Virus record (IMG/VR): IMGVR_UViG_3300009499_000010
Coordinates: 1 to 62,355 of that record
Source: a virus
DNA length: 62,355 nt
Direction: 5' to 3' (one strand)
The position numbers were made by a program, and so were the translations under genes. This document shows positions 1 to 62,355 of the stretch, piece after piece. Below the pieces are notes generated by a model. The model was not told the origin of the DNA. It saw nothing but the letters and a program-made list of their open reading frames with translations, and searched no databases. The number at the start of each line of letters is the position of its first letter. The stretch's first letter is position 1.

Positions 1-123
1 TGAAAAGTGACTGAAAAAGTGACAGATTTGAAAAGTGACATAAAAAGTGACAGATTTGAAAAGTGACTGAAAAAGTGACAGATTTGAAAAGTGACATAAA
101 AAGTGACAGATTTGAAAAGTGAC
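1..123. repeat. Iteron-like tandem repeat array
   Basis: Four 28-bp units (1-28, 29-56, 57-84, 85-112) and a partial fifth (113-123) lie head to tail. Each holds two AAAAGTGAC-type cores. Units alternate between a TG and an AT dinucleotide at positions 12-13, giving a 56-bp higher period. The array ends just before the ribosome-binding site of the first gene, and its left end is cut by the window. It could be a replication origin, a repressor or partition site, or a promoter-linked array; the sequence does not decide. Confidence 0.9.
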
Positions 124-138
124 GGAAAGGAGTAAAAG

Positions 139-459
139 ATGGAGAAGCAGCGAATTACTGGTTGGTTCTCAGGAGAGATAAAAGGGATGCGCGGCGCGCG
201 CATTGCGCCAGAAAGCAACCAAGACGACATCCGTCTTTGCTCAGAGGAAATGCACCGTGAATGTTCTACCCAAGAGCAATTCTGTCAACTTGAATCAAGA
301 GCGGCTTGGAATGGTGGCAACTGGGATGCGAGAGAATATCTTGGCCTCAAAGGTTCAGGGGAAAATTTGACACCAAAACAAAGAGATAAGATTTGGACTA
401 AGTGTAAGAAGAGATTGGCGCTTTGCCGAAAGGTATTCATCGAGTTTGGGGAGTTGTAG
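139..459 (+). CDS. Hypothetical protein, 106 aa
   Basis: Not recognised. The ATG follows an AAGGAG ribosome-binding site directly after the repeat array. The protein is soluble and mixed-charge with a basic C-terminal third (residues about 78-100). Residues 55-80 contain a WNGGNWDAREYLGLKG stretch. Its stop codon overlaps the next GTG start by one base, so it opens a translationally coupled run of small genes. Confidence 0.7.
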   Translation: MEKQRITGWFSGEIKGMRGARIAPESNQDDIRLCSEEMHRECSTQEQFCQLESRAAWNGGNWDAREYLGLKGSGENLTPKQRDKIWTKCKKRLALCRKVFIEFGEL

Positions 460-731
460 TGCTCACAAAGAAGCAAATCTATGAACACGCAGAGAGTGCT
501 GCGTTTGACATTCAAGACCTTCTTGAATCGGAAGGCTTCACTGTAGATGGCGGGAAGATAATGGAAATAGCTGATGGCCTGAACACGTTGATTGAGGGAG
601 TGATTGGGGAAGAGGATTGGAAGAAGGTAGTTGAGCATTCTCAATTTCAAGCAGTCAAGGAAGAACTGGAGAGAAAAGATGACAAAACAAAAACTGAAGA
701 GAATCCAGAAGGCAGCAGGGAAGAGGCTTGA
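459..731 (+). CDS. Hypothetical protein, 90 aa
   Basis: Not recognised. The GTG at 459 shares one base with the upstream TAG and has GGGGAG upstream. An in-frame ATG at 423 lies inside the previous gene and looks less likely. The protein is acidic and helical, with a charged C-terminus rich in Lys and Glu. Its last 53 bases overlap the next gene in another frame. Confidence 0.6.
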   Translation: MLTKKQIYEHAESAAFDIQDLLESEGFTVDGGKIMEIADGLNTLIEGVIGEEDWKKVVEHSQFQAVKEELERKDDKTKTEENPEGSREEA

Positions 732-888
732 CCTTGCCTGTGATGAGTATCATGCGCACAGTGTTACGAGAGGTTGTTACATGGCAAAGGACAAAAAGGA
801 CTTGGTCATCTGCGAGTTGTGCGAATATGCATACAGCCTTCTGGATAAGATGGAGAAAGCCGGAAGAGTTTTGAGAAGAAGGAGTTGA
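679..888 (+). CDS. Hypothetical basic protein, 69 aa
   Basis: Not recognised. The start was placed at the ATG at 679 behind GGAGAG; an upstream in-frame ATG (631) would extend deeper into the previous gene. The N-terminal 17 residues are strongly basic and the C-terminus ends in RVLRRRS. A CELC pair near the middle could help bind a metal, but there is no second pair. One base separates it from the next gene. Confidence 0.6.
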   Translation: MTKQKLKRIQKAAGKRLDLACDEYHAHSVTRGCYMAKDKKDLVICELCEYAYSLLDKMEKAGRVLRRRS

Positions 889-889
889 A

Positions 890-1435
890 ATGGGATGTTG
901 TTGGTTGTTTCCAGATTGTGAGGCAGACAGATGCGAGCAAGACCTATGCGAAGATGGCATGTGTGAAGTTGTTAGGAAGAAAGTTAAGGAACTTCAAGCG
1001 CAGAGAGGCTGTGTGTTGCTGCCTTGGGTGTTAAGGTTACCATGGAAGAAACAAACAGTGCTGATGGAGATGCTGCGAGCGCCAGATGCTCCAATCTCTC
1101 TGCGCTTCAAACAAATCATTACCTTCCTGCGGTCAATAATCTTACACAACGCAGACAGGACTACAGGCTTCATGCTTGACGCAGAGTTGCCTGACTTTGC
1201 CGGAATACAAAGAGAGTTTGAGCGCCTTCCTCAACATTGCACGCATCATGTAATTATGACTCTCCAAGTTGTCACATATGACTACCCAGATGAAGAGGTA
1301 AGAAGGAAGGCGTTTGAGTTCTACAAAGATGCTGTCCACGCGCAGCATCTCAACATCGAGACAAAAGAAGAGTACAACATTAGGTTGTCTGATAGAGCAT
1401 ACGACACATACAAACCGAGCAAGACAAAGCTGTGA
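890..1435 (+). CDS. Hypothetical Cys-rich N-terminus protein, 181 aa
   Basis: Not recognised. The ATG follows AAGGAGTTG. The first 26 residues hold six cysteines (CC at 3-4, then C10, C15, C20 and C25), which suggests a small metal-binding or disulfide knot. The rest is a soluble helical domain. The stop overlaps the GTG of the deaminase gene by four bases (GTGA), so the two are probably coupled. Confidence 0.65.
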   Translation: MGCCWLFPDCEADRCEQDLCEDGMCEVVRKKVKELQAQRGCVLLPWVLRLPWKKQTVLMEMLRAPDAPISLRFKQIITFLRSIILHNADRTTGFMLDAELPDFAGIQREFERLPQHCTHHVIMTLQVVTYDYPDEEVRRKAFEFYKDAVHAQHLNIETKEEYNIRLSDRAYDTYKPSKTKL

Positions 1436-2025
1436 CTACCAAGATAACAATTGTGGAGTGTCCAGTGCCGCCAAAGATTCCAAAGACAGAAGAGCAACGC
1501 AAGGAGTTTGGCTGGTGGGCTATCTCCGCACTTCAAAGCTATAAGTATGGCTGGGACGAAAAGACAGCACGAGAAGTCTATGAAGCAGGGTGGAATGCTC
1601 GGAAGGGATTTGAAGAAGAAAGGAGAGGAGAAATGGAAGAAAACAAAGCCTTTCAATTGATTCATGTTGCTAAGGAAGCAGCGCAGAAAGCGAGATGCTA
1701 CATCAGCAACTTCAGAGTTGGAGTAGCGCTCTTGGCAAAGAGTGGCGTGATATACTTGGGCTGTAATATAGAGTTTGACAACTTCTCCAACACAATACAC
1801 GCAGAAGAGACAGCGATTGCCGCAGCGGTCATGGCTGGAGAGACAGAGTTTGAAGCAATTGCTGTTGCTACCTTTGATAAGCAACTCTGGTATCCTTGCG
1901 GGATGTGCAGGCAATCGCTGTATGAGATTTGCGGCCCAGACCTAACTGTCATTGCGTGCAACGAAGAAGAGTTTGAACAAAAGACGATGGCAGAGCTTCT
2001 GCCTGTGCCATTCAAGAGGAGATAA
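1432..2025 (+). CDS. Cytidine deaminase-like enzyme
   Basis: Zinc-dependent deaminase of free cytidine/deoxycytidine type, a role in nucleotide salvage (family knowledge). HAEE at residues 123-126 supplies the zinc His and catalytic Glu; PCGMC at 155-159 supplies the two zinc cysteines. The classical enzyme is about 130 residues, matching the part from Met68. A second start, the ATG at 1633, has a strong AAAGGAG-type site just upstream. The first 67 residues are therefore an extra domain with a YEAGWNAR motif seen in small phage proteins, or a separate in-frame product. The start is uncertain; the function is fairly sure. Confidence 0.85.
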   Translation: MTTKITIVECPVPPKIPKTEEQRKEFGWWAISALQSYKYGWDEKTAREVYEAGWNARKGFEEERRGEMEENKAFQLIHVAKEAAQKARCYISNFRVGVALLAKSGVIYLGCNIEFDNFSNTIHAEETAIAAAVMAGETEFEAIAVATFDKQLWYPCGMCRQSLYEICGPDLTVIACNEEEFEQKTMAELLPVPFKRR

Positions 2026-2046
2026 GTTTTAAGAAAGGAGAAGGCG

Positions 2047-2388
2047 ATGAGGGCATTCATTATTATGTTTGGCTTCTTTCTTCTATTTGCGTGTGAGAAT
2101 GAGGCGCTGTCTCCTGCAACTCAGCGCATTCATCAGAACAGCCAGGAACTGAAGCAGAGGCTGGACAAAGCTGAGAATAGAATCAAGAATTTGGAAGAGC
2201 AACAAGCAGCAATCTGTGCTCGCTGCAACGGAACTGGGAAGATAATCTGTGGGTATTGTGAAGGCAAGGGTATGACTGGTTATGAGTATGTCAACGGAAG
2301 ATGGATTGAGGATTTCATACCATGCCCAAGATGCCAAAGAAGAGGTTGGTTGTATTGTCCTGATTGTGAAGACAGCGGAAAGAAATAA
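2047..2388 (+). CDS. Lipoprotein with DnaJ-type zinc fingers
   Basis: A hydrophobic signal segment (residues 4-15) ends in the lipobox LFAC, so Cys16 is the likely lipidated residue. A coiled coil follows (about 28-55). From residue 59 come CxxCxGxG-like repeats: CARCNGTG, CGYCEGKG, CPRCQRRG and CPDC. This is the cysteine-rich zinc module of DnaJ. There is no J domain, so it is not a DnaJ chaperone. Predicted to be an envelope-anchored zinc protein; its role is unknown. The ATG follows AAGGAGAAGGCG. Confidence 0.8.
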   Translation: MRAFIIMFGFFLLFACENEALSPATQRIHQNSQELKQRLDKAENRIKNLEEQQAAICARCNGTGKIICGYCEGKGMTGYEYVNGRWIEDFIPCPRCQRRGWLYCPDCEDSGKK

Positions 2389-2390
2389 TC

Positions 2391-3209
2391 ATGAGGAAGT
2401 TTCTGCCAGGCGGGAAATCAGCAAGGCAACTCGTGTTTGACAGTTTGGGTGGGTTGTGGGATAACACTCCAATTACAAAATGGCAACAGACTTCTATTAT
2501 CATCGGTGACTTCTATGAAGAGGCAAGCAAGAATCTCCTAACTCTCGGAGAGAACAAAATCAAGCGTTATGACACATCAGGAGAGCTTTGTCCTGACTTG
2601 GTTGAAGACAACCATCACGAGTTCTATGTGGAGAGCAAGGCGCACGGCCCAGCAGGTAGCAGGTTTGTAATCTACACCAAGCAACTTATCGCATACAGGG
2701 CATTTCTCAACACATACTTCCCAGAGAAACCAGAGAGCCAGTCATTTGACCCTGCATTGTTATACATCTTCTGGATTCATCGAGTGCCCAAGGTCAGCGA
2801 TTGCGCTGATAGAGACTCGCTGAGGAAGGCGCTTGCTGAGGCAGGAACTGATTGTTTTGTCTTGGACTTCGATACGATGAGATATGTGAAGTATGTTGCA
2901 CTCCGAAGCAGCACAACTGCATGGGCGCGCGAACAATCCCCTTATTATCAACTCGGAGACCAAAAGCTGCTGCTGTTGAAGAAAGGGAATTACACTGCGT
3001 TCATTGCGCAATGGAGATTGGATAGAAGGCCGGAAGAGTTTGACTTTTGTAGGACAGCTGTGATGGGACTCCCTGTGTACAAATTCCCGATGACTTGTAG
3101 CGTGTCGTGCTCCCTGAGAAATAAGATAGCAGCCCAACCCAGCATCAGGAGCTTCCTTGAAGCCATAAAAGAAGTCAGAGTTGAGCAAGCAAAGCCTGAA
3201 CGGGGTTGA
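2391..3209 (+). CDS. Possible PD-(D/E)XK-fold nuclease-like protein
   Basis: A PD...ExK signature is visible: P68-D69, then E81-S82-K83, preceded by a helix with E43 and E44. That spacing fits the restriction-endonuclease fold, where these residues bind metal and cleave DNA. The C-terminal half (residues 120-272) is not recognised. The 3' end overlaps the convergent homing endonuclease gene by 35 bp. The family call rests on the motif only; a non-catalytic protein is possible. Confidence 0.5.
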   Translation: MRKFLPGGKSARQLVFDSLGGLWDNTPITKWQQTSIIIGDFYEEASKNLLTLGENKIKRYDTSGELCPDLVEDNHHEFYVESKAHGPAGSRFVIYTKQLIAYRAFLNTYFPEKPESQSFDPALLYIFWIHRVPKVSDCADRDSLRKALAEAGTDCFVLDFDTMRYVKYVALRSSTTAWAREQSPYYQLGDQKLLLLKKGNYTAFIAQWRLDRRPEEFDFCRTAVMGLPVYKFPMTCSVSCSLRNKIAAQPSIRSFLEAIKEVRVEQAKPERG

Positions 3210-3849
3210 CGATGATGTCTTTCTCTTTGAGGCGAATAACATGAAATCCAAGAGACTTGTACAGCTGATTCTTGATATGGTCTCTTCTCTTCTGAGAAAC
3301 TCTCCCATGCCAATACTCCCCATCGCATTCGATGACAATGTTGAAGTCAGGAAGGAAGAAGTCAGGGATGACAAGTTGGCCGGAGATTTTGAAGCGCTTT
3401 TGAAAATGGAAACGGATTTGCAGGGCAGACAGAAGCTGGAGAACAGCCCATTCAATCTTTGTCCCTTTCAATGGCAGTTGATAACCTATGCTCCTCAAAC
3501 CGAATACATAAGCAACCCAAGCTTGATTCATTTCATGATACTCTTGCCTGTTCTTTGGTCTTATGCCTCTGCTCCATCGATGAATCCATTGCCTTGCATA
3601 GTCCAGGATTTCTTCTTTGCTCATACCACGCGCAGATGCTCTCCACATCATCTTTCTATACTCTGGGTCAGCCCAGAACCTCTTCCTTGCTCGACTCATT
3701 TTCTTTCTGACAGTTGGGTCAGCACAATGCCTCTTGTTGCTCAGGCTTATCTTTTTGCGAGTCTCTTCGGAGAGTTTCTGACCGCGCTTGCCGCAAGCAA
3801 TCTTCCTCTTAGTCTCAGCATCTCTGGGCTTTCCTTTCGGCCAAGGCAT
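3175..3849 (-). CDS. Free-standing homing endonuclease (NUMOD3 plus Vsr/DUF559-like nuclease)
   Basis: The only clear minus-strand gene in the window. Residues 1-75 hold NUMOD3-like DNA-binding repeats (GKPRDAETKRKI, GQKLSEETRKKISLSNK, DPTVRKKMSRARKRFW). Residues about 130-224 form a Vsr/DUF559-type nuclease, with IPDFFLP and then IECDGEYWHG, so D163 and E174/D176 are the likely metal ligands. The start has AAGGAAGGGA upstream on the minus strand. Such enzymes cut intron-less or allelic targets and spread by repair. It lies between two small-gene operons and opposes its neighbours. Confidence 0.85.
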   Translation of the reverse strand: MPWPKGKPRDAETKRKIACGKRGQKLSEETRKKISLSNKRHCADPTVRKKMSRARKRFWADPEYRKMMWRASARGMSKEEILDYARQWIHRWSRGIRPKNRQEYHEMNQAWVAYVFGLRSIGYQLPLKGTKIEWAVLQLLSALQIRFHFQKRFKISGQLVIPDFFLPDFNIVIECDGEYWHGRVSQKRRDHIKNQLYKSLGFHVIRLKEKDIIVNPVQALLAQL

Positions 3850-4098
3850 TTCTGTCCCTTCCTTTCTGCTAAGAGTTTATCCCGAAATCTTGCTGAAAAC
3901 TACTTTGAAATGAATAGAAGTCGAAAAAAGTTTTTGGAGCAATAAGTCAAGGAGAGGATTAGACTTAATTGAGAATGTTGGCATTGAATCTGGAGACTAT
4001 CTTTCGATTTCTGAACTTTCCGCTCGACTTCTGGGGGATTTCAGGGTATTAAGTTATAGCGACAATTGAAGTTAAGAGTGTTTTCAGCAGGTTGAGAA

Positions 4099-4560
4099 AT
4101 GGCCAGGAAAGCAAGAAAAAACGGCAAAATGGAAAGAGCCAAGTGTCAAGGCATCAAACCTGATGGGCTACGGTGTGGCGCTTGGCCACTTCGTGGAGAG
4201 GTATTCTGCATGCTCCACCACCCAGATAGAGACAACTTGATGCTCGCTGGTTCGCTCAAGACTCGGAAGGAGAAGCAGGAGAGAAAGAAAGACCGCAAGG
4301 ATTTTTGGGACTTCCTTGAAGACAACGTCAACTCGCCGGAAGATGTCAAGAAACTTATCCTCACTGCCATAGCAGAAGTAAGGTCAGGAGAGCTTGACAA
4401 CAAATCAGCCAGCAACATCTCTTCGCTTGCAGGCCACTTAGTTAAGGTGATTGAGGCTGGTGACCTTGAGAAGAAGATGAAATATCTTGAGGACAAACTG
4501 AAAGAGAAAGACAAGAAAGAAACCTTACAAGATATGCTCAGGAAAAGACACACAGGATGA
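4099..4560 (+). CDS. Zinc-knuckle phage protein, 153 aa
   Basis: Residues 15-42 carry a C...DGLRCGAWPLRG...C..H pattern (Cys, Cys, Cys, His), common in small phage proteins near packaging genes. The rest is helical and highly charged, with a coiled-coil C-terminus. It could be a DNA-binding or terminase-small-subunit-like protein, but no terminase-small signature is clear. The N-terminus is very basic (MARKARKNGK). It is coupled to the next gene by an ATGA overlap. Confidence 0.65.
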   Translation: MARKARKNGKMERAKCQGIKPDGLRCGAWPLRGEVFCMLHHPDRDNLMLAGSLKTRKEKQERKKDRKDFWDFLEDNVNSPEDVKKLILTAIAEVRSGELDNKSASNISSLAGHLVKVIEAGDLEKKMKYLEDKLKEKDKKETLQDMLRKRHTG

Positions 4561-4766
4561 ACCCAAGCAGAACAAGGCGAGAGCAAATCAAAGAGACAGG
4601 CAAAGTCCTACAGCCCAAGAAGGAAGGGCAAGAGACTAAGCCCAATGCGTGTATAGGCTGCGGAAAACCAGGCAAGCCAAGAGTTGACAACGGCTTGCCT
4701 TCAGGGATACACTGTGACGAGTGCTGGAATGAACTGGTCACAGAATGTAGAAAGAGGAGTTGGTGA
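4557..4766 (+). CDS. Small zinc-ribbon protein, 69 aa
   Basis: Not recognised beyond its metal site: CIGCGKPGKP followed about 20 residues later by CDEC, a four-cysteine zinc ribbon. The N-terminus is basic. The start overlaps the upstream stop (ATGA) and its own stop overlaps the next GTG (GTGA), typical of coupled translation. Confidence 0.65.
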   Translation: MNPSRTRREQIKETGKVLQPKKEGQETKPNACIGCGKPGKPRVDNGLPSGIHCDECWNELVTECRKRSW

Positions 4767-4960
4767 AGGCATCTTTTGAAGACTTCAGCAAGTTCCAAGA
4801 GGAGAACCAGCAACCGCAAGAGCTTGAGGCTGTTGGCCATGATTCACTCCCAGTAGAAGGGACTTCAAAGGCAATGCCTTCAATGCCAGCTATCCTCTTT
4901 CTGCGTGAAGTTGACCAGCGCGTCAGGGAGAGGGAGAGTGGGCACCAAGACCATATTTGA
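4763..4960 (+). CDS. Hypothetical protein, 65 aa
   Basis: Not recognised. The GTG at 4763 overlaps the previous stop; a TTG directly before it is an alternative. It is acidic and Gln/Glu-rich in its first half. Its last 56 bases overlap, in another frame, the possible GTG start of the following long gene. A frameshifted relationship between the two cannot be excluded. Confidence 0.45.
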   Translation: MKASFEDFSKFQEENQQPQELEAVGHDSLPVEGTSKAMPSMPAILFLREVDQRVRERESGHQDHI

Positions 4961-5864
4961 CATGGGCAAGAATCTCAGGGTCACTCCTGAGAGATTGCAG
5001 CTATTTGAGAGGATAATAGCAGAGCCTTTCAATCCCAAGCTCCTACATTCCAGCCTTCACCAAGCAAAGCGACACGAAGAAGCGCTCAAGCATCAAATGG
5101 AAGAGGCAGCGCTGATAGGTCTTGAAGTTCCTGGCCATGCTATAGATGCGCTCAAGTATCTACAAGAAATAATCTTCAGGGCTGTCGCACTCGCTCCGAA
5201 AGACTTACACGGTACACCACCAGACCATCCCAACTGCCGCTGCCAAACAACATTCCAAGAAGAGATGCAAGTTGACTATGCTGTCCAGGAGAAATTAGGT
5301 GGTGTGAGCCTTTCAACCTCCACAAGCAAGCAAGAAGCAGAACTGCAAGAGACAAGTTTCATAGAATTGATGAAGAAGCTGGGAAGAGAACAAAGGCAAG
5401 GCGGCTGGTGGTCAAATCCAGCGCCCGCCTCACTGCCAGTTCAAGGGCTTGTTGGCAGAGACCTTGGCAGAGTTTTCAGGCCTACAAGAACAGAACACCC
5501 GCCCATTCGTTTCATCAAGGCAGTTCTCAAAGAGGCAATCAAGTTTATCCGAGAGCATCAGGGCAAGCCTCTCGATGACGAGACAACAAAGAGAGTAATT
5601 GAGGCATTGCAGCTCCAAAAAGACATCAGGGAATTGTATCCAGACTTATATGAAGAAGTCAACAAGGAACTCGATGCTGAAGTCGAAGCAGACAAGAAGG
5701 AACTGAAAGAGAATGAAGAGGCAGCTATTGAGTCAGCAAATAAGGCAGAGAGCGAATTGACCAAGAGAATCAGAGAACAACGGGAAGTCAAAGAGCGCTT
5801 GAAAGCTCTTGGCAAGAAGATAAGAGGGCGCAGCAATGGAAGAAAAGAAGTGCCCGAAGTGTAA
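4905..5864 (+). CDS. Hypothetical helical protein with HPNCRC motif, 319 aa
   Basis: Numbered from GTG 4905; an in-frame ATG at 4962 directly after the previous stop is an alternative, and neither has a clear ribosome-binding site. PDHPNCRC (residues 106-113) resembles the HPNCRC signature that ends MuF/SPP1 gp7-type head proteins, though the rest does not obviously match. Residues 200-305 are a long charged coiled coil. The C-terminus carries a VKERLKALGKKIRG tail that recurs in the genes at 6340 and 6705. It lies far upstream of the terminase, so a head role is only a guess. Confidence 0.6.
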   Translation: MKLTSASGRGRVGTKTIFDMGKNLRVTPERLQLFERIIAEPFNPKLLHSSLHQAKRHEEALKHQMEEAALIGLEVPGHAIDALKYLQEIIFRAVALAPKDLHGTPPDHPNCRCQTTFQEEMQVDYAVQEKLGGVSLSTSTSKQEAELQETSFIELMKKLGREQRQGGWWSNPAPASLPVQGLVGRDLGRVFRPTRTEHPPIRFIKAVLKEAIKFIREHQGKPLDDETTKRVIEALQLQKDIRELYPDLYEEVNKELDAEVEADKKELKENEEAAIESANKAESELTKRIREQREVKERLKALGKKIRGRSNGRKEVPEV

Positions 5865-5961
5865 GAGAATAATGACGTGGGATGACGTCTTAGTTGAATG
5901 GAGATGTACGTGCGGCAATGTAGTGAAACCAGGCGAGAAGAAAAAGAAACACAAGTGTTGA
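5836..5961 (+). CDS. Small zinc-ribbon protein, 41 aa
   Basis: A short gene overlapping the 3' end of the previous one. It encodes CPKC at residues 6-9 and CTC at 24-26, separated by 14 residues, then a Lys-rich tail ending in C41. The two cysteine pairs form a minimal zinc ribbon. The ATG lies behind AGAGGG. Function unknown. Confidence 0.55.
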   Translation: MEEKKCPKCKRIMTWDDVLVEWRCTCGNVVKPGEKKKKHKC

Positions 5962-5980
5962 TAAAAGGGAAGAGAGCAAG

Positions 5981-6343
5981 TTGAGTTCACCTTGTCTAAC
6001 ATGCGGGAGAAGAGCAGTATACAGGCCAGCTATCTGTTGCGTTTACTCTTGCTACCATATAGAAGGGCAAGAGGAGTTAGTGAAGCAAGGTGAGTTGATT
6101 TCAGGCACAGTCCTTTGCCAGAATATCCTCAACGAGATATACAAAGCCGGATTGAAGTTCAACGAGAAGGAAAGAGAGCATGACTTTGACGAAGAGTTGA
6201 AGCAGATACTCCAAGAGCATCGCCAGCTATTCACAACAAGCACTGACGAGAAGAAGAGAAGGTTCAGGAAGATAGCAAGAGACGCTGGCTGGACTGACTC
6301 GGAGATAGAGAAAGCAATGAAAGTCCTTGAGGAGAAGAGTTGA
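5981..6343 (+). CDS. Hypothetical protein with N-terminal Cys cluster, 120 aa
   Basis: Not recognised. TTG start behind AAGGGAAGAG. CLTC at residues 5-8 and CC/C at about 19-24 could bind zinc. The rest is helical and charged, ending in a UBA/CUE-like stretch (WTDSEIEKAMKVLEEKS). The stop overlaps the next TTG start by four bases. Confidence 0.6.
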   Translation: MSSPCLTCGRRAVYRPAICCVYSCYHIEGQEELVKQGELISGTVLCQNILNEIYKAGLKFNEKEREHDFDEELKQILQEHRQLFTTSTDEKKRRFRKIARDAGWTDSEIEKAMKVLEEKS

Positions 6344-6705
6344 AAGACAACGGCATTTCAGATTTGTCACCAGAGTTGGCTGCGTCTTTGTTTGGCTCTG
6401 AAAAGTCACCCAGCCAGATAAGCATTCCGGCGAGACAAGCCGGTATGTTGAGTGAGATAATAGAGAGCACAGCAAGAGAGTTGAGCGCAGCATCAGGCAT
6501 TACGCTTCAGAGAGCAACGCTGGCGCTCCAGTCTTGTGCCATAGGCATAGAAAAGACAACCGGAGCCATCACAATTGATATAGAGAAGTTTGTAAGCAAC
6601 TGCGAAGAGCTACAAGAAGAGAGACGCGCAACAAAGAGGATAGAGCAGCAGAAGGTTAAGGAAAGATTGAAAGCCTTGGGCCGGAAGATGAGAGGGATAG
6701 AGTAG
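6340..6705 (+). CDS. Hypothetical protein with shared C-terminal tail, 121 aa
   Basis: Not recognised. TTG start in a TTGA overlap with the previous stop. The body is helical. The last 20 residues (QQKVKERLKALGRKMRGIE) match the ends of the proteins encoded at 4905 and 6705. This basic amphipathic tail looks like a shared docking or targeting peptide. The stop shares one base with the next GTG start. Confidence 0.65.
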   Translation: MKDNGISDLSPELAASLFGSEKSPSQISIPARQAGMLSEIIESTARELSAASGITLQRATLALQSCAIGIEKTTGAITIDIEKFVSNCEELQEERRATKRIEQQKVKERLKALGRKMRGIE

Positions 6706-7271
6706 TGGGCTTGAACGAAGTATATGAAAGAACAACTGGAAGGGCAGTTGCGAAGTTCTATCAGGATGTCCATTTCCAAGACGGCTCAGTGCTTAGACTC
6801 GGAGCAAATACACAAGAGGAGCTTGAAAGCAAAGCAAAGATAATCAAGGGTTGGATAAAAACATTCGGAGAAGGCACAGCAAAGACGCTCCTCAAATCCT
6901 TGTGGAAAGATATTGACGATAAGATTATTGAAGCACGCCAAATCAAATCAGAAGAGAGGAAGAAGGGCATTGCGCTTGAAGAGGTCGTGGAGTCAGGAAA
7001 GTCTGAGCTGATGAGGGCTGGAGTTTGTATGAACTGCCATGCCTATCTTACAGAAGAAGATTTGAGCAGACCATTTGCTATTCAAAGCTGCCCATACTGT
7101 CGCAGCACAAACATAGAAAAATACGAAGTTGAACTTGACCCAATAGACAGAAGATTCAAGGCAGATGTAGAGAAGGTCGCAGCAGACCGTCTTATAATAA
7201 GGAAGGTCGAACAAGACGCAGTAAAAGACAAGCTCAAGAAGATGGGCAGAAGGATGAGAGGTCATGAGTAG
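6705..7271 (+). CDS. Zinc-ribbon protein with shared C-terminal tail, 188 aa
   Basis: GTG start overlapping the previous TAG. Residues about 105-137 carry CMNC and CPYC, a zinc ribbon. The N-terminal 60 residues contain FQDGSVLRLGANTQEELE, unrecognised. The protein ends in VKDKLKKMGRRMRGHE, the third copy of the tail shared with the genes at 4905 and 6340. It overlaps the next gene by eight bases. Confidence 0.65.
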   Translation: MGLNEVYERTTGRAVAKFYQDVHFQDGSVLRLGANTQEELESKAKIIKGWIKTFGEGTAKTLLKSLWKDIDDKIIEARQIKSEERKKGIALEEVVESGKSELMRAGVCMNCHAYLTEEDLSRPFAIQSCPYCRSTNIEKYEVELDPIDRRFKADVEKVAADRLIIRKVEQDAVKDKLKKMGRRMRGHE

Positions 7272-7482
7272 CCTTGCTATTATAAATAGGATATGCATGG
7301 TGTGCGGTTTTGTATATCCGAGAGCGCTGAAGGAAGTCGAAAGTCATCTGCAGCATTGTCTCAATTGCGGCAGCGAAGATTATGAGCGCATAGACTCAGG
7401 CGAGAAATTTTTGCTGCTTGGAGTGGGCGATAAGAAAGAACTTGTCAATGTCAAGGAAGAGTTAAGAAAGCAGAGAGTATGA
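7264..7482 (+). CDS. Small zinc-ribbon protein, 72 aa
   Basis: Carries CMVCG (residues 11-15) and CLNCG (32-36) about 20 residues apart, a four-cysteine zinc ribbon like those of transcription-related or rubredoxin-type small proteins. The hydrophobic LLLGVGD stretch and Lys-rich end are unassigned. It starts inside the end of the previous gene. Confidence 0.6.
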   Translation: MSSLAIINRICMVCGFVYPRALKEVESHLQHCLNCGSEDYERIDSGEKFLLLGVGDKKELVNVKEELRKQRV

Positions 7483-7602
7483 GTGACAGAACAGAACAAC
7501 AAGCAAGGGAAAGATAAGGGCAAGGCAAGACATAAAAGCGGCGCTGGGAGCAAATGCCATAAGGCAAGAAGTGCCGGGCACACATCACGCAGAGGCTATT
7601 AA
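7483..7602 (+). CDS. Possible small basic peptide, 39 aa
   Basis: A GTG-start frame directly after the previous stop, very rich in Lys, Arg, Gly and Ser (KDKGKARHKSGAG). No clear ribosome-binding site. It fills the gap before the gene at 7618. It may be a real basic peptide or a chance frame. Confidence 0.25.
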   Translation: MTEQNNKQGKDKGKARHKSGAGSKCHKARSAGHTSRRGY

Positions 7603-7617
7603 GAGAGGCAAAGTCTA

Positions 7618-7893
7618 ATGGGTGACAGAATAATAGAACACCAGTTGAGAAAACTTGCCGCTGGTGGCGAAGATGTAAATTCACTTGTTGCAGGCAAAAC
7701 ACAAATAGAAATAAAAGGACTTGACTTGATAAGGGCAAGCGAAGTTGACAAGAAGGCAAGAATCTTCTCAGAAGAGGCATTACAGAAAGCAGCAGAGAAG
7801 TTCAGCAAGGTAAGAAAGAACAGCAAGGAAGAAATTGAACAAGCAGAGAGAGAAGAGACAACACAAGAGAGAAACAAAGAGCCAGAAAGATAA
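7618..7893 (+). CDS. Hypothetical charged protein, 91 aa
   Basis: Not recognised. ATG behind AAGAGAGG. The N-terminal half is mixed; the C-terminal half is a continuous charged helix rich in Glu, Lys and Arg. It is the last gene of the small-gene run before the long non-coding gap. Confidence 0.6.
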   Translation: MGDRIIEHQLRKLAAGGEDVNSLVAGKTQIEIKGLDLIRASEVDKKARIFSEEALQKAAEKFSKVRKNSKEEIEQAEREETTQERNKEPER

Positions 7894-8152
7894 GTAAGGA
7901 TAGAAGAGAGATAGGGGTAATGTTGACCAAGGGCATTGTAAGGGTAAGTAAGGTAAGTCAAGGCAAGGGACTTAATGTGGGTGATATTGGTTTGGTTGTA
8001 AAAACCAGTTTCTATGCAAGAGCACTTGCCCTATCAAAAAGCTGCTTGGTGTTACTTGCTTGCTTGTTTGCGCTCCTCTCAACTGGCCAAACCAACTTGA
8101 GAGAGGGAGAAAACCAACCTGCCAGAATAACCAGCGAGCGCCAACTTGTTTT

Positions 8153-8791
8153 ACTCCCCCAACAACTTACACATACGCCAAAGTTGACACCACGTAGAGC
8201 CAAACCTAAGACCAATTTGACGTATTCTCCCACACTAAGAGAAAGAGCTACAGTAATTGAAAGCAAGACAGAGAGCATAGTAAGGAAGAAGAGGCTAACA
8301 CAGACAAACATAACAAGAATACTCCCTCAGCTGACTCGGAGCGCGTGTGCGTCTTTGGCGTTGTTTGGCGTTGTTTGGGGGAGTGCGTTGTTTCATTCAC
8401 ATGCGGCTGCGCGTAGTGTAAAGATAGGTCACGAAAATCCCCAGGGCAACTTTCACAACCAATCAGTTGCCGAGAAATTCAAGGAAAAAATATCTCCAAC
8501 TAACAGCTGGCGAGACGCACACATGCAATCGACTCATAAAAGTAAGCATAGTAGAACGAGCCATATAAGTGGCGCAAGGTATTGGGCCTTGGACATGCCA
8601 CTAAGGCAAGGAATTAAAAAGTGGGGCTGCGACAACTTGGATACTTATTTGAGTCTGTCCAGCCTCACTCCCTTTGGGGAAGATAGGCAAAGGTGCGTGT
8701 CCGCACTTGACACAGGGGATGTATTGGTTAGGCCGCGCATAAACCCGCATGCGGGAATGTGCTCCTGCGGGTTCGATTCCCGCCATCTCCA
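8153..8791 (+). ncRNA. Candidate large structured RNA
   Basis: Perfect or near-perfect complementary segments nest properly. 8153-8162 pairs with 8375-8384 (10 bp). Inside it 8175-8183 pairs with 8353-8361 (9 bp), and inside that 8222-8227 with 8317-8322. Local hairpins follow: 8445-8450/8466-8471; 8568-8573/8597-8602 enclosing 8575-8579/8587-8591; 8621-8629/8660-8668 (9 bp); 8691-8697/8702-8708. The tRNA-like fold closes the 3' side. Size, phage location and the tRNA-type neighbour recall GOLLD or ROOL RNAs, but their conserved motifs could not be checked. Ends are not defined. Confidence 0.5.
8715..8791 (+). tRNA. tRNA-like element lacking D-stem and normal anticodon arm
   Basis: GGGGATG (8715-8721) pairs with CATCTCC (8784-8790), a 7-bp acceptor stem with one G-U, and A8791 is in discriminator position. 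The T-arm is canonical: GCGGG, loop TTCGATT, CCCGC (8767-8783). CCA is not encoded. The middle is not: the D region (TATTGGTTAGG) has no stem. In place of an anticodon arm GCGCAT/ATGTGC form a 6-bp helix around CCCGCATGCGGG. The 5' sequence and stemless D-loop resemble the tRNA-like domain of tmRNA without its tag region. It may be a decayed tRNA, a tRNA mimic, or the end of the larger RNA. Confidence 0.55.
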
Positions 8792-8852
8792 GATAATAAG
8801 GCAAAGGCAGGTAGGCAGACAGATAGACAGGCAGATAGTTGAGGAGGTAGAT

Positions 8853-9233
8853 ATGATTGCCAAGTTGCATGACGAGATTAGTAGGAGTTGGTTGTTGTTT
8901 GACAACGTTAAGAGCGTCAAGAGGTTTGTTGGCAGATACAAACTTGACATGGAGCAGCGTCACAGAAAGGAAGAAGGGGAAGCTGAGAATGCTCCTGGGC
9001 TGTTAGTCGAGGAACTGCCGTATCAGAATCCAAAGCCAAATGATTGGAACCCACACCACATCTATCTTGATAAATTGATTCTTGTCCTGATAGAAAAAAA
9101 AGATTGGGACAGGAGCTTCAAAGTTGTCAGTCTGCTCATTGACAACGCAGATGGCACAGAAACCTGCAAGGTGCTTGGGTTCTCAACAGGATACTTGCTC
9201 AATGGAGATGGGAAGACAATTGAAACTCTGTAG
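8853..9233 (+). CDS. Hypothetical protein, 126 aa
   Basis: Not recognised. The ATG at 8853 was chosen because GAGGAGGT lies just upstream; the frame is open farther back but covers the tRNA-like element. A soluble helical protein with a charged centre (EQRHRKEEGEAE). It contains NDWNPHHIYLDKLI, then a second helical part. First gene after the long gap. Confidence 0.65.
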   Translation: MIAKLHDEISRSWLLFDNVKSVKRFVGRYKLDMEQRHRKEEGEAENAPGLLVEELPYQNPKPNDWNPHHIYLDKLILVLIEKKDWDRSFKVVSLLIDNADGTETCKVLGFSTGYLLNGDGKTIETL

Positions 9234-9280
9234 GAGTTGAGGCAGTTGCCTACCTGCCTTTCAACTTGGAGAGGTAAAAG

Positions 9281-9682
9281 ATGGACAACGCTTTGAGAAG
9301 AATGATAGTTGCCGACCAAGTAAGAGAGTCATTGGCAGCTTTGGAACACGAGCAATGGGCGCATTGGATGCGTTATATGCTCGCCAACTTGACTCCTGAG
9401 AACATAGAGAAATGGAAAGAGCAAGCAGAGATTCCATATAATGCTTTGTCCGAGAAAGAAAAAGACAGCGACAGGGAATGGGCAGACAGAGCACTTGCGA
9501 CTATGCATAAGCTGAGTGAAGGCAAACTCAACATAGTGATAGAGATAGAAGGCGAGAAAGCAACAATCAAGCCTATTAGCTTGAGAGACGCAATGGACAT
9601 CGAGAAGGCGCAAGTAATAGAATTGGAATTTGCGAAAGAGCTGACGCCAACTTTCAAGCGTCAGCCTGACATAATCAGATAG
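9281..9682 (+). CDS. Conserved phage protein with RyR-like EHEQWAHW motif, 133 aa
   Basis: Residues 20-35 (ALEHEQWAHWMRYML) and 45-70 (EKWKEQAEIPYNALSEKEK, then DREWA) resemble a conserved small phage family built on the RyR-repeat-like W...Y..L...EK..D pattern. The C-terminal 50 residues look like a small beta domain. Biochemical role unknown. ATG behind GGAGAGG. Confidence 0.6.
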   Translation: MDNALRRMIVADQVRESLAALEHEQWAHWMRYMLANLTPENIEKWKEQAEIPYNALSEKEKDSDREWADRALATMHKLSEGKLNIVIEIEGEKATIKPISLRDAMDIEKAQVIELEFAKELTPTFKRQPDIIR

Positions 9683-9699
9683 GATAGAAAGGAGTTGAG

Positions 9700-10134
9700 A
9701 TGGGCAGATTTTTCTTAGCTGACACACCGGGCCTTCATAAGAAGGAGTTGAAGAGGTCAGAGAGCACTGGAGCTGGCTATGGGAATCTGACTGCGCCTTT
9801 GTTCAGGGCTGAGGATGACATGGTGATGGATGCAATCAGGCTCATCTCCAGCGTAACAACAGCTGGCCATGACACCAACAACTTCACAATCAAAATCATC
9901 AACAAGGGCAACGATGGTTCTGGAACTGATGTAGTTGCGCAAGCTATTACTGATGTTGCTTCTGGTGGACTGAAACAGTTCCAGCCTTTCTCGTTGACGG
10001 TTGACGCAGCCAAGGCTCAGTTGTTAGAGGGCGATGTGCTGGGAGTGGATGTCACAGAACTCAACGCAGGGATGGAGTTCCCAAGATTGGTTTATGAGTT
10101 TGACTTCAAGTATGAGAAGCCAGCGGCAAGTTAA
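9700..10134 (+). CDS. Decoration-like small head protein, paralogue of the gene at 24125
   Basis: Aligns along its whole length with the protein encoded just after the capsid gene: MG...PGLHKK near the start, LF.A.DD, then NNFT.K..N.G..G.GT..VA and a matching C-terminal VLY/FKYEKPA-type end. The pattern fits a small beta-sandwich. By analogy with its paralogue it may decorate the capsid. Its place upstream of the terminase, far from the capsid gene, is unusual. ATG behind AAAGGAGTTGAG. Confidence 0.6.
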   Translation: MGRFFLADTPGLHKKELKRSESTGAGYGNLTAPLFRAEDDMVMDAIRLISSVTTAGHDTNNFTIKIINKGNDGSGTDVVAQAITDVASGGLKQFQPFSLTVDAAKAQLLEGDVLGVDVTELNAGMEFPRLVYEFDFKYEKPAAS

Positions 10135-10143
10135 GAGGTTTGA

Positions 10144-10350
10144 ATGGCCGCTTGGGGAATTGAGGAAGTTGGCAAGGACTGCTACAAGGTGATAAGATTT
10201 CCTTATAGGTGGCAGATGACCGAGTGGATTGCGAAGAAGCCAGGCAAGAGGAGACAGTCAGGAACTTCGGCACTTGACATTCATCTCAAGTGTAAGGCGA
10301 GGACAACGAGAGCGATAACTGTCAACGACACAAGAAGGATAAGAAGTTGA
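10144..10350 (+). CDS. Hypothetical basic protein, 68 aa
   Basis: Not recognised. ATG behind AAGAGGTTTG. Strongly basic (KKPGKRRQSG, then KCKARTTRAI), so it may bind nucleic acid. It ends immediately before the ATG of the next small gene. Confidence 0.55.
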   Translation: MAAWGIEEVGKDCYKVIRFPYRWQMTEWIAKKPGKRRQSGTSALDIHLKCKARTTRAITVNDTRRIRS

Positions 10351-10500
10351 ATGTCGGATAAGGGATTGACGATGCGCGTTGCTTCTTCTTGGTTGGTGGG
10401 TTTGTCGCTCACCTTCTGCCGGATTGGAGTCTGGGTGGGCGCTGAAGAAGGGCAGGACTGCTTTGGATTGACTGCCCAGCTCCAATCCTTGAGCGAGTAA
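10351..10500 (+). CDS. Possible small membrane peptide, 49 aa
   Basis: A short frame starting directly after the previous stop and ending two bases before the next ATG. Residues 8-30 (ASSWLVGLSLTF and following) are hydrophobic and could span a membrane; the C-terminal part is polar and acidic. The tight fit between neighbours supports it; nothing identifies its role. Confidence 0.4.
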   Translation: MSDKGLTMRVASSWLVGLSLTFCRIGVWVGAEEGQDCFGLTAQLQSLSE

Positions 10501-10502
10501 GA

Positions 10503-10778
10503 ATGGACAGGGCTCTGGCTATGGATAAGAGAGGTCGAATTCAAGAGAGCAAAGGGCAGAGGATTAAATGTCCTTACTGCGGAAGATGGCGCACCTATAA
10601 GGTCTATTGGACTGACGAGTATGGCAAGTTTGTCCACTGTCTTCACTGTACAGAGAAGATAAGAGAGGATTGGGAACTCAGCTTGTCTAACTCCGAGTTG
10701 AAGCGCGGAGAGTTCTGGTTGTACTTTGCACTTGCGATTATTCTTGCTGTCTTATTGTACTTGGTGCTTGGGCTATGA
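10503..10778 (+). CDS. Zinc-ribbon membrane protein, 91 aa
   Basis: Residues 23-49 hold CPYCG and CLHC, a four-cysteine zinc ribbon. Residues about 72-91 form one C-terminal transmembrane segment (FWLYFALAIILAVLLYLVLG). The expected topology is a cytoplasmic zinc domain anchored by a tail. Function unknown. It overlaps the terminase ATG by four bases. Confidence 0.65.
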   Translation: MDRALAMDKRGRIQESKGQRIKCPYCGRWRTYKVYWTDEYGKFVHCLHCTEKIREDWELSLSNSELKRGEFWLYFALAIILAVLLYLVLGL

Positions 10779-12571
10779 GCAAAGCAAAGACTCAATTTGA
10801 GAAACTTGCTGGAAGGGCAATGGAACTTCTGACTCCAGATGAGAAGGAAGAGTATGCCCGTATATTTGGCGAAGAGACTGTGACAACTCTTGTTGAGAAG
10901 ATGAGCTATACAGAGAGACGGCTGGACAGTTCTATTCGTGATAGATTGAGCAAGCCTATTAAGAATAGATTACAACTGCGTGACCTTCTTTGGGCCATGG
11001 CTGACTACACAGGATTGCCAAGAATCCCTACAGCGCCTGTTTGTGATAATCACTGTGCTCCTTTTGATTCGGTGAGCGCTGCCTTCTTCGGACACAGCCC
11101 CAACTACTTGAAGCATGCCAATCGCCACGGATATAAGACTATGGGCGATGCCTTCCTGATGTTTGTAGAATCTGTGATGTCAGGCGGTTGCAAGTCAAAG
11201 ATACTCGGAGGTTCTGGAACTCAGTCAAAGAATGTGTATGAATACATTCAGCTGCTTGATGATATTCCAGCTTGCCATGAATTGCTTCAGAACGTCTTTG
11301 TTCAGAAAGCACAATTCAGGAATCGCAGCGAAGTTTCAATGCTGACTCAATCAATGAAGTCTGTGCGTGGGCCACATCCACAGAAGTTAAGGCTTGACGA
11401 GATAGAGGAGTTTGACCCACAAGTATTCCGAGCAGCGCTGGCGACGACAAGGAGTTACGGCGGCGTGCCATCCTCCATAGGCATGGGAAGCACACACCAC
11501 AGGCGTTCAGGCATCATGGCTGAACTTCTGAAAGACCACACAAAGAGAGGCATTGCGCTGTTTCAGTGGTGTATCTTTGAAGTAATGGAACAGTGTAAGC
11601 AGAAGTCTTGTAAGATTTGCAAAGCAGTCAAGAAGAAGGATTATGAGGGCAATGAAGTTTCCTTCTATGACTTCTGTCAAGGGAAGGCCAAGAGGAGCAG
11701 AGGATATTATTCTTTGGCAGAGGTCTTGGAGAAATTCACGCTGCTCCCTCTTGAGGATTTCAAAGCAGAATGGCTTTGCCAGGCAGTGTCCCTGTCCGGC
11801 TATGTCTTCCCAAAGTTTGAAGCTGAAGAGGAAATGCTTCACGTATCCAGGCGAGCAGCATATGACCCAACCCTTCCAACAACAAGAACTTGGGACTTTG
11901 GCTGGAGTGGGGCAACTGTAATACTCTGGCTTCAAGTTGACGGGGATAGACAGAAGAGAGTAATTGACGAGCAATGGTTTGTCATGACACCTTTCCCAGA
12001 AATATGCAAGCAGATAAAAGCAAAGCTATATCAGTCAAGCACAGGAAGAGTTCTTGATTATGGCGACCCAGCAGTGAAGGGCGGCAAGGACAAAATTATT
12101 GGCATCGATGATTTAACATATCTGCGCTCGCAAGGATTTGATATCATCTCAAAGGCGTCAGGCATCCCGCAGGGCATCAGGCTTATCAATGAAGCACTTG
12201 AGCCAATTAACAACGCTTCGCAATTGATAGTCAATCCAATTTGCGAGCATTTGATTGAGTATCTGAAGGATGCGAAGTATCCAGTTGACGCACAAGGTCA
12301 GCCTGTTTCAGAGATTCCGATAAAAGACGGGAAGGAACACCCAGGTGATGCTTTACGCTATTGGTTTATTCACAATGAGGCACCTGTCGTTGCGCCAGCT
12401 TATGGTGGAAGGAATCCAGGTGACAAAATTGTTTTGAAGGAAGGTAAAAAGATTCTCGTACCAGCTGGAGGCGTAGCAAAGGAAGGGAAGCAACTTGTTG
12501 TTGCTGGCTCTGCTTCATTTGGATTCTTTCGCAACCAAATGCGCAGAAGATTTCTTGGATTGAGGGGTTAA
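10775..12571 (+). CDS. terL: Terminase large subunit
   Basis: DNA-packaging motor ATPase and nuclease that cuts concatemers and pumps DNA through the portal. The ATPase shows GGSGTQSK (145-152, a variant P-loop) and LDEIE (207-211, Walker B with catalytic Glu). The RNase H-like nuclease shows D374 in WDFGWSG, D428/D431 in LDYGDPA and D525 in HPGDALRYW. Length 598 is in the normal range, with a longer N-terminus than many. It is followed one base later by the portal gene, the usual order. A CKQKSCKICK insert near residues 272-281 is unusual. Confidence 0.93.
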   Translation: MSKAKTQFEKLAGRAMELLTPDEKEEYARIFGEETVTTLVEKMSYTERRLDSSIRDRLSKPIKNRLQLRDLLWAMADYTGLPRIPTAPVCDNHCAPFDSVSAAFFGHSPNYLKHANRHGYKTMGDAFLMFVESVMSGGCKSKILGGSGTQSKNVYEYIQLLDDIPACHELLQNVFVQKAQFRNRSEVSMLTQSMKSVRGPHPQKLRLDEIEEFDPQVFRAALATTRSYGGVPSSIGMGSTHHRRSGIMAELLKDHTKRGIALFQWCIFEVMEQCKQKSCKICKAVKKKDYEGNEVSFYDFCQGKAKRSRGYYSLAEVLEKFTLLPLEDFKAEWLCQAVSLSGYVFPKFEAEEEMLHVSRRAAYDPTLPTTRTWDFGWSGATVILWLQVDGDRQKRVIDEQWFVMTPFPEICKQIKAKLYQSSTGRVLDYGDPAVKGGKDKIIGIDDLTYLRSQGFDIISKASGIPQGIRLINEALEPINNASQLIVNPICEHLIEYLKDAKYPVDAQGQPVSEIPIKDGKEHPGDALRYWFIHNEAPVVAPAYGGRNPGDKIVLKEGKKILVPAGGVAKEGKQLVVAGSASFGFFRNQMRRRFLGLRG

Positions 12572-12572
12572 C

Positions 12573-14009
12573 ATGGGCAAGAAATTTGATTGGCTCTTGA
12601 GAAAGGCTGGGCTTCAGAGATTTCAAGAGCAAGTTCCAGCTCTGAGCTATGTTGACCCAGATGACTATTTGTATAGGCAATTGGGAGTGTCCAAGCAAGA
12701 CCTTACTCCATTTGTATGGGAGCGACACGAGAAGATAGCATATTACTTGTATCTCGTCAATCCTCTCTGCAATCGTATCATCGAGTTGACGAAAGACTAC
12801 ACAGTGAGCGCCGGAATTGAGTTCCAAGCCACGGATAGAAAAATCCAGAAATTGCTCCAGGATTTCTGGGATGACGAGATTAACAACATGGAGATGCGAC
12901 AGTTCCTAATGGCGCTGGAGATTGCATTGACAGGAGAGCAAGTCATCGTTCCAACTGTCAACAAATACAACGGCGCTGTAACCATCGAGATTCTTAACAA
13001 TCTTCAAGTAGCAAAGGTTTTGCAGAATCCAAAAAATCAGAACATTCCAGAGTATGTTGTCCTCAGACCTCTTCATGGCTTGACCATGGAAAATATGGAA
13101 GCGAAGAAACTCAAGATAGTTGGCAAAGACAGGAACCCAATGAATGACTCCTTTGGGCGTCTTGTTGGTGAGGTTTTCTTCTTTGCTGTCAACAAGGTCA
13201 CAAATGCAACTCGCGGCCACTCGGATGTTCTTTCTGTAATAGACTGGATAGAAGGTTACGATGAATTTCTCTACTCGGAAATGGAAAGAGCGCAAGCAAT
13301 GAAGGCGCATATCTGGGATGTGGAAATTGAAGGAGCAGACAAGCAAGCAATTGATGACTTCCTTCAGAAAGTTCCGCCACCAAGGCCAGGTTCAATTAGA
13401 GCGCACAACGAGAAGATAAAATGGGCTCCCCTAACACCAGACCTGAAAGCAGCTGACGCAACAGCGCAAGCAAGGCTTATTAGAACGCACATACTTGCTG
13501 GTGCCGGATTCCCTGAGACTTGGTTCTCGGAAGGCGGTAAGACAAACAGAGCGACAGCCGGAGAAATGGCATCGCCAACTCTCAGAAGTCTTGCGACAAG
13601 ACAAAAGTTTTTCAAGCATATGGTGAGGAGAATCTTCCAATTTGTAATTGACCAAGCGAAGATTCACAAAGCTATTCCAGAAGATGTAGATGAAACTTTC
13701 GTCATAGATATTCCTATGGTTGAGAGAGACACCAAAGATAAGGCTCAAGTGCTTGTAAGCATGACCAATGCTATGATGATTGCGCGAGAGAATGCTTGGA
13801 TTTCTGACGAAGAAGCAAAGGTGGTCTTCCAGCACTTCATGGGGCAGATGGGGATTGAGATTCAGAGATTGCGACAGCAATCAGGCAAGCCCAACGCTGA
13901 TGAAGTTCTTGACCCAGAGCGTATGAAGAAGCCAGATATGACAGAGGATTACATCTGGGCAATGGATAGATTCAAGGCGATGGTGAAAGCAGGGAAAGAG
14001 AGCGCATAG
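12573..14009 (+). CDS. Portal protein
   Basis: Forms the dodecameric ring at the capsid vertex that docks the terminase and later the tail. Supported by position (between terminase and MuF gene), length (478 aa) and portal-like features: an N-terminal NPLCNRIIELTKDYTVSAG segment, the central ALTGEQVIVP region, and a C-terminal long helix plus Gln-rich crown. Exact subfamily (SPP1-like or HK97-like) was not determined. ATG is one base after the terminase stop. Confidence 0.85.
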   Translation: MGKKFDWLLRKAGLQRFQEQVPALSYVDPDDYLYRQLGVSKQDLTPFVWERHEKIAYYLYLVNPLCNRIIELTKDYTVSAGIEFQATDRKIQKLLQDFWDDEINNMEMRQFLMALEIALTGEQVIVPTVNKYNGAVTIEILNNLQVAKVLQNPKNQNIPEYVVLRPLHGLTMENMEAKKLKIVGKDRNPMNDSFGRLVGEVFFFAVNKVTNATRGHSDVLSVIDWIEGYDEFLYSEMERAQAMKAHIWDVEIEGADKQAIDDFLQKVPPPRPGSIRAHNEKIKWAPLTPDLKAADATAQARLIRTHILAGAGFPETWFSEGGKTNRATAGEMASPTLRSLATRQKFFKHMVRRIFQFVIDQAKIHKAIPEDVDETFVIDIPMVERDTKDKAQVLVSMTNAMMIARENAWISDEEAKVVFQHFMGQMGIEIQRLRQQSGKPNADEVLDPERMKKPDMTEDYIWAMDRFKAMVKAGKESA

Positions 14010-15761
14010 TTGCCAGTAACACTCAAACAAAGGAAGGATTATCAAAAGAAGTTGGGCCAGCTTTACAAGGAAGTTGACACAACAACAGAAGGTGGCCTCA
14101 AGACGGCGCTCAACTTTCTCAAGCAGATGGGCAGGAAGGTCACAGCAGAAATGGCTGTTGCTAAGAATTACAGAGCTGAGCATTTGAAGGCGCTGCGAAA
14201 AGAATTGAAATCGCACGTGAGTGAGTTTGAAGAGAGACTTCTTGACGTGACTGGTAAGGCACAGAAGAAAACATATCGGCTCGGAGCGAAGTCAGCAACG
14301 ACGCTTCCGAAAGTCTTTGGGGTCAAGATAGACCTTCCAGGAGTTGATGAGACAGCGCTGCGAGTTGCGCAGTCATTCACAGCAGACTTAGTCACAGGCG
14401 TTACAGATAAGATGAGAAGCAGAATCAATAGAGAGGTTTCGCAAGTTGCCCTTGGAATAAAAAAGCCTGACGAGGCAATTGCAGATTTGGGCAAGATAAT
14501 AACTCCAGTAAGAACTCGTGTTGGTTTGGTTGGCTCAGCATACAGGGCAGAGATGGTAATGCGGACAGAGACCAACCGTGCTTTTTCAATCGGAGCAAAC
14601 GAAAGAGCGAAACAAGTTGAGACGAAATCTCCGGGGCTGAAGAAGTGGTGGTTGACTGCGGCAGACGAAAGAGTGCGACCAACACATGTGGATGCCGGAG
14701 TTAGGTATGACGAAACAAATGCCATTCCAATCAAGCAGAACTTCCATGTGGGTCGTGGAAGGTTGAAGATGCCCTCTGACCCAGCAGGGCCACCAGAGGA
14801 AGTTATCAACTGCCGCTGCCGCGCAATCTACACGCATCCAGATTGGGAGGAAGCGGCAGCCGCAAAAGTTGACAAGAAAGTCGAGAAGATGCCGCCATCT
14901 GTTGTTGCAAAACAGGCTCAAGCTATCGGGCAGGAGCTTGGCAGGCTCTCGCCAAGTGATTTGGCAACACTTTCTGTGCCGGAAGGTTTGGAAGTTCTCA
15001 AAAAACTTCGCAAAGAAGTCCCAAGCTTGAAGGTCAGCGAAGCAACAAGGAAGAGGGCACAAGAGCTTTTGCGGATTTGGACTGTTGGCGAAAGTCGTGA
15101 TGAAGTCAGCGAGCTAAAGAAACAGATGGTCAAGTCTGCCTTAGAAGGTGGCGGCAAAGACTTGGATGCGTTGGCTCTGATTTACGCGCAAACTCAAGCG
15201 GCACATCGGGGAAGGAAACAACCATTCAGATTGAGTCGTGGAGTGGCCTTAACTGATGAAGATTTTGGGAAACTGGAAGTTGGTTCAAAGATAGACACCA
15301 GAGAAGTGGGTTCTTGGACTCGCAGTACGCCAAAAGCTGAAGATTTTGCTGAAGTGAATGTGATTCTTGACGAGAAAAACAAAGTTGTGTTTCTTACTGA
15401 TGTCGATAAAGCAGATGTTTTTGCCGACCATTCGAGCAACAAAGCATTTGACGCGCACAAAGATGAACAAGAGTTTCTGGTCATTGGGCCAAAGAGGAGA
15501 GAAGTTGAAGCGATGGTTAAGGTAGGAGATGTAACTTTTGTGACCCTCAAAAAAGTTAAAACTTTGACAGAGGCAGCAGCAATATTGTTCTTAGACTTCT
15601 CCTCTCCACAAAGAATAATTCCAAAAGACTTAGAATCTGCTATAGCTCTTTGGAGCCTTTTGAAGAAGAGAGGCGAGCTTGCAACAAATAAGGGCTTGAG
15701 GCGCGTTTTGAAGCATCAGATTTCAATGCTTACAAAGAAGGAGTTTCAAGAGGAAGTTTGA
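14010..15761 (+). CDS. MuF-like head protein fused to an ADP-ribosyltransferase domain
   Basis: TTG start directly after the portal stop. Residues about 1-275 are a MuF/SPP1 gp7-type minor head domain ending in INCRCRAIYTHP (266-277). The C-terminal part has the R-S-E signature of mono-ADP-ribosyltransferases: R407 or R410 in FRLSRG, S435/T437 in GSWTRST, and E486-Q-E488 in DEQEFLV. These would bind NAD and modify a target. MuF fusions to toxin domains are known from phage polyvalent proteins. It is likely packaged and delivered with the DNA; target unknown. Confidence 0.85.
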   Translation: MPVTLKQRKDYQKKLGQLYKEVDTTTEGGLKTALNFLKQMGRKVTAEMAVAKNYRAEHLKALRKELKSHVSEFEERLLDVTGKAQKKTYRLGAKSATTLPKVFGVKIDLPGVDETALRVAQSFTADLVTGVTDKMRSRINREVSQVALGIKKPDEAIADLGKIITPVRTRVGLVGSAYRAEMVMRTETNRAFSIGANERAKQVETKSPGLKKWWLTAADERVRPTHVDAGVRYDETNAIPIKQNFHVGRGRLKMPSDPAGPPEEVINCRCRAIYTHPDWEEAAAAKVDKKVEKMPPSVVAKQAQAIGQELGRLSPSDLATLSVPEGLEVLKKLRKEVPSLKVSEATRKRAQELLRIWTVGESRDEVSELKKQMVKSALEGGGKDLDALALIYAQTQAAHRGRKQPFRLSRGVALTDEDFGKLEVGSKIDTREVGSWTRSTPKAEDFAEVNVILDEKNKVVFLTDVDKADVFADHSSNKAFDAHKDEQEFLVIGPKRREVEAMVKVGDVTFVTLKKVKTLTEAAAILFLDFSSPQRIIPKDLESAIALWSLLKKRGELATNKGLRRVLKHQISMLTKKEFQEEV

Positions 15762-15796
15762 ATCTTTTGTTGTTGCTTATTGAAAGGAGTTGGAGG

Positions 15797-16153
15797 ATGG
15801 CAAAGAAGAAGGAGAAGAAGGCAGCGGTAATGAAGAGAAAGCCGCACAAGAAGAAGAAAGTTGAAGAGGAAGAGGAAGAGGAGAAAGCGCCGGAAGAAGC
15901 GGTGCCGGAAGAGGAGCCAAAGGCAGAAGAGAAAGTTGAGAAAGCGCCTGCCCATTCTCCTACAGAACCAGAGAAGGAAGCAGCTGCCGCATCAAAGCCA
16001 GAGATAGTTCCGTGCGAGTCAATGGAAGAAGCACTGGAGCTTTTTGAAGGCCAAGACGTGAAGGCAACTGCGGAGCGTGAGGATGGCTTTGTTATAGTCT
16101 ATGGCTCATCGCTCAAGAAGGTCGTTGTGCCGAGAGTCAAAGAAGAAGGATAG
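15797..16153 (+). CDS. Low-complexity Lys/Glu-rich protein, 118 aa
   Basis: The ATG at 15797 was chosen for its AAAGGAGTTGGAGG site; an upstream in-frame ATG (15758) lacks one. Residues 1-25 are Lys-rich, 26-75 Glu/Ala/Pro-rich and probably disordered, and about 80-115 form a small ordered domain (MEEALELFEGQDVKATAERE). Lies between MuF and the giant protein. It may be a scaffold or assembly accessory, or an internal head protein. Confidence 0.6.
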   Translation: MAKKKEKKAAVMKRKPHKKKKVEEEEEEEKAPEEAVPEEEPKAEEKVEKAPAHSPTEPEKEAAAASKPEIVPCESMEEALELFEGQDVKATAEREDGFVIVYGSSLKKVVVPRVKEEG

Positions 16154-16172
16154 AAACTGAACTGAGGGTAGT

Positions 16173-19100
16173 ATGGAGCTTGCGAAAGTCAGCCCACAGT
16201 CTCTCCGAAAGGAGAGTAATTCAGCGCTGCTGAATATGCACTACCACACCCACATGCTCTATGAATGGTGGAAGAAGGGCAGAGACATTCCAATTGAGGA
16301 CGTGAAGAAAGCTCACGACCTTATAGTTGACGAGTTCGTCAAGAGAGAGATGGAGAAAGAAGGAGAACACAGGTCACCGATGGCGCTTCAAGAGCAAGAC
16401 TTGGCAAAAGTCTATCCTTCTGGCGAGAAGAAGGGCAAGAAGATTACACTCAAGAGCTTGCCGAAGTTTGGCGACTTCTATCTTGGGGACAGATTCATCT
16501 CGTTGGTTGGCTCATTGCCCAATAATGGAGAGACTGAGAATGACATTGACTTCTTGATAGCTTGGCCGGAAGATGCTCCAGACGAAATCACAAGACCTAT
16601 TAAGTTCAGACTTTGGCGGCAGTTTCAAGACCCAAAGCTGCAAGCACGATGCTCCTTCCATCTCGACAGCTTTCATGGCCCATTTACAAATTCAGTCCCG
16701 CTATATCGGCTCAAGTGTGAGAGGATAAACCATGACATGGATGTCATCCTTGCTGCTCTGAAACGAGAGCCAACAGCAATGGCCCAAGCAGGGCAATCGA
16801 AGAAGGCAGACAAGATTGAGCCAAGGCGGTTTTTCTATCCGCAAAAGGCAATCAAAGCGCTTGCCATACGCAAGAAGCTGAAAGGGCCATGGGACTATTC
16901 GGAAGCAGTCAAGGAAGCAGCTGCGATGCTTCCCGTTGTCGCAGAGAAGAAGTATGACGGGATGCGTATTATATTAAATAAGGATAACGGCTGGGTCAGG
17001 ATTATGACTGACGGTGGTACAGACGTCACGTCAAGGCTGCCTATGCTCGTTGCGCAGCTGAAGAAGATTCCGCATAAGTCATTTGTACTCGATGCAGAAC
17101 TGGAATGGTGGGAAGATGGAGTCCATCAACCAAGGGAAGAAGTTGCCGCAGCGCTGATGTCGAAAGAGGAGCTTGACGAGAGTTGGCTCATTGCTAATGT
17201 CTTTGAGCTTCTGTATCTTGATGGAAAAGACTTGCACAACTTGCCGTGGGGGGAGCGCCACGAGCAGCTCAAGAAGTTCCCAATCAAGAGAGAGCAACTT
17301 GAGTTCAAGGCAGACGATGAAATGTTGAACAGAGTTCCTTCCCTTATTGCCGAGAAGGAAGCAGACTTGGCAAAGCATATCAAGACTGTCTCGGAGGCAA
17401 AGGCATCAGAGGGAGCGATAATCAAGAGCGCAACAGCGCCTTATCCTCTGACTGGCGCAACAAAGCATATGGTCAAGGCGAAGAAATATGCGACTGTCTT
17501 TGGGAAGGTTATCAAACGCAACCCAACAAAGGTCGCAACTGTCTTCAACTATGACTACGCAATCAGGATTCCAGAAGCAAAAGTTGACCCAGCATCAGTC
17601 ATTGAGATTGGCGGGAAGAAGTATTCACGAACTGGGACTTCATACTCAACGACAGAGAAACTCAACCCAGGCGATGTCTTTGCTCTTTCCTTCCATACAG
17701 TCAACAAGTATACAGACCCAGAGACAGGGAAGGTCAGTGTTCATTTCTATGAGCCTGTGTATGATGGGAAGGTAGCAAGAACAGAGCCAAATACGCTCGC
17801 AGAGGTCGAAACAATTGCAAAGGATGCTGGGCTCATCGGATATAAGGAAGGCAAGCAGACCTTCCGAGAGAATGCTGAGACAATCTTCCTCAAGTTTCTC
17901 GGCACAAAAGGCGAAATTGAAGAAGAGTCACCAGGACACAAGAGACACACAGCTGTTCAAGTTGTTCATCTCGACCATGGCGGGCTGATTGACTTTGGAG
18001 AGACTTGGAAAGGGAAGTTGGACACTGTTCGGACAGCTGCGGAAGGAAGCATCAGGTGGATAGCGCTAACTCATGCTCACCCTGACCATGTTGGCGGGCT
18101 TGAAGGCGAAGAGATTGACATCCCAGTCTACATGACCGCTGAGACAGACAAGCTCCTTCCCAAAGACAAATATCCTATGAAGAATAGGATAATTGTGAAG
18201 GAAGGCAAGAAGGTCGAAGTTGCGCCTGGTTGGGATTTGACAGCTATCTCAGTTGAGCATTCTTCCAAAGCGCCAACTGTTGGCTTCAAGCTCGCAATTC
18301 CAAACAAGGAAGATAAGAGCTATACAATTGGCTACTTCCCAGATGTGGCAGACCTTGACGAAAGAGACTTGAGGGGCATCGACCTTTACATTGGCGATGG
18401 GGCATCGCCCACAAGGCCAATCCTGCGTGGTCAATCGCCGGAAGGCGAAGATGTTGGACATGCTTCGATGAAGCAGCAACTCAAATGGTGCCAAGACATG
18501 GGTGTCCATTCGGCTGCTTTCATACATCAAGGGAAGCAATCAGTTGAGACGGATGACCAGAAGATAATTGATTTGCTCCAACAGGCCTTCCCAAACAAGG
18601 AGATTCTGCTGCCTGATGATGGTGAAGTTCTGGCACTTCCTGAGCACGCGGTGAAGGATGGAGTTTATCTTGTGCCGCCACATGGCGAGTTATTTTGGAA
18701 TGGCGAGAAGGATTTGCTCATCAAAGCAAAAGAGTTCCACATCCTGTCGCAGCATCCGCACTTTCTTGCGTCTGACTTAGTGTATGGAATCATCAAGTTC
18801 AAACCGCCAGAGAAGATTACACTTGCTGAGTTTGCCAAGCTCCGAAACAGGCACCAAATCTCTGAGGCAGAAAGAAAGAAGTGGTGGCCGGACAAAGATG
18901 AACTATATGCGTATGAGATTGAGTCTTTCTTCCCGTGGCACACTCCGAAAAAATACCAATACATCAAAGGGGCACAAACCATCATCAAGAATCTGCAATT
19001 GGTTGAGACGGCGAAGAGAAACATTATGTTTGCCTCAACTGAGGAGTTGAAAGAGGTTGCATACATCCACTCGCGCAAGAAGTTTGCCGGAAGCATTGTC

Positions 19101-21410
19101 AACAAATTCCCGCAAGGCACAAAGGTTGTATTCGACCCAATGTGCGGCACAGCGTCTGTCTTAGTTGAGGCTGCAAGAAGAGGAATGGCAGTTGTTGGAA
19201 ACGACTTCAATCCATATGCCTATTTCTTTGCCAAAGGAATTTTTGAAGGCATTGGCCTTGACTCGGAAGATATGAAGGCGTTGCTTTTCCCGCCAGAGAG
19301 GGAAGGATGGTTCACGCTTCATTACAAAGGACAGCACCCGCAGAATAAAGTCTTGAGAGCGTTTGTGGACAGTGCTGTTCTCAATATCCAAGAGGCATTC
19401 AAAGGTAAGGAGAAGAAACACAACGCAGCAATGGCAGCTGTTGTCTCCTTCCTTGGGAGATTCTTCAGAGGCACGCACACAGGCATTGCTTCCAATTGGT
19501 ATTATCAGGATGTAGATAAGAGCAGAGCAATGCTGAGAAGCTCCATTCTTGAAGTGAATAACCTTATTCAGCAAATTGGCGGGAAGGGAACTATAACAAA
19601 TTTGGATGCATTCTCGATGGAAATTCCTGAGGCAGATGTTATTCTGCTTGACCCACCGATGCTGAAGAAAGGAATCTACAGGCCCGCACTCTCCGAGTAC
19701 AAGACGCGCAATTCAATCCTTATCCAAGACACATTCCGATACAACAAGAACTCAGCGAGAGATTTGGAGAGTTTGCTTGATAAGTTGGCGAAGAAGTGTA
19801 AGACTCTTGTTGTTGTCCCGGAAGATGAAAGTGAACTGGATTGGGAGAGCTTGCTTGCGAAGCGTAAGAAGAATGTCAAGAAATTCCAGATGTCCTACTT
19901 CAAGAAGATTCGCACACCAGGCGCAATCTCCTCTGTGAGCAAATCAAGGATTCAAAAGATGTTCTTGGCTGAGCAGGGTGACCCATATCTGCTCGTGCCG
20001 GATGAAGACAAGGCTCTCAAATATATGGTGCATCATCACTGGCGTGGAAAGGGCTGCCATGCCGATGTGAGATTTGATAGCAAGTTGAAAGGCATGCTCA
20101 TTGGTTGGACTCTTGACGACCTAATGCCTGGTATAGTTGCTGAGCCAGTCCTAACAGCCAAGGATGCTGTTCAAAAGGAAGCCAGCCCTGATAAGTATTT
20201 CAAGATAAACTGGAAGACAGGAATCTGGAAGAAGAGATTGAAAAAAGGCCAAACAACTCCTGTCAATGTTACAATAATGACGCAGAAGAAAGCGCCTGAG
20301 CCGATTGAGTGGATGACGTTTGAAGGAGTTGTCGAGCCAGGTCAGGTAGGAGCCACTAAGAATTTCCCAGGTGTATTTATTATAATAGATAAGGGCAAGA
20401 TTGAATACGGAGCGCAGAAACCATGGTCGCATGAATACTTCTTCAACGGGAAGGCGCTTGACTACAAGGTTGTGATGCGTCAACTGAAGGCAGATTTTGG
20501 TGAGGCGCTGAAAAAGGATAAGGCGCTCCAGCGGCATCTCATTCTTCATCCAGATTTGTTTGATGAAGAAGGTCTTGAAGAAAGCATCGGGGCAATGGAT
20601 AGGGAGCTGTTGGAATCTTTGCCTGATGAGCTGTTCAAAGATTGTTTTGTTGTTGAATCAAAGATGTTTATTGACAACTGCGAAGAGCAGCAAATCATCC
20701 CGCCATCAGAAGAGAAGGTATCAGGCGTCAAGTGGTTTACCATCAAGCCAATAGACCAGACGCCATATGTGCTCTCGGATGAAGCAGTGAAGAAAAAATG
20801 GATGCCGCCTTTGGGTAAGTCTGCTCTTCCGAAAGTCACGCGTGATGCTGTTCCAACGACGCTGAAGTATTGGAACGCAAAGAAACCAACAGAAGCGATG
20901 ATGATGCGTGATGAGTTGGTTGAGCTGCTGAAGAAAGATGAGATTGATTTGCCGAAGTATGACGAGCAGTTGAAGGAAGCGCAGCAAGGCAGGTACGTTC
21001 TCAACTACCATTGGTTTGCGAAAATAGGGCAGAAGAAGAGAGCAGGAGCCAGCGAGTTTCATTTTGACCTATTCCTGCTTGACGGGAAGAAGGAACACTT
21101 TGAGCTTGACCTTGACCCGCTGGAGCATGATACAGTCTCAGCTCATTCCCCAGATAAGGACATGGCACACGATGAGAAGTTGACTGGATTCATCAAGCCA
21201 GGAACCATACCAGGCAATCCTACAAAAGAAACTGGCTCATGGATTGAACCATGGGCAAGCGGCAAAATGCTTGTGCTCGACAGTAAACCTGATTTCAAAA
21301 AGATAAGATTCAGCGGAAAGTTAGAAGGCGTCTGGGTATTCAAAAGAGAGAGCCCAGAAGCGGATTTTTGGCAGGTAGAGAAGAGCCAAGCAGCTCCAGT
21401 CACGACGTAA
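16173..21410 (+). CDS. Giant multi-domain polyvalent protein: NTase, ATP-dependent ligase, MBL, MTase, two LigD-like phosphoesterases
   Basis: 1,745 residues. Visible domains in order: Pol-beta-type nucleotidyltransferase (GS 113-114, D124/D126); ATP-dependent nucleic-acid ligase (K260-YDG motif I, EGAIIKS 413-419, K435/K437) with an OB-like region to about 580; metallo-beta-lactamase fold (HAHPDH 634-639); an ASCH/PUA-like segment (about 870-950); class I methyltransferase (DPMCGTAS 988-995, DPPM 1160-1163); a LigD 3'-phosphoesterase-like domain (HHH 1287-1289, H1296, D1298, R1300) and a second at about 1595-1745 (H1613, H1630, D1632). The set suggests end-processing, ligation and modification of nucleic acid. 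It lies inside the head cluster, so virion packaging is plausible. Substrate unknown. Confidence 0.85.
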   Translation: MELAKVSPQSLRKESNSALLNMHYHTHMLYEWWKKGRDIPIEDVKKAHDLIVDEFVKREMEKEGEHRSPMALQEQDLAKVYPSGEKKGKKITLKSLPKFGDFYLGDRFISLVGSLPNNGETENDIDFLIAWPEDAPDEITRPIKFRLWRQFQDPKLQARCSFHLDSFHGPFTNSVPLYRLKCERINHDMDVILAALKREPTAMAQAGQSKKADKIEPRRFFYPQKAIKALAIRKKLKGPWDYSEAVKEAAAMLPVVAEKKYDGMRIILNKDNGWVRIMTDGGTDVTSRLPMLVAQLKKIPHKSFVLDAELEWWEDGVHQPREEVAAALMSKEELDESWLIANVFELLYLDGKDLHNLPWGERHEQLKKFPIKREQLEFKADDEMLNRVPSLIAEKEADLAKHIKTVSEAKASEGAIIKSATAPYPLTGATKHMVKAKKYATVFGKVIKRNPTKVATVFNYDYAIRIPEAKVDPASVIEIGGKKYSRTGTSYSTTEKLNPGDVFALSFHTVNKYTDPETGKVSVHFYEPVYDGKVARTEPNTLAEVETIAKDAGLIGYKEGKQTFRENAETIFLKFLGTKGEIEEESPGHKRHTAVQVVHLDHGGLIDFGETWKGKLDTVRTAAEGSIRWIALTHAHPDHVGGLEGEEIDIPVYMTAETDKLLPKDKYPMKNRIIVKEGKKVEVAPGWDLTAISVEHSSKAPTVGFKLAIPNKEDKSYTIGYFPDVADLDERDLRGIDLYIGDGASPTRPILRGQSPEGEDVGHASMKQQLKWCQDMGVHSAAFIHQGKQSVETDDQKIIDLLQQAFPNKEILLPDDGEVLALPEHAVKDGVYLVPPHGELFWNGEKDLLIKAKEFHILSQHPHFLASDLVYGIIKFKPPEKITLAEFAKLRNRHQISEAERKKWWPDKDELYAYEIESFFPWHTPKKYQYIKGAQTIIKNLQLVETAKRNIMFASTEELKEVAYIHSRKKFAGSIVNKFPQGTKVVFDPMCGTASVLVEAARRGMAVVGNDFNPYAYFFAKGIFEGIGLDSEDMKALLFPPEREGWFTLHYKGQHPQNKVLRAFVDSAVLNIQEAFKGKEKKHNAAMAAVVSFLGRFFRGTHTGIASNWYYQDVDKSRAMLRSSILEVNNLIQQIGGKGTITNLDAFSMEIPEADVILLDPPMLKKGIYRPALSEYKTRNSILIQDTFRYNKNSARDLESLLDKLAKKCKTLVVVPEDESELDWESLLAKRKKNVKKFQMSYFKKIRTPGAISSVSKSRIQKMFLAEQGDPYLLVPDEDKALKYMVHHHWRGKGCHADVRFDSKLKGMLIGWTLDDLMPGIVAEPVLTAKDAVQKEASPDKYFKINWKTGIWKKRLKKGQTTPVNVTIMTQKKAPEPIEWMTFEGVVEPGQVGATKNFPGVFIIIDKGKIEYGAQKPWSHEYFFNGKALDYKVVMRQLKADFGEALKKDKALQRHLILHPDLFDEEGLEESIGAMDRELLESLPDELFKDCFVVESKMFIDNCEEQQIIPPSEEKVSGVKWFTIKPIDQTPYVLSDEAVKKKWMPPLGKSALPKVTRDAVPTTLKYWNAKKPTEAMMMRDELVELLKKDEIDLPKYDEQLKEAQQGRYVLNYHWFAKIGQKKRAGASEFHFDLFLLDGKKEHFELDLDPLEHDTVSAHSPDKDMAHDEKLTGFIKPGTIPGNPTKETGSWIEPWASGKMLVLDSKPDFKKIRFSGKLEGVWVFKRESPEADFWQVEKSQAAPVTT

Positions 21411-21425
21411 AAAAGAAAGGAGAAT

Positions 21426-24026
21426 GTGGTGAAGTTTACTGAACTGTTGACAGAGGCATCTGTCCTATTGATTGAGAAAGGGGGTGAGCAGGGAAGAGTA
21501 TGGGATGTTGTTCTGATTGATGTTGGTCTTTCTTTGAACAACAAGTTCTATCCGAAAGAGGTGTTGTCTGGGGCAAAGGACTTATTTGAGGGAAGTCAGT
21601 GTTTTGCCTATGAATTCAAGGCAGGAGCGCACGACAAGAATTACAACCACCTGCCTTGGAGAGTCAGACAAGTCATGCCAGATGGCCTTGCGCGCAATTT
21701 GGTTGGCGACTTCCGCAACGTTAGGTTTGGGGAATACACCTCACCAGAGGGAGACAAACGTCATGGGCTCCTTGCGGAGTTCCATTGCATTGAGGATTGG
21801 CTTCGACAGAAACTTGTCAATGCTTACAACAGCGGGAATCCGAGTATGCTTGGATTTTCAATTGATGCTGAAGGAATTGTTACAGACTATCCGCACAAAG
21901 GCCGGATAGTCAAGAAGGTAGTAAGCATTGAGAAAGTTCACGAAGTGACCGCTGTTACCAGCCCTGCGGCTGGTGGGAAGATTTTGCGTTTGGTTGCTTC
22001 AATAGAAGGAGCAGAAGTTATGGAAGAGCTGAAGAAAAAGCTCAAGGAGTTGTTCAGCAAGAACTTCCTGGAAGGGAAGTTGCTTGAGGGCATTGGAGAG
22101 CTGACCGAAGAGAAGATGGTTGAGCTTGTTGACAAGGCAGTCGAGAAGGCCGAAGAAGACAAGGAGCTGGTTGAGCAGTCCAAGCTACCTATCATTCTCC
22201 GTGCCCTGCGTGATGCGCTGAAAGGTGGCGACACCAAGAAGGCCATGACGATGGTTGACGACCTTATCAGCAACCTTGCCAAGTATCCTTATCCAGCGCC
22301 AGCAAAGGCTGCGGACATGATGGATAAGAAAAAGAAGTATCCTTATCCCAGCCCGGTGAAAGCCGGAGAAGGCAATGACGACAACAAGGGTAAGGTTGAC
22401 CCTGAGGCAGTCAAGAAGATGCAGGAGCAGCTGAAGAAGCTGGAAGAAGAAGAGGCAGAGAAGGCCAGAGTTGCCGATATCAAAAAGCTCATCTCGGAAG
22501 CTAAGTTGAGCAATGCCCAAAAGGCAGAACTTGAGACGGCTTGCGAGAAGGTTTCTGTTGAGGAAACCAAGAAGCTGGTTGAGAAGGCGCTCAAGGGCAA
22601 AGACCTTGCCGAAGATGAGACAGTGAAGGGCCTGAAAGAATCTGTCGCCAAGCTGCAAGAAGATGCCAAGAAAGACAGAGATGAGCTTCAGAAGATTCGC
22701 AAGGAAGAGCAGAAGGCGAAAGTCAAACTGCTCATCACCGAATCCAAGCTGCCCAAGCCTTTCCAGGAAAAGCTCGCAGAGCAGTTGGCTGAATCAAATG
22801 TTGAGGTAGCCACGAAACTCATCGAGTCTGAAAGAAAAGCTCTTGCTGCGATTGAGCAGTCAGTGGGCAGCGGCATAGCCGTTGCCAGGGCTGAGCTTCA
22901 GGAAAGCGAGAGAGACAAGTTCCAGCTGTCGATGGACGCAATGCTCGGCGTGCCTGTTGAGGGCAACGTTGCTCCGTTCAGAGGGATACAGCACGCATTC
23001 GCTGTAATCACTGGAAGGAGAGACTTTGAGGTCAGAGATGTGCTGGCTGAGGCTGTGATGTTTGTTCCTTCCTATATGAAGGAAGGGCAAGGCAGGAGCA
23101 GAGTGCTTGAGTCCCTCAAGACTTCAGACTTTGCGGAAATCCTTGGCGACTCAATCCACCGCAGAATGGTGCGGGAATACAAACTTGATGACCTGAATAC
23201 CTGGCGACAGCTCGTGTCAGAAATCAGCAACATCAAGGACTTCCGTGTCAATCCGCGCATGAGGATGGGTGGCTATGGAACGCTGCCGGAAGTTCCTGAG
23301 CAGGGAACTTACCAACCGCTGACTTCACCTACTGACGAGCAGGCAACCTTCCAAATCAAGAAACGTGGCGGTTTGGAAGACTTGACGATGGAGATGATTG
23401 CGAATGACGACATCGGCGCTCTGAAGAAGATTCCCATAAAACTCGGAAGAGCTGCTGTTCTGACTCTCTATCGCACCATCTTCGACATCCTCAGACTCAA
23501 CCCCACCATCTATGACACCAAGACACTGTTCCACGCTGACCACGCGAACACAGACACCAAGGTGCTGAGTTCTGATAACCTGATGCTTGTCAGGAAGGCC
23601 ATGCAGAAGCAGCAGCCTTACGGGCAGTCTGACGAGTTCTTGGGCATGATGAATGTTCCAGCACGTCTGGTTATTCCGCCAGACCTTGAGGATGTTGCAT
23701 TCCAGCTGCTGAAGTCAGCTGTGGAGGTTATCTCCAACAAGGATGCAACAGTTCCGAACATTCACTCAACATATCTCAAGGGCTACATCGTAGTGCCTTA
23801 CTGGACTGATGCAACAGACTGGGTTGCGGTAGCTGACCCCGCCATGATTAACACAATTGAGGTTGGGTTCTATCAAGGCAAGCAAGACCCAGAGCTGTTC
23901 GTTCAAGACCAGCCGAATGTAGGGTCAGTTTTCACAGCTGACAAAATAACCTACAAGATAAGGCACATCTGGGGCTTTGCTGTCCTGGATTACAGAGGAT
24001 TCTACAAGAACGTGGCGGCTGGATAG
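21426..24026 (+). CDS. Prohead protease-scaffold-major capsid fusion
   Basis: GTG start behind AAAGGAG. Residues 1-195 resemble a herpes/U35-type prohead protease (H69 and H75 region, S145 in LGFSIDAEG, then HEVTAVTSPAAG). Residues about 200-480 are a charged coiled coil, the scaffold. Residues about 490-866 match Mu gpT-type major capsid protein: LFHADHANTD, the LVIPPDLE segment, VADPAMINTIEVGF and the final YKIRHIWGFAVLDYRGFYKN. The shell protein would be released by self-cleavage, as in other fused capsid systems. An internal start giving free capsid protein was not found but cannot be excluded. Confidence 0.88.
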   Translation: MVKFTELLTEASVLLIEKGGEQGRVWDVVLIDVGLSLNNKFYPKEVLSGAKDLFEGSQCFAYEFKAGAHDKNYNHLPWRVRQVMPDGLARNLVGDFRNVRFGEYTSPEGDKRHGLLAEFHCIEDWLRQKLVNAYNSGNPSMLGFSIDAEGIVTDYPHKGRIVKKVVSIEKVHEVTAVTSPAAGGKILRLVASIEGAEVMEELKKKLKELFSKNFLEGKLLEGIGELTEEKMVELVDKAVEKAEEDKELVEQSKLPIILRALRDALKGGDTKKAMTMVDDLISNLAKYPYPAPAKAADMMDKKKKYPYPSPVKAGEGNDDNKGKVDPEAVKKMQEQLKKLEEEEAEKARVADIKKLISEAKLSNAQKAELETACEKVSVEETKKLVEKALKGKDLAEDETVKGLKESVAKLQEDAKKDRDELQKIRKEEQKAKVKLLITESKLPKPFQEKLAEQLAESNVEVATKLIESERKALAAIEQSVGSGIAVARAELQESERDKFQLSMDAMLGVPVEGNVAPFRGIQHAFAVITGRRDFEVRDVLAEAVMFVPSYMKEGQGRSRVLESLKTSDFAEILGDSIHRRMVREYKLDDLNTWRQLVSEISNIKDFRVNPRMRMGGYGTLPEVPEQGTYQPLTSPTDEQATFQIKKRGGLEDLTMEMIANDDIGALKKIPIKLGRAAVLTLYRTIFDILRLNPTIYDTKTLFHADHANTDTKVLSSDNLMLVRKAMQKQQPYGQSDEFLGMMNVPARLVIPPDLEDVAFQLLKSAVEVISNKDATVPNIHSTYLKGYIVVPYWTDATDWVAVADPAMINTIEVGFYQGKQDPELFVQDQPNVGSVFTADKITYKIRHIWGFAVLDYRGFYKNVAAG

Positions 24027-24039
24027 GAGAGTCAGCAGG

Positions 24040-24065
24040 GGAGAGAGGGCAGATGCCTTCTCTCC
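24040..24065 (+). terminator. Hairpin after the capsid gene
   Basis: GGAGAGAGGGC (24040-24050) pairs with GCCTTCTCTCC (24055-24065) around a 4-base loop: 11 bp with one G-U. Only a weak, interrupted T-rich stretch follows. It may end or attenuate transcription, or protect the 3' end of the capsid mRNA. Confidence 0.5.
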
Positions 24066-24124
24066 TTCCGACTGTTCTTGTGTGGTGGTTTTGGTCTTTG
24101 AAGTCTTTGGTAGGAGTAAGTTAG

Positions 24125-24556
24125 ATGGGGAAAGAAGCATTGTATGATATTCCTGGCCTTCACAAGAAGGTGGTCAGGATACCGGAGACAGCGGCTGGCA
24201 CAGACAAGCAGTATCCGCTGTTCAAGGCAGGTGATGACATTGAGGTAAAAGAAGTCAATCTCATCCCTGATGCAGCTCTGGCTGGGGTGGACGACAACAA
24301 CTTCACCGCAAAGGTGATGAATGTCGGCGCTCTCGGTGTTGGGACAACCGAAGTTGCTACAGGGCCTGAGCAGTTAGCTGCTGCTGACTGGGTGGCCCTG
24401 AAGCCCGTTGCTCTGACAGTCAGCGCTACTCTGGCCAATCGCCAGGTGGCAGCTGGAGAAGTCCTGGTATACAAAAGTGACCAGAAGGGCACAGGACTTA
24501 TTGACCCGGTCAAGGCTGTCGAGGTCTTGTACCAGTACAAGAAACCAGCTATATAG
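24125..24556 (+). CDS. Decoration-like head protein
   Basis: 143-residue protein directly after the major capsid gene, the classic position of head-decoration proteins that stabilise the shell. Rich in Val, Ala and Gly with short beta strands and few helices. It is a full-length paralogue of the protein encoded at 9700 (PGLHKK, then DDNNFTAKVMNVGALGVGTT). Isolated between two sets of hairpins, so its transcript level may be set separately. The function is inferred from position and fold pattern. Confidence 0.65.
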   Translation: MGKEALYDIPGLHKKVVRIPETAAGTDKQYPLFKAGDDIEVKEVNLIPDAALAGVDDNNFTAKVMNVGALGVGTTEVATGPEQLAAADWVALKPVALTVSATLANRQVAAGEVLVYKSDQKGTGLIDPVKAVEVLYQYKKPAI

Positions 24557-24565
24557 AAGGAGACA

Positions 24566-24613
24566 AAGGAGAGCTTCATTGCTCTCCTTCAAGGACTCTT
24601 GCTGAGAGTCTTT
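24566..24613 (+). terminator. Two tandem hairpins after the decoration gene
   Basis: First: AAGGAGAGC (24566-24574) with GCTCTCCTT (24581-24589), 9 bp perfect, 6-base loop. Second: AAGGACTCT (24591-24599) with AGAGTCTTT (24605-24613), 9 bp with one G-U. No long U-tract follows, so attenuation or RNA stabilisation is as likely as full termination. Confidence 0.55.
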
Positions 24614-24668
24614 GACAAGAGAGCAAAGAGTATAAGTTTGGTTAAAAGGGGAAGGAAAGGAGTTGGAT

Positions 24669-25025
24669 GTGGGGCAGCAAACCAAGAGTGTGAGTACAGT
24701 TCTCCCTGTCGCATCAAGGGCAGTAGGTGCAGGAGTTAGCAATCCAATCCTCATAGGCGCCATCGACAAGGATGCGTCTCAAGTCTTTGTCGAGATTACT
24801 GACAAAGGAGCAGCAGGCACATTGGATGTGAAACTTCAGGATGCATGGATAGACGATGCGAACAAGTATTCAAACACAGGTGATGAATCTTTGGCCTTGG
24901 CAGCAGCTGCCATCACACATGTCCCGCCAAACGCTGTGCGCGGGAAGTATATGAGAATTGCATACGAAGTGAAGGTCAACGCAGTTGTGTTTGGCATCCA
25001 TCTTGTGAAAGCTGAACTGCATTAG
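24669..25025 (+). CDS. Hypothetical head/neck-region protein, 118 aa
   Basis: GTG at 24669 is six bases after AAAGGAG; a TTG at 24663 is too close to that site. Beta-rich and small, with VFVEITDKGAAGTLDVKLQD and a C-terminal AVVFGIHLVKAEL strand. The position after the decoration gene suggests a second decoration or head-fibre protein; no family is recognised. Confidence 0.55.
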   Translation: MGQQTKSVSTVLPVASRAVGAGVSNPILIGAIDKDASQVFVEITDKGAAGTLDVKLQDAWIDDANKYSNTGDESLALAAAAITHVPPNAVRGKYMRIAYEVKVNAVVFGIHLVKAELH

Positions 25026-25056
25026 TTGTCGGGCATCTAACTGAAAGAAGGAAGTC

Positions 25057-26043
25057 ATGGCAACTTTGGAAGAAATTAAAGAGAAGATAGCAACGCTCAT
25101 CAAGGATTCTGACCAGAAACTTGAGCCAGATGACATCGAGAATTGCATCGCTCAAGCAGCAGAGCACTTCAACAAGGAGATTCCAAGAAAGGCAGTTCAG
25201 AAAGTTACACCAACTGATTCCAGTGCAATCTTCCAACTGCCAGATGATTGGGATGAGGATTTCTCGGAGTTGCGTGCCATAGAATTTCCAACAGACCAAG
25301 CCCCACGTACATTCCTTCTCGCGCATGATGATTATGAGATTGCGGAGAATGAGATGTCGGTTTTGGAGTCTGGCGATGTAGACAATAAGCTGGACAACTG
25401 GAACTTGAGCGGTATCGTCTTTGGTTTCAATACAGATGCAAGCCGGAAGCTGTATGTGACTCTTACAGATTCAGCCGGAACTCGGAAAGTTGAAATCTTC
25501 AGCGACTCGGCAAAAGCAGATGAAAACAAAGTTGCGGAAGGGACAAAAATTGGCGACGGGACTTTGACGCTCATAGAGAAAAGAAATTCAGGGCTCTCTG
25601 GAACAGTTGACGTCGCCTATTCAAACGGTGAAGAGGTTGTCTTGACTGCATATGATAGAGTGCTCCAATTCCAGTCTGCCCCAGGAGCCAACAACGCATT
25701 CAGGATTCTCTACACCAAGAGAGTGAAAGGTGTCAGCAGCTTTGAACTTGCGAAGATTCCAGGCCGATTGGTTGAGCCGTTTGTTCAACTCTGTGCTCAT
25801 TACTGCGCCAAGGCTCTTGCCTTCTATTATGCGAATACATCAACACCATCCCTTGAAGGCGACATAGTTGACTACAGAACAAAGTCAGAGGAGTATAGAG
25901 AATTGGCAGACACAACTCTCGCAAACTGGGAGAAGGTTGCGCTTGAAGCTGGTAGAAGAGAGTTGGCTTATGGCGAGAAGGATTTGGATATAGACTTTGC
26001 TTGGGGAGAAGAGAAATTGTTTCATCTGAGGCGGCATAGATAA
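25057..26043 (+). CDS. Head-tail adaptor-like protein with inserted repeat domain
   Basis: The N-terminal (1-100) and C-terminal (200-328) parts look like a helical head-tail connector (adaptor) subunit, given their place between decoration and HK97 gp10-like genes. Residues about 104-195 are a beta-rich insert starting SGDVDNKLDNW and ending SGLSGTVDVAYSNGEEVVLT. This is one of five copies of a domain shared with the genes at 27052 and 30864. The insert would project from the connector. Confidence 0.6.
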   Translation: MATLEEIKEKIATLIKDSDQKLEPDDIENCIAQAAEHFNKEIPRKAVQKVTPTDSSAIFQLPDDWDEDFSELRAIEFPTDQAPRTFLLAHDDYEIAENEMSVLESGDVDNKLDNWNLSGIVFGFNTDASRKLYVTLTDSAGTRKVEIFSDSAKADENKVAEGTKIGDGTLTLIEKRNSGLSGTVDVAYSNGEEVVLTAYDRVLQFQSAPGANNAFRILYTKRVKGVSSFELAKIPGRLVEPFVQLCAHYCAKALAFYYANTSTPSLEGDIVDYRTKSEEYRELADTTLANWEKVALEAGRRELAYGEKDLDIDFAWGEEKLFHLRRHR

Positions 26044-26044
26044 C

Positions 26045-26548
26045 ATGGCATTCAAACTTGACATTAAGGTAACTTCCAAAGGTCAGATAGCAAAGGGCAC
26101 AGCTCCAGGGAAATTTCTCAGGGCAATTGCCGATGCGCTTAATGAAGGCGGATTGTATATTGAGCAAGAGGTTGCGAAAGGCACGCCTGTCAACCGTGGA
26201 CATCTTCGTGGTTCCATTTCGCATAGTGTAAAAGGTGCTGGCACTTCTTGGGCTTATGGTCGTGTATTCTCTCCTCTCGAATATGCTAAGCCAGTCGAAG
26301 AGGGTCAGACGCCACATTGGCCACCGCTCAACCCAATAGTTCGATGGGCAAAAAGAAAGCTGAAATTGAAAAAGAAACAGAGATACATAGTGGCCACCAA
26401 AATAGCCCTGAAGATTTTTCAGGTCGGGACTTTGCCTGTGCATATGTTCAAGAAAGTTGCAAAGGCAAGCAAGACAGCAAGAGTTCTACGGAGAATTTTT
26501 GAGAAGCACACAAAGAAGTTTGTGAGTAAAATGAAACCAAAGTCATGA
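26045..26548 (+). CDS. HK97 gp10-like head-tail connector
   Basis: Resembles the HK97 gp10 family of neck proteins that complete the head-tail joint: an N-terminal strand and helix, then GTPVNRGHLRGSISH (residues about 48-62), the family signature, and a Y..PVEEGQ.PHWPP segment. Strongly basic C-terminus. It starts two bases after the previous gene. Confidence 0.8.
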   Translation: MAFKLDIKVTSKGQIAKGTAPGKFLRAIADALNEGGLYIEQEVAKGTPVNRGHLRGSISHSVKGAGTSWAYGRVFSPLEYAKPVEEGQTPHWPPLNPIVRWAKRKLKLKKKQRYIVATKIALKIFQVGTLPVHMFKKVAKASKTARVLRRIFEKHTKKFVSKMKPKS

Positions 26549-26555
26549 GGTCGAT

Positions 26556-27035
26556 ATGTCCGAATGGGTTGAAGGTAAACTTGAAGAAATCCAGGCAGTG
26601 CTTGGGGCAATCACAGAGTTAGACCATGTGTACAAGCGCAGCCGTTGGAGCAATGACCCAGCTGTTGTGAAGAAATTGTTTGCTGAGATTTTATCTGGGA
26701 AGAGACAGAGAATCAACACATGGATGATAGGAAGAGAAGGGGTGGTGGAGAATGGCCCATTGGCGCAGGTCAGATACATCGCAGTTCATACGTTTTTAAT
26801 AAAAGGATACTTGAGCTTCAATGACGAGAAAGATACAGAGACAGAGTTGAACGTCATGATAGACTTGATAAGGACTGCTCTGCGTGGCAACCAAACCATC
26901 TGGAATGTTTGCTCTGAAATTGTACAAGAGACTCCGCAAGTTAGGCTTGTAGGCTATGCTTTCTTTGGAGAGATATTCTGCAATTATTGCGAAATTGCGC
27001 TTGAGGTTGAAGAACATAACTTTGTAACTTATTAG
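26556..27035 (+). CDS. Tail-completion (tail terminator-like) protein
   Basis: 159 residues, alpha/beta, between the gp10-like and tail-tube genes, where the protein that caps the tail tube is normally encoded. The pattern (N-terminal helix, long strand region, central ETELNVMIDLIRTAL helix, C-terminal strand) fits that family, but no decisive motif is visible. ATG behind TGAGGTCGAT. Confidence 0.6.
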   Translation: MSEWVEGKLEEIQAVLGAITELDHVYKRSRWSNDPAVVKKLFAEILSGKRQRINTWMIGREGVVENGPLAQVRYIAVHTFLIKGYLSFNDEKDTETELNVMIDLIRTALRGNQTIWNVCSEIVQETPQVRLVGYAFFGEIFCNYCEIALEVEEHNFVTY

Positions 27036-27051
27036 TGGAAGGAGTGGAAGA

Positions 27052-28629
27052 ATGGCAAAGCAGATGACAGCAATTCGATGTGGCAAAGAGTTCAGGCTTG
27101 CCATAGCTGTCCAGTCGAAAGAAGGAGTGGCAGCTCAGTCAGCCAACGTCTTGGAAACATTGTGGGCAACCAATGGCGGCTGGACAAGAGGTCGAACAAT
27201 TGAAGACATCGCCGGAAGTTATGGGACAATCGCAAAGCCGAAGCAAGGCAGAATCCCAATGGCCTTTGACCCACAAGTTACAGCAACAATCCTTCCCACT
27301 CGGAGAAGTCTGCCAGCGCTCCTTGCCACTCTCTACGGAGCAAGCGTCAGTAGGCAAGTGCAAGGGCAGATAGTTGAGACAGGCGATGTAGATGATGAGC
27401 TGGATAACTGGATTCTCAACGGAGCCATCCCAAAACACAACACAGACGTAAACAATAAACTCTACGTTGACCTGACAAATCCAAGCGGCACGACTTACAA
27501 GGTAGAGATATACAAGGACTCTGGCAAATTGAGCCTTGTAGCTTCAGGACAGAGAGATGCCGATGGGGCACTTAGCTTCACACAGGAAAACAATTCAGGA
27601 CTCTCCGGCAGCGTAGTAGTTGCTTGGACAGACGGCGAGAGCGTGGTGCTGGAAGTCAAACAGCTTGCATATGAACACTTAGCAAATACTTTCGACAAGT
27701 TTCTTACTATCTGGTGGGAAGATGGAAAGAAGACAAGACGGCTGGTTGATTGTGTCATAACAGAGATGAGCTTTGAGTCAATTGAGAAGAGTTCGCTGCG
27801 TGCCACCGTCTCAATCTATGGCAAAGAGTTGACTGACGACCTTGACCCTCTGCTCTTCACCGTCCCAACTCAATACGATGTCTATTGCCACAAGAGATTT
27901 GGCTTGACAGACATGCCTGGCTCGCAGATAGTAACAGAATCTGGCGATGTAGATGATGAGCTGGATAACTGGATATTTGCTGGCGTGGTCATGTATCAGA
28001 ACACAGACTCGCAGAGAAAGTTATATGCGGATTTGACTGATGCAGCTGGCACTCGTAAAGTTGAAGTGTACAAAGACTCTGCAAAGGCCGCAGCAGACAA
28101 AGTGGCTGAAGGGACAAAAGTTAGTGATGGAACTTTGGCACTTGTGGCAGTAAATGATTCTGGCCTGAGCGGTTCAGTTGATGTAACATACTCAGACGGA
28201 GAATCAGTCGTGTTGACTGTTGAGGACAATGTCGAGATGTCTGTGAGAAGTTTCATGTTTTCGATGACACACGAGTATGAAGGATTTCACGGCAACAGCA
28301 ACTATCCGCTCAAGCACGTCAAAGAAGCATTCTTGGCAGTGAAAGGGAATCTCAAAAGCAAGTACACTGACGAGATGGATGACTTTTTCAGACGCGCAGA
28401 CCAAGACCCAGTCGATGTCAAGGAACTTGAGGCCAAGTACAGTCTTGGAGATGAGTTTTTTGAAGTTGAGTTTCACGCAGTTGACTTTGAAGGGGAACCG
28501 CCAGCATTCACAGATGGGAAGTTTGATGATTTCGACAGCGACTTTGAAGCACTCGGAGAATCTACTGATGCTGGTGGAGTCATTGAACCGCTTGTCATGT
28601 GGTTGGACTTAGCTGATATGACTCCGTAA
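27052..28629 (+). CDS. Major tail tube protein with two inserted repeat domains
   Basis: The core (residues 1-107, 204-296, 392-525) is beta-rich and sits where the major tail protein is encoded, before the G/GT genes. Two copies of the domain also found at 25057 and 30864 are inserted at about 108-203 and 297-391. They share a 32-base identical stretch (27382-27413 and 27943-27974), so they duplicated recently. The inserts should face outwards on the tail tube. The product is unusually long for a tube protein because of them. Confidence 0.7.
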   Translation: MAKQMTAIRCGKEFRLAIAVQSKEGVAAQSANVLETLWATNGGWTRGRTIEDIAGSYGTIAKPKQGRIPMAFDPQVTATILPTRRSLPALLATLYGASVSRQVQGQIVETGDVDDELDNWILNGAIPKHNTDVNNKLYVDLTNPSGTTYKVEIYKDSGKLSLVASGQRDADGALSFTQENNSGLSGSVVVAWTDGESVVLEVKQLAYEHLANTFDKFLTIWWEDGKKTRRLVDCVITEMSFESIEKSSLRATVSIYGKELTDDLDPLLFTVPTQYDVYCHKRFGLTDMPGSQIVTESGDVDDELDNWIFAGVVMYQNTDSQRKLYADLTDAAGTRKVEVYKDSAKAAADKVAEGTKVSDGTLALVAVNDSGLSGSVDVTYSDGESVVLTVEDNVEMSVRSFMFSMTHEYEGFHGNSNYPLKHVKEAFLAVKGNLKSKYTDEMDDFFRRADQDPVDVKELEAKYSLGDEFFEVEFHAVDFEGEPPAFTDGKFDDFDSDFEALGESTDAGGVIEPLVMWLDLADMTP

Positions 28630-28654
28630 TGAGTCAAGGCAGAAGGGAGTAGTG

Positions 28655-29110
28655 ATGATGGAAAACAATGTGTTCAAGTTTGAGGTTCCGGGCCAGGAAG
28701 TTACTCTGGTGCTGGAAAAATGCAAGGAAGGGGAGTTGACAGACTTTTCAATGCGCTATGCTGCGAAAGCAAAAGCCTTTGAAAGCCTGAAAGCAAAGGC
28801 AGCTCTGTTGGAATCAATGCCAGCTGAGAAGATTCCAGTTGATTATGGAGAGCGTCTGGAGCAATATACCCTTCAGCAAATGCGGCTGGCTCTTGAACTA
28901 CACAAGCTGATAACCAACACCATGAGAGGGAAGATTGTTAAGACTCTTGGTGGAGAGGAAGGGCTGGATGCGAGCACGCAGGAAGGTTGGGTCAAAGTTT
29001 TTAATGCCAAGGAAGGCCAGGGCATGCAGAATCTGACTTTGCTGGCGGCAGGATTCATCTCTGCACACTCGCCGGAAGAGATGATATTAAAAAACTCAGT
29101 GAGGGCATAG
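28655..29110 (+). CDS. Tail assembly chaperone (G-like)
   Basis: About 150 residues, mostly helical, between tail tube and tape measure genes: the position of lambda G-type chaperones that hold the tape measure protein during tail assembly. ATG at 28655 or 28658 (a GTG at 28652 is also possible) behind AAGGGAG. A slippery A AAA AAC lies five codons before the stop, in the correct phase to shift into the next frame. Product G would end at 29110 and product GT at 29475. Confidence 0.75.
   Translation: MMENNVFKFEVPGQEVTLVLEKCKEGELTDFSMRYAAKAKAFESLKAKAALLESMPAEKIPVDYGERLEQYTLQQMRLALELHKLITNTMRGKIVKTLGGEEGLDASTQEGWVKVFNAKEGQGMQNLTLLAAGFISAHSPEEMILKNSVRA
29089..29095 (+). promoter_or_regulatory. 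Slippery heptamer for -1 ribosomal frameshift
   Basis: The zero frame reads TTA AAA AAC, giving the classical A AAA AAC heptamer. After a -1 slip the frame is open through 29475, with no stop between. The following frame has an ATG at 29134 but no ribosome-binding site. The G/GT gene position makes programmed frameshifting very likely. Confidence 0.8.
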
Positions 29111-29475
29111 AAGTCCTGATTAATGGAACAACTATGCCCGTTGAAAACTGCGAAGAATGCAGAAAATGGTTGATTGATGAAGAGACAGGTCATAAACTTA
29201 GAGAGCGCAAGCGTGGAGAGGAACCCCCGTGTGAGAATTGTGCAAGAGCATTTGACTGGGAGCCAGAGGCATTACTTGGCCTCAAGCTCGCAAACCAATG
29301 TCTTGACTTACAGACTCTTTCACTCAGGCAACTCCCAGACACCGGTGGCATACGTGACCAGAATCCGAGATTGCTTATGCTGATAGAGGTTGTGCGGCAT
29401 CATCTTGGGGAGAAGAAGAAAAAGGAAGAAGATAAAGTTGAGAAGCAGATTCAAGACTTGGCAAAGAAGAGGTAG
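29095..29475 (+). CDS. T extension of tail chaperone GT (made by -1 frameshift)
   Basis: Reached from the G frame after the slip at 29089-29095; an internal ATG at 29134 lacks a ribosome-binding site. It encodes CEEC and CENC (a zinc ribbon) followed by a helical part and a Lys-rich end. In lambda-like phages the T part binds the tail tube protein while G binds the tape measure. It ends three bases before the tape measure start. Confidence 0.7.
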   Translation, partial: LSEGIEVLINGTTMPVENCEECRKWLIDEETGHKLRERKRGEEPPCENCARAFDWEPEALLGLKLANQCLDLQTLSLRQLPDTGGIRDQNPRLLMLIEVVRHHLGEKKKKEEDKVEKQIQDLAKKR

Positions 29476-29477
29476 CA

Positions 29478-30854
29478 ATGGCTGAAGAAGTTTCCATTCA
29501 TTTTAAGGCAACAGGGGTTGGGGCAACCTCAGGCGCTTTTTTGGCTATCAAAGATGAATTGACAGGACTCGCCAAGGCACCAATCAAAGCTACAAAAGAA
29601 TCCGCAAAAGCTACATCTTCTCTTGCTTCCCAATGGGGCAATCTTGGAAACGTTATTACAGGCGTCAACGCAGCAATGAGTCTTTTCGACAGAACTATTG
29701 GGAGAGTGATAAGGGGTCTTTGGGGTTTGGCAGCTGCTGGTGGCGCAGAGATTGGAGTGGCGCAAGCGTTCAGAGGTTTAACTGAAGCAGCCGGAGAGAG
29801 CGCAGATGTAATGCTTACAAAGGTAAGAGCTGCTTTGGATGGGACAGTTGATGACCTTACGATTATGCGGAATATCAACTTTGCTCTCCAACTCGGATTG
29901 CCAGGCACCGGAGAGGAGATGGCAGAGCTTGCCGATTCAGCGCAGAGACTCGGAAGGGCAGTTGGTCGTGGCCCTGTCATGGCCCTTCAGGATTTGGTCA
30001 TTGGCATTGGCCGCCAATCAAGAATGATTCTTGACAACCTTGGCTTGTTGGTTGACACAGAAAAGGCATATGAAACATATGCGAAGACACTGGGCAAGAC
30101 AGTTGAGGATTTGACTGATGCAGAAAAGAAGCAAGGATTTTACAATGCTACGATGGAATCAGCTCGTGAGAAGGTTAAGAAGATTGGCGAAGAGCAGTTG
30201 ACTGCCACAGACCATTTGTCGAGAGTTACAGCAGCTTGGGCAAACTTCAAGAGCGCAATTGCCAAAATGATTGCAACATCTCCGGCGCTCACTGCCTTCA
30301 CAGACACTATCATCGGGAAGTTACAAGAAATTGCGCAATGGGCAGAGACAAACCAAGAAGCTGTCACTGGTTTCATATCAGATGCAATAAATTTCCTGAA
30401 GGATTTAACAGATGTGTTATTGGCTGCGGTTATTCCGGCATTGAAGGTTCTGATGGCTGTTGCCAAGGTTGCTATGACAGTAATTACTCCTCTCCTGAAG
30501 GCAGCTGCTTGGATTGTCGAGTCCATCGGTGCTCCAGGAGTTGGTGCGGTGCTTGGAGGAGTAATTGGTGGGCTCACAGGCGGGCCCATTGGCGCAGCAC
30601 TTGGAGCTGGTGCTGGTCTTGCTGCTGGATTGGCTGGTGGTGGAGCTGCACCAATCGAAGCAGTAGTCAATGTTGAGCCAGTTATTAATGTGGCAGTTCA
30701 ACAGACCGGGATTGCAACCAAGGAAGCAGTTGACAAAGCATTTGATGATGCCAAAGAAGCCACATTTGCAAGGCTATCTGAAATAGATACTGTGCTTGAA
30801 AGTAACGCAGCCAAGCTTGACCAGGAAATTAAGAATAGGCTTTACAGACGATAG
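29478..30854 (+). CDS. Tape measure protein
   Basis: 458 residues, almost entirely helical, with Ala/Gly-rich hydrophobic segments (about 320-395, including the LGGVIGGLTGGPIGAALGAG region), directly after the tail chaperones. Such proteins set tail length and are ejected with DNA. At about 0.15 nm per residue it would give a short tail of roughly 70 nm. No peptidase or lysozyme domain is visible. Confidence 0.8.
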   Translation: MAEEVSIHFKATGVGATSGAFLAIKDELTGLAKAPIKATKESAKATSSLASQWGNLGNVITGVNAAMSLFDRTIGRVIRGLWGLAAAGGAEIGVAQAFRGLTEAAGESADVMLTKVRAALDGTVDDLTIMRNINFALQLGLPGTGEEMAELADSAQRLGRAVGRGPVMALQDLVIGIGRQSRMILDNLGLLVDTEKAYETYAKTLGKTVEDLTDAEKKQGFYNATMESAREKVKKIGEEQLTATDHLSRVTAAWANFKSAIAKMIATSPALTAFTDTIIGKLQEIAQWAETNQEAVTGFISDAINFLKDLTDVLLAAVIPALKVLMAVAKVAMTVITPLLKAAAWIVESIGAPGVGAVLGGVIGGLTGGPIGAALGAGAGLAAGLAGGGAAPIEAVVNVEPVINVAVQQTGIATKEAVDKAFDDAKEATFARLSEIDTVLESNAAKLDQEIKNRLYRR

Positions 30855-30863
30855 GAGGCAGTA

Positions 30864-32333
30864 ATGGCGATTGATTACACGACCATCTTTGAGAGGTTGG
30901 GCTGGTTTCTTGGCACAAGAAGGCGAGTGAACTATTTGGCTGAGGTTATGGCCTTGTATGCAAGCAAGGTGTGGACAATCCTCAGTGGCGCAGAGATGTC
31001 CAATTGGGCTTTCACTGGGGTCAAGCGTGGAGCGAACACTGACGTTGACGGGAAGCTCTATGCGGAGCTGGTTGATTTGGGGGCACCTGGTGGGCCTTAT
31101 CAAGTTGAGGTGTTCAAGGACGCTGCCAAAGCTCCGGGTGACCTTGTGGCCAGTGGCCAGATAGTTGCGACCAGCGGCACAATCGGCCTCACTGAGAAAA
31201 ACAATTCCGGGCTAACAGGCTCTGTAGATATTGTATGGACAATTGACGACACAACCTGCGAGCTGATTCTTGACATTGCCTGGCCACGTCAAACAGATAG
31301 CTGGCTCAAAGATAATTCAGACAAAGACAGGGCAGATGCGCAGAGCGACCTTGACACAGGAACACAAAACATCCTTGAGGGCATTTCGGCAACTTTGAGC
31401 GGAATCAACAGCAGCATGCTCAGCAATATGGATTCTAACTTCTGGCTGGTTTTGGTTGCTATCCTAATAGATAGCGGCGAAGCAGGCGTTTGGACTCCTA
31501 CAGAAACAGTCCAGGCTGGTGGTGAAGTTGTTGTATCTAAGTCAGGTGTGTTGCAAGATTTGATTGATTTCATGATAGATGACGTTGAAAGCGTTCAAGA
31601 GAACGCAGTGACTTTCCCTGCTCTATCAGGAGTAGCATCGCCAGTAGGAAGTTTTGCCCAAACGAGCAGAGTTGCTTATCCGTATGTGCGCAACGAAAAA
31701 ATAAAATTGCGTTGCGTCAAGACCATAACAGGCACTTTGGAAGAGTTTGAGTTGACTGGCGGTCTAACTGGCGCAGCACCTAACAGGTTGCGTCTTGGAG
31801 CTACTTTCAGAAGTTTGGATTTGGGGGTTGAGCTACTTCTGGAGCGAGATTTGACCACCACAAGTACAGCTCTTACGAATATTGTCTTGACTGGCGAAAG
31901 CAGTGCCAACATCAGCAGTGAAGGCAAGTTGTACACCAGGCTTACCAACCCAACAGGCACAACTCTTCTCTTAGAGGTATTCACGCACAGCAGTCGCACG
32001 GAAGAGTTCAAAGTTGCTGAGGGGCAGAGGGATGGCAACGGAGTAATAGTTGCTACTGCTTATGGCGCCTTTGGAGGGAGCCTGCGAATCCAAGCTGATG
32101 TAGCCTATGTAGGTGACGAAGATGCGGAGATGAATCTTCAGATTTCGCAGCTCAATGATGTTTGGGAAAGTACCCTCACCAACGATGAAGCGGGAATCTT
32201 CCAAACGATGATAGGCCGAATATACTCAGGTGCGGCATTCCCAGATGACGCTGTCCCAACTATTGATGAAAGGACAGCGCGAATTGTAATTGATGAGATA
32301 ATTAAGAGAGACGGCTGGGAGGGCCAGGAGTAG
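30864..32333 (+). CDS. Tail protein with two copies of the repeat domain
   Basis: Residues 1-40 are a helical start. Residues about 41-137 and 336-429 are divergent copies of the beta-rich domain of the 25057 and 27052 genes (NTDVDGKLYAELVD and NNSGLTGSVDIVW in the first; SEGKLYTRLTNPTGTT in the second). The middle is helical then beta. It follows the tape measure gene, so a distal tail or tail-tip role is likely; the exact family is not recognised. Confidence 0.6.
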   Translation: MAIDYTTIFERLGWFLGTRRRVNYLAEVMALYASKVWTILSGAEMSNWAFTGVKRGANTDVDGKLYAELVDLGAPGGPYQVEVFKDAAKAPGDLVASGQIVATSGTIGLTEKNNSGLTGSVDIVWTIDDTTCELILDIAWPRQTDSWLKDNSDKDRADAQSDLDTGTQNILEGISATLSGINSSMLSNMDSNFWLVLVAILIDSGEAGVWTPTETVQAGGEVVVSKSGVLQDLIDFMIDDVESVQENAVTFPALSGVASPVGSFAQTSRVAYPYVRNEKIKLRCVKTITGTLEEFELTGGLTGAAPNRLRLGATFRSLDLGVELLLERDLTTTSTALTNIVLTGESSANISSEGKLYTRLTNPTGTTLLLEVFTHSSRTEEFKVAEGQRDGNGVIVATAYGAFGGSLRIQADVAYVGDEDAEMNLQISQLNDVWESTLTNDEAGIFQTMIGRIYSGAAFPDDAVPTIDERTARIVIDEIIKRDGWEGQE

Positions 32334-32337
32334 AGTA

Positions 32338-33510
32338 ATGGATAAGATTCGCATAAGTAAAGCGGGGCAAATATTTGAGTTTGGCGTCCTGCCAGGAAGG
32401 CCAAATCCATTAACCAACCCGCAAAGAGAGTATGTCTATGATGGCGCTGGCAAGATTATGCGAGTTGTCGAGCGTATAAGCCTTGATTGCTGGTTTGTTG
32501 CAGAGCCAACAGAGATTTGGAACGAGTTTGATGCAATTAAGGAACACTTAGAATATGGGTTGATGGATTTTTACTACATCCGAGACACAACCACTGTGTT
32601 GGAGTTGAAACGTTCTGACCATGTTGCTTCTCCAAGGTTTGAGAACATAATCCCAACTGGCACGCCTGGGACTCTGGCCAACCATATTCATTTCAGGATA
32701 GATGTTGTTGCAGAGCGTGGAACAGTCAAAGGCGAGGGATATGGCGCGCCAGTAATTGATGTTAATAGAGCAACGGATTTGATTCAAGAAGATGGCCCAG
32801 GTGGCACAAGAGAAGAGAAAGTTGCGACAGTCAGAGGCCACAAAGAAGCAGCGCTCACAATAATTGACGCCTATATACTTGCACCAGAAGAGACCACTGA
32901 GGATGAGCTACAGAGTATCAAGTACACACACGAGCCAGACCAAAACCGCTGGACTGGTAGGGCTGTGTATGGGAAGAAGACAACTAACCAACCAGGCGGT
33001 GGCTCAGTCGAGACTTGGACAGAAACAATTAGCGTATCAGGTGGTGGACAGGTGCTTAACTTCTTTCCACGCACAGCTGGGTTACTTCCTCTTGAGATGT
33101 ATGGCAAGATACGACCTTTTGTGATAGTTGTAACTGGTGAGATGGAAGGCCCACTTATCCAAGGCCTGAAAATTCCTTCCAGGCCTGGTATGGGAGCGAC
33201 AGCTTTAAGCGGGCCAAGGTCGAAAACACGCAACTCATCTACAAGCAAGGAAAAATTGCGCAAACTTGGGAAGAGTGGAGCAACAGAATTTGACATCGCT
33301 GTTTCCCGCACGCATCCAGATGGCAGCCCACGCACATTCCGATTGCGATACAAGGAAATTTACAAAAGAGCTTTGTACGAGGAGCAGATAATCCCAACCA
33401 TCGGAGCAGATTATTTGCTTGCGACGATACTGGACATTGCGAAGGGCACTCCAGTCTTTCCGTCATCCTTAGTTGGGCCAAAGGGAAGATTCCTCAACCC
33501 ATGGAGATAA
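32338..33510 (+). CDS. Distal tail / baseplate protein
   Basis: 390 residues, beta-rich N-terminus (IFEFGVLPGRPNPLTNPQ) followed by a Gly/Ser-rich linker and a C-terminal domain. Second gene after the tape measure, where distal tail (Dit-like) or tail-hub proteins lie. No motif fixes the family. Its end is near the start of the next long gene. Confidence 0.5.
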   Translation: MDKIRISKAGQIFEFGVLPGRPNPLTNPQREYVYDGAGKIMRVVERISLDCWFVAEPTEIWNEFDAIKEHLEYGLMDFYYIRDTTTVLELKRSDHVASPRFENIIPTGTPGTLANHIHFRIDVVAERGTVKGEGYGAPVIDVNRATDLIQEDGPGGTREEKVATVRGHKEAALTIIDAYILAPEETTEDELQSIKYTHEPDQNRWTGRAVYGKKTTNQPGGGSVETWTETISVSGGGQVLNFFPRTAGLLPLEMYGKIRPFVIVVTGEMEGPLIQGLKIPSRPGMGATALSGPRSKTRNSSTSKEKLRKLGKSGATEFDIAVSRTHPDGSPRTFRLRYKEIYKRALYEEQIIPTIGADYLLATILDIAKGTPVFPSSLVGPKGRFLNPWR

Positions 33511-33514
33511 GATA

Positions 33515-36133
33515 ATGCCGCCAGGGCAAACAGAAACACCTGACAAAGTGAAGGAATACTATCTGAAGGGAGAAGGCCCACCCACTGAGATAGATGCTGT
33601 TCCAAAGCGCACCAACATTGCAATTCTCTTTCAAGGCTTCACTTGCGCATCTGCCAGATTCTCCAAGAGCCTTGGTGTAAGGCCGGACAGAGGAGAAGTG
33701 ACCTTGGCAAAGGAAGAAGTTGGTGCCGTTGCCTTCGCAGCAGAAGCAATTGAGAAAGCTGAGAGGCCACTATCTGGAACTTTACAAGGACAGTTTTCAA
33801 CGACAGCAAGGTTAGTTGGCGAGGCTGCTGTGAAGGGAGTTGGGTTTGGCCTTCCTGGCTATCTGCATTTGCGCAGCCCTTATGGTTCGTTCAGTTATGG
33901 GCCTTTGTTTGTTGACCTTCAAGGAATCAAAGAAATTCAAGAATCTGAAAAACGAGAAGGTCTGGAAATTGGCCAGCCGATGGCGAAGGAGAAAGCACAA
34001 GCGAGCCTTGAGCCACCATCAGAGCAATCCAGTATGCGAGTTGATATAGTTGACGAGCGAATTTGGTGGCAGTATCGTGGCGTTGTAAATGGACGATTCA
34101 ATATCACTCGGAACGTAGAAGGTCAAGGCTTGCTGTTATTTGGCATCAAATATGAACGTCGCACGATTCGCATCGAGAGGGGCAGGCCTTACAGCTTGAT
34201 TGAGTTGATTCAATATTGCGTAGCCAACTTGCCGCCACGGGAGTATATAGAAGAAGGAGAGAGTGGGAAGGCAAAGCGATTGTATGAAGCCCCTGGATTT
34301 TTTGACCCGGAAGCTGGTGGTGATGGAGTATTATTGCCGCCACGCAAGGTGATTTATTGGCCAAAAAAACTGGAGCAGGAGTTCCCAATAGATGTGGTAT
34401 GGGATGGAGAGAATGCAGCTGACTCTCTGGCCAAGCTCCTTGGTGATTACAACCTGTATCTTAGCTTGCGCTATGATGGCGATGTAGATATTTTTTACCA
34501 AGACCAAGAAGGCGCATACGACCCAGCATTTGAGTTATGGAATCTCAGAGGTGACCGTAAAGTTGGGCAATCATTCAATTTCAAACCACCAGCTGCGATG
34601 GTAGTTGGCAATCCGATTGTGCGTGAGACAACAATACGAGATTGGGTGCCAGTTATTCAATGGGGGAAGGAGCCAAGCGGCAAATTCAGAGAAGGCCAGA
34701 TTGTGCCGTTGAGAGTTGCTTTGCGTGAATGGGCTTATCTGGAAGGTAAGCTGCGCATGCAGATTCTGAACAACTTCGACGGGAAAGATGGCAAGATGTT
34801 TGACGACATGTTGCCGAGTTCCTACAAAGAGGAGCGCAAGAAGATTCTCAAGACCTGTGCATTCAAATGGTTCCAAGCAGCTGGCTGGAAAAATTATGTC
34901 CCAATTAGGAAAACACGCGTGGTGCTGGATGCTAAGACAAATGAACTGTACGATGTTCCTCTGCGGGTATATGGCACTTGGCACGAAGCTAAGAAGGAGA
35001 AAGACAAATTCAAAGGTTTGTTCAGGAATGTGCTGTATGAGGATGCTGGCGACCTTCTTGCTGGGATAGATGAAAAACATTTGATTTTGAAGTTCAAACA
35101 GCCGATGGGCATAGTTGCGACGAACCCAAATGCTCTTGAGGATGAGGATTTGATTGAGCGGGCCAAAGCTGCTGGGAAGAGTATGAGTGCGGCGATGGCA
35201 GAATGGAATAGGTTGTTGGAATACGATGTGACTTTGCAAGACGCCAAACTTGCCACTCAAGAGATTGCTGCACCGCCAGAGGATGAACCCATAACACTTT
35301 CGCCAGAAGTAAACAAATTGATTGACGAAGAGTTGCAGGGAATTTGGGAAGAGAAACTGAGCAATGAAGACCGCATCGCTCGCAACGATGATTTGACGAG
35401 GTTTATCAAAAGAGCAAAGTCAGAGGAAGTTATAAACCAGTTGGCAAGGATACTTGCTATTCAGAAAGCACGCACAAAAGTTGGGCCAGCACTTGCAGCT
35501 TTGCGTAAGCACAAGGAAGGTCTAATTGATGACACAAGTATCACCGCTTTGCATCAATGTAGATTCTACCCGCCTTTGCTTGAGCTTTCTTTCATGTACG
35601 ATGTAAAAGATGACCGCACACATAATCTTGTTTCTGCGTTGGTAGATGGCCTGCTTGGCGAATGGGGCGGTGAGCCAGTTGGCAAATTTCTCGCAGGCCA
35701 AAGAGTTGACCATCCTGGCTTTGAGCCTTGGGAGATAGTTCAGGCCAGCAACCGCTACACTTTCTATGTTGGGGAAGGTTGCCCTGAAGTTGTTCAATCT
35801 GATATCACTTTCTATGATGCACGAGCATGGAACAATCTGGAAAGTTGCAATGCCAAAGCAGCAGAGATGATTCAAAGACGATATGATGCTTTGGGTTTCC
35901 GGGCCATGGAAGACAGAGTGTTTGGGGGCTTTCATCCTGTGCCAACAAGCGGGTTGATAACTCACATCGCATGGGATAGTCAGGGAGAACTTGCGACAAC
36001 ACAGGTGAAGTATGGAGACTTTGTAGAAGGATTTGGCAACAGGCCTGGCATAGACTGGAAGGAGTTTAAGCGTGGGCCAGTGACACGAGCTGGTGCAGGC
36101 TTCATAAGAGTAAGAACAGAAATAGAAGGATAA
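33515..36133 (+). CDS. Large tail-tip / hub protein, 872 aa
   Basis: The ATG at 33515 follows the previous stop; an upstream in-frame start (33473) lies inside that gene. A long mixed alpha/beta protein with a hub-like region (residues about 175-460) and a C-terminal domain. Size and place in the tail-tip cluster suggest a tail hub or central fibre component. No peptidoglycan-cutting domain is recognised. Confidence 0.55.
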   Translation: MPPGQTETPDKVKEYYLKGEGPPTEIDAVPKRTNIAILFQGFTCASARFSKSLGVRPDRGEVTLAKEEVGAVAFAAEAIEKAERPLSGTLQGQFSTTARLVGEAAVKGVGFGLPGYLHLRSPYGSFSYGPLFVDLQGIKEIQESEKREGLEIGQPMAKEKAQASLEPPSEQSSMRVDIVDERIWWQYRGVVNGRFNITRNVEGQGLLLFGIKYERRTIRIERGRPYSLIELIQYCVANLPPREYIEEGESGKAKRLYEAPGFFDPEAGGDGVLLPPRKVIYWPKKLEQEFPIDVVWDGENAADSLAKLLGDYNLYLSLRYDGDVDIFYQDQEGAYDPAFELWNLRGDRKVGQSFNFKPPAAMVVGNPIVRETTIRDWVPVIQWGKEPSGKFREGQIVPLRVALREWAYLEGKLRMQILNNFDGKDGKMFDDMLPSSYKEERKKILKTCAFKWFQAAGWKNYVPIRKTRVVLDAKTNELYDVPLRVYGTWHEAKKEKDKFKGLFRNVLYEDAGDLLAGIDEKHLILKFKQPMGIVATNPNALEDEDLIERAKAAGKSMSAAMAEWNRLLEYDVTLQDAKLATQEIAAPPEDEPITLSPEVNKLIDEELQGIWEEKLSNEDRIARNDDLTRFIKRAKSEEVINQLARILAIQKARTKVGPALAALRKHKEGLIDDTSITALHQCRFYPPLLELSFMYDVKDDRTHNLVSALVDGLLGEWGGEPVGKFLAGQRVDHPGFEPWEIVQASNRYTFYVGEGCPEVVQSDITFYDARAWNNLESCNAKAAEMIQRRYDALGFRAMEDRVFGGFHPVPTSGLITHIAWDSQGELATTQVKYGDFVEGFGNRPGIDWKEFKRGPVTRAGAGFIRVRTEIEG

Positions 36134-36134
36134 C

Positions 36135-38033
36135 ATGGGCGAAACAGGGCAAGGCGAAAGTAGAGCGCAAGAACAAGCGTACATTAGCTCTGGTGTGGCA
36201 ATCATCAGAGATGATAGCTATGACGCTGACAACCCAGACCAGCTTGGAGTTGAGGACACTGAGAAAGGGTCGCAGAGTCTGCGAGTGACATTTGTTGACA
36301 AGTATGTTGATGAAGATGGCTTGACCAGACCCAAGCTGTTGTTCCAGGACAAAAGAGAGGGAATGGCCCTCATATTTGAGCCGCGCAATTATATTCCGAG
36401 AGTCCACAACAAACCGCGCAACCAGATGGCTCCAGAGGACATCAAGAAAAGAAGAGAAGCCAGAGCCAAAGCTGCTGAGAAGGCAACCAAGAAAGGGAAG
36501 AAGGAGAAGAAAGAGGGAGAAGATACACGCCAGTATCATCCAGATGACAGGGTTGCGGCAATCCGGCTAATCATAGATGACAAGCATACATTTGAGACAG
36601 ACTTCAGTCGCAGTACCAGAGTGCTCCGAGAATGTGATTTTTACATGGGCGACCTTCATGATATCTGGCGAGTGCGGGCTATCCCTGCTGGTTCAGAAGT
36701 CGAAGAGGATGGATTTACATCAGCAAAAATTGAAAAACGCGGCATGTCAACAACTGCTATTGGCGGCGCAAAAACTCTGAAGGAGAAATTTGCTGAGCAG
36801 AAAGCTAAGAAGGATAGAGGGCCACGCACAGTTCTTGACGGCGGGCCTGATGCTGATGATGCAGTCATGCGGCTAATGTGGTCAATCAATTCAAAGAAAG
36901 GCGGAGAAGGCGGTTGGATGACAACGGCAGCTGAGAGAGGGATGGGCAGAGCTGACGTGAAGAGAGACCACGATTCAATAGCACCGCCTTTGCACATTGC
37001 GCAGATAGGAGACATTGTCATCCTCACTCCAGATGATGTCTCTTTGGTGACAAGAGACGGCGATGGCTACACAATCGCCAACATAAGACATGATGCGCAT
37101 CACCACAAAACAGCGAGTTTGGATGGAAGGATTCATTTTGAAGGTCTGCCATTCCGTTGGACTGAACCTTTGTACAATGTGCAATGGATAAAATCAAAGA
37201 TTGTCAACGAGCCTCTTTTCAAAAACCAAGAGACTCTGCTGGGCAAAGAGTCAGGTCAATGGATGGTTGAAACTCCCTTCCCATTCAACGCCATAGATAC
37301 ATGGCCAGGAGAATGTACTTCCAAGTCTTTGTGGACTCCAGTGAAGAAAGTACCCAACCCGAATTATGATGGAACTTCAGTTGGGAAAAACCCTATGCCA
37401 GAAGTTGGGCAACGACCTTTCCCTGATGTTGTGGAATATGGCGGCAGGGGCACCTGTGGCCGCATACCGCCAAAGGATACACTGGAATTCCCACAAATCC
37501 CAAAATTGGTAAATAGAGATAACTTCTACAACCCTGCAGCAGCTTCCTCTATGTCGCTTGGTTACACGGCAGGGTCATTTGGTGTTGCTCCTATTATGGA
37601 TTTTGAATACTTTGTACACAATGAATTGCTGGCAGACAAGGCTGCTGTGTTCCGTGCATTCTATCGGATAACAGACCAGGACGAAGTTGTGCCGCAATAT
37701 TGTGATTTTTCTGGTGGCCCAGGGCCTGTGGTGGGTAGCGCCATAGTTGGATACATTGACATAAAACTTTCAGTTCCTGCTTCAGTTGATTTGAGCAAGA
37801 AGCATAGAGCTTCTGTGCCTCTATTGGGGTACACTGTATTAGCAGCTGGTTCTGTGCCTACAACGCATGGGAAGGTATTTGCGAATATGGAAGTTGTGCT
37901 GGAACGAATTTACAGCGTTGAAGATACTTGGGAAGACAGCATCTACGTGGCGCCGCAGCTGAGACAAATGTCGGTGCCTGAAATGGCTGGAGTCACCGGA
38001 GTCTCGTTGACCCCTGCTGCGATTATAACATAG
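36135..38033 (+). CDS. Tail-tip structural protein, 632 aa
   Basis: Not recognised by family. ATG two bases after the previous stop. Residues about 90-140 are a Lys/Glu-rich helical stretch that interrupts two otherwise beta-rich parts. A Pro/Gly-rich region (385-440) precedes a C-terminal domain. Its position points to a tail-tip or fibre-attachment role. Confidence 0.5.
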   Translation: MGETGQGESRAQEQAYISSGVAIIRDDSYDADNPDQLGVEDTEKGSQSLRVTFVDKYVDEDGLTRPKLLFQDKREGMALIFEPRNYIPRVHNKPRNQMAPEDIKKRREARAKAAEKATKKGKKEKKEGEDTRQYHPDDRVAAIRLIIDDKHTFETDFSRSTRVLRECDFYMGDLHDIWRVRAIPAGSEVEEDGFTSAKIEKRGMSTTAIGGAKTLKEKFAEQKAKKDRGPRTVLDGGPDADDAVMRLMWSINSKKGGEGGWMTTAAERGMGRADVKRDHDSIAPPLHIAQIGDIVILTPDDVSLVTRDGDGYTIANIRHDAHHHKTASLDGRIHFEGLPFRWTEPLYNVQWIKSKIVNEPLFKNQETLLGKESGQWMVETPFPFNAIDTWPGECTSKSLWTPVKKVPNPNYDGTSVGKNPMPEVGQRPFPDVVEYGGRGTCGRIPPKDTLEFPQIPKLVNRDNFYNPAAASSMSLGYTAGSFGVAPIMDFEYFVHNELLADKAAVFRAFYRITDQDEVVPQYCDFSGGPGPVVGSAIVGYIDIKLSVPASVDLSKKHRASVPLLGYTVLAAGSVPTTHGKVFANMEVVLERIYSVEDTWEDSIYVAPQLRQMSVPEMAGVTGVSLTPAAIIT

Positions 38034-38043
38034 GAAAGCTAAG

Positions 38044-39090
38044 ATGTCACTGAGCATAGGGTTTCCAAGAGCTTATGAAGAACATAATGTGTTCGGGCAA
38101 CACGTTAAGGAAATGGCCAAAGCGAGAATCCAGCCATGTTTGACTCTTGCCCGCCATCCAAGTTTTCATGCACCAAAGATTAGAAGGATACCAAATACAA
38201 CAATCTTTGGCCAAATCTTTGAGGGAAGTCCTGCACAGACAGAAGGATTCTCAGGTCAGGCTTCAGTGGTCGAAGCTCCTCTGCTTCAGGAAAGGCTTAT
38301 ACTTAAAATCAAATATGCGTTCCAAGACGGGCCTGGAGGAAATCCTGATGGGAGTAAGTCGGCATTCTTCCAGATGAATTTCAGGCCAGCTTCAGTTGAA
38401 GAAGATTTTGTGAGCAGAGCAATTGGCAGTGCACTTGGGATTACTCCTCAATACGAGTTTACAAGCATAGGCGCTTTGTTAACACAGCCAACTTCATTAG
38501 TAGCAGTCCCACCAGCGTTTGTTCATAAGGAAAACTTTCAGTTGATGATTCCACAAGCAATTCTTATTGCTAATGACTTTGTTGCCATAAAGGATTTCTT
38601 CCGAGATATCAATCATCCTGAAGATTCAGGAGACAGCGTATACATAGTTGATTTGGACTGGGAAGTAATAGAAACAGATTTGGGGGATGAAGACATGTAC
38701 ATGTTTGAGGGGTTGGTAGAGGATGTCGTGGTTGGCATAGGCGCTACAGTAGACACAATAGTTCCAATCGACGTTCCATCTCCTGACGTATTTTCCGCAA
38801 AGGGGATTCTGAAGCACATTGAAGTCACAGCTTCTACGCCACCAGGCACTTCCACAAACTTCACTGTGGAGGTCTATACAAAATTTGACTACTCGGCAGC
38901 CAGCAGGATTTTCAGGCAGACAGGAATCAGCTCTGTTGCTGACCCATACGGTTTGAAGGAGTTAGCTGCTGATATTATCTTCAAGAACACAGACTCCCCT
39001 GTCAGCAAACGGCTATATGTTAGGATAATAGAGGTTTCAGGGATTGCCACGACATTTGACATAATTCTGAAAGGCCCGGAACTGAAATAA
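38044..39090 (+). CDS. Tail protein A of a paralogous pair
   Basis: 348 residues, beta-rich, paralogous to the gene at 39817. Shared features: SIGALLT near the middle, a DFFR.I.H.ED segment, a DEDMYMFEG-type acidic turn, and a C-terminal domain with GTSTNFTVEVY, NTDSPVSKRLYV and a KGPELK end. A 29-base stretch (38843-38871) is identical in the paralogue. Probably a tail-tip or fibre-base protein. Confidence 0.6.
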   Translation: MSLSIGFPRAYEEHNVFGQHVKEMAKARIQPCLTLARHPSFHAPKIRRIPNTTIFGQIFEGSPAQTEGFSGQASVVEAPLLQERLILKIKYAFQDGPGGNPDGSKSAFFQMNFRPASVEEDFVSRAIGSALGITPQYEFTSIGALLTQPTSLVAVPPAFVHKENFQLMIPQAILIANDFVAIKDFFRDINHPEDSGDSVYIVDLDWEVIETDLGDEDMYMFEGLVEDVVVGIGATVDTIVPIDVPSPDVFSAKGILKHIEVTASTPPGTSTNFTVEVYTKFDYSAASRIFRQTGISSVADPYGLKELAADIIFKNTDSPVSKRLYVRIIEVSGIATTFDIILKGPELK

Positions 39091-39091
39091 G

Positions 39092-39820
39092 ATGACTATT
39101 GCTGAAGGGAAAATTGAACTCATTGAGCTGCTCAAGAATTTGGTCTATGGCTTGAGGATTGAGTGGGTTAGTCTTTCGCAAATTCGTATTTTGCCCGGTC
39201 AATGTATCAGTGCTGATGGCCAAGAGCTAATAGTCTCACTTTCTAACATTGCCCTTGACATAACAGCTTCCGGTGCTGGTGGGTTGGACACAGGAGTTGA
39301 AGCGCCAAGCAGTTGGTATTATGTTTGGCTCATTAAGAACATTGCCACAAACGATGTTTCGGCTGTTCTGTCAGCAAGTTCTACATCCCCAACTCTTCCA
39401 GCAGGATACACAAAGAGACGTAGAATTGGGGCGGTCAGGAATGACGCAAGCAGCAATTTCTTGAATTTCCTGCAATTTGGTATTGGGGTCGATAGAGAGT
39501 ACCAGTACAGGGAGCAAGTCAACACTACTCTGCGAGTTCTTTCTGGAGGCACAGCGGCAACTTGGACAGATATAGATTGTAGTGCGTTCGTGCCATCAAC
39601 AAGTGTGTGGCCTTATCTCTCTGCCCAAAATGACAAAACAGCAGCGGGAACTGCTGGCGAGTTAAGAACAAAAGGCTCGACAGTAATTCAAAGGCGAGTA
39701 ACAACAAGTGATGGTAGAATTTTCTATTTGGAAACCGATGCCGCACAGACAATCCAGTATCAAAGAATCAGCGCGGCAACTATCAATATAAGTGTCTTGG
39801 GATTTCGGGAAGAGTTATGA
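39092..39820 (+). CDS. Tail fibre / receptor-binding-like protein, 242 aa
   Basis: Not assigned to a family. It starts with a helical segment, then a beta-rich body and a C-terminal beta domain (YLSAQNDKTAAGTAGELR, ending ATINISVLGF) of the kind often found at fibre tips. It lies between the two paralogous tail genes and overlaps the second by four bases (ATGA). Confidence 0.5.
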   Translation: MTIAEGKIELIELLKNLVYGLRIEWVSLSQIRILPGQCISADGQELIVSLSNIALDITASGAGGLDTGVEAPSSWYYVWLIKNIATNDVSAVLSASSTSPTLPAGYTKRRRIGAVRNDASSNFLNFLQFGIGVDREYQYREQVNTTLRVLSGGTAATWTDIDCSAFVPSTSVWPYLSAQNDKTAAGTAGELRTKGSTVIQRRVTTSDGRIFYLETDAAQTIQYQRISAATINISVLGFREEL

Positions 39821-40941
39821 TAAGCCGGAAAGTAGTAATAGAAGCAACAACAGGCAAAGTGCTGAGACATGGTTACTCGGATTTTGCTAATGACCATACG
39901 CTTGAATCTGGTACGGAGCAGATTATTGAATCAGAGTTTGTTTTTGCTCCAGACATTGACATTTGGAATTGGTATTGGACAGGTTCGACTTTCATTCCAC
40001 GGGGCAAACATATTTATGTAGAGGAAGCAAAGCCTTTCTTTGCCTTGTATACACATAGAATATATACCACACCAAAAGTCAAGAAAATCTTAAATACAAA
40101 TCTTCGGGCCAGGGAGTTCAAAGAAGACAGGTCAGAGGGCTTTGAAGCTGAAATACTCTTGCTTAATGAAGTTGGGTACGAAAGAGAAGTTGCTGTAATT
40201 ATCAAATATGCATTTGAGCATAGTATGTCGGCCAAAGCTGCGTTCATGCGAATGAATTATCGCATTCTACCTGTTGGGCAAGAATTTGCGAATAACCCGC
40301 CTGCCATAAGAAGCATTGGCGCTCTACTCACAGACATAGCAAGAGCGCCTGCAGACCCGGAGGCTTTCACTCAACTTGAAAATTCTGAAATTACAATTCC
40401 AGGTATTTTGTTGCAGGCTGGAGACATTATTTTGGTAGAGGATTTTTACAGGGAGTTTACACATCAAGAGGATACAGATGATGACCTTTGGGCTATTAAC
40501 TTTGAGGCAGTAACACGTACGCAAACTTTGGAGGATGATAACGTGTACTTATGTGAAGGTGAAAAGAGTTCTGGCGTGATTGCTCAAGGCAATTCCGAAA
40601 CAGTAGCAGTAGATGTTGATGTCGCTGCCCCTGGTGTATTCTCCAAGAAGGGAGAACTTGAGGCAATCAAAGTATTAGCGACTGGAGGCGGAGCAGGCAC
40701 TTCCACAAACTTCACTGTGGAGATTTTTGAGAAAGCGGACTTGACAAAAATGATATATCGCAAGACTGCAAATGACTCCACAGCAGCACCGTGGTATGGC
40801 TTGCATGAATGTTGCGTGGGCATCCCATTCAAGAATCAAGATAGCCCGAAGCTTGCGAAACTATATGTCAAAATTACAAATGTGGCTGACTCCGGCTCTA
40901 CTACTTTTGATGTTTGTTTGAGAGGCAAGGAATTAAAGTAA
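39817..40941 (+). CDS. Tail protein B of a paralogous pair
   Basis: Overlaps the previous stop (ATGA). The first about 70 residues differ from paralogue A and resemble a small fibre-associated domain (YWTGSTFIPRGKHIYV). From about residue 75 it aligns with the 38044 protein: IIKYAFE, RSIGALLTDI, DFYREFTHQEDTDDD, GTSTNFTVEIFE and a RGKELK end. The identical 29-base stretch is 40694-40722. Confidence 0.6.
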   Translation: MISRKVVIEATTGKVLRHGYSDFANDHTLESGTEQIIESEFVFAPDIDIWNWYWTGSTFIPRGKHIYVEEAKPFFALYTHRIYTTPKVKKILNTNLRAREFKEDRSEGFEAEILLLNEVGYEREVAVIIKYAFEHSMSAKAAFMRMNYRILPVGQEFANNPPAIRSIGALLTDIARAPADPEAFTQLENSEITIPGILLQAGDIILVEDFYREFTHQEDTDDDLWAINFEAVTRTQTLEDDNVYLCEGEKSSGVIAQGNSETVAVDVDVAAPGVFSKKGELEAIKVLATGGGAGTSTNFTVEIFEKADLTKMIYRKTANDSTAAPWYGLHECCVGIPFKNQDSPKLAKLYVKITNVADSGSTTFDVCLRGKELK

Positions 40942-40956
40942 CAAGGAGAAGATGAG

Positions 40957-41940
40957 ATGGCAATCAGTCCATGCCCACTAATGGGATACGAAGTAGTTGC
41001 CGCAGCTCAACAGTCTGGCGATGACATGGGGGCGCAAATCAACGCAGGGATTCAATATTTGAAGAATGATATGGGCAGCGGTCGTGTCATAATCCCACCA
41101 GGCATTCATACTATCAAAACTGAAGTATTATACGAGGACAACATCTGGCTCAGAGGGTATGGCAGAGGAGCTACAGTCTTGAAGCTTGACGAAGGATACA
41201 CGCCTGACAACTTGATAAGCGGGGCAAGCAAAAGTAACTTGAAGATAAGTGAATTGACTTTGGATGCAAACAGTCAAGAAAAGCATTTGCTCCGATTCAA
41301 TGCTTGCCAAGAGATAATTGGCGAAAGTCTTGGCTTCAAGAATGCCGCAGGAGCAGCGAAGGGCATTTATCTTGATGGTGCTTCCAAGGCAATTGAGTTC
41401 AGAGGTTTGAACTTTGGAAGTATGCCGATTTGCATTTATCTTTCTTCCGCCAGCTTTGCTTTGTTTGAAGGATTATATCCTGATAGCTTGTGCGGGAAAC
41501 TTGCTTATCTTGTAGGTGCGGAAGTGACTGACTGCGAGTTGAGAACAATGTTCGCAGAAGGCTTGACAACAGACATACATTTGAAATACGGGGTCAAAAG
41601 AATACTGATTGCTGTATTGAAATCTAATCAAGCCGGAGAGCGTTCAATCTACATCGAAAATGACGCAGCCGCTTGTGAGGATGTCGAAATAGTTGACTGC
41701 GAAATTCAAGACGCTTCCTATTCTGCTGCTAATGCCTTTGCGGCTATTCATATTGAAGCGAACCATTCTCGTATTCGTATTATCAACACAATGACAATCA
41801 ACGCCAACGCAAAACAAAAGTATGGTGTGCTGATAGATGCCGGAGCTTCCGAGTGCGAGATAAGGGGAGGCAAACACGAGGGTGTAACAGGCGCGTGGTT
41901 GAACAATGGGACAGGAACATTGATAGATAGCAGGAGGTAA
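40957..41940 (+). CDS. Beta-helix tailspike/fibre protein (pectate-lyase-like fold)
   Basis: Residues about 20-60 read GAQINAGIQYLKNDMGSG then RVIIPPGIHTI, the start of a right-handed parallel beta-helix as in phage tailspikes that bind or cut surface glycans. Short repeated strands continue to the end. Catalytic residues cannot be assigned. ATG behind AAGGAGAAGATGAG. Confidence 0.65.
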   Translation: MAISPCPLMGYEVVAAAQQSGDDMGAQINAGIQYLKNDMGSGRVIIPPGIHTIKTEVLYEDNIWLRGYGRGATVLKLDEGYTPDNLISGASKSNLKISELTLDANSQEKHLLRFNACQEIIGESLGFKNAAGAAKGIYLDGASKAIEFRGLNFGSMPICIYLSSASFALFEGLYPDSLCGKLAYLVGAEVTDCELRTMFAEGLTTDIHLKYGVKRILIAVLKSNQAGERSIYIENDAAACEDVEIVDCEIQDASYSAANAFAAIHIEANHSRIRIINTMTINANAKQKYGVLIDAGASECEIRGGKHEGVTGAWLNNGTGTLIDSRR

Positions 41941-41944
41941 GGCA

Positions 41945-42217
41945 ATGGAATCTATTGGTACTGATGTGGTCAGAATCTTGCGAGAGGAAGTTGACAAAGA
42001 AGTAACAGCAACGCAGTTTTCAATCCTTGAGGTTCGGTTCCGTCCACACTCAAATAAAGTTGAGGCTGAAGTAGCTTTGTATGACGCTGAAGGGAATCCT
42101 GTCAGTGGCGCTGTGTGGCTTGTGCTGGCTTCAACACCAGCTGAATTTGAAGCAATTCGCCAAACAAAATTTGAGGACGTTCGTAAGCTTGTGAAAGGAA
42201 AGGTACAGGAGCTATGA
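41945..42217 (+). CDS. Small fibre-associated protein, 90 aa
   Basis: Not recognised. A small beta-rich domain (TATQFSILEVRFRPHSNK) with a helical end. It is distantly similar in layout to the gene at 43229 (EVSETQQISAVTVRV), and each is next to a beta-helix gene. A chaperone or base domain for the neighbouring spike is a guess. It overlaps the next gene by four bases (ATGA). Confidence 0.5.
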   Translation: MESIGTDVVRILREEVDKEVTATQFSILEVRFRPHSNKVEAEVALYDAEGNPVSGAVWLVLASTPAEFEAIRQTKFEDVRKLVKGKVQEL

Positions 42218-43215
42218 CAGTAGACATAAGAACAGGATTTCAGCCGCCAGTTGATGGTGAAGTGATTGGCGCAAGTCAATTGCGTTATGATGCCTTTCTT
42301 CGCTGGGTCAAGGAACTGAAAGGACTTGGAGGAGCAGAAGGCAAGGCAGTAGTTTTTGCTGACCAATATGAAGGTGTGGATATGGTGGCAAAGATAATTG
42401 CTGCTATTACTTCTGTGTACGAAGTGTATGGTGGTGGAGTTGTAGTCGTCATTCCAGGGATACACATCAGCCCCACCATATTAGCGCCTGTGCAAGCTGC
42501 TCCAAAGGTTACAGTGATGGGACTCGGATATTATTTGGGGCAATATGGCATGCCTCCCACTATCCTTCAGCAGTCTACAAGCACTTATATTGTAAATCTT
42601 TTGACTAAAGGTAGCATTGCCTTTTGTGGTCTTGGTTTCCAGTATTCACATCCACAGTCCGGTATTGTAATGCGTGGGTATAACAGCGGCGCTGTTTATC
42701 TACATCAATGTTACCTCTACGGGGGCTACAATGGGCCGGAAGTTTTGAAAGTCGAGCAGAATGCAAACGGTTGGGATATCAGAGATACTTTCATTGGCAG
42801 GTATAACAACGGTGTGAACGGACACGCTGTTGTTTTTGACAATGCGTATGATTGTCATTTGAAGCGTGTACGTGGAACCGTCAACGGGCATGGAGTCAAG
42901 ATAACAGGCACTGGAAGTGCTGGCGTATATAACAAAGATTTTAGTTTTGAAGAGTGTATGTTCGGCCCAGCTATGTATCAAGCTAATCAACGTGATGCCT
43001 ATTACATTGATGCAGTGAATGTTGGACGAATTGAATGGGACAAGTGTAAGCAGTTATCTGCTCATGCCAACTATGGGGCTAACGCCCGCTATGCAATCAA
43101 TGTAGTCTCAACACCTGTAGATACGCTGAAAATCTTTCATGGAAAATTCTATGGGCAGACAGCAGCATTCAATGACAAGAGCAAGTTTGTGATGGATGTG
43201 GTAGGGATAGAGTAG
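42214..43215 (+). CDS. Second beta-helix tailspike/fibre protein
   Basis: 333 residues. Residues about 45-95 show VDMVAKIIAAITSVYEVYG then GVVVVIPGIHI, again the entry into a parallel beta-helix, followed by short strands with Asn/Gly turns. Probably an alternative or additional spike to the one at 40957. Sequence identity between the two is low by eye. Confidence 0.6.
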   Translation: MTVDIRTGFQPPVDGEVIGASQLRYDAFLRWVKELKGLGGAEGKAVVFADQYEGVDMVAKIIAAITSVYEVYGGGVVVVIPGIHISPTILAPVQAAPKVTVMGLGYYLGQYGMPPTILQQSTSTYIVNLLTKGSIAFCGLGFQYSHPQSGIVMRGYNSGAVYLHQCYLYGGYNGPEVLKVEQNANGWDIRDTFIGRYNNGVNGHAVVFDNAYDCHLKRVRGTVNGHGVKITGTGSAGVYNKDFSFEECMFGPAMYQANQRDAYYIDAVNVGRIEWDKCKQLSAHANYGANARYAINVVSTPVDTLKIFHGKFYGQTAAFNDKSKFVMDVVGIE

Positions 43216-43228
43216 GAAAGGAGAGGTT

Positions 43229-43456
43229 ATGATACTTGAAACAGAGGTATCCGAGACGCAGCAGATTAGCGCGGTCACTGTGCGAGTACTGGAGCCCAAG
43301 AAAGATGTCGTGGTTGAGATATTTTACCAAGACGGGAAAGACATGACGCCTTTCTTTGTAATGAAAGACGGAGTACCTGAGCCAAACTTGATTGCAGTCA
43401 AGCAGGCTACAAAGGCGATTCTTACTGCTGTGGGAATAGTAGCAACGGAGAAGTAG
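43229..43456 (+). CDS. Small fibre-associated protein, 75 aa
   Basis: Not recognised. ATG behind AAGGAGAGGTT. Beta-rich first half (VTVRVLEPKKDVVVEIFYQDG) and a helical end. Similar in layout to the gene at 41945. It ends one base before the next ATG. Confidence 0.5.
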   Translation: MILETEVSETQQISAVTVRVLEPKKDVVVEIFYQDGKDMTPFFVMKDGVPEPNLIAVKQATKAILTAVGIVATEK

Positions 43457-43457
43457 C

Positions 43458-43967
43458 ATGGCAAAAATTGAAACTCGCGGGTTGGATGTATTGCAGCTTC
43501 TTGACGAGGCTGCTGACCCGGTTGTTGCTGGAGAACTTCAGCGGAATGGTGCTGACCTAAAGTTTCACGATGGTGTAGCGCCGAGGACATTGTTGCATAA
43601 CGGCGATGCTACTAAGTATGTGGTGCGAGATGCAACCTCATGGGACAGAACACTTCTTAACGGCGATTTTATCACCGATGGCTCAACGTATGTGGATGGC
43701 CTCGATTTGAGTGATATCCTTCCTGAGGGTACAATAGCTGTTGACTTATTTATCGCAGTTAGTGATGAAAACGCGGATAGTGATTTAACACTTCGACGTA
43801 GTGCCACTTACTTTATGAATCGCATAAAACAAAAGGTGATAGTTGGTGGTCAAGAAAACTATCAAGTTCAGAGGATAGCTGTTGACCCAAATAGGAAATT
43901 AGACTATAGCGCAACAAGCCAAGAGTGGACTGCAATAGCTTTGGTAGTGGTTGGATGGGTGATTTAA
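43458..43967 (+). CDS. Tail fibre-tip-like protein, 169 aa
   Basis: Not recognised by family. A short helical start is followed by a beta-rich body ending in VQRIAVDPNRKLDY and ALVVVGWVI, a layout like the C-terminal domain of the 39092 protein. Probably part of the adhesion device. Confidence 0.5.
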   Translation: MAKIETRGLDVLQLLDEAADPVVAGELQRNGADLKFHDGVAPRTLLHNGDATKYVVRDATSWDRTLLNGDFITDGSTYVDGLDLSDILPEGTIAVDLFIAVSDENADSDLTLRRSATYFMNRIKQKVIVGGQENYQVQRIAVDPNRKLDYSATSQEWTAIALVVVGWVI

Positions 43968-43998
43968 CTGAACGCACAACAGACAAAAGGAAATAGAT

Positions 43999-45144
43999 TT
44001 GACGATATTCATAGCAGATAAGTTCAACGAGACTCCGGCTGATATTGACAACAACAAGAAAGTTGTTGGGGGAGTGCTTCAGCTTTGGCAGGACTTCTTT
44101 GGGAATGCACTCGACAGCCATTGGGTGAAAGGGAATCATCCGTATTGGACTAATCCAGTAGGCACAAACATCATAGAAGTTGGTGGCAACCTTCATTGTG
44201 AAACTTATTCCGCAGCAATGGTAGGCAGGGCTGTTTATTCTCCTGCTGTTTTCAATGACTTGACCTGTGTGGTTGATTGGTTTAGTTTTGCATGGGGGAA
44301 TGCCGACCACGATGCGAGCATATTCATATTCAAAGACAGCAACAATTATGTTTGGTTGCGGCGTTTTGCTAATCCTTATTGGGCCAGTCTCCACTTGATA
44401 GTATGTAACAAATGTGTTGCTGGGGTGCTAAGTGAAATAGCTCGTATAAACTTTTTCCCTGCTGCTCCAAGAGAAGGAAAATTCAAGATTGTTCGAAATG
44501 CGGGCGTCTTTGAGTTTTGGTATGATGTTGGCGCTGGCTGGGTGTTGTTAGCTACTTCTTCCGCTGCCATCGGTGCTAACTGCCAACTGCTTCTGGCTAT
44601 TGCTGGAAGCGGATACCCTGCAAACAACTGGACTGAGATTGACTACGCATCGTGTGAGCTTTTCGATTCAAATTACTTTTGGGATGACCTGCCTTGGATT
44701 TATGTTATCGCTTCAGAAGGAGTAGAGCATGCGTTTGATGCTGGTCTTGGAGAGACGTGGAAACTTTCGGGAGCATCTTGCGTATCTGGGCCACTAAGCT
44801 CTTCTGTCCTGTTTGAATTTGGGGTTTCAGATTCAGGACAATTTCTTGATGTTGATTGGAAAGATGTTGTCTTCAAACCGATAGCAGAGATTGCGGCGAA
44901 TGCGGCAGCCGGATTGTATGACGACCACAGATACATACATGCCAAGGCTGAGTATGTTTCGGATGGAACAGTCCAATCCTTCCTCACCAGCTTGAGTATT
45001 CAAACAGGAGCACCACCACCAATCGGAATCCCACAACAAGTAGAAATAGTTATCAAACCCGAAAGGAAAAATATTGAGCTTCCAGTCAGAGAAAAACTTG
45101 TTGAGGTTTGGAAGTCAAGTAAGAGAATTGAAATCCCATTGTAG
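43999..45144 (+). CDS. Fibre protein with lectin-like (concanavalin/LamG-like) domain
   Basis: TTG start behind AAAAGGA. Residues about 30-215 form a jelly-roll-like region: DSHWVKGNHPYW, DDL/NDLTCVVDWFSF, HDASIFIFKDSNNYVWLRR, REGKFKIVRNAGVFEFWYD and a closing ASCELFDSNY. This pattern is typical of concanavalin-type carbohydrate-binding domains. The C-terminal part is beta-rich, ending in a Pro-rich and charged tail. A receptor-binding role is likely. Confidence 0.6.
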   Translation: MTIFIADKFNETPADIDNNKKVVGGVLQLWQDFFGNALDSHWVKGNHPYWTNPVGTNIIEVGGNLHCETYSAAMVGRAVYSPAVFNDLTCVVDWFSFAWGNADHDASIFIFKDSNNYVWLRRFANPYWASLHLIVCNKCVAGVLSEIARINFFPAAPREGKFKIVRNAGVFEFWYDVGAGWVLLATSSAAIGANCQLLLAIAGSGYPANNWTEIDYASCELFDSNYFWDDLPWIYVIASEGVEHAFDAGLGETWKLSGASCVSGPLSSSVLFEFGVSDSGQFLDVDWKDVVFKPIAEIAANAAAGLYDDHRYIHAKAEYVSDGTVQSFLTSLSIQTGAPPPIGIPQQVEIVIKPERKNIELPVREKLVEVWKSSKRIEIPL

Positions 45145-45156
45145 GAGATAAGTCAA

Positions 45157-45522
45157 ATGGATGCCGAACAAGCGCCACAAGGGTTAGTATTCAAGGCTGG
45201 CGAAGCTGACACTGTGACATTCTTCTATCACGAGGGGAATGATTCTAAGACTCCTATTAACATCAGTTTGGCCACGCTCAATTTTCAAGTCAGAAAGAAA
45301 AAGACATTAGAGGTTGTGCTTGAAAAGGTAGATGTAGACTTTGACAAATCTCAAGGGGATGTTGGCTTGGCGACTGTAATCATCGAAAAAGACGATACCA
45401 AGGGGATACCTGCTGGTCATTATGTCGCAGAAATCAGAGCAATCTTTGATGCTGATAACTCTATTGACAAATCCATTGATGTTGATTTTGTAGTAATTGC
45501 CCCAGTGCACAAAGACACGTAG
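45157..45522 (+). CDS. BppU/Ig-like small tail protein, 121 aa
   Basis: A single beta-sandwich pattern with LVFKAGEADTVTFFYHEG, INISLATLNFQVRKKK and IPAGHYVAEIRAIFD, similar in layout to the N-terminal domain of BppU-type baseplate proteins. Last gene of the adhesion cluster before the membrane genes. The assignment is by pattern only. Confidence 0.5.
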   Translation: MDAEQAPQGLVFKAGEADTVTFFYHEGNDSKTPINISLATLNFQVRKKKTLEVVLEKVDVDFDKSQGDVGLATVIIEKDDTKGIPAGHYVAEIRAIFDADNSIDKSIDVDFVVIAPVHKDT

Positions 45523-45537
45523 TAGAGAGGGAACGCC

Positions 45538-45882
45538 ATGGAATCCTTATTCAGTAACTCGGTGGTTCAGGGAAGCGTTGCCATCATTGCGGTGATACTT
45601 ATACTTGACAGAGTTGTCCTGTTAGTCAAGTATGCACGGAATGGCATCAACGAAAGAGTCACAGCCAAGAACCCAACCAGAGAAATCTTTGTCAGCCAGC
45701 CGATGCGGGAAGCCCTTCAAGAGATGTTCAAGACGCAACGTGCTATGCAGAAATCAATTGAGGACTCAAACAAAATCCACAAGGAAGGTATGGGAGCGAT
45801 GACAAACTCCCTGAAGGAATTGGTCAAGGAGACAAGAGGTATGACCAAAGAGATAAGCGAGATAAAAGGCAAGGTTGGTTAG
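45538..45882 (+). CDS. Membrane protein with coiled coil, possible holin/spanin component
   Basis: One transmembrane segment at about residues 10-32 (VQGSVAIIAVILILDRVVLL) and a long charged coiled coil after residue 50. Follows the fibre genes, where lysis genes often lie. One membrane span plus coiled coil fits an i-spanin or a class of holin; no neighbouring endolysin was recognised. Confidence 0.5.
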   Translation: MESLFSNSVVQGSVAIIAVILILDRVVLLVKYARNGINERVTAKNPTREIFVSQPMREALQEMFKTQRAMQKSIEDSNKIHKEGMGAMTNSLKELVKETRGMTKEISEIKGKVG

Positions 45883-45897
45883 GAAGGGAGGCAGAAG

Positions 45898-46653
45898 ATG
45901 AAGTGGCGAATTGTGTTTGTGGTGAGTTTGTTTTTCCTGATTGGGAGTTGTGCGCATCAGGAAATTGCCAATGTGGCAAATCAAGGGAAGTATGAGACGC
46001 AGCACATCAAGGATTGGGGGAAGGAGACAGTTGAGACGGTGAGTGAAGCCATGAAAGAAATGGATACACTCGATGAAGAGATAGGAGAGCTTGCTCAACT
46101 TGAGGATGCGGATGCGATACGGGAGAAGTCAAGAACAATTGAGGAACAAATAAATAGAATTGGGCAAGGCTTGTACTCAATAGATTATACTGTTCCAGTT
46201 GAAAGAGCAGACAGGGCTGAGCAATGCTTCGATGCGATTCTTGACTTTACAGGAAAGCAACCGGAGCATGCTGATGACGACACGCTTGCGTTACATATCT
46301 TCCGGCTTGGCGAAGCAAAATTGCGTTTGGAAAAATTCAAAGTTGCCATAGCAAAAATGACTGCAATGGTTGCGCCAATTATTCCAGGAGTAGGTTGGCT
46401 TGACGATATTATCAAACTCGTGCTTGGAGGCACAACACTCTATTCCGGCGTGAGAGGATTACAACATAAATTTACAAGCAAGAAGAAAACAAAACAACAA
46501 GGCTGGATGGTTAAGGTTATGAACAAACTGAAGGAAAAGCACCCTGAAGCCTATGAAGATATGAAGAAGGAATTTGATTCAACTATTCCTGACAAAGAAA
46601 AGGTAGCATACGATGCGATGGTAACGTATCACAAAGTCAATGGTGTCGCATAG
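45898..46653 (+). CDS. Lipoprotein, 251 aa
   Basis: Signal segment (residues 4-17) with lipobox LIGSC, so Cys18 is the likely lipidated residue. The rest is helical, with a hydrophobic stretch near residues 160-180 (VAPIIPGVGWLDDIIKLVLG). It could be an outer-membrane spanin partner of the 45538 protein, or a superinfection-exclusion lipoprotein. ATG behind AGGGAGG. Confidence 0.6.
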   Translation: MKWRIVFVVSLFFLIGSCAHQEIANVANQGKYETQHIKDWGKETVETVSEAMKEMDTLDEEIGELAQLEDADAIREKSRTIEEQINRIGQGLYSIDYTVPVERADRAEQCFDAILDFTGKQPEHADDDTLALHIFRLGEAKLRLEKFKVAIAKMTAMVAPIIPGVGWLDDIIKLVLGGTTLYSGVRGLQHKFTSKKKTKQQGWMVKVMNKLKEKHPEAYEDMKKEFDSTIPDKEKVAYDAMVTYHKVNGVA

Positions 46654-46666
46654 AAAGGAGTTGGAC

Positions 46667-46852
46667 ATGAAGTTTTGGGACAAGGCTAAGACGTGGTTCA
46701 GCAAAAAACTTGCTGTCACAGTTGCTGTTGGATTGATTGTGATTGTAGTATCCGGCAACGAAGTATTCACAATCTGCCTGACCGCACTTGGCGGTTGGTT
46801 TGTCTATTGTCAGCACAAAGTTGACATAGCAAAAGTCAACAAGGAGAAATAG
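46667..46852 (+). CDS. Small membrane protein, possible holin, 61 aa
   Basis: The ATG at 46667 was chosen for AAAGGAGTTGGAC; an upstream in-frame ATG lies inside the previous gene. A basic, amphipathic start (KFWDKAKTWFSKK) precedes one or two membrane spans (about 15-50). Size and place fit a small holin. Last gene before the 46.9 kb gap. Confidence 0.5.
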   Translation: MKFWDKAKTWFSKKLAVTVAVGLIVIVVSGNEVFTICLTALGGWFVYCQHKVDIAKVNKEK

Positions 46853-47141
46853 CTACAGCCTCTCCTCTTCTTCCATTTCCCGCCCAACGGGATGGGGCAG
46901 GGTTTCAGCGCCGGAATCCTGCCCTTGGTCTATTCCCCAGCCCAAGGAGCGATGCATGGGCTTAGACACAGGATACTGGCCAAATTTCCAGTGTTTCGCG
47001 CCTGATTAGATTCCCTTGGAATAGGTCGAAATCTCCCAGGAGAACAGGAAGGAGAGAGTCCAGAGGAAATCCAGAGGGTGGAAGCACTCTTATAAGATAG
47101 GATTAGAGGGCGTATTCTACTCGCCACTCGGAGAGAAGAGA
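46853..47141 (+). other. Structured non-coding gap with copy A of the 34-bp inverted repeat
   Basis: Hairpins 46895-46901/46918-46924 (7 bp, GGGCAGG with CCTGCCC) and 46939-46944/46957-46962 (AGCCCA with TGGGCT) stand before the 34-bp element at 46976-47009. On the opposite strand a 6-bp stem (GATTTC with GGAATC) directly precedes the element. It may hold a terminator for the late genes and a promoter for the helicase operon; neither is clear. Confidence 0.55.
46976..47009 (-). repeat. Inverted repeat, copy A (34 bp)
   Basis: The exact reverse complement of 60300-60333. On this strand it begins CTGGCCAAATTTCCAG. The two copies lie 13.3 kb apart and face each other. Each stands next to small hairpins (AGCCCA/TGGGCT in both). 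Confidence 0.95.
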
Positions 47142-48539
47142 GTGAAACTTACCATAGATAATTCGACCTGTCTGCTCCAGGCTTCAGTGAAATATGAAAT
47201 CGAAGTCTTGGCTGAGTTAGATGAAGAGTTTGCAATTGAAATTCCAAACCATTGGTTTTCTCCGAGATTCCGCAAAGGCGATTGGGATGGAAAGTATCAC
47301 GCTGTGCGAATAAGAGGCACAGCTGGAAGATTCGAGACAGGATTTCTCGGAGAGGTCTTGGACTTCCTGAAAGAGAGGAAAGTCAAACTCAGCATTGCCG
47401 AGAAGAGAGTCACCCCAGACACAGAGAAGATGCTAAGCAAAATCCAACCAAAGATGCTCAAGCCTGTAAGAAAGTTCAGGAAGCTGCGCAAATATCAACT
47501 CAAGGCGACAAGGCGGGTTGTTAAGAATCAAAGAGGCATCCTTGCTCTCGCAACCAACACAGGAAAGACGGCAATTGCTGCTGCTGCTTTGAAAGCCATC
47601 GACCTTCCGGCACTCCACTTAGCTCCCAACAAAGATGTACTCTTCCAAACTCAAAAAGACTTTCATGAATTTCTCGGAGAGCCAATTGGGAGTGCAGTTG
47701 AAGGAAAACTTGTGGAAGAGAAGATAGTTGTAGGACTTCCGCAGACAGCAACGAAGTTTAAGAAATATCTCAAGAAAGTTGGCGCAATAATCGTTGACGA
47801 GTGCCAGCACATGCGGGCAAACCTCTGGTACAATATCGTGAAGGCTTGTAAGAATGCGCCCTTCAGAATTGGCTTGTCAGGAACTCCTTATGGAGATGAC
47901 ATCGCAGAGAGAAAACTAACAGGAGCGACAGGCCCAATTATCTATACTATCTCCAACAAGTTCATGATTAAGAAGGGATACTCAGCTGAGCCAATTATTC
48001 TCTTCCTGAAAATAGAGCAGCCTGAGATTGAATATCTATCATATGAGAAGGCTTACAAGCAAGGCATAGTCCAGAGCATCGCACGCAACCAAAGGATAGT
48101 TGAGATGTGCGTTGCGGCAGAAGAGAAGCAAAAGTTGATTCTTGTCTTTGAGATGGAACATGGGAAGCGTTTGCTCAAGCTTCTCTCCAATCAAGATATT
48201 GCTGCGCAGTTCATTCATGGCTCTGAGACTATGGAGACAAGAACAAAAGCCAAGCAAAGATTCAAAGCTGGGAAGCTCAAGACGCTGATAGCCAGCACCA
48301 TATTCGATGAGGGTGTGGATATTCCAAACATCGAAATCCTAATCATCGCATCGGGCTGGAAAACTCCGATGCGCTTTCTCCAGCGAGTGGGAAGAGCGAT
48401 GCGACAGAAGGAAGGCAAGGCAAACATCGTCATTGTAGCTGACTTTCTTGACTTGTCAAATTTTTATTTGCTCACGCATAGTTATGAACGTTACCAAACC
48501 GCAAAAGCTGAGGGCTTTCGGATTGAAGTGGAGAAGTAA
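47142..48539 (+). CDS. uvsW: UvsW-like superfamily 2 DNA helicase
   Basis: Unwinds or anneals branched DNA in replication and recombination. ATNTGKT (137-143) is the Walker A motif, DECQH (219-223) motif II, LSGTP motif III, then GVDIPN and QRVGRAMRQKEGK (motifs V and VI). The N-terminal about 90 residues (FRKGDWDGKYH) match the layout of T4 UvsW. GTG start behind GGAGAG. It opens the replication cluster next to repeat copy A. Confidence 0.85.
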   Translation: MKLTIDNSTCLLQASVKYEIEVLAELDEEFAIEIPNHWFSPRFRKGDWDGKYHAVRIRGTAGRFETGFLGEVLDFLKERKVKLSIAEKRVTPDTEKMLSKIQPKMLKPVRKFRKLRKYQLKATRRVVKNQRGILALATNTGKTAIAAAALKAIDLPALHLAPNKDVLFQTQKDFHEFLGEPIGSAVEGKLVEEKIVVGLPQTATKFKKYLKKVGAIIVDECQHMRANLWYNIVKACKNAPFRIGLSGTPYGDDIAERKLTGATGPIIYTISNKFMIKKGYSAEPIILFLKIEQPEIEYLSYEKAYKQGIVQSIARNQRIVEMCVAAEEKQKLILVFEMEHGKRLLKLLSNQDIAAQFIHGSETMETRTKAKQRFKAGKLKTLIASTIFDEGVDIPNIEILIIASGWKTPMRFLQRVGRAMRQKEGKANIVIVADFLDLSNFYLLTHSYERYQTAKAEGFRIEVEK

Positions 48540-48541
48540 TT

Positions 48542-48766
48542 ATGTCTGCGATAATTTGTATCTGTAGTAAGTGCGGTGAAAGATATGTGACTGGAAGCCC
48601 TGTTGAGAAGAAGACAGGCAGGCATCGAGAGATTGAACTTGTCTATTGCCCATTCTGCAATGAAGAGTTTCACCACGCTGTGAAACGAGTATTGAAATAT
48701 AGAGGGTATGACGAAGCTGTGAAGCTGTACAAGGGGAGAAGGAAGGCAGGAGCGCTTGTGATTTGA
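48542..48766 (+). CDS. Small zinc-ribbon protein, 74 aa
   Basis: CSKCG (residues 8-12) and CPFC (36-39) form a zinc ribbon, followed by a basic helical end. ATG three bases after the helicase stop. Role unknown. Confidence 0.6.
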   Translation: MSAIICICSKCGERYVTGSPVEKKTGRHREIELVYCPFCNEEFHHAVKRVLKYRGYDEAVKLYKGRRKAGALVI

Positions 48767-48777
48767 AAGGAGAGGAA

Positions 48778-49242
48778 ATGGCAAAGAAGAAAGTAAAATG
48801 TGAAGATTGCAAACATTGGCCTTGCAAAGAAGCTGGAGCATTTAACAAGCCCTGTCGAATATGCAAGTATCATTCTAAGTTTGAAGAGTATGTCATGATG
48901 AGACGTGGTCAACCAAAGGAGAAATACTCGTTTGGTCTGCTTGAATTGTTGCGAAGACAGAACATGGCAACAGTTGAGATTCCAAAAGACGAAATGTTCA
49001 TGCTTGTTGTCAAGTTTGCCCAGCACAACAGAGCGCTTGTGGAGAAGATAGCAAAGGCGGTGCGCAAAGAAGAGCAAAGGCTTGAACATGTAACGATGTT
49101 AGAAAGAAAGCACAAGAAAGGATTTGCGTTCACCAGAATTCAATGTAGCTTCCCTTTCAGCTGTTGCAAATTCCCTTGTGATACTTTGTTCTGTGACGCA
49201 GACTCGTTGGCATCAGATGGCTCACCTTACAGAAGAAGTTGA
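48778..49242 (+). CDS. Cys-rich hypothetical protein, 154 aa
   Basis: The ATG at 48778 has AAAGGAGAGGAA upstream. N-terminal CEDCKHWPC...PCRICKYH (residues 8-35) is a likely metal site. The middle is a helical segment. The last 40 residues are again Cys-rich (CSFPFSCCKFPCDTLFCDAD), unlike the rest; a frameshift or a second metal site is possible. Confidence 0.5.
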   Translation: MAKKKVKCEDCKHWPCKEAGAFNKPCRICKYHSKFEEYVMMRRGQPKEKYSFGLLELLRRQNMATVEIPKDEMFMLVVKFAQHNRALVEKIAKAVRKEEQRLEHVTMLERKHKKGFAFTRIQCSFPFSCCKFPCDTLFCDADSLASDGSPYRRS

Positions 49243-49255
49243 TTGGAGGTATGCG

Positions 49256-49453
49256 ATGAAGATTGAGCTGATTGACTTTCGCTGTGGTTGTGAGGAGATT
49301 GGTGGCGAATTCACATTGGGAATCGAAATCACTCCAGATGGAAGTTTCAAAGTGCGTCAACTTATTTGCGCAGAATGTGGAAATGACTTTGAAGTTGACG
49401 ACATCGGAATAATAAAAGGAGTTGGAAGTAATAAGGAAGAAAGCGATGATTGA
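49256..49453 (+). CDS. Small Cys-containing protein, 65 aa
   Basis: The ATG at 49256 lies behind TTGGAGG; a longer upstream frame overlaps the previous gene. CGC and CAEC (residues 10-12 and 41-44) could bind one zinc. Acidic C-terminus. It overlaps the next ATG. Confidence 0.55.
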   Translation: MKIELIDFRCGCEEIGGEFTLGIEITPDGSFKVRQLICAECGNDFEVDDIGIIKGVGSNKEESDD

Positions 49454-49724
49454 GTTTTGGGATTATCTAACTGCCATCAACGGAATTTTGATGGGCATCT
49501 TTCCTCTTCTCCATGTTTTGCGGATGTTCAAGGGAAGAAGCTCAAAAGGGCAATCAGCTGCGGCTGTGTTGATTACTGGCGTGCTGTGCGGGATAATTTG
49601 GCTTGTGTATGGATTCCTGAACGGTTTGTGGGTTATAATCTTGACGAGTGCGACTGCTATTATTGTGCAATCATCTATCCTTATTATTATATTGAAATTC
49701 AGGAGAGGGAATGACGAGAATTGA
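49446..49724 (+). CDS. SemiSWEET-like membrane protein, 92 aa
   Basis: Three transmembrane segments with the SemiSWEET layout: helix 1 with IFPLLHVLRMF, then the SSKGQS loop, helix 2 ending WLVYGFLNG, and helix 3. SemiSWEETs are half-size sugar transporters that work as dimers. The usual PQ motif of helix 1 reads LL here, so transport may be changed. A phage copy is unusual. The ATG at 49446 was chosen over 49422 because it overlaps the previous stop region and follows GGAAGAAAG. Confidence 0.65.
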   Translation: MIEFWDYLTAINGILMGIFPLLHVLRMFKGRSSKGQSAAAVLITGVLCGIIWLVYGFLNGLWVIILTSATAIIVQSSILIIILKFRRGNDEN

Positions 49725-50334
49725 TGATGTGCGCGTGCTTGGGTTAGCAGCTATATATCAACAAGTTATACTTGACGAATTCGGTCAATGGAAGGATGTT
49801 CTTGGCAGAAATCCAAACAGGGTAAGACAGGCAAAATACTACAAGACCTTTCAAAGACTCTTCCACATTCTCCGAAAGAATAAAATCAGGCCAGAGATAT
49901 ATTTCAGAGCATTGTCCAAATGGATTAAAAGGTCAAAGAGATTCCCGTCACTTTGGCCGAGTCTGTTGACTGGAGCAACGATGCTTGAGATTGCAAAATC
50001 ATATCTGCGCAAGCAGCATCTTGCTCACAACAGGGATAGGAAGGCCGCAGGAAAAGCAATGCGGCGCTCCAGACTCTCGGAGATTCTATCTGCGGTCAGA
50101 CAATCCTGCAAAGTTGCCGAGAAGGTTCACAAGGCATATGGCTTGACAGCAACGCAGATATTAAACTCGTTAAGTCTCTCGCCATACTTTCTTATGACAG
50201 AAGAGGAGTATTTGAAACAACTGAGAAATCCAACTGAAGAAGAGAAACAAGCTGCCAAGGAATTATCAAAGAGAGACGATTTGCTGGTTGGGATAATTAA
50301 AGCCAAGAAGCAATTTGATTATGGGCAGATTTGA
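49711..50334 (+). CDS. Hypothetical basic helical protein, 207 aa
   Basis: Not recognised. Overlaps the membrane-protein gene by 14 bases and has GAGAGGGA upstream. Strongly basic in residues 30-120 (YYKTFQRLFHILRKNK, RDRKAAGKAMRRSR) and helical throughout. A nucleic-acid-binding or replication-accessory role is possible from context. Confidence 0.5.
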   Translation: MTRIDDVRVLGLAAIYQQVILDEFGQWKDVLGRNPNRVRQAKYYKTFQRLFHILRKNKIRPEIYFRALSKWIKRSKRFPSLWPSLLTGATMLEIAKSYLRKQHLAHNRDRKAAGKAMRRSRLSEILSAVRQSCKVAEKVHKAYGLTATQILNSLSLSPYFLMTEEEYLKQLRNPTEEEKQAAKELSKRDDLLVGIIKAKKQFDYGQI

Positions 50335-50350
50335 GATTTGATTTGACCAG

Positions 50351-51412
50351 ATGCCCCACGCTTGCCAGCGAGTCAGGCTCCAGCAAGCTATCAAACTGAA
50401 GAAGGAAGGACAGGAAGAATTGAGTCCAGGCAAACGGATAGTTAGAAAGGCACGAAAGAGATTCAGCGCCGAAAAATTGAGAGGATTGCAAGCCTTGCCG
50501 CTGAGATTGAAAATTGGCATAACACTTGAACGCATCGCTGAATTCTATGAGTACTATAAGGGAGCTGTGTATGTTGCCCTCTCTGGTGGTAAGGACAGTA
50601 CTGTTCTGCTTGTACTTGTGCGGCTTTTGTATCCAGAAGTTGTTGCAGTCTTTCAGGATACTGGGTTGGAATTTCCAGAGATTAGGGCATTTGTTAAAAC
50701 ATTCGATAATGTTGTCTGGCGAAAACCTGAGCAGTCCTTTCTGCATGTGCTCGCCATTTTTGGCTATCCGGTGATTAGCAAGAATGTTGCGAGAGCTATG
50801 GAAGTGCTCCAGAATCCTCATCCCGGCAATGCAGCCACAAGGCATCTCTGGCTGACTGGCTACAATCGTGCAGGGCAATTCAGTTCTTTCTACAAGCTTG
50901 CAAATAAATGGAGATTTTTGGTTGATGCTCCGTTCAAAATTTCTGGCAAATGCTGTGAGATTATGAAAAAGAAACCCGCTGAAAAGTTTGCAAAAGAATC
51001 TGGACTTCATCCTTTCATTGGCACAATGGCGGCTGACTCTCGATGGCGGAAGAGGCTTTACTTGGAGACTGGTTGTAATGCTTTCGATGTTGCTCGGCCT
51101 TATTCAACGCCTTTGGGATTTTGGACTGAGCAGGACATCTTGAGATTCTTGTTTGAATTTGAGATTCCATTTGCTCCAGTGTATGGAAGGATTGTGGAAA
51201 ATTCAGATGGTCAGTTACAAACAACAGGAGAGAGAAGGACAGGTTGCATGTTCTGTATGTTTGGAGTTCATCTGGAGAAGGGAGAGAACAGATTTCAACG
51301 AATGGCCCACACGCACCCCAAGTTGTATAAGTATTGTATCAATAAGTTGGGCTGTGGTAGAGTTTTGGATTTTATAGACGTCAGCTACAGAACGCCAAAA
51401 ACAGCTTTGTGA
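50351..51412 (+). CDS. PAPS-reductase-family PP-loop protein
   Basis: PP-loop SGGKDST (78-84) marks the adenine-nucleotide alpha-hydrolase fold of PAPS reductases and DndC-type sulfur-handling enzymes. C-terminal GKCCEIMKKKP and RRTGCMFCMFG supply four cysteines that may hold a metal or Fe-S cluster. Phage copies may take part in thiolation or phosphorothioation of nucleic acid, or in sulfate metabolism; no dnd partner is seen here. It lies just before the helicase gene. Confidence 0.75.
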   Translation: MPHACQRVRLQQAIKLKKEGQEELSPGKRIVRKARKRFSAEKLRGLQALPLRLKIGITLERIAEFYEYYKGAVYVALSGGKDSTVLLVLVRLLYPEVVAVFQDTGLEFPEIRAFVKTFDNVVWRKPEQSFLHVLAIFGYPVISKNVARAMEVLQNPHPGNAATRHLWLTGYNRAGQFSSFYKLANKWRFLVDAPFKISGKCCEIMKKKPAEKFAKESGLHPFIGTMAADSRWRKRLYLETGCNAFDVARPYSTPLGFWTEQDILRFLFEFEIPFAPVYGRIVENSDGQLQTTGERRTGCMFCMFGVHLEKGENRFQRMAHTHPKLYKYCINKLGCGRVLDFIDVSYRTPKTAL

Positions 51413-51421
51413 GGGACTCTG

Positions 51422-52756
51422 ATGGAGAAATTTCCCTTTGCGCAAGACTTCCAGTTGAAAGCTCTTGTAGTTCTTGCTTCAGATAGAAGTCTGCTTGCAA
51501 CAAAAGGTCATCTGCTCAAGCCGGAGATGTTTGAAAACTTATACCAAGGAAAATTATTTGGATTCATCATGACTTATTTCAGGAAGTACAAGGACTTGCC
51601 ATCCAAGGATATTTTGGTAGAGTTAGCAAAAGCTGTCGCACGCAACGATAGAGAATTAAGAATTTTGAAAATGACAATTGACGCTGTCTACACAGCGCAA
51701 ATCTCAGACGGACAAAAGAAGTTTGTCAAGGATTCTATTATTGAGTTCATCACGCATCAAATGTACAAGATGAAGATTGCCGAATCAGTTGACTTATTGA
51801 AGAAGAAGAAATACAGCGCAATCAATGATGCTATCAGACAGGCAGCCCAGGCAGCAGTTGCCGAAGAAAGCCTTGGGACAAATTATTTCAAAGATGTTGA
51901 CAAAAGAATGTTCGACCTTGTGCATGAAGGCGACATCAGAGTCCCCACTATGATTCATAAGTTAGACGGCATCCTGCGCGGTGGTTTGGGGCCAGGGGAA
52001 CTTGGGATTATACTTGGCGCCAGCGGCATCGGCAAGTCAATAGTCCTAACAAATATTGAATTTGCGGCTATGGTCAATGGCAAGATAGTTTTTGATTACA
52101 GCTTTGAGATGTCTGAGCGAGAGAAAGGAAGGCGGATGGACTCTCGCATTACAGGCATCCCAGCAGAGGAGATTCCAGAAGAAGCAGATACACTTGATAG
52201 AAGGCTGGGTTGGATTAAGAAATTGAGGGGGCAATATTTTGTCAAACAATTTCCAACAGACGGCGCAACGGTACATGACATAAGAGCGCATATTGACCTG
52301 ATGGAACAAGTTTATGAAATCAAGCCGGATGTGATTGGCGTGGACTATGGCATGATAATCAAACCCACAAAGAGTTTTGAGCAGAGGCGATTTGAGATTA
52401 TGGCTGTCCACAAAGAATTGCGTGGCCTTGCAGTGGAGCTTCAAATTCCTGTCTGGAGTCCTGCGCAAACAAGTAAGAAGGCATTGGACAAAGAAGTAGT
52501 AACAAAGGGAGATATAGGAGAGTGTTGGGGCATAATAGAAATAGCTGATGTGGTGATTGCTCTTTGCCAGACTCGTGATGAGGAGAAAGAGGACAAGATG
52601 CGAATCTTCATAGCAAAGAATCGCATCCATGAATCATCTGGGATTATACCAACTGAGCTACAGAAGAGCAGAATGTTATTGCGTGACCTTTCCAATGTTG
52701 GAGAGGAAGATGATGACGATGACGAGGAAGAAGAGGAAGAAGAGGATGAGGAGTAA
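51422..52756 (+). CDS. dnaB: DnaB-like replicative helicase
   Basis: Hexameric helicase that opens the fork and recruits primase. Residues 1-120 resemble the N-terminal primase-contact domain. GASGIGKS (199-206) is the RecA-type Walker A; VIGVDYGMI and QTSKKALD are downstream motifs. The C-terminus ends in a 17-residue run of Asp and Glu. It overlaps the primase start by 11 bases, so the two are translated together. Confidence 0.88.
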   Translation: MEKFPFAQDFQLKALVVLASDRSLLATKGHLLKPEMFENLYQGKLFGFIMTYFRKYKDLPSKDILVELAKAVARNDRELRILKMTIDAVYTAQISDGQKKFVKDSIIEFITHQMYKMKIAESVDLLKKKKYSAINDAIRQAAQAAVAEESLGTNYFKDVDKRMFDLVHEGDIRVPTMIHKLDGILRGGLGPGELGIILGASGIGKSIVLTNIEFAAMVNGKIVFDYSFEMSEREKGRRMDSRITGIPAEEIPEEADTLDRRLGWIKKLRGQYFVKQFPTDGATVHDIRAHIDLMEQVYEIKPDVIGVDYGMIIKPTKSFEQRRFEIMAVHKELRGLAVELQIPVWSPAQTSKKALDKEVVTKGDIGECWGIIEIADVVIALCQTRDEEKEDKMRIFIAKNRIHESSGIIPTELQKSRMLLRDLSNVGEEDDDDDEEEEEEEDEE

Positions 52757-53678
52757 GCCAACACCGCTGTCGCATGACAACCAAAAAAAATTGAGAGAGT
52801 ACATCGAAGACAATTTTGACGTCAAAGGAATCTCCGGCGATGAAGTAACTGTCAGTTGTACGCAATGCGAAGATGGTGACCCAAAGGGTCACCTGAATAT
52901 CAACACAAGATACGGATTTGGCCATTGCTTGAAATGTGACTTTTCTCCTTCCTTCCGAAAGAGGCTCAATGTTCAGGATAAGGTAGTGTCTGTGTCTGAG
53001 TTTGATAAAGCAATTGCGAGCTTGGAAGAGCAGAGCGCAAAGAGTATTGAGAGATTGCGTTGGCCAGAGAGCTTCGAACAGTTGCCGTCCAGCTCAGTAT
53101 TCGGCAAGCTTGCGATGCGCTATCTGTTAAAGAGAAAATTCAATCCAGAAGAGGTAGCAAAGAAATACAATCTTGGAGTTTGTACAAGTGGGCGCTACAT
53201 GGGCAGATTGATTCTCCCTGTGTTTGAGGAAGGCGTGCTTGTCTATTATCAGGCAAGAAGTCTTATGCGCCAAAAACCAAAGTTCCTCAATCCACCAGAG
53301 GAAGAAGAGAAGAGAGGAAAGGCTGAATTCATCTTCAACTTGGACACTGCTGCGGAAGAGGAGATAGTATTTTTGGTGGAAGGATTTTTCGATGCAATGA
53401 GAATAGGTGACGCAGCCGCTGCTCTCTTTGGTAAGACTATCTCGCAATCACAATTGGAGAAACTTATCTTGGCTGGCGTGAAGAAGGTTGCAGTGTTCTT
53501 GGACTCCGATGCGAAGAAAGAAAGCCGGAAGTTGGCCAAGGTCTTGCTCCCTCATTTTGAAACTTTCATTTGTCAACCGCCAGATGGATTCGACCCAGAT
53601 GAATATATCTCAACTCCAAGTAAGAAGAGGGTCAAAATACTCCGAGCAAATCTGAAGAGAATCCTGAACGTTGGTTAG
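52746..53678 (+). CDS. dnaG: DnaG-like primase
   Basis: The start at 52746 lies inside the acidic tail of dnaB; earlier in-frame starts would overlap more. Zinc-binding domain with C38/C41 and C61/C64 (CTQC and CLKC), then a TOPRIM domain with VEGFFDA (211-217) and DSD (253-255) for metal binding. At 310 residues it is short for DnaG and lacks an obvious C-terminal helicase-binding part. It makes RNA primers for the replisome. Confidence 0.85.
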   Translation: MRSKPTPLSHDNQKKLREYIEDNFDVKGISGDEVTVSCTQCEDGDPKGHLNINTRYGFGHCLKCDFSPSFRKRLNVQDKVVSVSEFDKAIASLEEQSAKSIERLRWPESFEQLPSSSVFGKLAMRYLLKRKFNPEEVAKKYNLGVCTSGRYMGRLILPVFEEGVLVYYQARSLMRQKPKFLNPPEEEEKRGKAEFIFNLDTAAEEEIVFLVEGFFDAMRIGDAAAALFGKTISQSQLEKLILAGVKKVAVFLDSDAKKESRKLAKVLLPHFETFICQPPDGFDPDEYISTPSKKRVKILRANLKRILNVG

Positions 53679-54537
53679 TTAAGTTGTCGAATTGTTAAGC
53701 AAGCAAACAAAAATTTCCCACAAAACGCACAATTCTGGTGTTTTGGTAGGCACGCTATTTGCACTGACAAGTCGCACAAGCCTCAACTACTGTGGCTGCT
53801 CGCCAAACGACAGCTGAATATATCTGTCAACTATTCTCAAATAGCCAACTGTTTGGCTGCACTGCAAGGCAACAGCTGTCTGAAGACGCTGAATTAACTC
53901 TGGTGTACAAGATTCCAACTATTGCGTTAGTTATTCAAATCCAAAGCAAACGAGCGGCATCTGCTTAAACTCAGTGGCTATATGAGCAGCTTTGTGAGAG
54001 CAATATGTCTACCTAACACACGCTGTGTGTCGTTCTGAAAACGTCTGGCTGCAGTCACTGAATTTTCTGATACCTTGTAGACTCCAGGAATAACTTGGGG
54101 TGTATACAATGGTCTGGCTGTAGCCCAGCGGCTATAAGGGCACCCATTAGAGTGGCAAAAATGACGAATGAGTGGCATGCCACTCGCATGTATGGGGCAA
54201 ATTGTCAAATTCTGTGTGTAAGAAGCTGTCATAAGTTGTGCACAAGCTATGACTGTTACGTCAACTGTTTGCCTACAGACCCTGATTTTACTGAACAGTT
54301 GATATTTAAGATGATTGTGGTGAGTTGACGAAAAAATCGCCTTTTTTGGGGGTGATTCGGCAACCTTTTATGAGGGCAAAATCACATAAGTTGTTATTGC
54401 CGCACTAACTTAGCGTATGAAAAAAAATTATGTCTTTTTTGCTGGAAAGGTGATTTTGTTGTAGACCGTATCCTTATTATGTCGTATAATGACTTCAGGC
54501 GAGCGATAGGGCACGCCGAAAGAAAGGAGAGACGGCG
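53679..54537 (+). other. Non-coding region rich in palindromes; possible origin
   Basis: No credible gene. GAGTGGCATGCCACTC (54170-54185) is a perfect 16-bp palindrome. 54228-54253 is an imperfect 26-base palindrome centred on TTGTGCACAA. A CTGAAT...CCAACTATT pattern recurs near 53810-53930. CAAAATCAC and GTGATTTTG (near 54380 and 54451) are inverted copies. A TATAAT box lies at 54485-54490. Position after dnaB and dnaG suits a replication origin or a major control region. Confidence 0.6.
54485..54490 (+). promoter_or_regulatory. Promoter -10 box
   Basis: Perfect TATAAT 48 bases before the ATG at 54538. Candidate -35 sequences around 54462-54467 match the consensus poorly, so an activator or an altered sigma factor may be used. 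It would drive the right-hand operon of genes with uniform ribosome-binding sites. Confidence 0.55.
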
Positions 54538-54708
54538 ATGAAGAAGAGGGCAAAGGAAAAGGAATTGGGGAGGGTGCGAGCAGCCAACAAGCCAAGCTGC
54601 TTCAGGCAGACGAAATTTGCGAAGTCAATCGAAGTCTGCGCAAATTGCCTGCAGCGAGATGATTGCGGAAAGAGAAAGGAGAGAGGGCTGAGTTGGAGTT
54701 GTCGGTAA
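54538..54708 (+). CDS. Small Cys-containing basic protein, 56 aa
   Basis: ATG behind AAAGGAGAGACGGCG. Basic protein with C21, CANC (34-37), C43 and C55, a possible zinc site. First gene of the right-hand operon. Confidence 0.55.
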   Translation: MKKRAKEKELGRVRAANKPSCFRQTKFAKSIEVCANCLQRDDCGKRKERGLSWSCR

Positions 54709-54741
54709 CCAAGCACGAGCAACAGCAGAAGGGAGAGACGA

Positions 54742-54822
54742 ATGGCGAAGAGGGCAACACAATTAAATAAGGTTCGGAAGGTCGTGGCTGACCTTCCCCA
54801 GAAGAAAGGAGAGGGCAGATGA
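54742..54822 (+). CDS. Possible leader peptide, 26 aa
   Basis: A short frame with AAGGGAGAGACGA before its ATG; its stop overlaps the ATG of the AAA+ gene (ATGA). The close coupling suggests a small translated leader. It may not be a functional protein. Confidence 0.35.
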   Translation: MAKRATQLNKVRKVVADLPQKKGEGR

Positions 54823-56021
54823 GGCCAGGGCAAAAGCGTGACCCAGAACCAGGAACCATGAATGCGGTCAAGAACTTCCTGGTGAAAGCTCTGGAGGGTA
54901 ATGAATCATGGACAGCCGATGCGGTCAAAAAGAAGTACAAGCTAACAGCCAAAGAGGTCAAGGCACTGGCTGTTAGGATTGTCTGTGACCAAAAAGGCAT
55001 CATCACAGAGTACATTGCGAAGGTTGTGCCAAAGGGCAGAAGAAGCAGAAGAGGAAGGAAGTCAACAACCTTCTTCAATGGCTTCCAAGTCCAAGACTCC
55101 TCTGGCAAAGGAAAGGATGCCGGAGAGGTTCTTGAAGAGGCACGAGTTGACGTGCCTGAATTTCTGGAAGGCTACATTCCAGAAGAAGTCAGCCTTGAGG
55201 CATATATCCCAAGGAAGATTGGCGAGAAGTATGACCTTGAGATTCTCGCTCAGGCTTTCCGAGAGCGCATGAACGTCTTGCTTGTTGGCGAATCAGGAAC
55301 TGGCAAGAACGCAGTGGTCAAAGCATTCTGCGCAGCGCTTGGTTTGCCGCATAAGCGTATCAACTTGAATGGCGGCAGCACAGTCGAAGACATGATTGGC
55401 AGCCGTGAGCTTGAAGATGGTGAGACAACTTTCCGTGACGGAGTCATAACACAGTTCTGCCGCCATGGTGGTGTTGTCGTGCTTGATGAAGTCAACGCGG
55501 CTGACCCGGAGCAGTTGTTTGTGCTCCATGGTCTGACTGATGATTCACGAGCGCTAACCCTGACGCAGAAAGGAGAAGGTGGCGAAGTATTGAAGGCATC
55601 TGATAACTTCATGGTTGTCGGCACCATGAATCCTCTGACCTATGAAGGCACGCGGCGCTTGAACGCTGCTTTTCTTGATAGGTTTGCCATCGTCATGTTC
55701 TATGACTGGGACAGGGATATTGAAGCGCAACTCATTGGCGATAAGAAATTGCTTGAGTTTGCCGAGAAGGTGCGCGAGTTGTACCGCACCAGGGAAATAA
55801 CCACCCCAGTCACTACAAGGACTCTTCTTCACTTCCTCAAAACAGAGAAGTTGTTTGGCCGCAAGACGTCTGTGGAATTGATGCAAAGCAGATTCCCAGC
55901 TGAGGAAGCAGCGGCAGTCAAAAACTTCCTGACCTTGCTTTATGATGAACCAACGATGGTCAAGGCCGCGCAGGGAAGTAAAGTTGATGTTGATGTTGAT
56001 GAAGAAGATGATGATTGGTAA
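54819..56021 (+). CDS. MoxR/CobS-like AAA+ ATPase
   Basis: GESGTGKN (157-164) is Walker A and LDEVN (222-226) Walker B; TRRLNAAFLDRF follows as sensor/arginine-finger region. This is the MoxR/CobS type of AAA+ ATPase that remodels a partner VWA protein. Residues 1-130 are a basic helical extension. The C-terminus is acidic (DVDVDEEDDDW). It is paired with the VWA gene that starts 17 bases after its stop. Confidence 0.85.
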   Translation: MRPGQKRDPEPGTMNAVKNFLVKALEGNESWTADAVKKKYKLTAKEVKALAVRIVCDQKGIITEYIAKVVPKGRRSRRGRKSTTFFNGFQVQDSSGKGKDAGEVLEEARVDVPEFLEGYIPEEVSLEAYIPRKIGEKYDLEILAQAFRERMNVLLVGESGTGKNAVVKAFCAALGLPHKRINLNGGSTVEDMIGSRELEDGETTFRDGVITQFCRHGGVVVLDEVNAADPEQLFVLHGLTDDSRALTLTQKGEGGEVLKASDNFMVVGTMNPLTYEGTRRLNAAFLDRFAIVMFYDWDRDIEAQLIGDKKLLEFAEKVRELYRTREITTPVTTRTLLHFLKTEKLFGRKTSVELMQSRFPAEEAAAVKNFLTLLYDEPTMVKAAQGSKVDVDVDEEDDDW

Positions 56022-56038
56022 GGAAGGAAGGTGCTGGA

Positions 56039-58411
56039 ATGTTTCAGCCAGATTTGAGAACAGTAAAAACCTTTGAAGCCGTCTTGGAGAAAACTGGGAA
56101 ACTCGTGACGGCTGATTCAAGTTTGAGGATGCGCATTAATCCTTCTGGGGTAAACTGCCTGGTATGCTATCAGAATAAGTACATTGAGCTTGGTTCACGA
56201 CTTCTCTGCTGTAGGGCAACGTCAACTGGCGAGTTCCTTGTGCTGGCGAAAGGTGCGCTGTACCACGAAGTCGCTCATTGGTTATTCTCTCCGCATGATT
56301 GTGCCGGATGGCATGCGGGATTTGACATGATTGAGATATTAGTCTCTCGTTGTCTTGAGGACTGCCGGATTGAGACGTGGTTTGCTATGGCATACAAGAA
56401 GAGCATTGATTATTTCTACCTCCTGAATATGGCCTATATCTTCCCTGGTTTTGCGGAAGCAAAGGACTTTGCCGGAGAGGCAGAAATGTTCATGCTGACG
56501 TATGGCAGGAAGTTCCTGCCCAAGCAGCTCATCAAACAGTCGTTGAAGTTTTCTTGGGTCACAAAAGAGATGCGCAAGCTTGTGGATGAGTACGTCAAAT
56601 CTGATTATCAAACGGATGGACAACGCATGCGCGGCAATATCAAGAAACTCGCTGCTCTGCTCAAAGCTGAACGCACAAAGAAGGAGATTCAGAAAGGCAA
56701 TCAGCAGCCGCTCAATGGAATCAAGAACAAAGGCGCTGACGAAGGCCAAAGCGGGGAGGGCGCAGCCAAGGCAGCACAGAAGAAAGCCATGGGCGGCAAG
56801 CAAAGGTCTGAAGTCAAGCAAGTACTGAACGATGGCATCGAAGAGCAGAACAAAGAAGTTGACAAGGAACTTGAGAAGGAGAAGAAAGAAGAAGAGAAGA
56901 AGGGCAAGAAGGAGAAGGGCAAGAAAGAGAAAGGCCAGAAAGACTCGGAAGAAGAAGAGACAGAAGAAGAGGAAAGCGAGTCAGGCAGTTCTGGCAACAG
57001 CGAGTATGACGATGATGATGAAGAAGAGTCTGATGAAGAGACAGAAGAGTCTGATGAAGAGACAGAAGAGTCTGATGAAGAGACAGAAGAGTCTGATGAA
57101 GAGACAGAAGAGGAAGAAGAGACAGAAGAGGAAGAAGAGGGCAATGAAGAAGGCGATTGGTCAGAAGGTGGCTGGGGAGAAAGCGATGAAGAGGAAAAGG
57201 AAAGCAACGGCTGTGGTGATGAAGAAGGCAATGAGGGAGAGGGCGCTGGGTCAGGAGAAGGAGAAGGGTCAGGAGAAGGAGAAGGGTCAGGAGAAGGAGA
57301 AGGGTCAGGAGAAGGCAAAGAAGGAACTGAAAGCGCTGGAGCGCAGAGTGGCGATGGAAAATCCTCAGACGGTCTCACGGCTGACAAAGATTCTTTGAGC
57401 GCTCAAAGAAAGTCAACTGGCGTTGGCGGTGGCGGTCAAATAGACCTTTCGGATTTGACAGAAGAGATAGCCAACCGTGCCGAAGATGAGACCCTCAACG
57501 AGTTCAAGAATCAGCAGAAGAGTCACGCCAGGCAAGAGAAAGGAGAGGGCAACCTAAGTTCTTATGCTGGCGTGAAGGGAAGGCTGAAGGATGGAGAGGT
57601 CACAAGCAAGGCACTCCGGCTGACGCAATTCCTGAAAGGTATGGATTCGCTGGAGGTCAGGGAGATAAAAGGCAAGCGCAGAGGCAGCATTGATATTGCC
57701 AGACTTCATAAAGTTCATCATTCGACAAAAATCTTCAAGAAGTCGATGAGAACTTATGGCAATGTCGTGAACATCGGGATACTTATTGATGTCTCAGGTT
57801 CGATGGGGCATTTGATTCCTGACGTTGTTGACGCAGCGAAGATTCTGTACAAGGCTGGAGCGATGTGTAAGCACAAGATAACCATCCGAGCATTTGGAGA
57901 AGGTCAGCAGGTCGTGTTCCAAGGATTCTTCAGCAACAAGCGCTGGACAGACCAGAAAGGAGTTACAGTTGGCGGCGGCAACACGATAATTTATGAAGCG
58001 CTGAGGGACTTTGCCGCTGACTTTGCGGATGTCAAGGGCAAGAAGATTCTCTTCATAATCTCTGACGGTCAAATCGCAACTTACTTCCATGACTTCGACA
58101 GGAGAGGCAGATACGGTCGTGGCAAGTCAGACTTGGACTACAATGAAGAGCACGAGATTTGGAAAGCATGCATGGCTGGCGTGGTCAAGGATTTGAAAGC
58201 TGCTGTGGTTGACGTTCAGTACCTCTGTGTTGACGACTATGATGCGCAAAGACGTGATGCGCTTTCTCCGCTCAGCCCAAACGCGGACTCAGGGAAATTA
58301 GGAGCTTGGCTGCCCGCAACGCAGCCTCTTGACTCTTCAGAAGCAAGACAGAATCCGAATTGGTTCAGCGATGTAGTCAAAGAGGCATTGAAGGTCGCAC
58401 GGTTCAGTTAG
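56039..58411 (+). CDS. VWA-domain partner protein with HExxH motif and acidic repeats
   Basis: The ATG at 56039 follows AAGGAAGGAAGG. An N-terminal domain contains YHEVAHW (75-81), an HExxH motif typical of zinc peptidases. Residues about 250-470 are low-complexity, made of acidic repeats and Gly/Ser-Glu repeats. The C-terminal VWA domain starts with DVSGSMG (584-590, metal-binding MIDAS). CobT-type partners of MoxR ATPases share the acidic linker and VWA; the HExxH part is unusual. The substrate remodelled is unknown. Confidence 0.8.
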   Translation: MFQPDLRTVKTFEAVLEKTGKLVTADSSLRMRINPSGVNCLVCYQNKYIELGSRLLCCRATSTGEFLVLAKGALYHEVAHWLFSPHDCAGWHAGFDMIEILVSRCLEDCRIETWFAMAYKKSIDYFYLLNMAYIFPGFAEAKDFAGEAEMFMLTYGRKFLPKQLIKQSLKFSWVTKEMRKLVDEYVKSDYQTDGQRMRGNIKKLAALLKAERTKKEIQKGNQQPLNGIKNKGADEGQSGEGAAKAAQKKAMGGKQRSEVKQVLNDGIEEQNKEVDKELEKEKKEEEKKGKKEKGKKEKGQKDSEEEETEEEESESGSSGNSEYDDDDEEESDEETEESDEETEESDEETEESDEETEEEEETEEEEEGNEEGDWSEGGWGESDEEEKESNGCGDEEGNEGEGAGSGEGEGSGEGEGSGEGEGSGEGKEGTESAGAQSGDGKSSDGLTADKDSLSAQRKSTGVGGGGQIDLSDLTEEIANRAEDETLNEFKNQQKSHARQEKGEGNLSSYAGVKGRLKDGEVTSKALRLTQFLKGMDSLEVREIKGKRRGSIDIARLHKVHHSTKIFKKSMRTYGNVVNIGILIDVSGSMGHLIPDVVDAAKILYKAGAMCKHKITIRAFGEGQQVVFQGFFSNKRWTDQKGVTVGGGNTIIYEALRDFAADFADVKGKKILFIISDGQIATYFHDFDRRGRYGRGKSDLDYNEEHEIWKACMAGVVKDLKAAVVDVQYLCVDDYDAQRRDALSPLSPNADSGKLGAWLPATQPLDSSEARQNPNWFSDVVKEALKVARFS
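57026..57109 (+). repeat. 21-bp tandem repeat, four copies
   Basis: Four exact copies of a 21-bp unit beginning GAGTCTGATGAAGAGACAG, encoding ESDEETE each time, inside the acidic linker of the VWA protein. The exact identity implies recent expansion by slippage. Confidence 0.9.
57248..57319 (+). repeat. 18-bp tandem repeat
   Basis: Three exact copies and one near copy of GGGTCAGGAGAAGGAGAA, encoding GSGEGE, in the linker of the VWA protein. Confidence 0.85.
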
Positions 58412-58424
58412 AAGGAGTTGTCAA

Positions 58425-58865
58425 ATGATTATTGGTTTCACAGGCACGAGCAATGGCATGACGCAGCAGCAAAAACGCTCCGTCAAAAAGCTGCTACGTG
58501 AATTGAAGCCAAGCGAGTTCCACCATGGGGATTGTGTTGGTGCGGATGAACAAGCGCATAAGTTTGTGCTCAGGTTTGGAAGTATTAAGACGATTGTTCA
58601 TCCGCCACTCAACGAAAAGGCGAGAGCTTTTGTTCACAAGAAGTATGGCGCAAGTGAAGTCCTTGAACCAAAGGAATATCTGGAGCGCAACAAGGACATT
58701 GTGACTGCTTGTGACACACTCGTTGCCACACCCAAGGGCAGCCAACCCAGAAAGGAGATAAGGTCAGGAACTTGGGCAACTATCCGAGAGGGCGTGAAGC
58801 AGGGCAAGAAAATAAGAATTGTTCTGCCAGATGGAGATGTAGTTGACGAGATTTGGCTTGAGTAG
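58425..58865 (+). CDS. SLOG/DprA-like Rossmann-fold protein
   Basis: MIIGFTGTSNGM opens a Rossmann fold; HHGDCVGADEQAH and TPKGSQPRKEIRSGTW fit the SLOG superfamily (YspA/DUF2493, DprA-like), whose members bind nucleotides or nucleotide-derived signals and occur in conflict systems. ATG behind AAGGAGTTGTCAA. It may sense a signal or help process DNA. Confidence 0.75.
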   Translation: MIIGFTGTSNGMTQQQKRSVKKLLRELKPSEFHHGDCVGADEQAHKFVLRFGSIKTIVHPPLNEKARAFVHKKYGASEVLEPKEYLERNKDIVTACDTLVATPKGSQPRKEIRSGTWATIREGVKQGKKIRIVLPDGDVVDEIWLE

Positions 58866-58884
58866 AAAGAAGGGAGAGACGGCA

Positions 58885-59082
58885 ATGGCTAAGAAGGAGA
58901 GGCCAGTTTGTGTTCTGGTTGGACAGGACGGGAATGTTTTCAATGTTATCGGGAGAGTCTCAGCGACGCTCAAAAGGGCTGGATTGCAGAAAGAAGCTGA
59001 AGAGTTTCAGAAGCAAGCCTTTGAGCAGGAATCATATGATGCCGTTTTGAAGCTGTGTTCCGAGTATGTTTCAGTTCAATAG
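58885..59082 (+). CDS. Hypothetical protein, 65 aa
   Basis: Not recognised. The ATG at 58885 has AAGGGAGAGACGGCA upstream; a longer frame overlaps the previous gene. A small beta start (CVLVGQDGNVFNVIGRV) is followed by a helix pair (ATLKRAGLQKEAEEFQ). Of the kind seen in small phage DNA-associated proteins. Confidence 0.6.
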   Translation: MAKKERPVCVLVGQDGNVFNVIGRVSATLKRAGLQKEAEEFQKQAFEQESYDAVLKLCSEYVSVQ

Positions 59083-59109
59083 AATCTTGAGCCAGAAGGG
59101 AGAGACGGA

Positions 59110-59757
59110 ATGGCTGAGTTGAAAGAGGATTCAAAGAAGGCAATAAAAGAGTTGGCTGACATACTCGCAAAATTCGGAGAGAATTGGGCAGAGTATCCAG
59201 AGATGGAAGAGAATGAGGTGTTCATTACGCAGCTTGGCGAATGGGTTGCTGCTCATTCGTTGCTGGGGCATCTTGTTGTGCTTGGGGCGTTTGGCCATGA
59301 ACCGGAGAAAGGAGAGGGCAATGACGTGGGAAGAGAAAGCGAGAAGGCAGAAGAGACTGAGCGAGAAGGAGAAGGAGCATCATCAGCCGCAGGAGAGAAG
59401 GCAAAGCCGGAAGGAGAAGAAGGAGCAGGAGAAGTTCAACCTGCTGCTGAGGGAGAAGGTGATGAACCAACTGCTGAGCAGTTGAGTGAAGCGCAAGCGC
59501 TCGTGGCAAAGCTCAACGAAATCTATGTCGCAGCTGACAATCTCCACGACAAGATTTCCGAATTGAGCGAGTATGCCAAAGACGAAATTCCTGAATGGCT
59601 TGAGGAGCACGATAGTCCATGCGGCACAAATTCAATGAGATTCTATATTGAAGACCAACTCTCAGAAGCAGAAGGTGCTTCAGATGATTTGATGGATGGC
59701 TGTAAGAATCTATCCAACGAAGTTGGAGAATTCCTTGAGGATTATGAAGGCGAGTAA
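59110..59757 (+). CDS. Acidic helical protein, 215 aa
   Basis: Not recognised. Residues 1-65 are a helical domain, 66-120 a disordered Glu/Gly/Ala-rich linker, and 125-215 a helical domain. The linker is encoded by AAAGGAGAGGGCA-like DNA that also forms a ribosome-binding site for an out-of-frame ATG (59321). Another in-frame GTG at 59326 could start a shorter form. Confidence 0.6.
   Translation: MAELKEDSKKAIKELADILAKFGENWAEYPEMEENEVFITQLGEWVAAHSLLGHLVVLGAFGHEPEKGEGNDVGRESEKAEETEREGEGASSAAGEKAKPEGEEGAGEVQPAAEGEGDEPTAEQLSEAQALVAKLNEIYVAADNLHDKISELSEYAKDEIPEWLEEHDSPCGTNSMRFYIEDQLSEAEGASDDLMDGCKNLSNEVGEFLEDYEGE
59321..59485 (+). CDS. Possible overprinted gene, 54 aa
   Basis: Nested in another frame within the 59110 gene. 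Its ATG follows AAAGGAGAGGGCA, the same site used by the real genes around it. The product is a very charged helix (EKARRQKRLSEKEKEHHQPQ). It may be a true overlapping gene or a by-product of the linker codons. Confidence 0.3.
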   Translation: MTWEEKARRQKRLSEKEKEHHQPQERRQSRKEKKEQEKFNLLLREKVMNQLLSS

Positions 59758-59772
59758 GAAAGGAGAGGGCAG

Positions 59773-60180
59773 ATGATAGGTCAGGCATGGACTCCTGATA
59801 GGGAGAGAGGCTACAATCTCAGATGTACGAATTGCGGAAGGCCCACAGCAAAGAAAACAAAGACGTGTAAAGAAGCAGGGCTTTGCAAGCATTGCGTTCA
59901 GGAAATTCTGCTCAAGGGCAGGTTTACTCTCTACACAGATTTCAAGACAGGAGAGACAATAAAAGGCTCACCGAATTTTGGCATTATATCGGAAGATGGC
60001 GTGAAGAGAAAGCCAAGAAGAAGGATAGCCATCAGAAAGTCAAGAGCAAGAGAGAGGGAAGTTATAAGGACTCCAAGGGTCAGAAGAAAGCCAAGAGTGC
60101 GAAGAGCAAAAGAGGTCGATGCGGCTTTCAAGGAGAAGGCTGGCGTGGTCGAAGAAACACTGAAAGAGTTAGGCCAGTAA
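59773..60180 (+). CDS. Zinc-finger basic protein, 135 aa
   Basis: CTNCG (residues 18-22) and a CKEAGLCKHC stretch (32-41) form a zinc site. Residues 75-115 are very rich in Arg and Lys (KRKPRRRIAIRKSRARERE), suiting nucleic-acid binding. ATG behind AAAGGAGAGGGCAG. Confidence 0.6.
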   Translation: MIGQAWTPDRERGYNLRCTNCGRPTAKKTKTCKEAGLCKHCVQEILLKGRFTLYTDFKTGETIKGSPNFGIISEDGVKRKPRRRIAIRKSRAREREVIRTPRVRRKPRVRRAKEVDAAFKEKAGVVEETLKELGQ

Positions 60181-60462
60181 GTTGGTTAAGGAGTGGTGAG
60201 AATTGGCGAGAAGGCCAGACAATTCGACAGCTGGGGTAAGAACACAGTTGAGGGAGAAAAGCCGGGAAGAAGGCCCGGAGAGCCCATTTCAGCCTTGGGC
60301 TAATCAGGCGCGAAACACTGGAAATTTGGCCAGAATCTTGGTTCTAAGGCCATCATTCAGGTGGGGGCTGTATAGGAACACCTATTGGCGAATCAGCTGT
60401 GCAGGAGCCCACGAAAAAATACCAATCATGCGGGTGGTAATTAGCTGATGAAAGGAGAGGGA
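60181..60462 (+). other. Structured non-coding gap with copy B of the 34-bp inverted repeat
   Basis: Hairpins: CCGGG/CCCGG (60262-60266/60274-60278); AGCCCA/TGGGCT (60281-60286/60296-60301), touching the 34-bp element; and GGGCT/AGCCC (60365-60369/60406-60410) enclosing ATAGG-AACA-CCTAT (60372-60385). A TTG-start frame crosses the gap but looks non-coding. Its layout resembles the opposite strand of the 46.9 kb gap, so both may make related RNAs. Confidence 0.5.
60300..60333 (+). repeat. Inverted repeat, copy B (34 bp)
   Basis: Starts CTAATCAGGCGCGAAACACT and is the exact reverse complement of 46976-47009. Similarity fades on both sides into hairpins of the same layout but different sequence. 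Confidence 0.95.
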
Positions 60463-60744
60463 GTGAAGGAGAGGGAAGAAATTGAGGCTGGGGTCAAAAG
60501 AGGGAAGCTCATCAACGGCGAGTTGACATGGGAGAGTTGGGAAGGCTACCCCAACGGAATTGGCGAGAAGGTCTATGCGCGTTGCGTTGAACTGAACGTC
60601 TTTGCTGGGCCGTGCTCTTCTGAGGCAGTTGCGATTCATTCTCTTGCCCTGGCAACTTTGGGTAGACTTGAGCAGTTGGGATTCCAAAACTCAATTCAAT
60701 ATTTCCGTGCTGTGCATTTGACCCAAATGGCAAAGAGAGGGTAA
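60463..60744 (+). CDS. Hypothetical protein, 93 aa
   Basis: Not recognised. GTG at 60463 lies behind AAAGGAGAGGGA; the in-frame ATG at 60448 lies on the wrong side of that site. A small alpha/beta protein with KVYARCVELNVFAGP and a helical C-terminus. Confidence 0.55.
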   Translation: MKEREEIEAGVKRGKLINGELTWESWEGYPNGIGEKVYARCVELNVFAGPCSSEAVAIHSLALATLGRLEQLGFQNSIQYFRAVHLTQMAKRG

Positions 60745-60749
60745 AAGCG

Positions 60750-61283
60750 ATGCTATTTGAACACGATGAAATTAACTCGATGGCCAAGTGGTTTGTCTCA
60801 ACTGTAGGAGCATGTGACCAATGGCAGGATTTTGCGCAAGAAGCGCACTTGTTGCTCTTGAAAAAGAGGGAGCTAATCAACTCAATCGTAGGAAGTCGAA
60901 AGGGCTATGCTGCTCAGATGATATGGAACCATTGGAAGAAGTTGAGACCAAGAATTGCTTACATCGGGTCAGAGATAGCTTTCTACAAAGAGGAGTCTCA
61001 CGAGATGTCAGACTTATTCTATGAGCTGGCAATCCAACATCTCCAAGTTATGCTCTCGATGCGAGCAAGACTTGTTCTCCGAGAGCTTATCAACCCATCA
61101 GGTCAGTTGCTGATATTGCTGCGACATGCCGAGTTGAGAAAGAAAAGAGTCAAGCACAGACCGATTGTGCCGTTGTTATCTGCGGTGAGCCAGGCAGTTG
61201 GTTTCAAAATTTCCGAATTTGTAAAAGAGATACAAGACAAAGTTAGTGATGTTGCCTGTCAGGTTAGTTTTGTGTCTCAGTAG
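60750..61283 (+). CDS. Possible sigma-factor-like protein, 177 aa
   Basis: Residues 23-65 (DQWQDFAQEAHLLLLKKREL, then the AAQMIWNHWKKL segment) resemble sigma-70 region 2, which binds core RNA polymerase and the -10 box. The C-terminal half is helical and basic, without a clear region 4 helix-turn-helix. It sits directly before a 20-bp palindrome. A phage sigma or anti-sigma role is possible; the call is tentative. Confidence 0.4.
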   Translation: MLFEHDEINSMAKWFVSTVGACDQWQDFAQEAHLLLLKKRELINSIVGSRKGYAAQMIWNHWKKLRPRIAYIGSEIAFYKEESHEMSDLFYELAIQHLQVMLSMRARLVLRELINPSGQLLILLRHAELRKKRVKHRPIVPLLSAVSQAVGFKISEFVKEIQDKVSDVACQVSFVSQ

Positions 61284-61289
61284 AGACGA

Positions 61290-61309
61290 CATATACTTAT
61301 AAGTATATG
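61290..61309. promoter_or_regulatory. Perfect 20-bp palindrome (operator-like)
   Basis: CATATACTTATAAGTATATG reads the same on both strands. It is AT-rich and lies in a 133-base gap between the sigma-like gene and the next operon segment, seven bases after the stop. It suits a dimeric repressor or activator site, or an unusual promoter. Confidence 0.7.
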
Positions 61310-61416
61310 GAGTATATTAATGAGTAAGAGTATTAAGAAGTTAAGTTAGAAGGAAGAAAAAGACTGATAAGATGTTTAAGTAGTGAGGGCAAACAGTTGT
61401 CGAAAGGAGAGGGGAG

Positions 61417-61677
61417 ATGGGAGAGAAGATTCCCAAAGATTGGGAAGCTCAGGCATACCGTAAGGATTTTGTGTTCGATTCATCTGAAGCTGCTGCGAAG
61501 TTCTGCTTGGGCGTGTCCGATAGATTCAAGAATATAATTTATGGGAGGGATGTTAGTTGTTCTTCCTGGAAAGTGTGGCAGAAAAAGTATCACGTCCACG
61601 TGAGTGGCGTAAGAACAATACAGGAATGTTTGATAGTTGAGTCTGTTTACAAAGATTTTAACTTACAAAGCTATTGA
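61417..61677 (+). CDS. Hypothetical protein, 86 aa
   Basis: Not recognised. ATG behind AAAGGAGAGGGGAG. Contains a compact basic domain with several aromatics (SCSSWKVWQKKYHVHV). Confidence 0.55.
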   Translation: MGEKIPKDWEAQAYRKDFVFDSSEAAAKFCLGVSDRFKNIIYGRDVSCSSWKVWQKKYHVHVSGVRTIQECLIVESVYKDFNLQSY

Positions 61678-61699
61678 CGATTGACGAAAGGAGAGATGG

Positions 61700-62146
61700 A
61701 TGAAACAAAATGCACTCAATAGCGAGTGGGACTGGCTAATACAGTTCAGCGAGAAAGAAGAAGAGGCATTGGTTGTGGTTAAAGGCAGTGAGCCAATGGC
61801 AGGAGACACCATCATTGCCACCGCAGCAAACCAAGCAACAGCTGAAACAATAGCTGAGGAGCACAACATTTCAATCAAGTTACTGCCAGGAGAGATGCCG
61901 GAGTTATTGAAAGAGGAGCTACAAAGCAATTCAACAATTCTGGCAAGTTTGAGATGGGCGCTGAAGATGTTCAATGAGACTCTCAAAACTTCCGAGAACA
62001 GCCCGCTGGCTGCTTTGCGTGATGCCATCGGACTGGAAGCTGTTGTTTGGATTCTCTTTGGTCATGATTCAAAACTTGGCAAGTGGATAGAGGCACAAAA
62101 GTTGATTTTGGCTCGGAAAGCTGGAGCGATGTTTGCGGGCAAGTAG
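61700..62146 (+). CDS. Hypothetical protein, 148 aa
   Basis: Not recognised. ATG behind AAAGGAGAG. A small beta region (EALVVVKGSEPMAGDT) is followed by helices, with a hydrophobic helix near residues 115-125 (GLEAVVWILFG). Probably soluble. Confidence 0.55.
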   Translation: MKQNALNSEWDWLIQFSEKEEEALVVVKGSEPMAGDTIIATAANQATAETIAEEHNISIKLLPGEMPELLKEELQSNSTILASLRWALKMFNETLKTSENSPLAALRDAIGLEAVVWILFGHDSKLGKWIEAQKLILARKAGAMFAGK

Positions 62147-62160
62147 AAAGGAGAGGGTAA

Positions 62161-62355
62161 GTGAATAGAGCAGAAGGTTTACAACTCGCTGACGGAGTCA
62201 CACCAGTATGCGCTTGGACTGGCGCCAATGGCGAATATGTTGGCGTGCTTGTCGAAGTCGTTGGAAGGCATGGGCCGTGGCGTGGCAAAATCAAGATTCT
62301 TGGGTGTCTCAAGCCAGCATCTTTTGATTACATCAAGCTTCAGAAAGGGCAGGAA
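62161..62355 (+). CDS. Hypothetical protein, cut by the window end
   Basis: GTG start behind AAAGGAGAGGGTAA; 65 codons are visible and remain open at the edge. A beta-rich start (EYVGVLVEVVGRHGPWRGK) looks like a small RNA- or DNA-binding barrel, without proof. Confidence 0.5.
   Translation, partial: MNRAEGLQLADGVTPVCAWTGANGEYVGVLVEVVGRHGPWRGKIKILGCLKPASFDYIKLQKGQE

Follow-up and report, generated by a model that had tools for sequence, protein, structure and literature searches.

A giant head-cluster polyprotein of uncultured viruses with predicted DNA ligase and 3'-end-processing domains

Known multi-enzyme and end-joining systems

Polyvalent proteins were described by Iyer et al. (2017) as single polypeptides in which 2-15 domains supply a range of enzymatic activities. 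In the available sections of that work, they are giant multi-enzyme chains encoded in head clusters with portal and MuF genes, their domains are mixed and matched, and the head-located ones are predicted to be injected (PMC5512222). Polyprotein X, the protein studied here, has this organization, with several enzymatic domains in one chain that is encoded among portal and terminase head genes. Both groups include Pol-beta nucleotidyltransferases (NTases) and adenine methylases. However, the same sections contain no fusion with a DNA ligase or a LigD 3'-phosphoesterase (PE), and they place the NTase mostly in mobile elements of firmicutes, with a protein-modifying role. The large polyvalent proteins they cover are almost only bacterial, whereas members of the polyprotein X family also occur in archaeal viruses and archaeal MAG contigs.

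The idea of particle-borne repair is shared with ASFV, whose virions package the repair enzymes PolX and AP endonuclease, but these are separate proteins of an unrelated virus and include no PE (PMC12172490). Mycobacteriophages exploit NHEJ to circularise, with a phage Ku-like protein (Pitcher et al. 2006, as cited in PMC4351075). They illustrate the general idea, whereas the polyprotein X family has its own ligase and no Ku in the records searched. Ku (PF02735) was not found in 15 viral records, which are mostly fragments, and host Ku could serve; a search for the Mu Gam end-bridging protein was also negative.

LigD and the stand-alone archaeal PE have an ATP-dependent ligase, a 3'-phosphoesterase with an HxxHxDxR-type motif and the PE fold in common with polyprotein X. 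The polyprotein family differs in its two or three PE copies, its Pol-beta-type NTase and the replacement of the His84 and Tyr88 equivalents, and the polyprotein X ligase is structurally closer to Lig1 and archaeal ligases than to LigD. The AEP polymerase domain (TIGR02778) is absent from the window and ten relatives. Since LigD forms without a polymerase domain exist, this absence excludes full LigD only.

ANMV-1 is thought to infect anaerobic methane-oxidising archaea and was the only match to the PE-MID-PE block among 50,697 phage records. Its protein AJP62006 (KP703175), annotated solely as an 'ATP-dependent DNA ligase', has the core order NTase-ligase-OB-PE1-MID-PE2 in common with polyprotein X and is about 35% identical in the alignment. 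AJP62006 differs in its length of 866 aa, in the lack of metallo-beta-lactamase (MBL), ASCH and methyltransferase domains, and in a second PE without metal residues. The ANMV-1 paper (PMC4372165) nowhere mentions a ligase by that word in its text. The neighbour of this ligase, AJP62007 (5868-9368 in our ANMV-1 locus), is a protein of 1166 aa with cysteine-rich repeats, and its C-terminus looks MuF-like by eye (CDYCRD...YHEHCRCY). A search of the open-access literature found no description of the polyprotein family, which is apparently an undescribed, large set of modular ligases and 3'-end-processing enzymes.

Reading frame and domains of polyprotein X

The window is the whole stretch of DNA analysed, the linear IMG/VR virus record IMGVR_UViG_3300009499_000010 of 62,355 bp, in which no tRNA and no Rfam match was found. 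The initial annotation had proposed a single frame of 1,745 residues in the head gene cluster, and both points were borne out. The frame opens with ATG at 16173 and continues through 1745 uninterrupted codons to the stop at 21408-21410. A ribosome-site-like GAGGG run lies immediately 5' of the ATG, and stops are abundant in the frame read on the reverse complement of 16173-21410. Chance or a frame artefact is ruled out by a relative (L003) that is 68% identical and collinear across the whole polyprotein and the flanking genes, because every domain is kept there under purifying selection (62-81% amino acid identity, synonymous sites near saturation). The features are as follows.

10775-12571, plus strand: terminase large subunit (PHROGs; context)
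12573-14009, plus strand: portal protein (PHROGs; context)
14010-15761, plus strand: MuF head morphogenesis protein (Pfam, PHROGs; context)
16173-21410, plus strand: polyprotein X, single ORF, 1745 aa
16215-16352, plus strand: N0, helical motif of ~46 aa (residues 15-60; iterated HMM)
16398-16730, plus strand: putative Pol-beta-type minimal NTase (residues 76-186; G113, D124, D126, D165)
16932-17483, plus strand: ATP-dependent DNA ligase adenylation domain (residues 254-437; K260, E309, E413, K418)
17502-17807, plus strand: ligase OB-fold domain (residues 444-545)
17889-18620, plus strand: MBL domain (residues 573-816; HxHxDH 634-639, H696, H785)
18657-19004, plus strand: ASCH/PUA-like domain (residues 829-944)
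19062-19901, plus strand: D12-like methyltransferase (residues 964-1243; motif I FDPMCG)
19977-20489, plus strand: PE1, LigD 3'-phosphoesterase-like domain (residues 1269-1439)
20730-20951, plus strand: MID module (residues 1520-1593), kept in 82/83 loci
20994-21383, plus strand: PE2, second LigD PE-like domain (residues 1608-1737)
21426-24026, plus strand: major capsid protein (C-terminal 562-862; N-terminal part weakly protease-like)

The six enzyme families named in the initial annotation hold in profile searches and structure prediction, with the NTase as the weakest case; N0, the OB domain, the ASCH-like domain and MID are additions to it. Pfam matches of polyprotein X were taken at the curated cut-off, and PHROGs agrees with Pfam on the ligase, the MBL and the D12 methyltransferase. 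N0 occurs in 47 of the 83 loci of the family and recurs ahead of the NTase or PE1 in relatives.

The NTase region carries the hallmarks of the Pol-beta superfamily, namely a G-S/G motif, DxD and a third acidic residue. Across the copies, G113 (53/53), D124 (52/53) and D126 (53/53) are kept, and the position of D165 is D or E in 47. All 47 matches of its profile in the PDB are to Pol-beta/TdT, the best with an E of only 0.07, and PF01909 is touched by the NTase of three of 15 members (best E 0.025). These individually sub-threshold matches of a domain of ~110 aa give weak but consistent support for a Pol-beta type. The ligase matches DNA_ligase_A_M over residues 254-437 (Pfam, E 7.5e-19). Motifs I-V are all present and nearly invariant in the family (K260 in 61/63, E309 in 63/65). 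Foldseek matched an AlphaFold model of the N-terminal part (pLDDT 82.8) to archaeal and human DNA ligases with E about 1e-19 to 1e-20, and the best structural matches of the ligase are the nick-sealing DNA ligases of archaea and human Lig1.

The MBL domain matches Lactamase_B_2 over residues 624-785 (Pfam, E 2e-14) and its metal residues, HxHxDH and two further His, are kept in all 14 copies. Its profile matches MBL hydrolases, RNase J and Apyc1, and RNase Z and PhnP models touch this domain or its relatives. The ASCH-like domain is recognized through PF04266 in two of ten relatives (best 8e-4) and through TTHA0113 in the PDB (E 0.009). MethyltransfD12 matches residues 967-1162 (Pfam, E 8e-9). 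The D12 N6-adenine methyltransferase motif IV is (D/N/S)PP(Y/F/W), but the window copy has DPPM (1160-1163), L003 has DPPN and four relatives have DPPY/F, so that activity of the methyltransferase in the window virus is doubtful.

For the two C-terminal domains, which had been called LigD-like in the initial annotation, profiles, hhalign and Foldseek all point to LigD PE. The PE2 profile matches the LigD PE structures 3p43 (1.5e-6) and 3p4h (2.6e-6), and the top PDB matches of PE1 are also LigD PE (E 0.04-1). With hhalign, for which E-values are pairwise, PE1 and PE2 reached 95.5% and 98.8% to LigD PE. A C-terminal AlphaFold model (residues 1262-1745, 20 sequences) had a pLDDT mostly >85 in PE1 and of about 70-95 in PE2; its six best Foldseek matches in the PDB, the sole ones with probability 1.00, are LigD PE (3p43 E 3.7e-5, TM by target 0.76). 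No structure in BFVD matched at E<=0.001. As LigD_N (PF13298) fails to match either the window or ANMV-1 at a cut-off as loose as E 10, the PE identity is based on the profiles, on TIGR02777 (LigD_PE_dom) matches in relatives and on structure.

Inteins favour conserved functional sites. Four relatives carry inteins in conserved PE1 motifs, L005 (APEP/C), L020 (GAQK/C), L032 (LIGW/S) and L034 (RGK/S), and L032 has an additional one in ligase motif V. NCBIfam intein splicing models match L020, L032 and L034 (the last just below the cut-off); L005 was called only from its C...HN/T ends and from its matches to models that contain inteins. Such insertion points are typical of functionally constrained sites.

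The active-site set of LigD PE comprises His42, His48 and Asp50 (metal), Arg52, His84 and Tyr88, and mutating His84 or Tyr88 kills the P. aeruginosa LigD PE (PMC8656161). In PE1, the metal triad is invariant (H1289 81/81, H1296 82/82, D1298 82/82) and is joined by R1300 (81/82), but alignment to LigD PE places E1376 and W1380 at the positions of His84 and Tyr88. In PE1, K1416 is invariant and H1420 and E1421 are mostly conserved; from the sequence, these three are candidate replacements for His84 and Tyr88. PE2 keeps its metal residues H1613, H1630 and D1632 in the window, as it does in L003, L004, L014, L016 and L020, and has no Arg52; the metal residues are lost in many relatives. Catalytic residues are intact in the ligase, the NTase, the MBL and the PE1 metal site; PE1 His84/Tyr88, PE2 Arg52 and motif IV of the methyltransferase depart from the canonical sets.

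Distribution and architecture of the family

Profile scans yielded 21 viral loci, 12 MAG loci and 107 viral matches, 80 of which were kept, and clustering led to 83 distinct loci. These 83 loci with the core NTase-ligase-PE1-MID-PE2 come from bacterial and archaeal viruses and MAGs. A genome-contig search with a single sequence gave no match; the PE1 profile search there gave the 12 MAG loci. Most of these are archaeal (Aenigmatarchaeota, Archaeoglobales, Methanosarcinales, Thermoplasmata, Alkanophagales and others), and Dehalococcoidia and Planctomycetota are also represented. The ligase domain is missing from 18 of the 83 loci, many of them contig fragments, and such absences are weak evidence for this reason.

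The family core runs NTase-ligase-OB-PE1-MID-PE2, and N0, ASCH, MBL and methyltransferases shift around it. PE precedes the ligase in L103 and L113. Several loci, many of them archaeal, split the core into neighbouring NTase-ligase and PE1-MID-PE2 genes, and a third copy of PE is frequent among them. That NTase, ligase and PE are neighbouring separate genes in some relatives and fused in others argues for a functional link among them. The MBL occurs in 14/83 loci and the D12-like methyltransferase in 13/83. A second methyltransferase type is plugged into L004, L015 and L019, and a Dam domain is found in L003 and L032. In L003 (10001-16036, residues ~965-1200), this canonical Dam-type adenine methyltransferase (DPPY) lies between the ASCH and D12-like domains; the window copy has no Dam.

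The exact domain set had been called apparently new. The core is common to ANMV-1 and dozens of uncultured viruses, and so that part of the claim falls; MBL, ligase and D12-like methyltransferase in a single protein are found in the window and L003 only, with Dam in addition in the latter. We also observed a TGT/queuine tRNA-ribosyltransferase-like domain fused to the polyprotein of L013 (6421-11721, residues 224-397; phrog_887 E 6e-11), possibly a DNA 7-deazaguanine (DpdA-like) module.

Place among the head genes and possible function

The gene order in the window is TerL, portal, MuF, a 131-aa gene, polyprotein X and then the major capsid protein, and in relatives too the core was found beside portal/MuF. 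A portal gene lies upstream on the same strand in 38/46 loci with >4 kb of upstream DNA. Downstream of the polyprotein or fused to it, 57/71 loci have a protease- or capsid-like gene; as the iterated protease profiles may over-call, the ten divergent loci at which PHROG head or packaging genes were verified are the firm cases. Bacterial and archaeal viruses whose portal and terminase families differ have the polyprotein at this same site, next to portal/MuF and protease. The best case for an association of the family with the head comes from its fusion to a head protease: the C-terminus of the polyprotein is an in-frame XkdF-like head-maturation protease in 23/83 loci, and at five loci Peptidase_S78_2 (XkdF, PF14550) is above cut-off within the same open frame (E 1e-28 to 1e-35). 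PF14550 has no match within the window, and the head protease there is thus of a different type or unrecognised.

On these grounds we regard polyprotein X as probably a head-packaged, DNA-delivered machine for end healing and ligation, with optional modification or counter-defence modules. A ligase, a 3'-end healer and a nucleotidyltransferase are a minimal toolkit for repair of broken or blocked DNA ends, and a location in the head would make action at or just after entry likely. The polyprotein would be packaged in the capsid and delivered together with the genome. The PE domains would then clean 3' ends by removing a 3'-phosphate or 3'-ribonucleotide, the NTase would add a nucleotide or NMP where required, and the ligase would seal the nick or end. 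Nicks, breaks or termini of the incoming linear genome could thereby be repaired or closed ahead of host repair or nucleases; the polyprotein may serve to close the genome ends or to mend nicks and defence cuts. MBL, ASCH and methyltransferase are exchangeable accessories whose roles are probably DNA/RNA processing, anti-restriction modification or the removal of defence signals. The loss of His84/Tyr88 in PE1, the degeneracy of PE2 in relatives, the minimal NTase, the lack of Ku or Mu Gam in the records searched and the 18 loci with no ligase domain count against this explanation. The 'single ejected machine' of the initial annotation gains from the conserved position near portal/MuF and the protease fusions, and its ejection stays a prediction.

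A more specific version, plausible but tentative, is virion-delivered, Ku-independent end-joining by tailed viruses of bacteria and archaea. Here an NTase-ligase-phosphoesterase polyprotein, in some viruses made in cis with the head protease, would be loaded into the capsid and ejected so that the arriving genome is healed, circularised or repaired, while plug-in modules modify DNA and degrade signals. Either way, the giant head-cluster protein probably accompanies the viral DNA into the cell to heal or join the DNA ends, and genome protection of this kind would be new for a virus. If true, prokaryotic tailed viruses carry DNA repair and end joining inside the particle. This would account for the survival of genomes that arrive with damaged or awkward ends, and for a viral reply to nuclease-based defence from the very start of infection. 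The family itself spans bacteria and archaea, and the active site of its phosphoesterase is rewired.

Polyprotein X might instead act during assembly, sealing nicks or trimming termini of the concatemer so that intact DNA reaches the terminase for packaging; the head protease would then remove the polyprotein, which is never ejected. With the protease in frame, the polyprotein could also be freed or degraded within the prohead, and the place between portal/MuF and protease fits assembly. We consider this unlikely, as the accessories (Dam-type and other methyltransferases, the TGT-like domain, the MBL) are more sensible in an infected cell and the polyvalent protein study (PMC5512222) predicts injection for multi-enzyme proteins located in the head.

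Polyprotein X might also be primarily a counter-defence effector, in which the methyltransferase, ASCH and the MBL as an Apyc1-like cyclic-nucleotide phosphodiesterase blunt restriction and signalling, and ligase and PE undo nuclease-based cuts. A counter-defence role has been proposed for large polyvalent phage proteins (PMC5512222). The accessory modules are indeed the variable part of the family and the MBL profile touches Apyc1 (E 0.002), though other MBL enzymes score better. The invariant core, however, is ligase and PE rather than defence-like modules, which are sparse in the family, and with DPPM in the window methyltransferase this role seems rather improbable.

Other phage genomes have stand-alone ATP-dependent ligases, but the recurrence of the portal/MuF-protease slot across viruses with different portal and terminase families and the 23 protease fusions make an ordinary replication or repair enzyme, made in the infected cell and placed in the late operon by chance, very improbable. 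Enzyme folds reused as a catalytically dead scaffold of the head would agree with the loss of PE2 metal residues in many relatives, the missing His84/Tyr88 equivalents of PE1 and DPPM, but are scarcely credible given ligase, NTase and PE1 metal-site residues that are nearly invariant over 53-83 divergent copies and MBL metal residues in 14/14.

Several further observations concern neighbouring genes. The capsid gene of the window (21426-24026) encodes 866 aa with a long N-terminal half, and its nearest full-length relative is that of Microcystis phage Mae-JY22 (35.5% identity). The portal ORF of L017 (2413-5202, 930 aa) has an intein-like insertion and a thymidylate-synthase PHROG match, and that of L078 (2973-5306) also matches an ASCH-like profile, an apparent portal-ASCH fusion. 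Genes for a DnaB-like helicase and a DNA primase suggest a bacterial host for the window virus. At 54819-58411, the gene after an AAA ATPase (phrog_249, porphyrin/CobS-like) encodes a weak VWA-domain protein, and the two may be a CobS/CobT-like pair; a gene of the phosphoadenosine phosphosulfate reductase family lies at 50351-51412 (phrog_424 E 4e-49).

Follow-up and report, generated by a model that had tools for sequence, protein, structure and literature searches.

The DNA considered here raises the question of why one protein domain should recur in several virion proteins of a single phage, and whether it belongs to those proteins or has been added to them. In a 62,355-nt IMG/VR virus record, the whole of which is referred to as the window, one domain, about 95 residues long, was found five times, in three plus-strand ORFs (Table 1). 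When the copies were aligned, every pair scored above all 200 shuffles, with Z values from 6.1 (c4/c5) to 49.9 (c1/c3), as expected of a single domain family. A profile scan of the whole window in six frames gave no sixth copy, and the count of five in three proteins made by the first-pass annotation was exactly reproduced. Pairwise identity among c1 to c5 was 28-64% for amino acids and 41-65% for DNA. The three motifs by which the domain had first been described fit c1, c2 and c3 well and c4 partly, but the first and third are absent from c5. The flanks of the five copies showed no similarity to one another above that of shuffled sequence, and thus the copies have nothing but the domain in common. 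Likewise, neither flanking repeats nor duplicated target sequence was found at the copies above the level of shuffles.

Table 1. Positions in the window of the three proteins, their domain copies and the tract common to two of them
Feature	Position	Strand	Remarks
Neck adaptor (SU10_adaptor-like), 328 aa, carries c1	25057-26043	+	Weak match to Pfam SU10_adaptor
Domain copy c1	25360-25659	+	In adaptor ORF 25057-26043, at putative hairpin turn
Tail-tube-position protein, 525 aa (core ~330 aa), carries c2 and c3	27052-28629	+	Assigned by gene order and PHROG 290
Domain copy c2 (tube site 1)	27367-27666	+	In ORF 27052-28629
32-bp tract in c2	27382-27413	+	Identical to 27943-27974
Domain copy c3 (tube site 2)	27925-28230	+	In ORF 27052-28629
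32-bp tract in c3	27943-27974	+	Identical to 27382-27413
Third tail protein (pt), 489 aa, carries c4 and c5	30864-32333	+	Homologues in relatives
Domain copy c4 (pt site 1)	30972-31280	+	In ORF 30864-32333
Domain copy c5 (pt site 2)	31845-32153	+	In ORF 30864-32333; most divergent of the five copies

Two of the copies had been noted to share 32 identical bases, and these lie in c2 and c3. The tract covers 10 consecutive shared residues with identical codons, whereas elsewhere in this pair the codons agree for no more than about 10 of the 44 residues in common. For this reason a short and recent local transfer of sequence between c2 and c3 is likely.

The identities of the three carrier proteins were drawn from gene order, profile matches and homologous loci from viral contigs (relatives, designated by L numbers), which were compared site by site. 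Genes for a terminase-like and a portal protein (both by PHROGs), a Mu F-like protein and a Phage_capsid_4-family capsid protein lie upstream of the adaptor gene; next downstream come an HK97-gp10/Neck1-like gene, ORF 26556-27035 and ORF 27052-28629, with the tape measure gene at 29478. The adaptor matches the SU10-type adaptor family (PF24175) at 2.6e-4 with 21.9 bits, below the cut-off of 27; its homologue in L029 reaches 27.9 bits, above that cut-off, and the adaptor core profile aligns over 12 relatives. The second protein, encoded between neck/terminator genes and chaperone/tape measure genes, had been named tail tube. What stands behind this name is its place in the gene order and the match of its core, with the domains removed, to PHROG 290 'minor tail protein' (5.2e-8 at best, in a relative, and 0.0021 in the window). 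A tblastn search of isolate phages with the tube protein returned nothing significant, and the adaptor and tube cores gave only chance-level matches to PDB sequences. An internal duplication in the tube core was considered and dropped after hhalign of its halves proved negative, and a model of the whole tube protein from four homologues was set aside at a pLDDT of 37. The third protein, pt, has homologues in L006, L029, L024, L025, L034, L035, L038, L063, L064, L078 and L079. Its earlier description as a post-tape-measure protein holds for the window, but in L029 pt precedes the tape measure, and its position is therefore not fixed.

Comparison with the relatives shows that the copies are insertions, not core sequence, at four of the five sites. 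The adaptor lacks the domain in seven relatives (L009, L011, L017, L018, L019, L021 and L029), where the core profile runs through. Tube site 2 is empty in L029, which has the short turn TVTDNGQSKDLAV in its place and a filled site 1. In pt, both sites are filled in the window, L006 and L029, site 2 alone in L024, L025, L034, L035 and L063, site 1 alone in L064, and neither in L038; with the domain left out, the cores of both pt groups are homologous (hhalign probability 98.4%). The presence of the domain thus varies between relatives on a conserved core, which is what decoration by an inserted domain should look like. The sites themselves are probably hairpin turns, judging from the short Gly/Asn/Asp-rich segments found there in empty homologues. 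That the copies are instead the normal core of their proteins, one of the two outcomes by which the earlier interpretation could fail, can be practically dismissed, because relatives have empty sites in the adaptor, at the second tube site and at the two pt sites. Only tube site 1 would agree with such a reading: it is filled in all four known tube homologues, so far without an empty counterpart, and c2 could therefore be functionally required.

The sites also change their contents, with a turnover that is unusually clear. The adaptor copy lies at profile position ~94-101 in the window and L006, but at 58, some 40 positions earlier, in L007. In the adaptor of L013 (12565-13461), an unrelated GETITGGTSGATATV-type insert occupies positions 93-98, the same putative hairpin as the window copy. 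The pt homologues of L078 and L079 lack the domain and carry another insert near site 2, which in L078 is CBM_4_9-like (22.6 bits, below the cut-off of 25.9); L079 has a stretch similar to this region of L078, without a listed match. Empty sites, the relocation in L007 and other inserts at the same places all support the earlier view of the domain as mobile. In a tree of the copies, those of the adaptor and tube proteins of the window, L006 and L007 group together (support 99). Monophyly of copies by site was not rejected for any site (AU test, p 0.07-0.33), so the shape of the tree by itself is no proof of copying from site to site, nor of independent insertions, and the relocation is read from position only.

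A confident structural model was obtained with AlphaFold2 for a tube copy of L006, which is 65% identical to c3, using an alignment of 13 copies (pLDDT 96.1, pTM 0.88). The predicted fold is an all-beta sandwich of eight strands with no helix, in which the first and last elements are strands (residues 2-5 and 90-97). With strands predicted at both ends, the domain could sit in a turn and leave the fold of its host protein undisturbed. Foldseek found no match to the model at E <= 0.001 in the PDB or BFVD. When the candidates were re-aligned, the periplasmic beta-sandwich of Wzc came first with Z 6.5 (an end-to-end alignment of 81 residues at 2.9 A), followed by flagellin (5.7), FlgL (5.1) and then C2 domains, with FlgK also among the neighbours; at Z values up to 6.5, a common strand arrangement may be all that is shared. 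A resemblance to OspA covered only about half of the domain and was taken as a shared beta-meander.

No convincing match for the domain was found in Pfam, NCBIfam, PHROG or PDB sequences. It had been noted as comparable to Ig-like insertions in other phages but of an unfamiliar sequence type, and an ordinary catalogued Ig/BIG member that has drifted beyond the profiles is the explanation to be weighed here. This explanation concerns membership and would go with any function, and the weak and scattered matches of 13 isolated copies lend it some substance (Big_1 at 1.4e-4 in one copy, BIg21 at 0.083, Big_3_5 at 0.14). We consider it improbable, since no family is consistent across the copies, and none of the Pfam Ig families scored above cut-off for the three window proteins. 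The re-aligned PDB chains, led by Wzc, flagellin and FlgL, contain no Ig domain, although this absence is no test of membership and does not exclude an Ig fold. A match of the tube protein to Cdh1_DBD_1 (PF18196; 29.4 bits, cut-off 26.4) places residues 102-155 on model positions 8-61 of 120; it covers half of the model and occurs in 3 of 13 copies, and was taken as spurious. By the libraries searched, the domain probably constitutes a new family, and one that would work like a known kind of decoration.

Outside this phage, a tblastn search of isolate phages with the domain gave nothing significant. It was found in other phage proteins, including a second head-tail adaptor family (L031, PHROG 442) and two proteins of L026. 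The domain is not confined to phages: cellular surface and flagellar proteins carry it as well. Two proteins from Nitrospirota MAGs, L036 (1436 aa) and L037 (1667 aa), have at least four copies each; L036 also has VWA, InlB-type repeats and a sub-threshold SLH match, and the layout of L037 is similar by eye. One copy each is present in a lipoprotein-like ORF (L053, MAG G004) and an FG-GAP-like ORF (L057, MAG G002), both so described by eye. In the phylum Planctomycetota, to which MAG G002 belongs, 45 of 294 sampled genomes (~15%) had a match, some of which may be prophage genes. Nitrospirota, the phylum of the Thermodesulfovibrio MAG G001, had a match in 1 of 245 sampled genomes, and the domain is thus rare there.

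Two Planctomycetota-phylum genomes encode a FlgL of ~980 aa with four copies of the domain (L076 5678-8617, L077 5532-8483). The identity of this protein is supported in L076 by Flagellin_N (7.3e-13) and by adjoining FliD, FlgK and FlgE, and the order of neighbours is the same by eye in L077. In several genomes of the phylum, a domain-bearing protein of 221 aa adjoins an SU10-type capsid gene. Since Planctomycetota and Nitrospirota use the domain in surface, lipoprotein-like and flagellar junction proteins, it is an extracellular module common to phages and bacteria.

We believe, with a probability of roughly 0.6, that the domain is a promiscuous extracellular beta-sandwich module which sits in hairpin turns, decorates the exterior of neck and tail, and touches the host envelope or a surrounding polymer weakly and at many points. 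Hairpin turns at the surface of neck and tail proteins would have received an autonomous sandwich of ~95 residues, and because these proteins form rings of repeated subunits, the domain would stud the outside of neck and tail many times, probably as a reusable decoration that is sticky or protective. The contacts would be made before the tail tip engages its receptor. We infer exposure on the virion, adhesion and the existence of a ligand; adhesion is suggested by the extracellular company that the domain keeps and by published decorations on other phages. In the Douge phage, Ig-like domains of the capsid and tail tube bind host glycans (PMC13033339), and 936 lactococcal phages carry CBMs on neck, tail tube and distal tail, two of which were shown to bind hosts (PMC6669499). 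The adaptor of SU10 has fibre-docking loops that protrude radially (PMC9509320).

A counterpoint comes from the marine phage R4C, in which an Ig-like domain of the adaptor was assigned by its authors to local stability, not adsorption (PMC10276861), and one of the five window copies, c1, is likewise in an adaptor. This is the precedent for the main rival to adhesion, namely that the same mobile domain, free of any ligand, stiffens the neck and tail or mediates contacts between subunits, as the constant filling of tube site 1 might also suggest. Such a role appears unlikely to us: a required interface is hard to reconcile with four of five sites empty in relatives and with the relocation in L007, and a contact specific to tails leaves unexplained why lipoprotein-like, VWA and flagellar surface proteins have the domain. 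Alternatively, the domain may be baggage with no ligand, one that spreads promiscuously since it can fold by itself and turns tolerate it. Fast divergence within one genome (28-64% identity) and the turnover of sites, with unrelated inserts replacing the domain, are in keeping with this explanation, but no copy is broken or out of frame, and one core motif is retained in phage and bacterial copies alike, which makes this explanation quite improbable.

Compared with known decorations, the adhesive module proposed here is close in design to the Ig-like domains of tailed phages (I-set, FN3 and Big_2; Fraser et al. 2006, cited in PMC10276861), which are also accessory beta-sandwiches on structural proteins, in their case of head and tail and often attributed to horizontal transfer. 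It differs in that it has no consistent Ig sequence match and is inserted in internal turns, with five copies in three proteins, two of which have two each. The R4C domain, which likewise falls outside the Pfam Ig families, is also a beta accessory placed peripherally on a neck adaptor; however, no relatedness is shown, and the PDB sequence search with the window domain returned no phage protein. The CBMs of 936 phages follow one strategy over neck, tail tube and distal tail and vary in presence between relatives, as here, but use a different module for each protein instead of one reused family. The inserted domains of FlgL, FlgK and flagellin are weak structural neighbours, and the window-type domain itself occurs in Planctomycetota FlgL; the flagellar domains of known structure do not match it in sequence, and Z values below 8 may reflect a common arrangement alone. 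Wzc, the best structural neighbour, has an unrelated context and 17% identity.

More tentatively, the domain may be an unnamed extracellular domain common in Planctomycetota that is exchanged between bacterial appendages, including the flagellar hook-filament junction, and phage necks and tails, with defined hairpin turns in phage adaptors and tail proteins serving as reusable slots for successive decorations. Most phage decorations come to notice by matching known Ig or CBM models, and the libraries searched miss this family; a profile of it would annotate many proteins now called 'hypothetical'. The pt proteins with two, one or no copies provide a natural series for studying the function of decoration. 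Since FlgL and other surface proteins share the domain with phages, phage and host copies can be compared directly.

Some other features were observed in these loci. In two Planctomycetota-phylum genomes, G500 (L078 1175-11329) and G446 (L079 845-10614), a compact cluster adjoins argS and comprises an SU10-type capsid gene (PF17236, 2e-81 in L078), the 221-aa domain protein, a pt homologue, two large ORFs and a possible portal. Identity between the two is 89% for the capsid, 78% for argS and 64% for the domain protein, and a similar gene order is found in L066, L068 and L072; the cluster looks like a retained capsid locus. In the window, the interval between portal and capsid holds a 1745-aa ORF (16173-21410) that by eye resembles a fusion of ligase-like, metallo-hydrolase-like and methylase-like parts. 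Small paralogues (profile match 1e-19) adjoin the capsid gene (24125-24556) and lie upstream of the terminase (9700-10134), and two further paralogous proteins (7e-47) are encoded downstream of the tail genes at 38044-39090 and 39817-40941. At 54819-58411, an AAA_5/MoxR-like ATPase (5.6e-27) precedes a protein that matches VWA weakly, a pairing as in bacterial MoxR-VWA systems.
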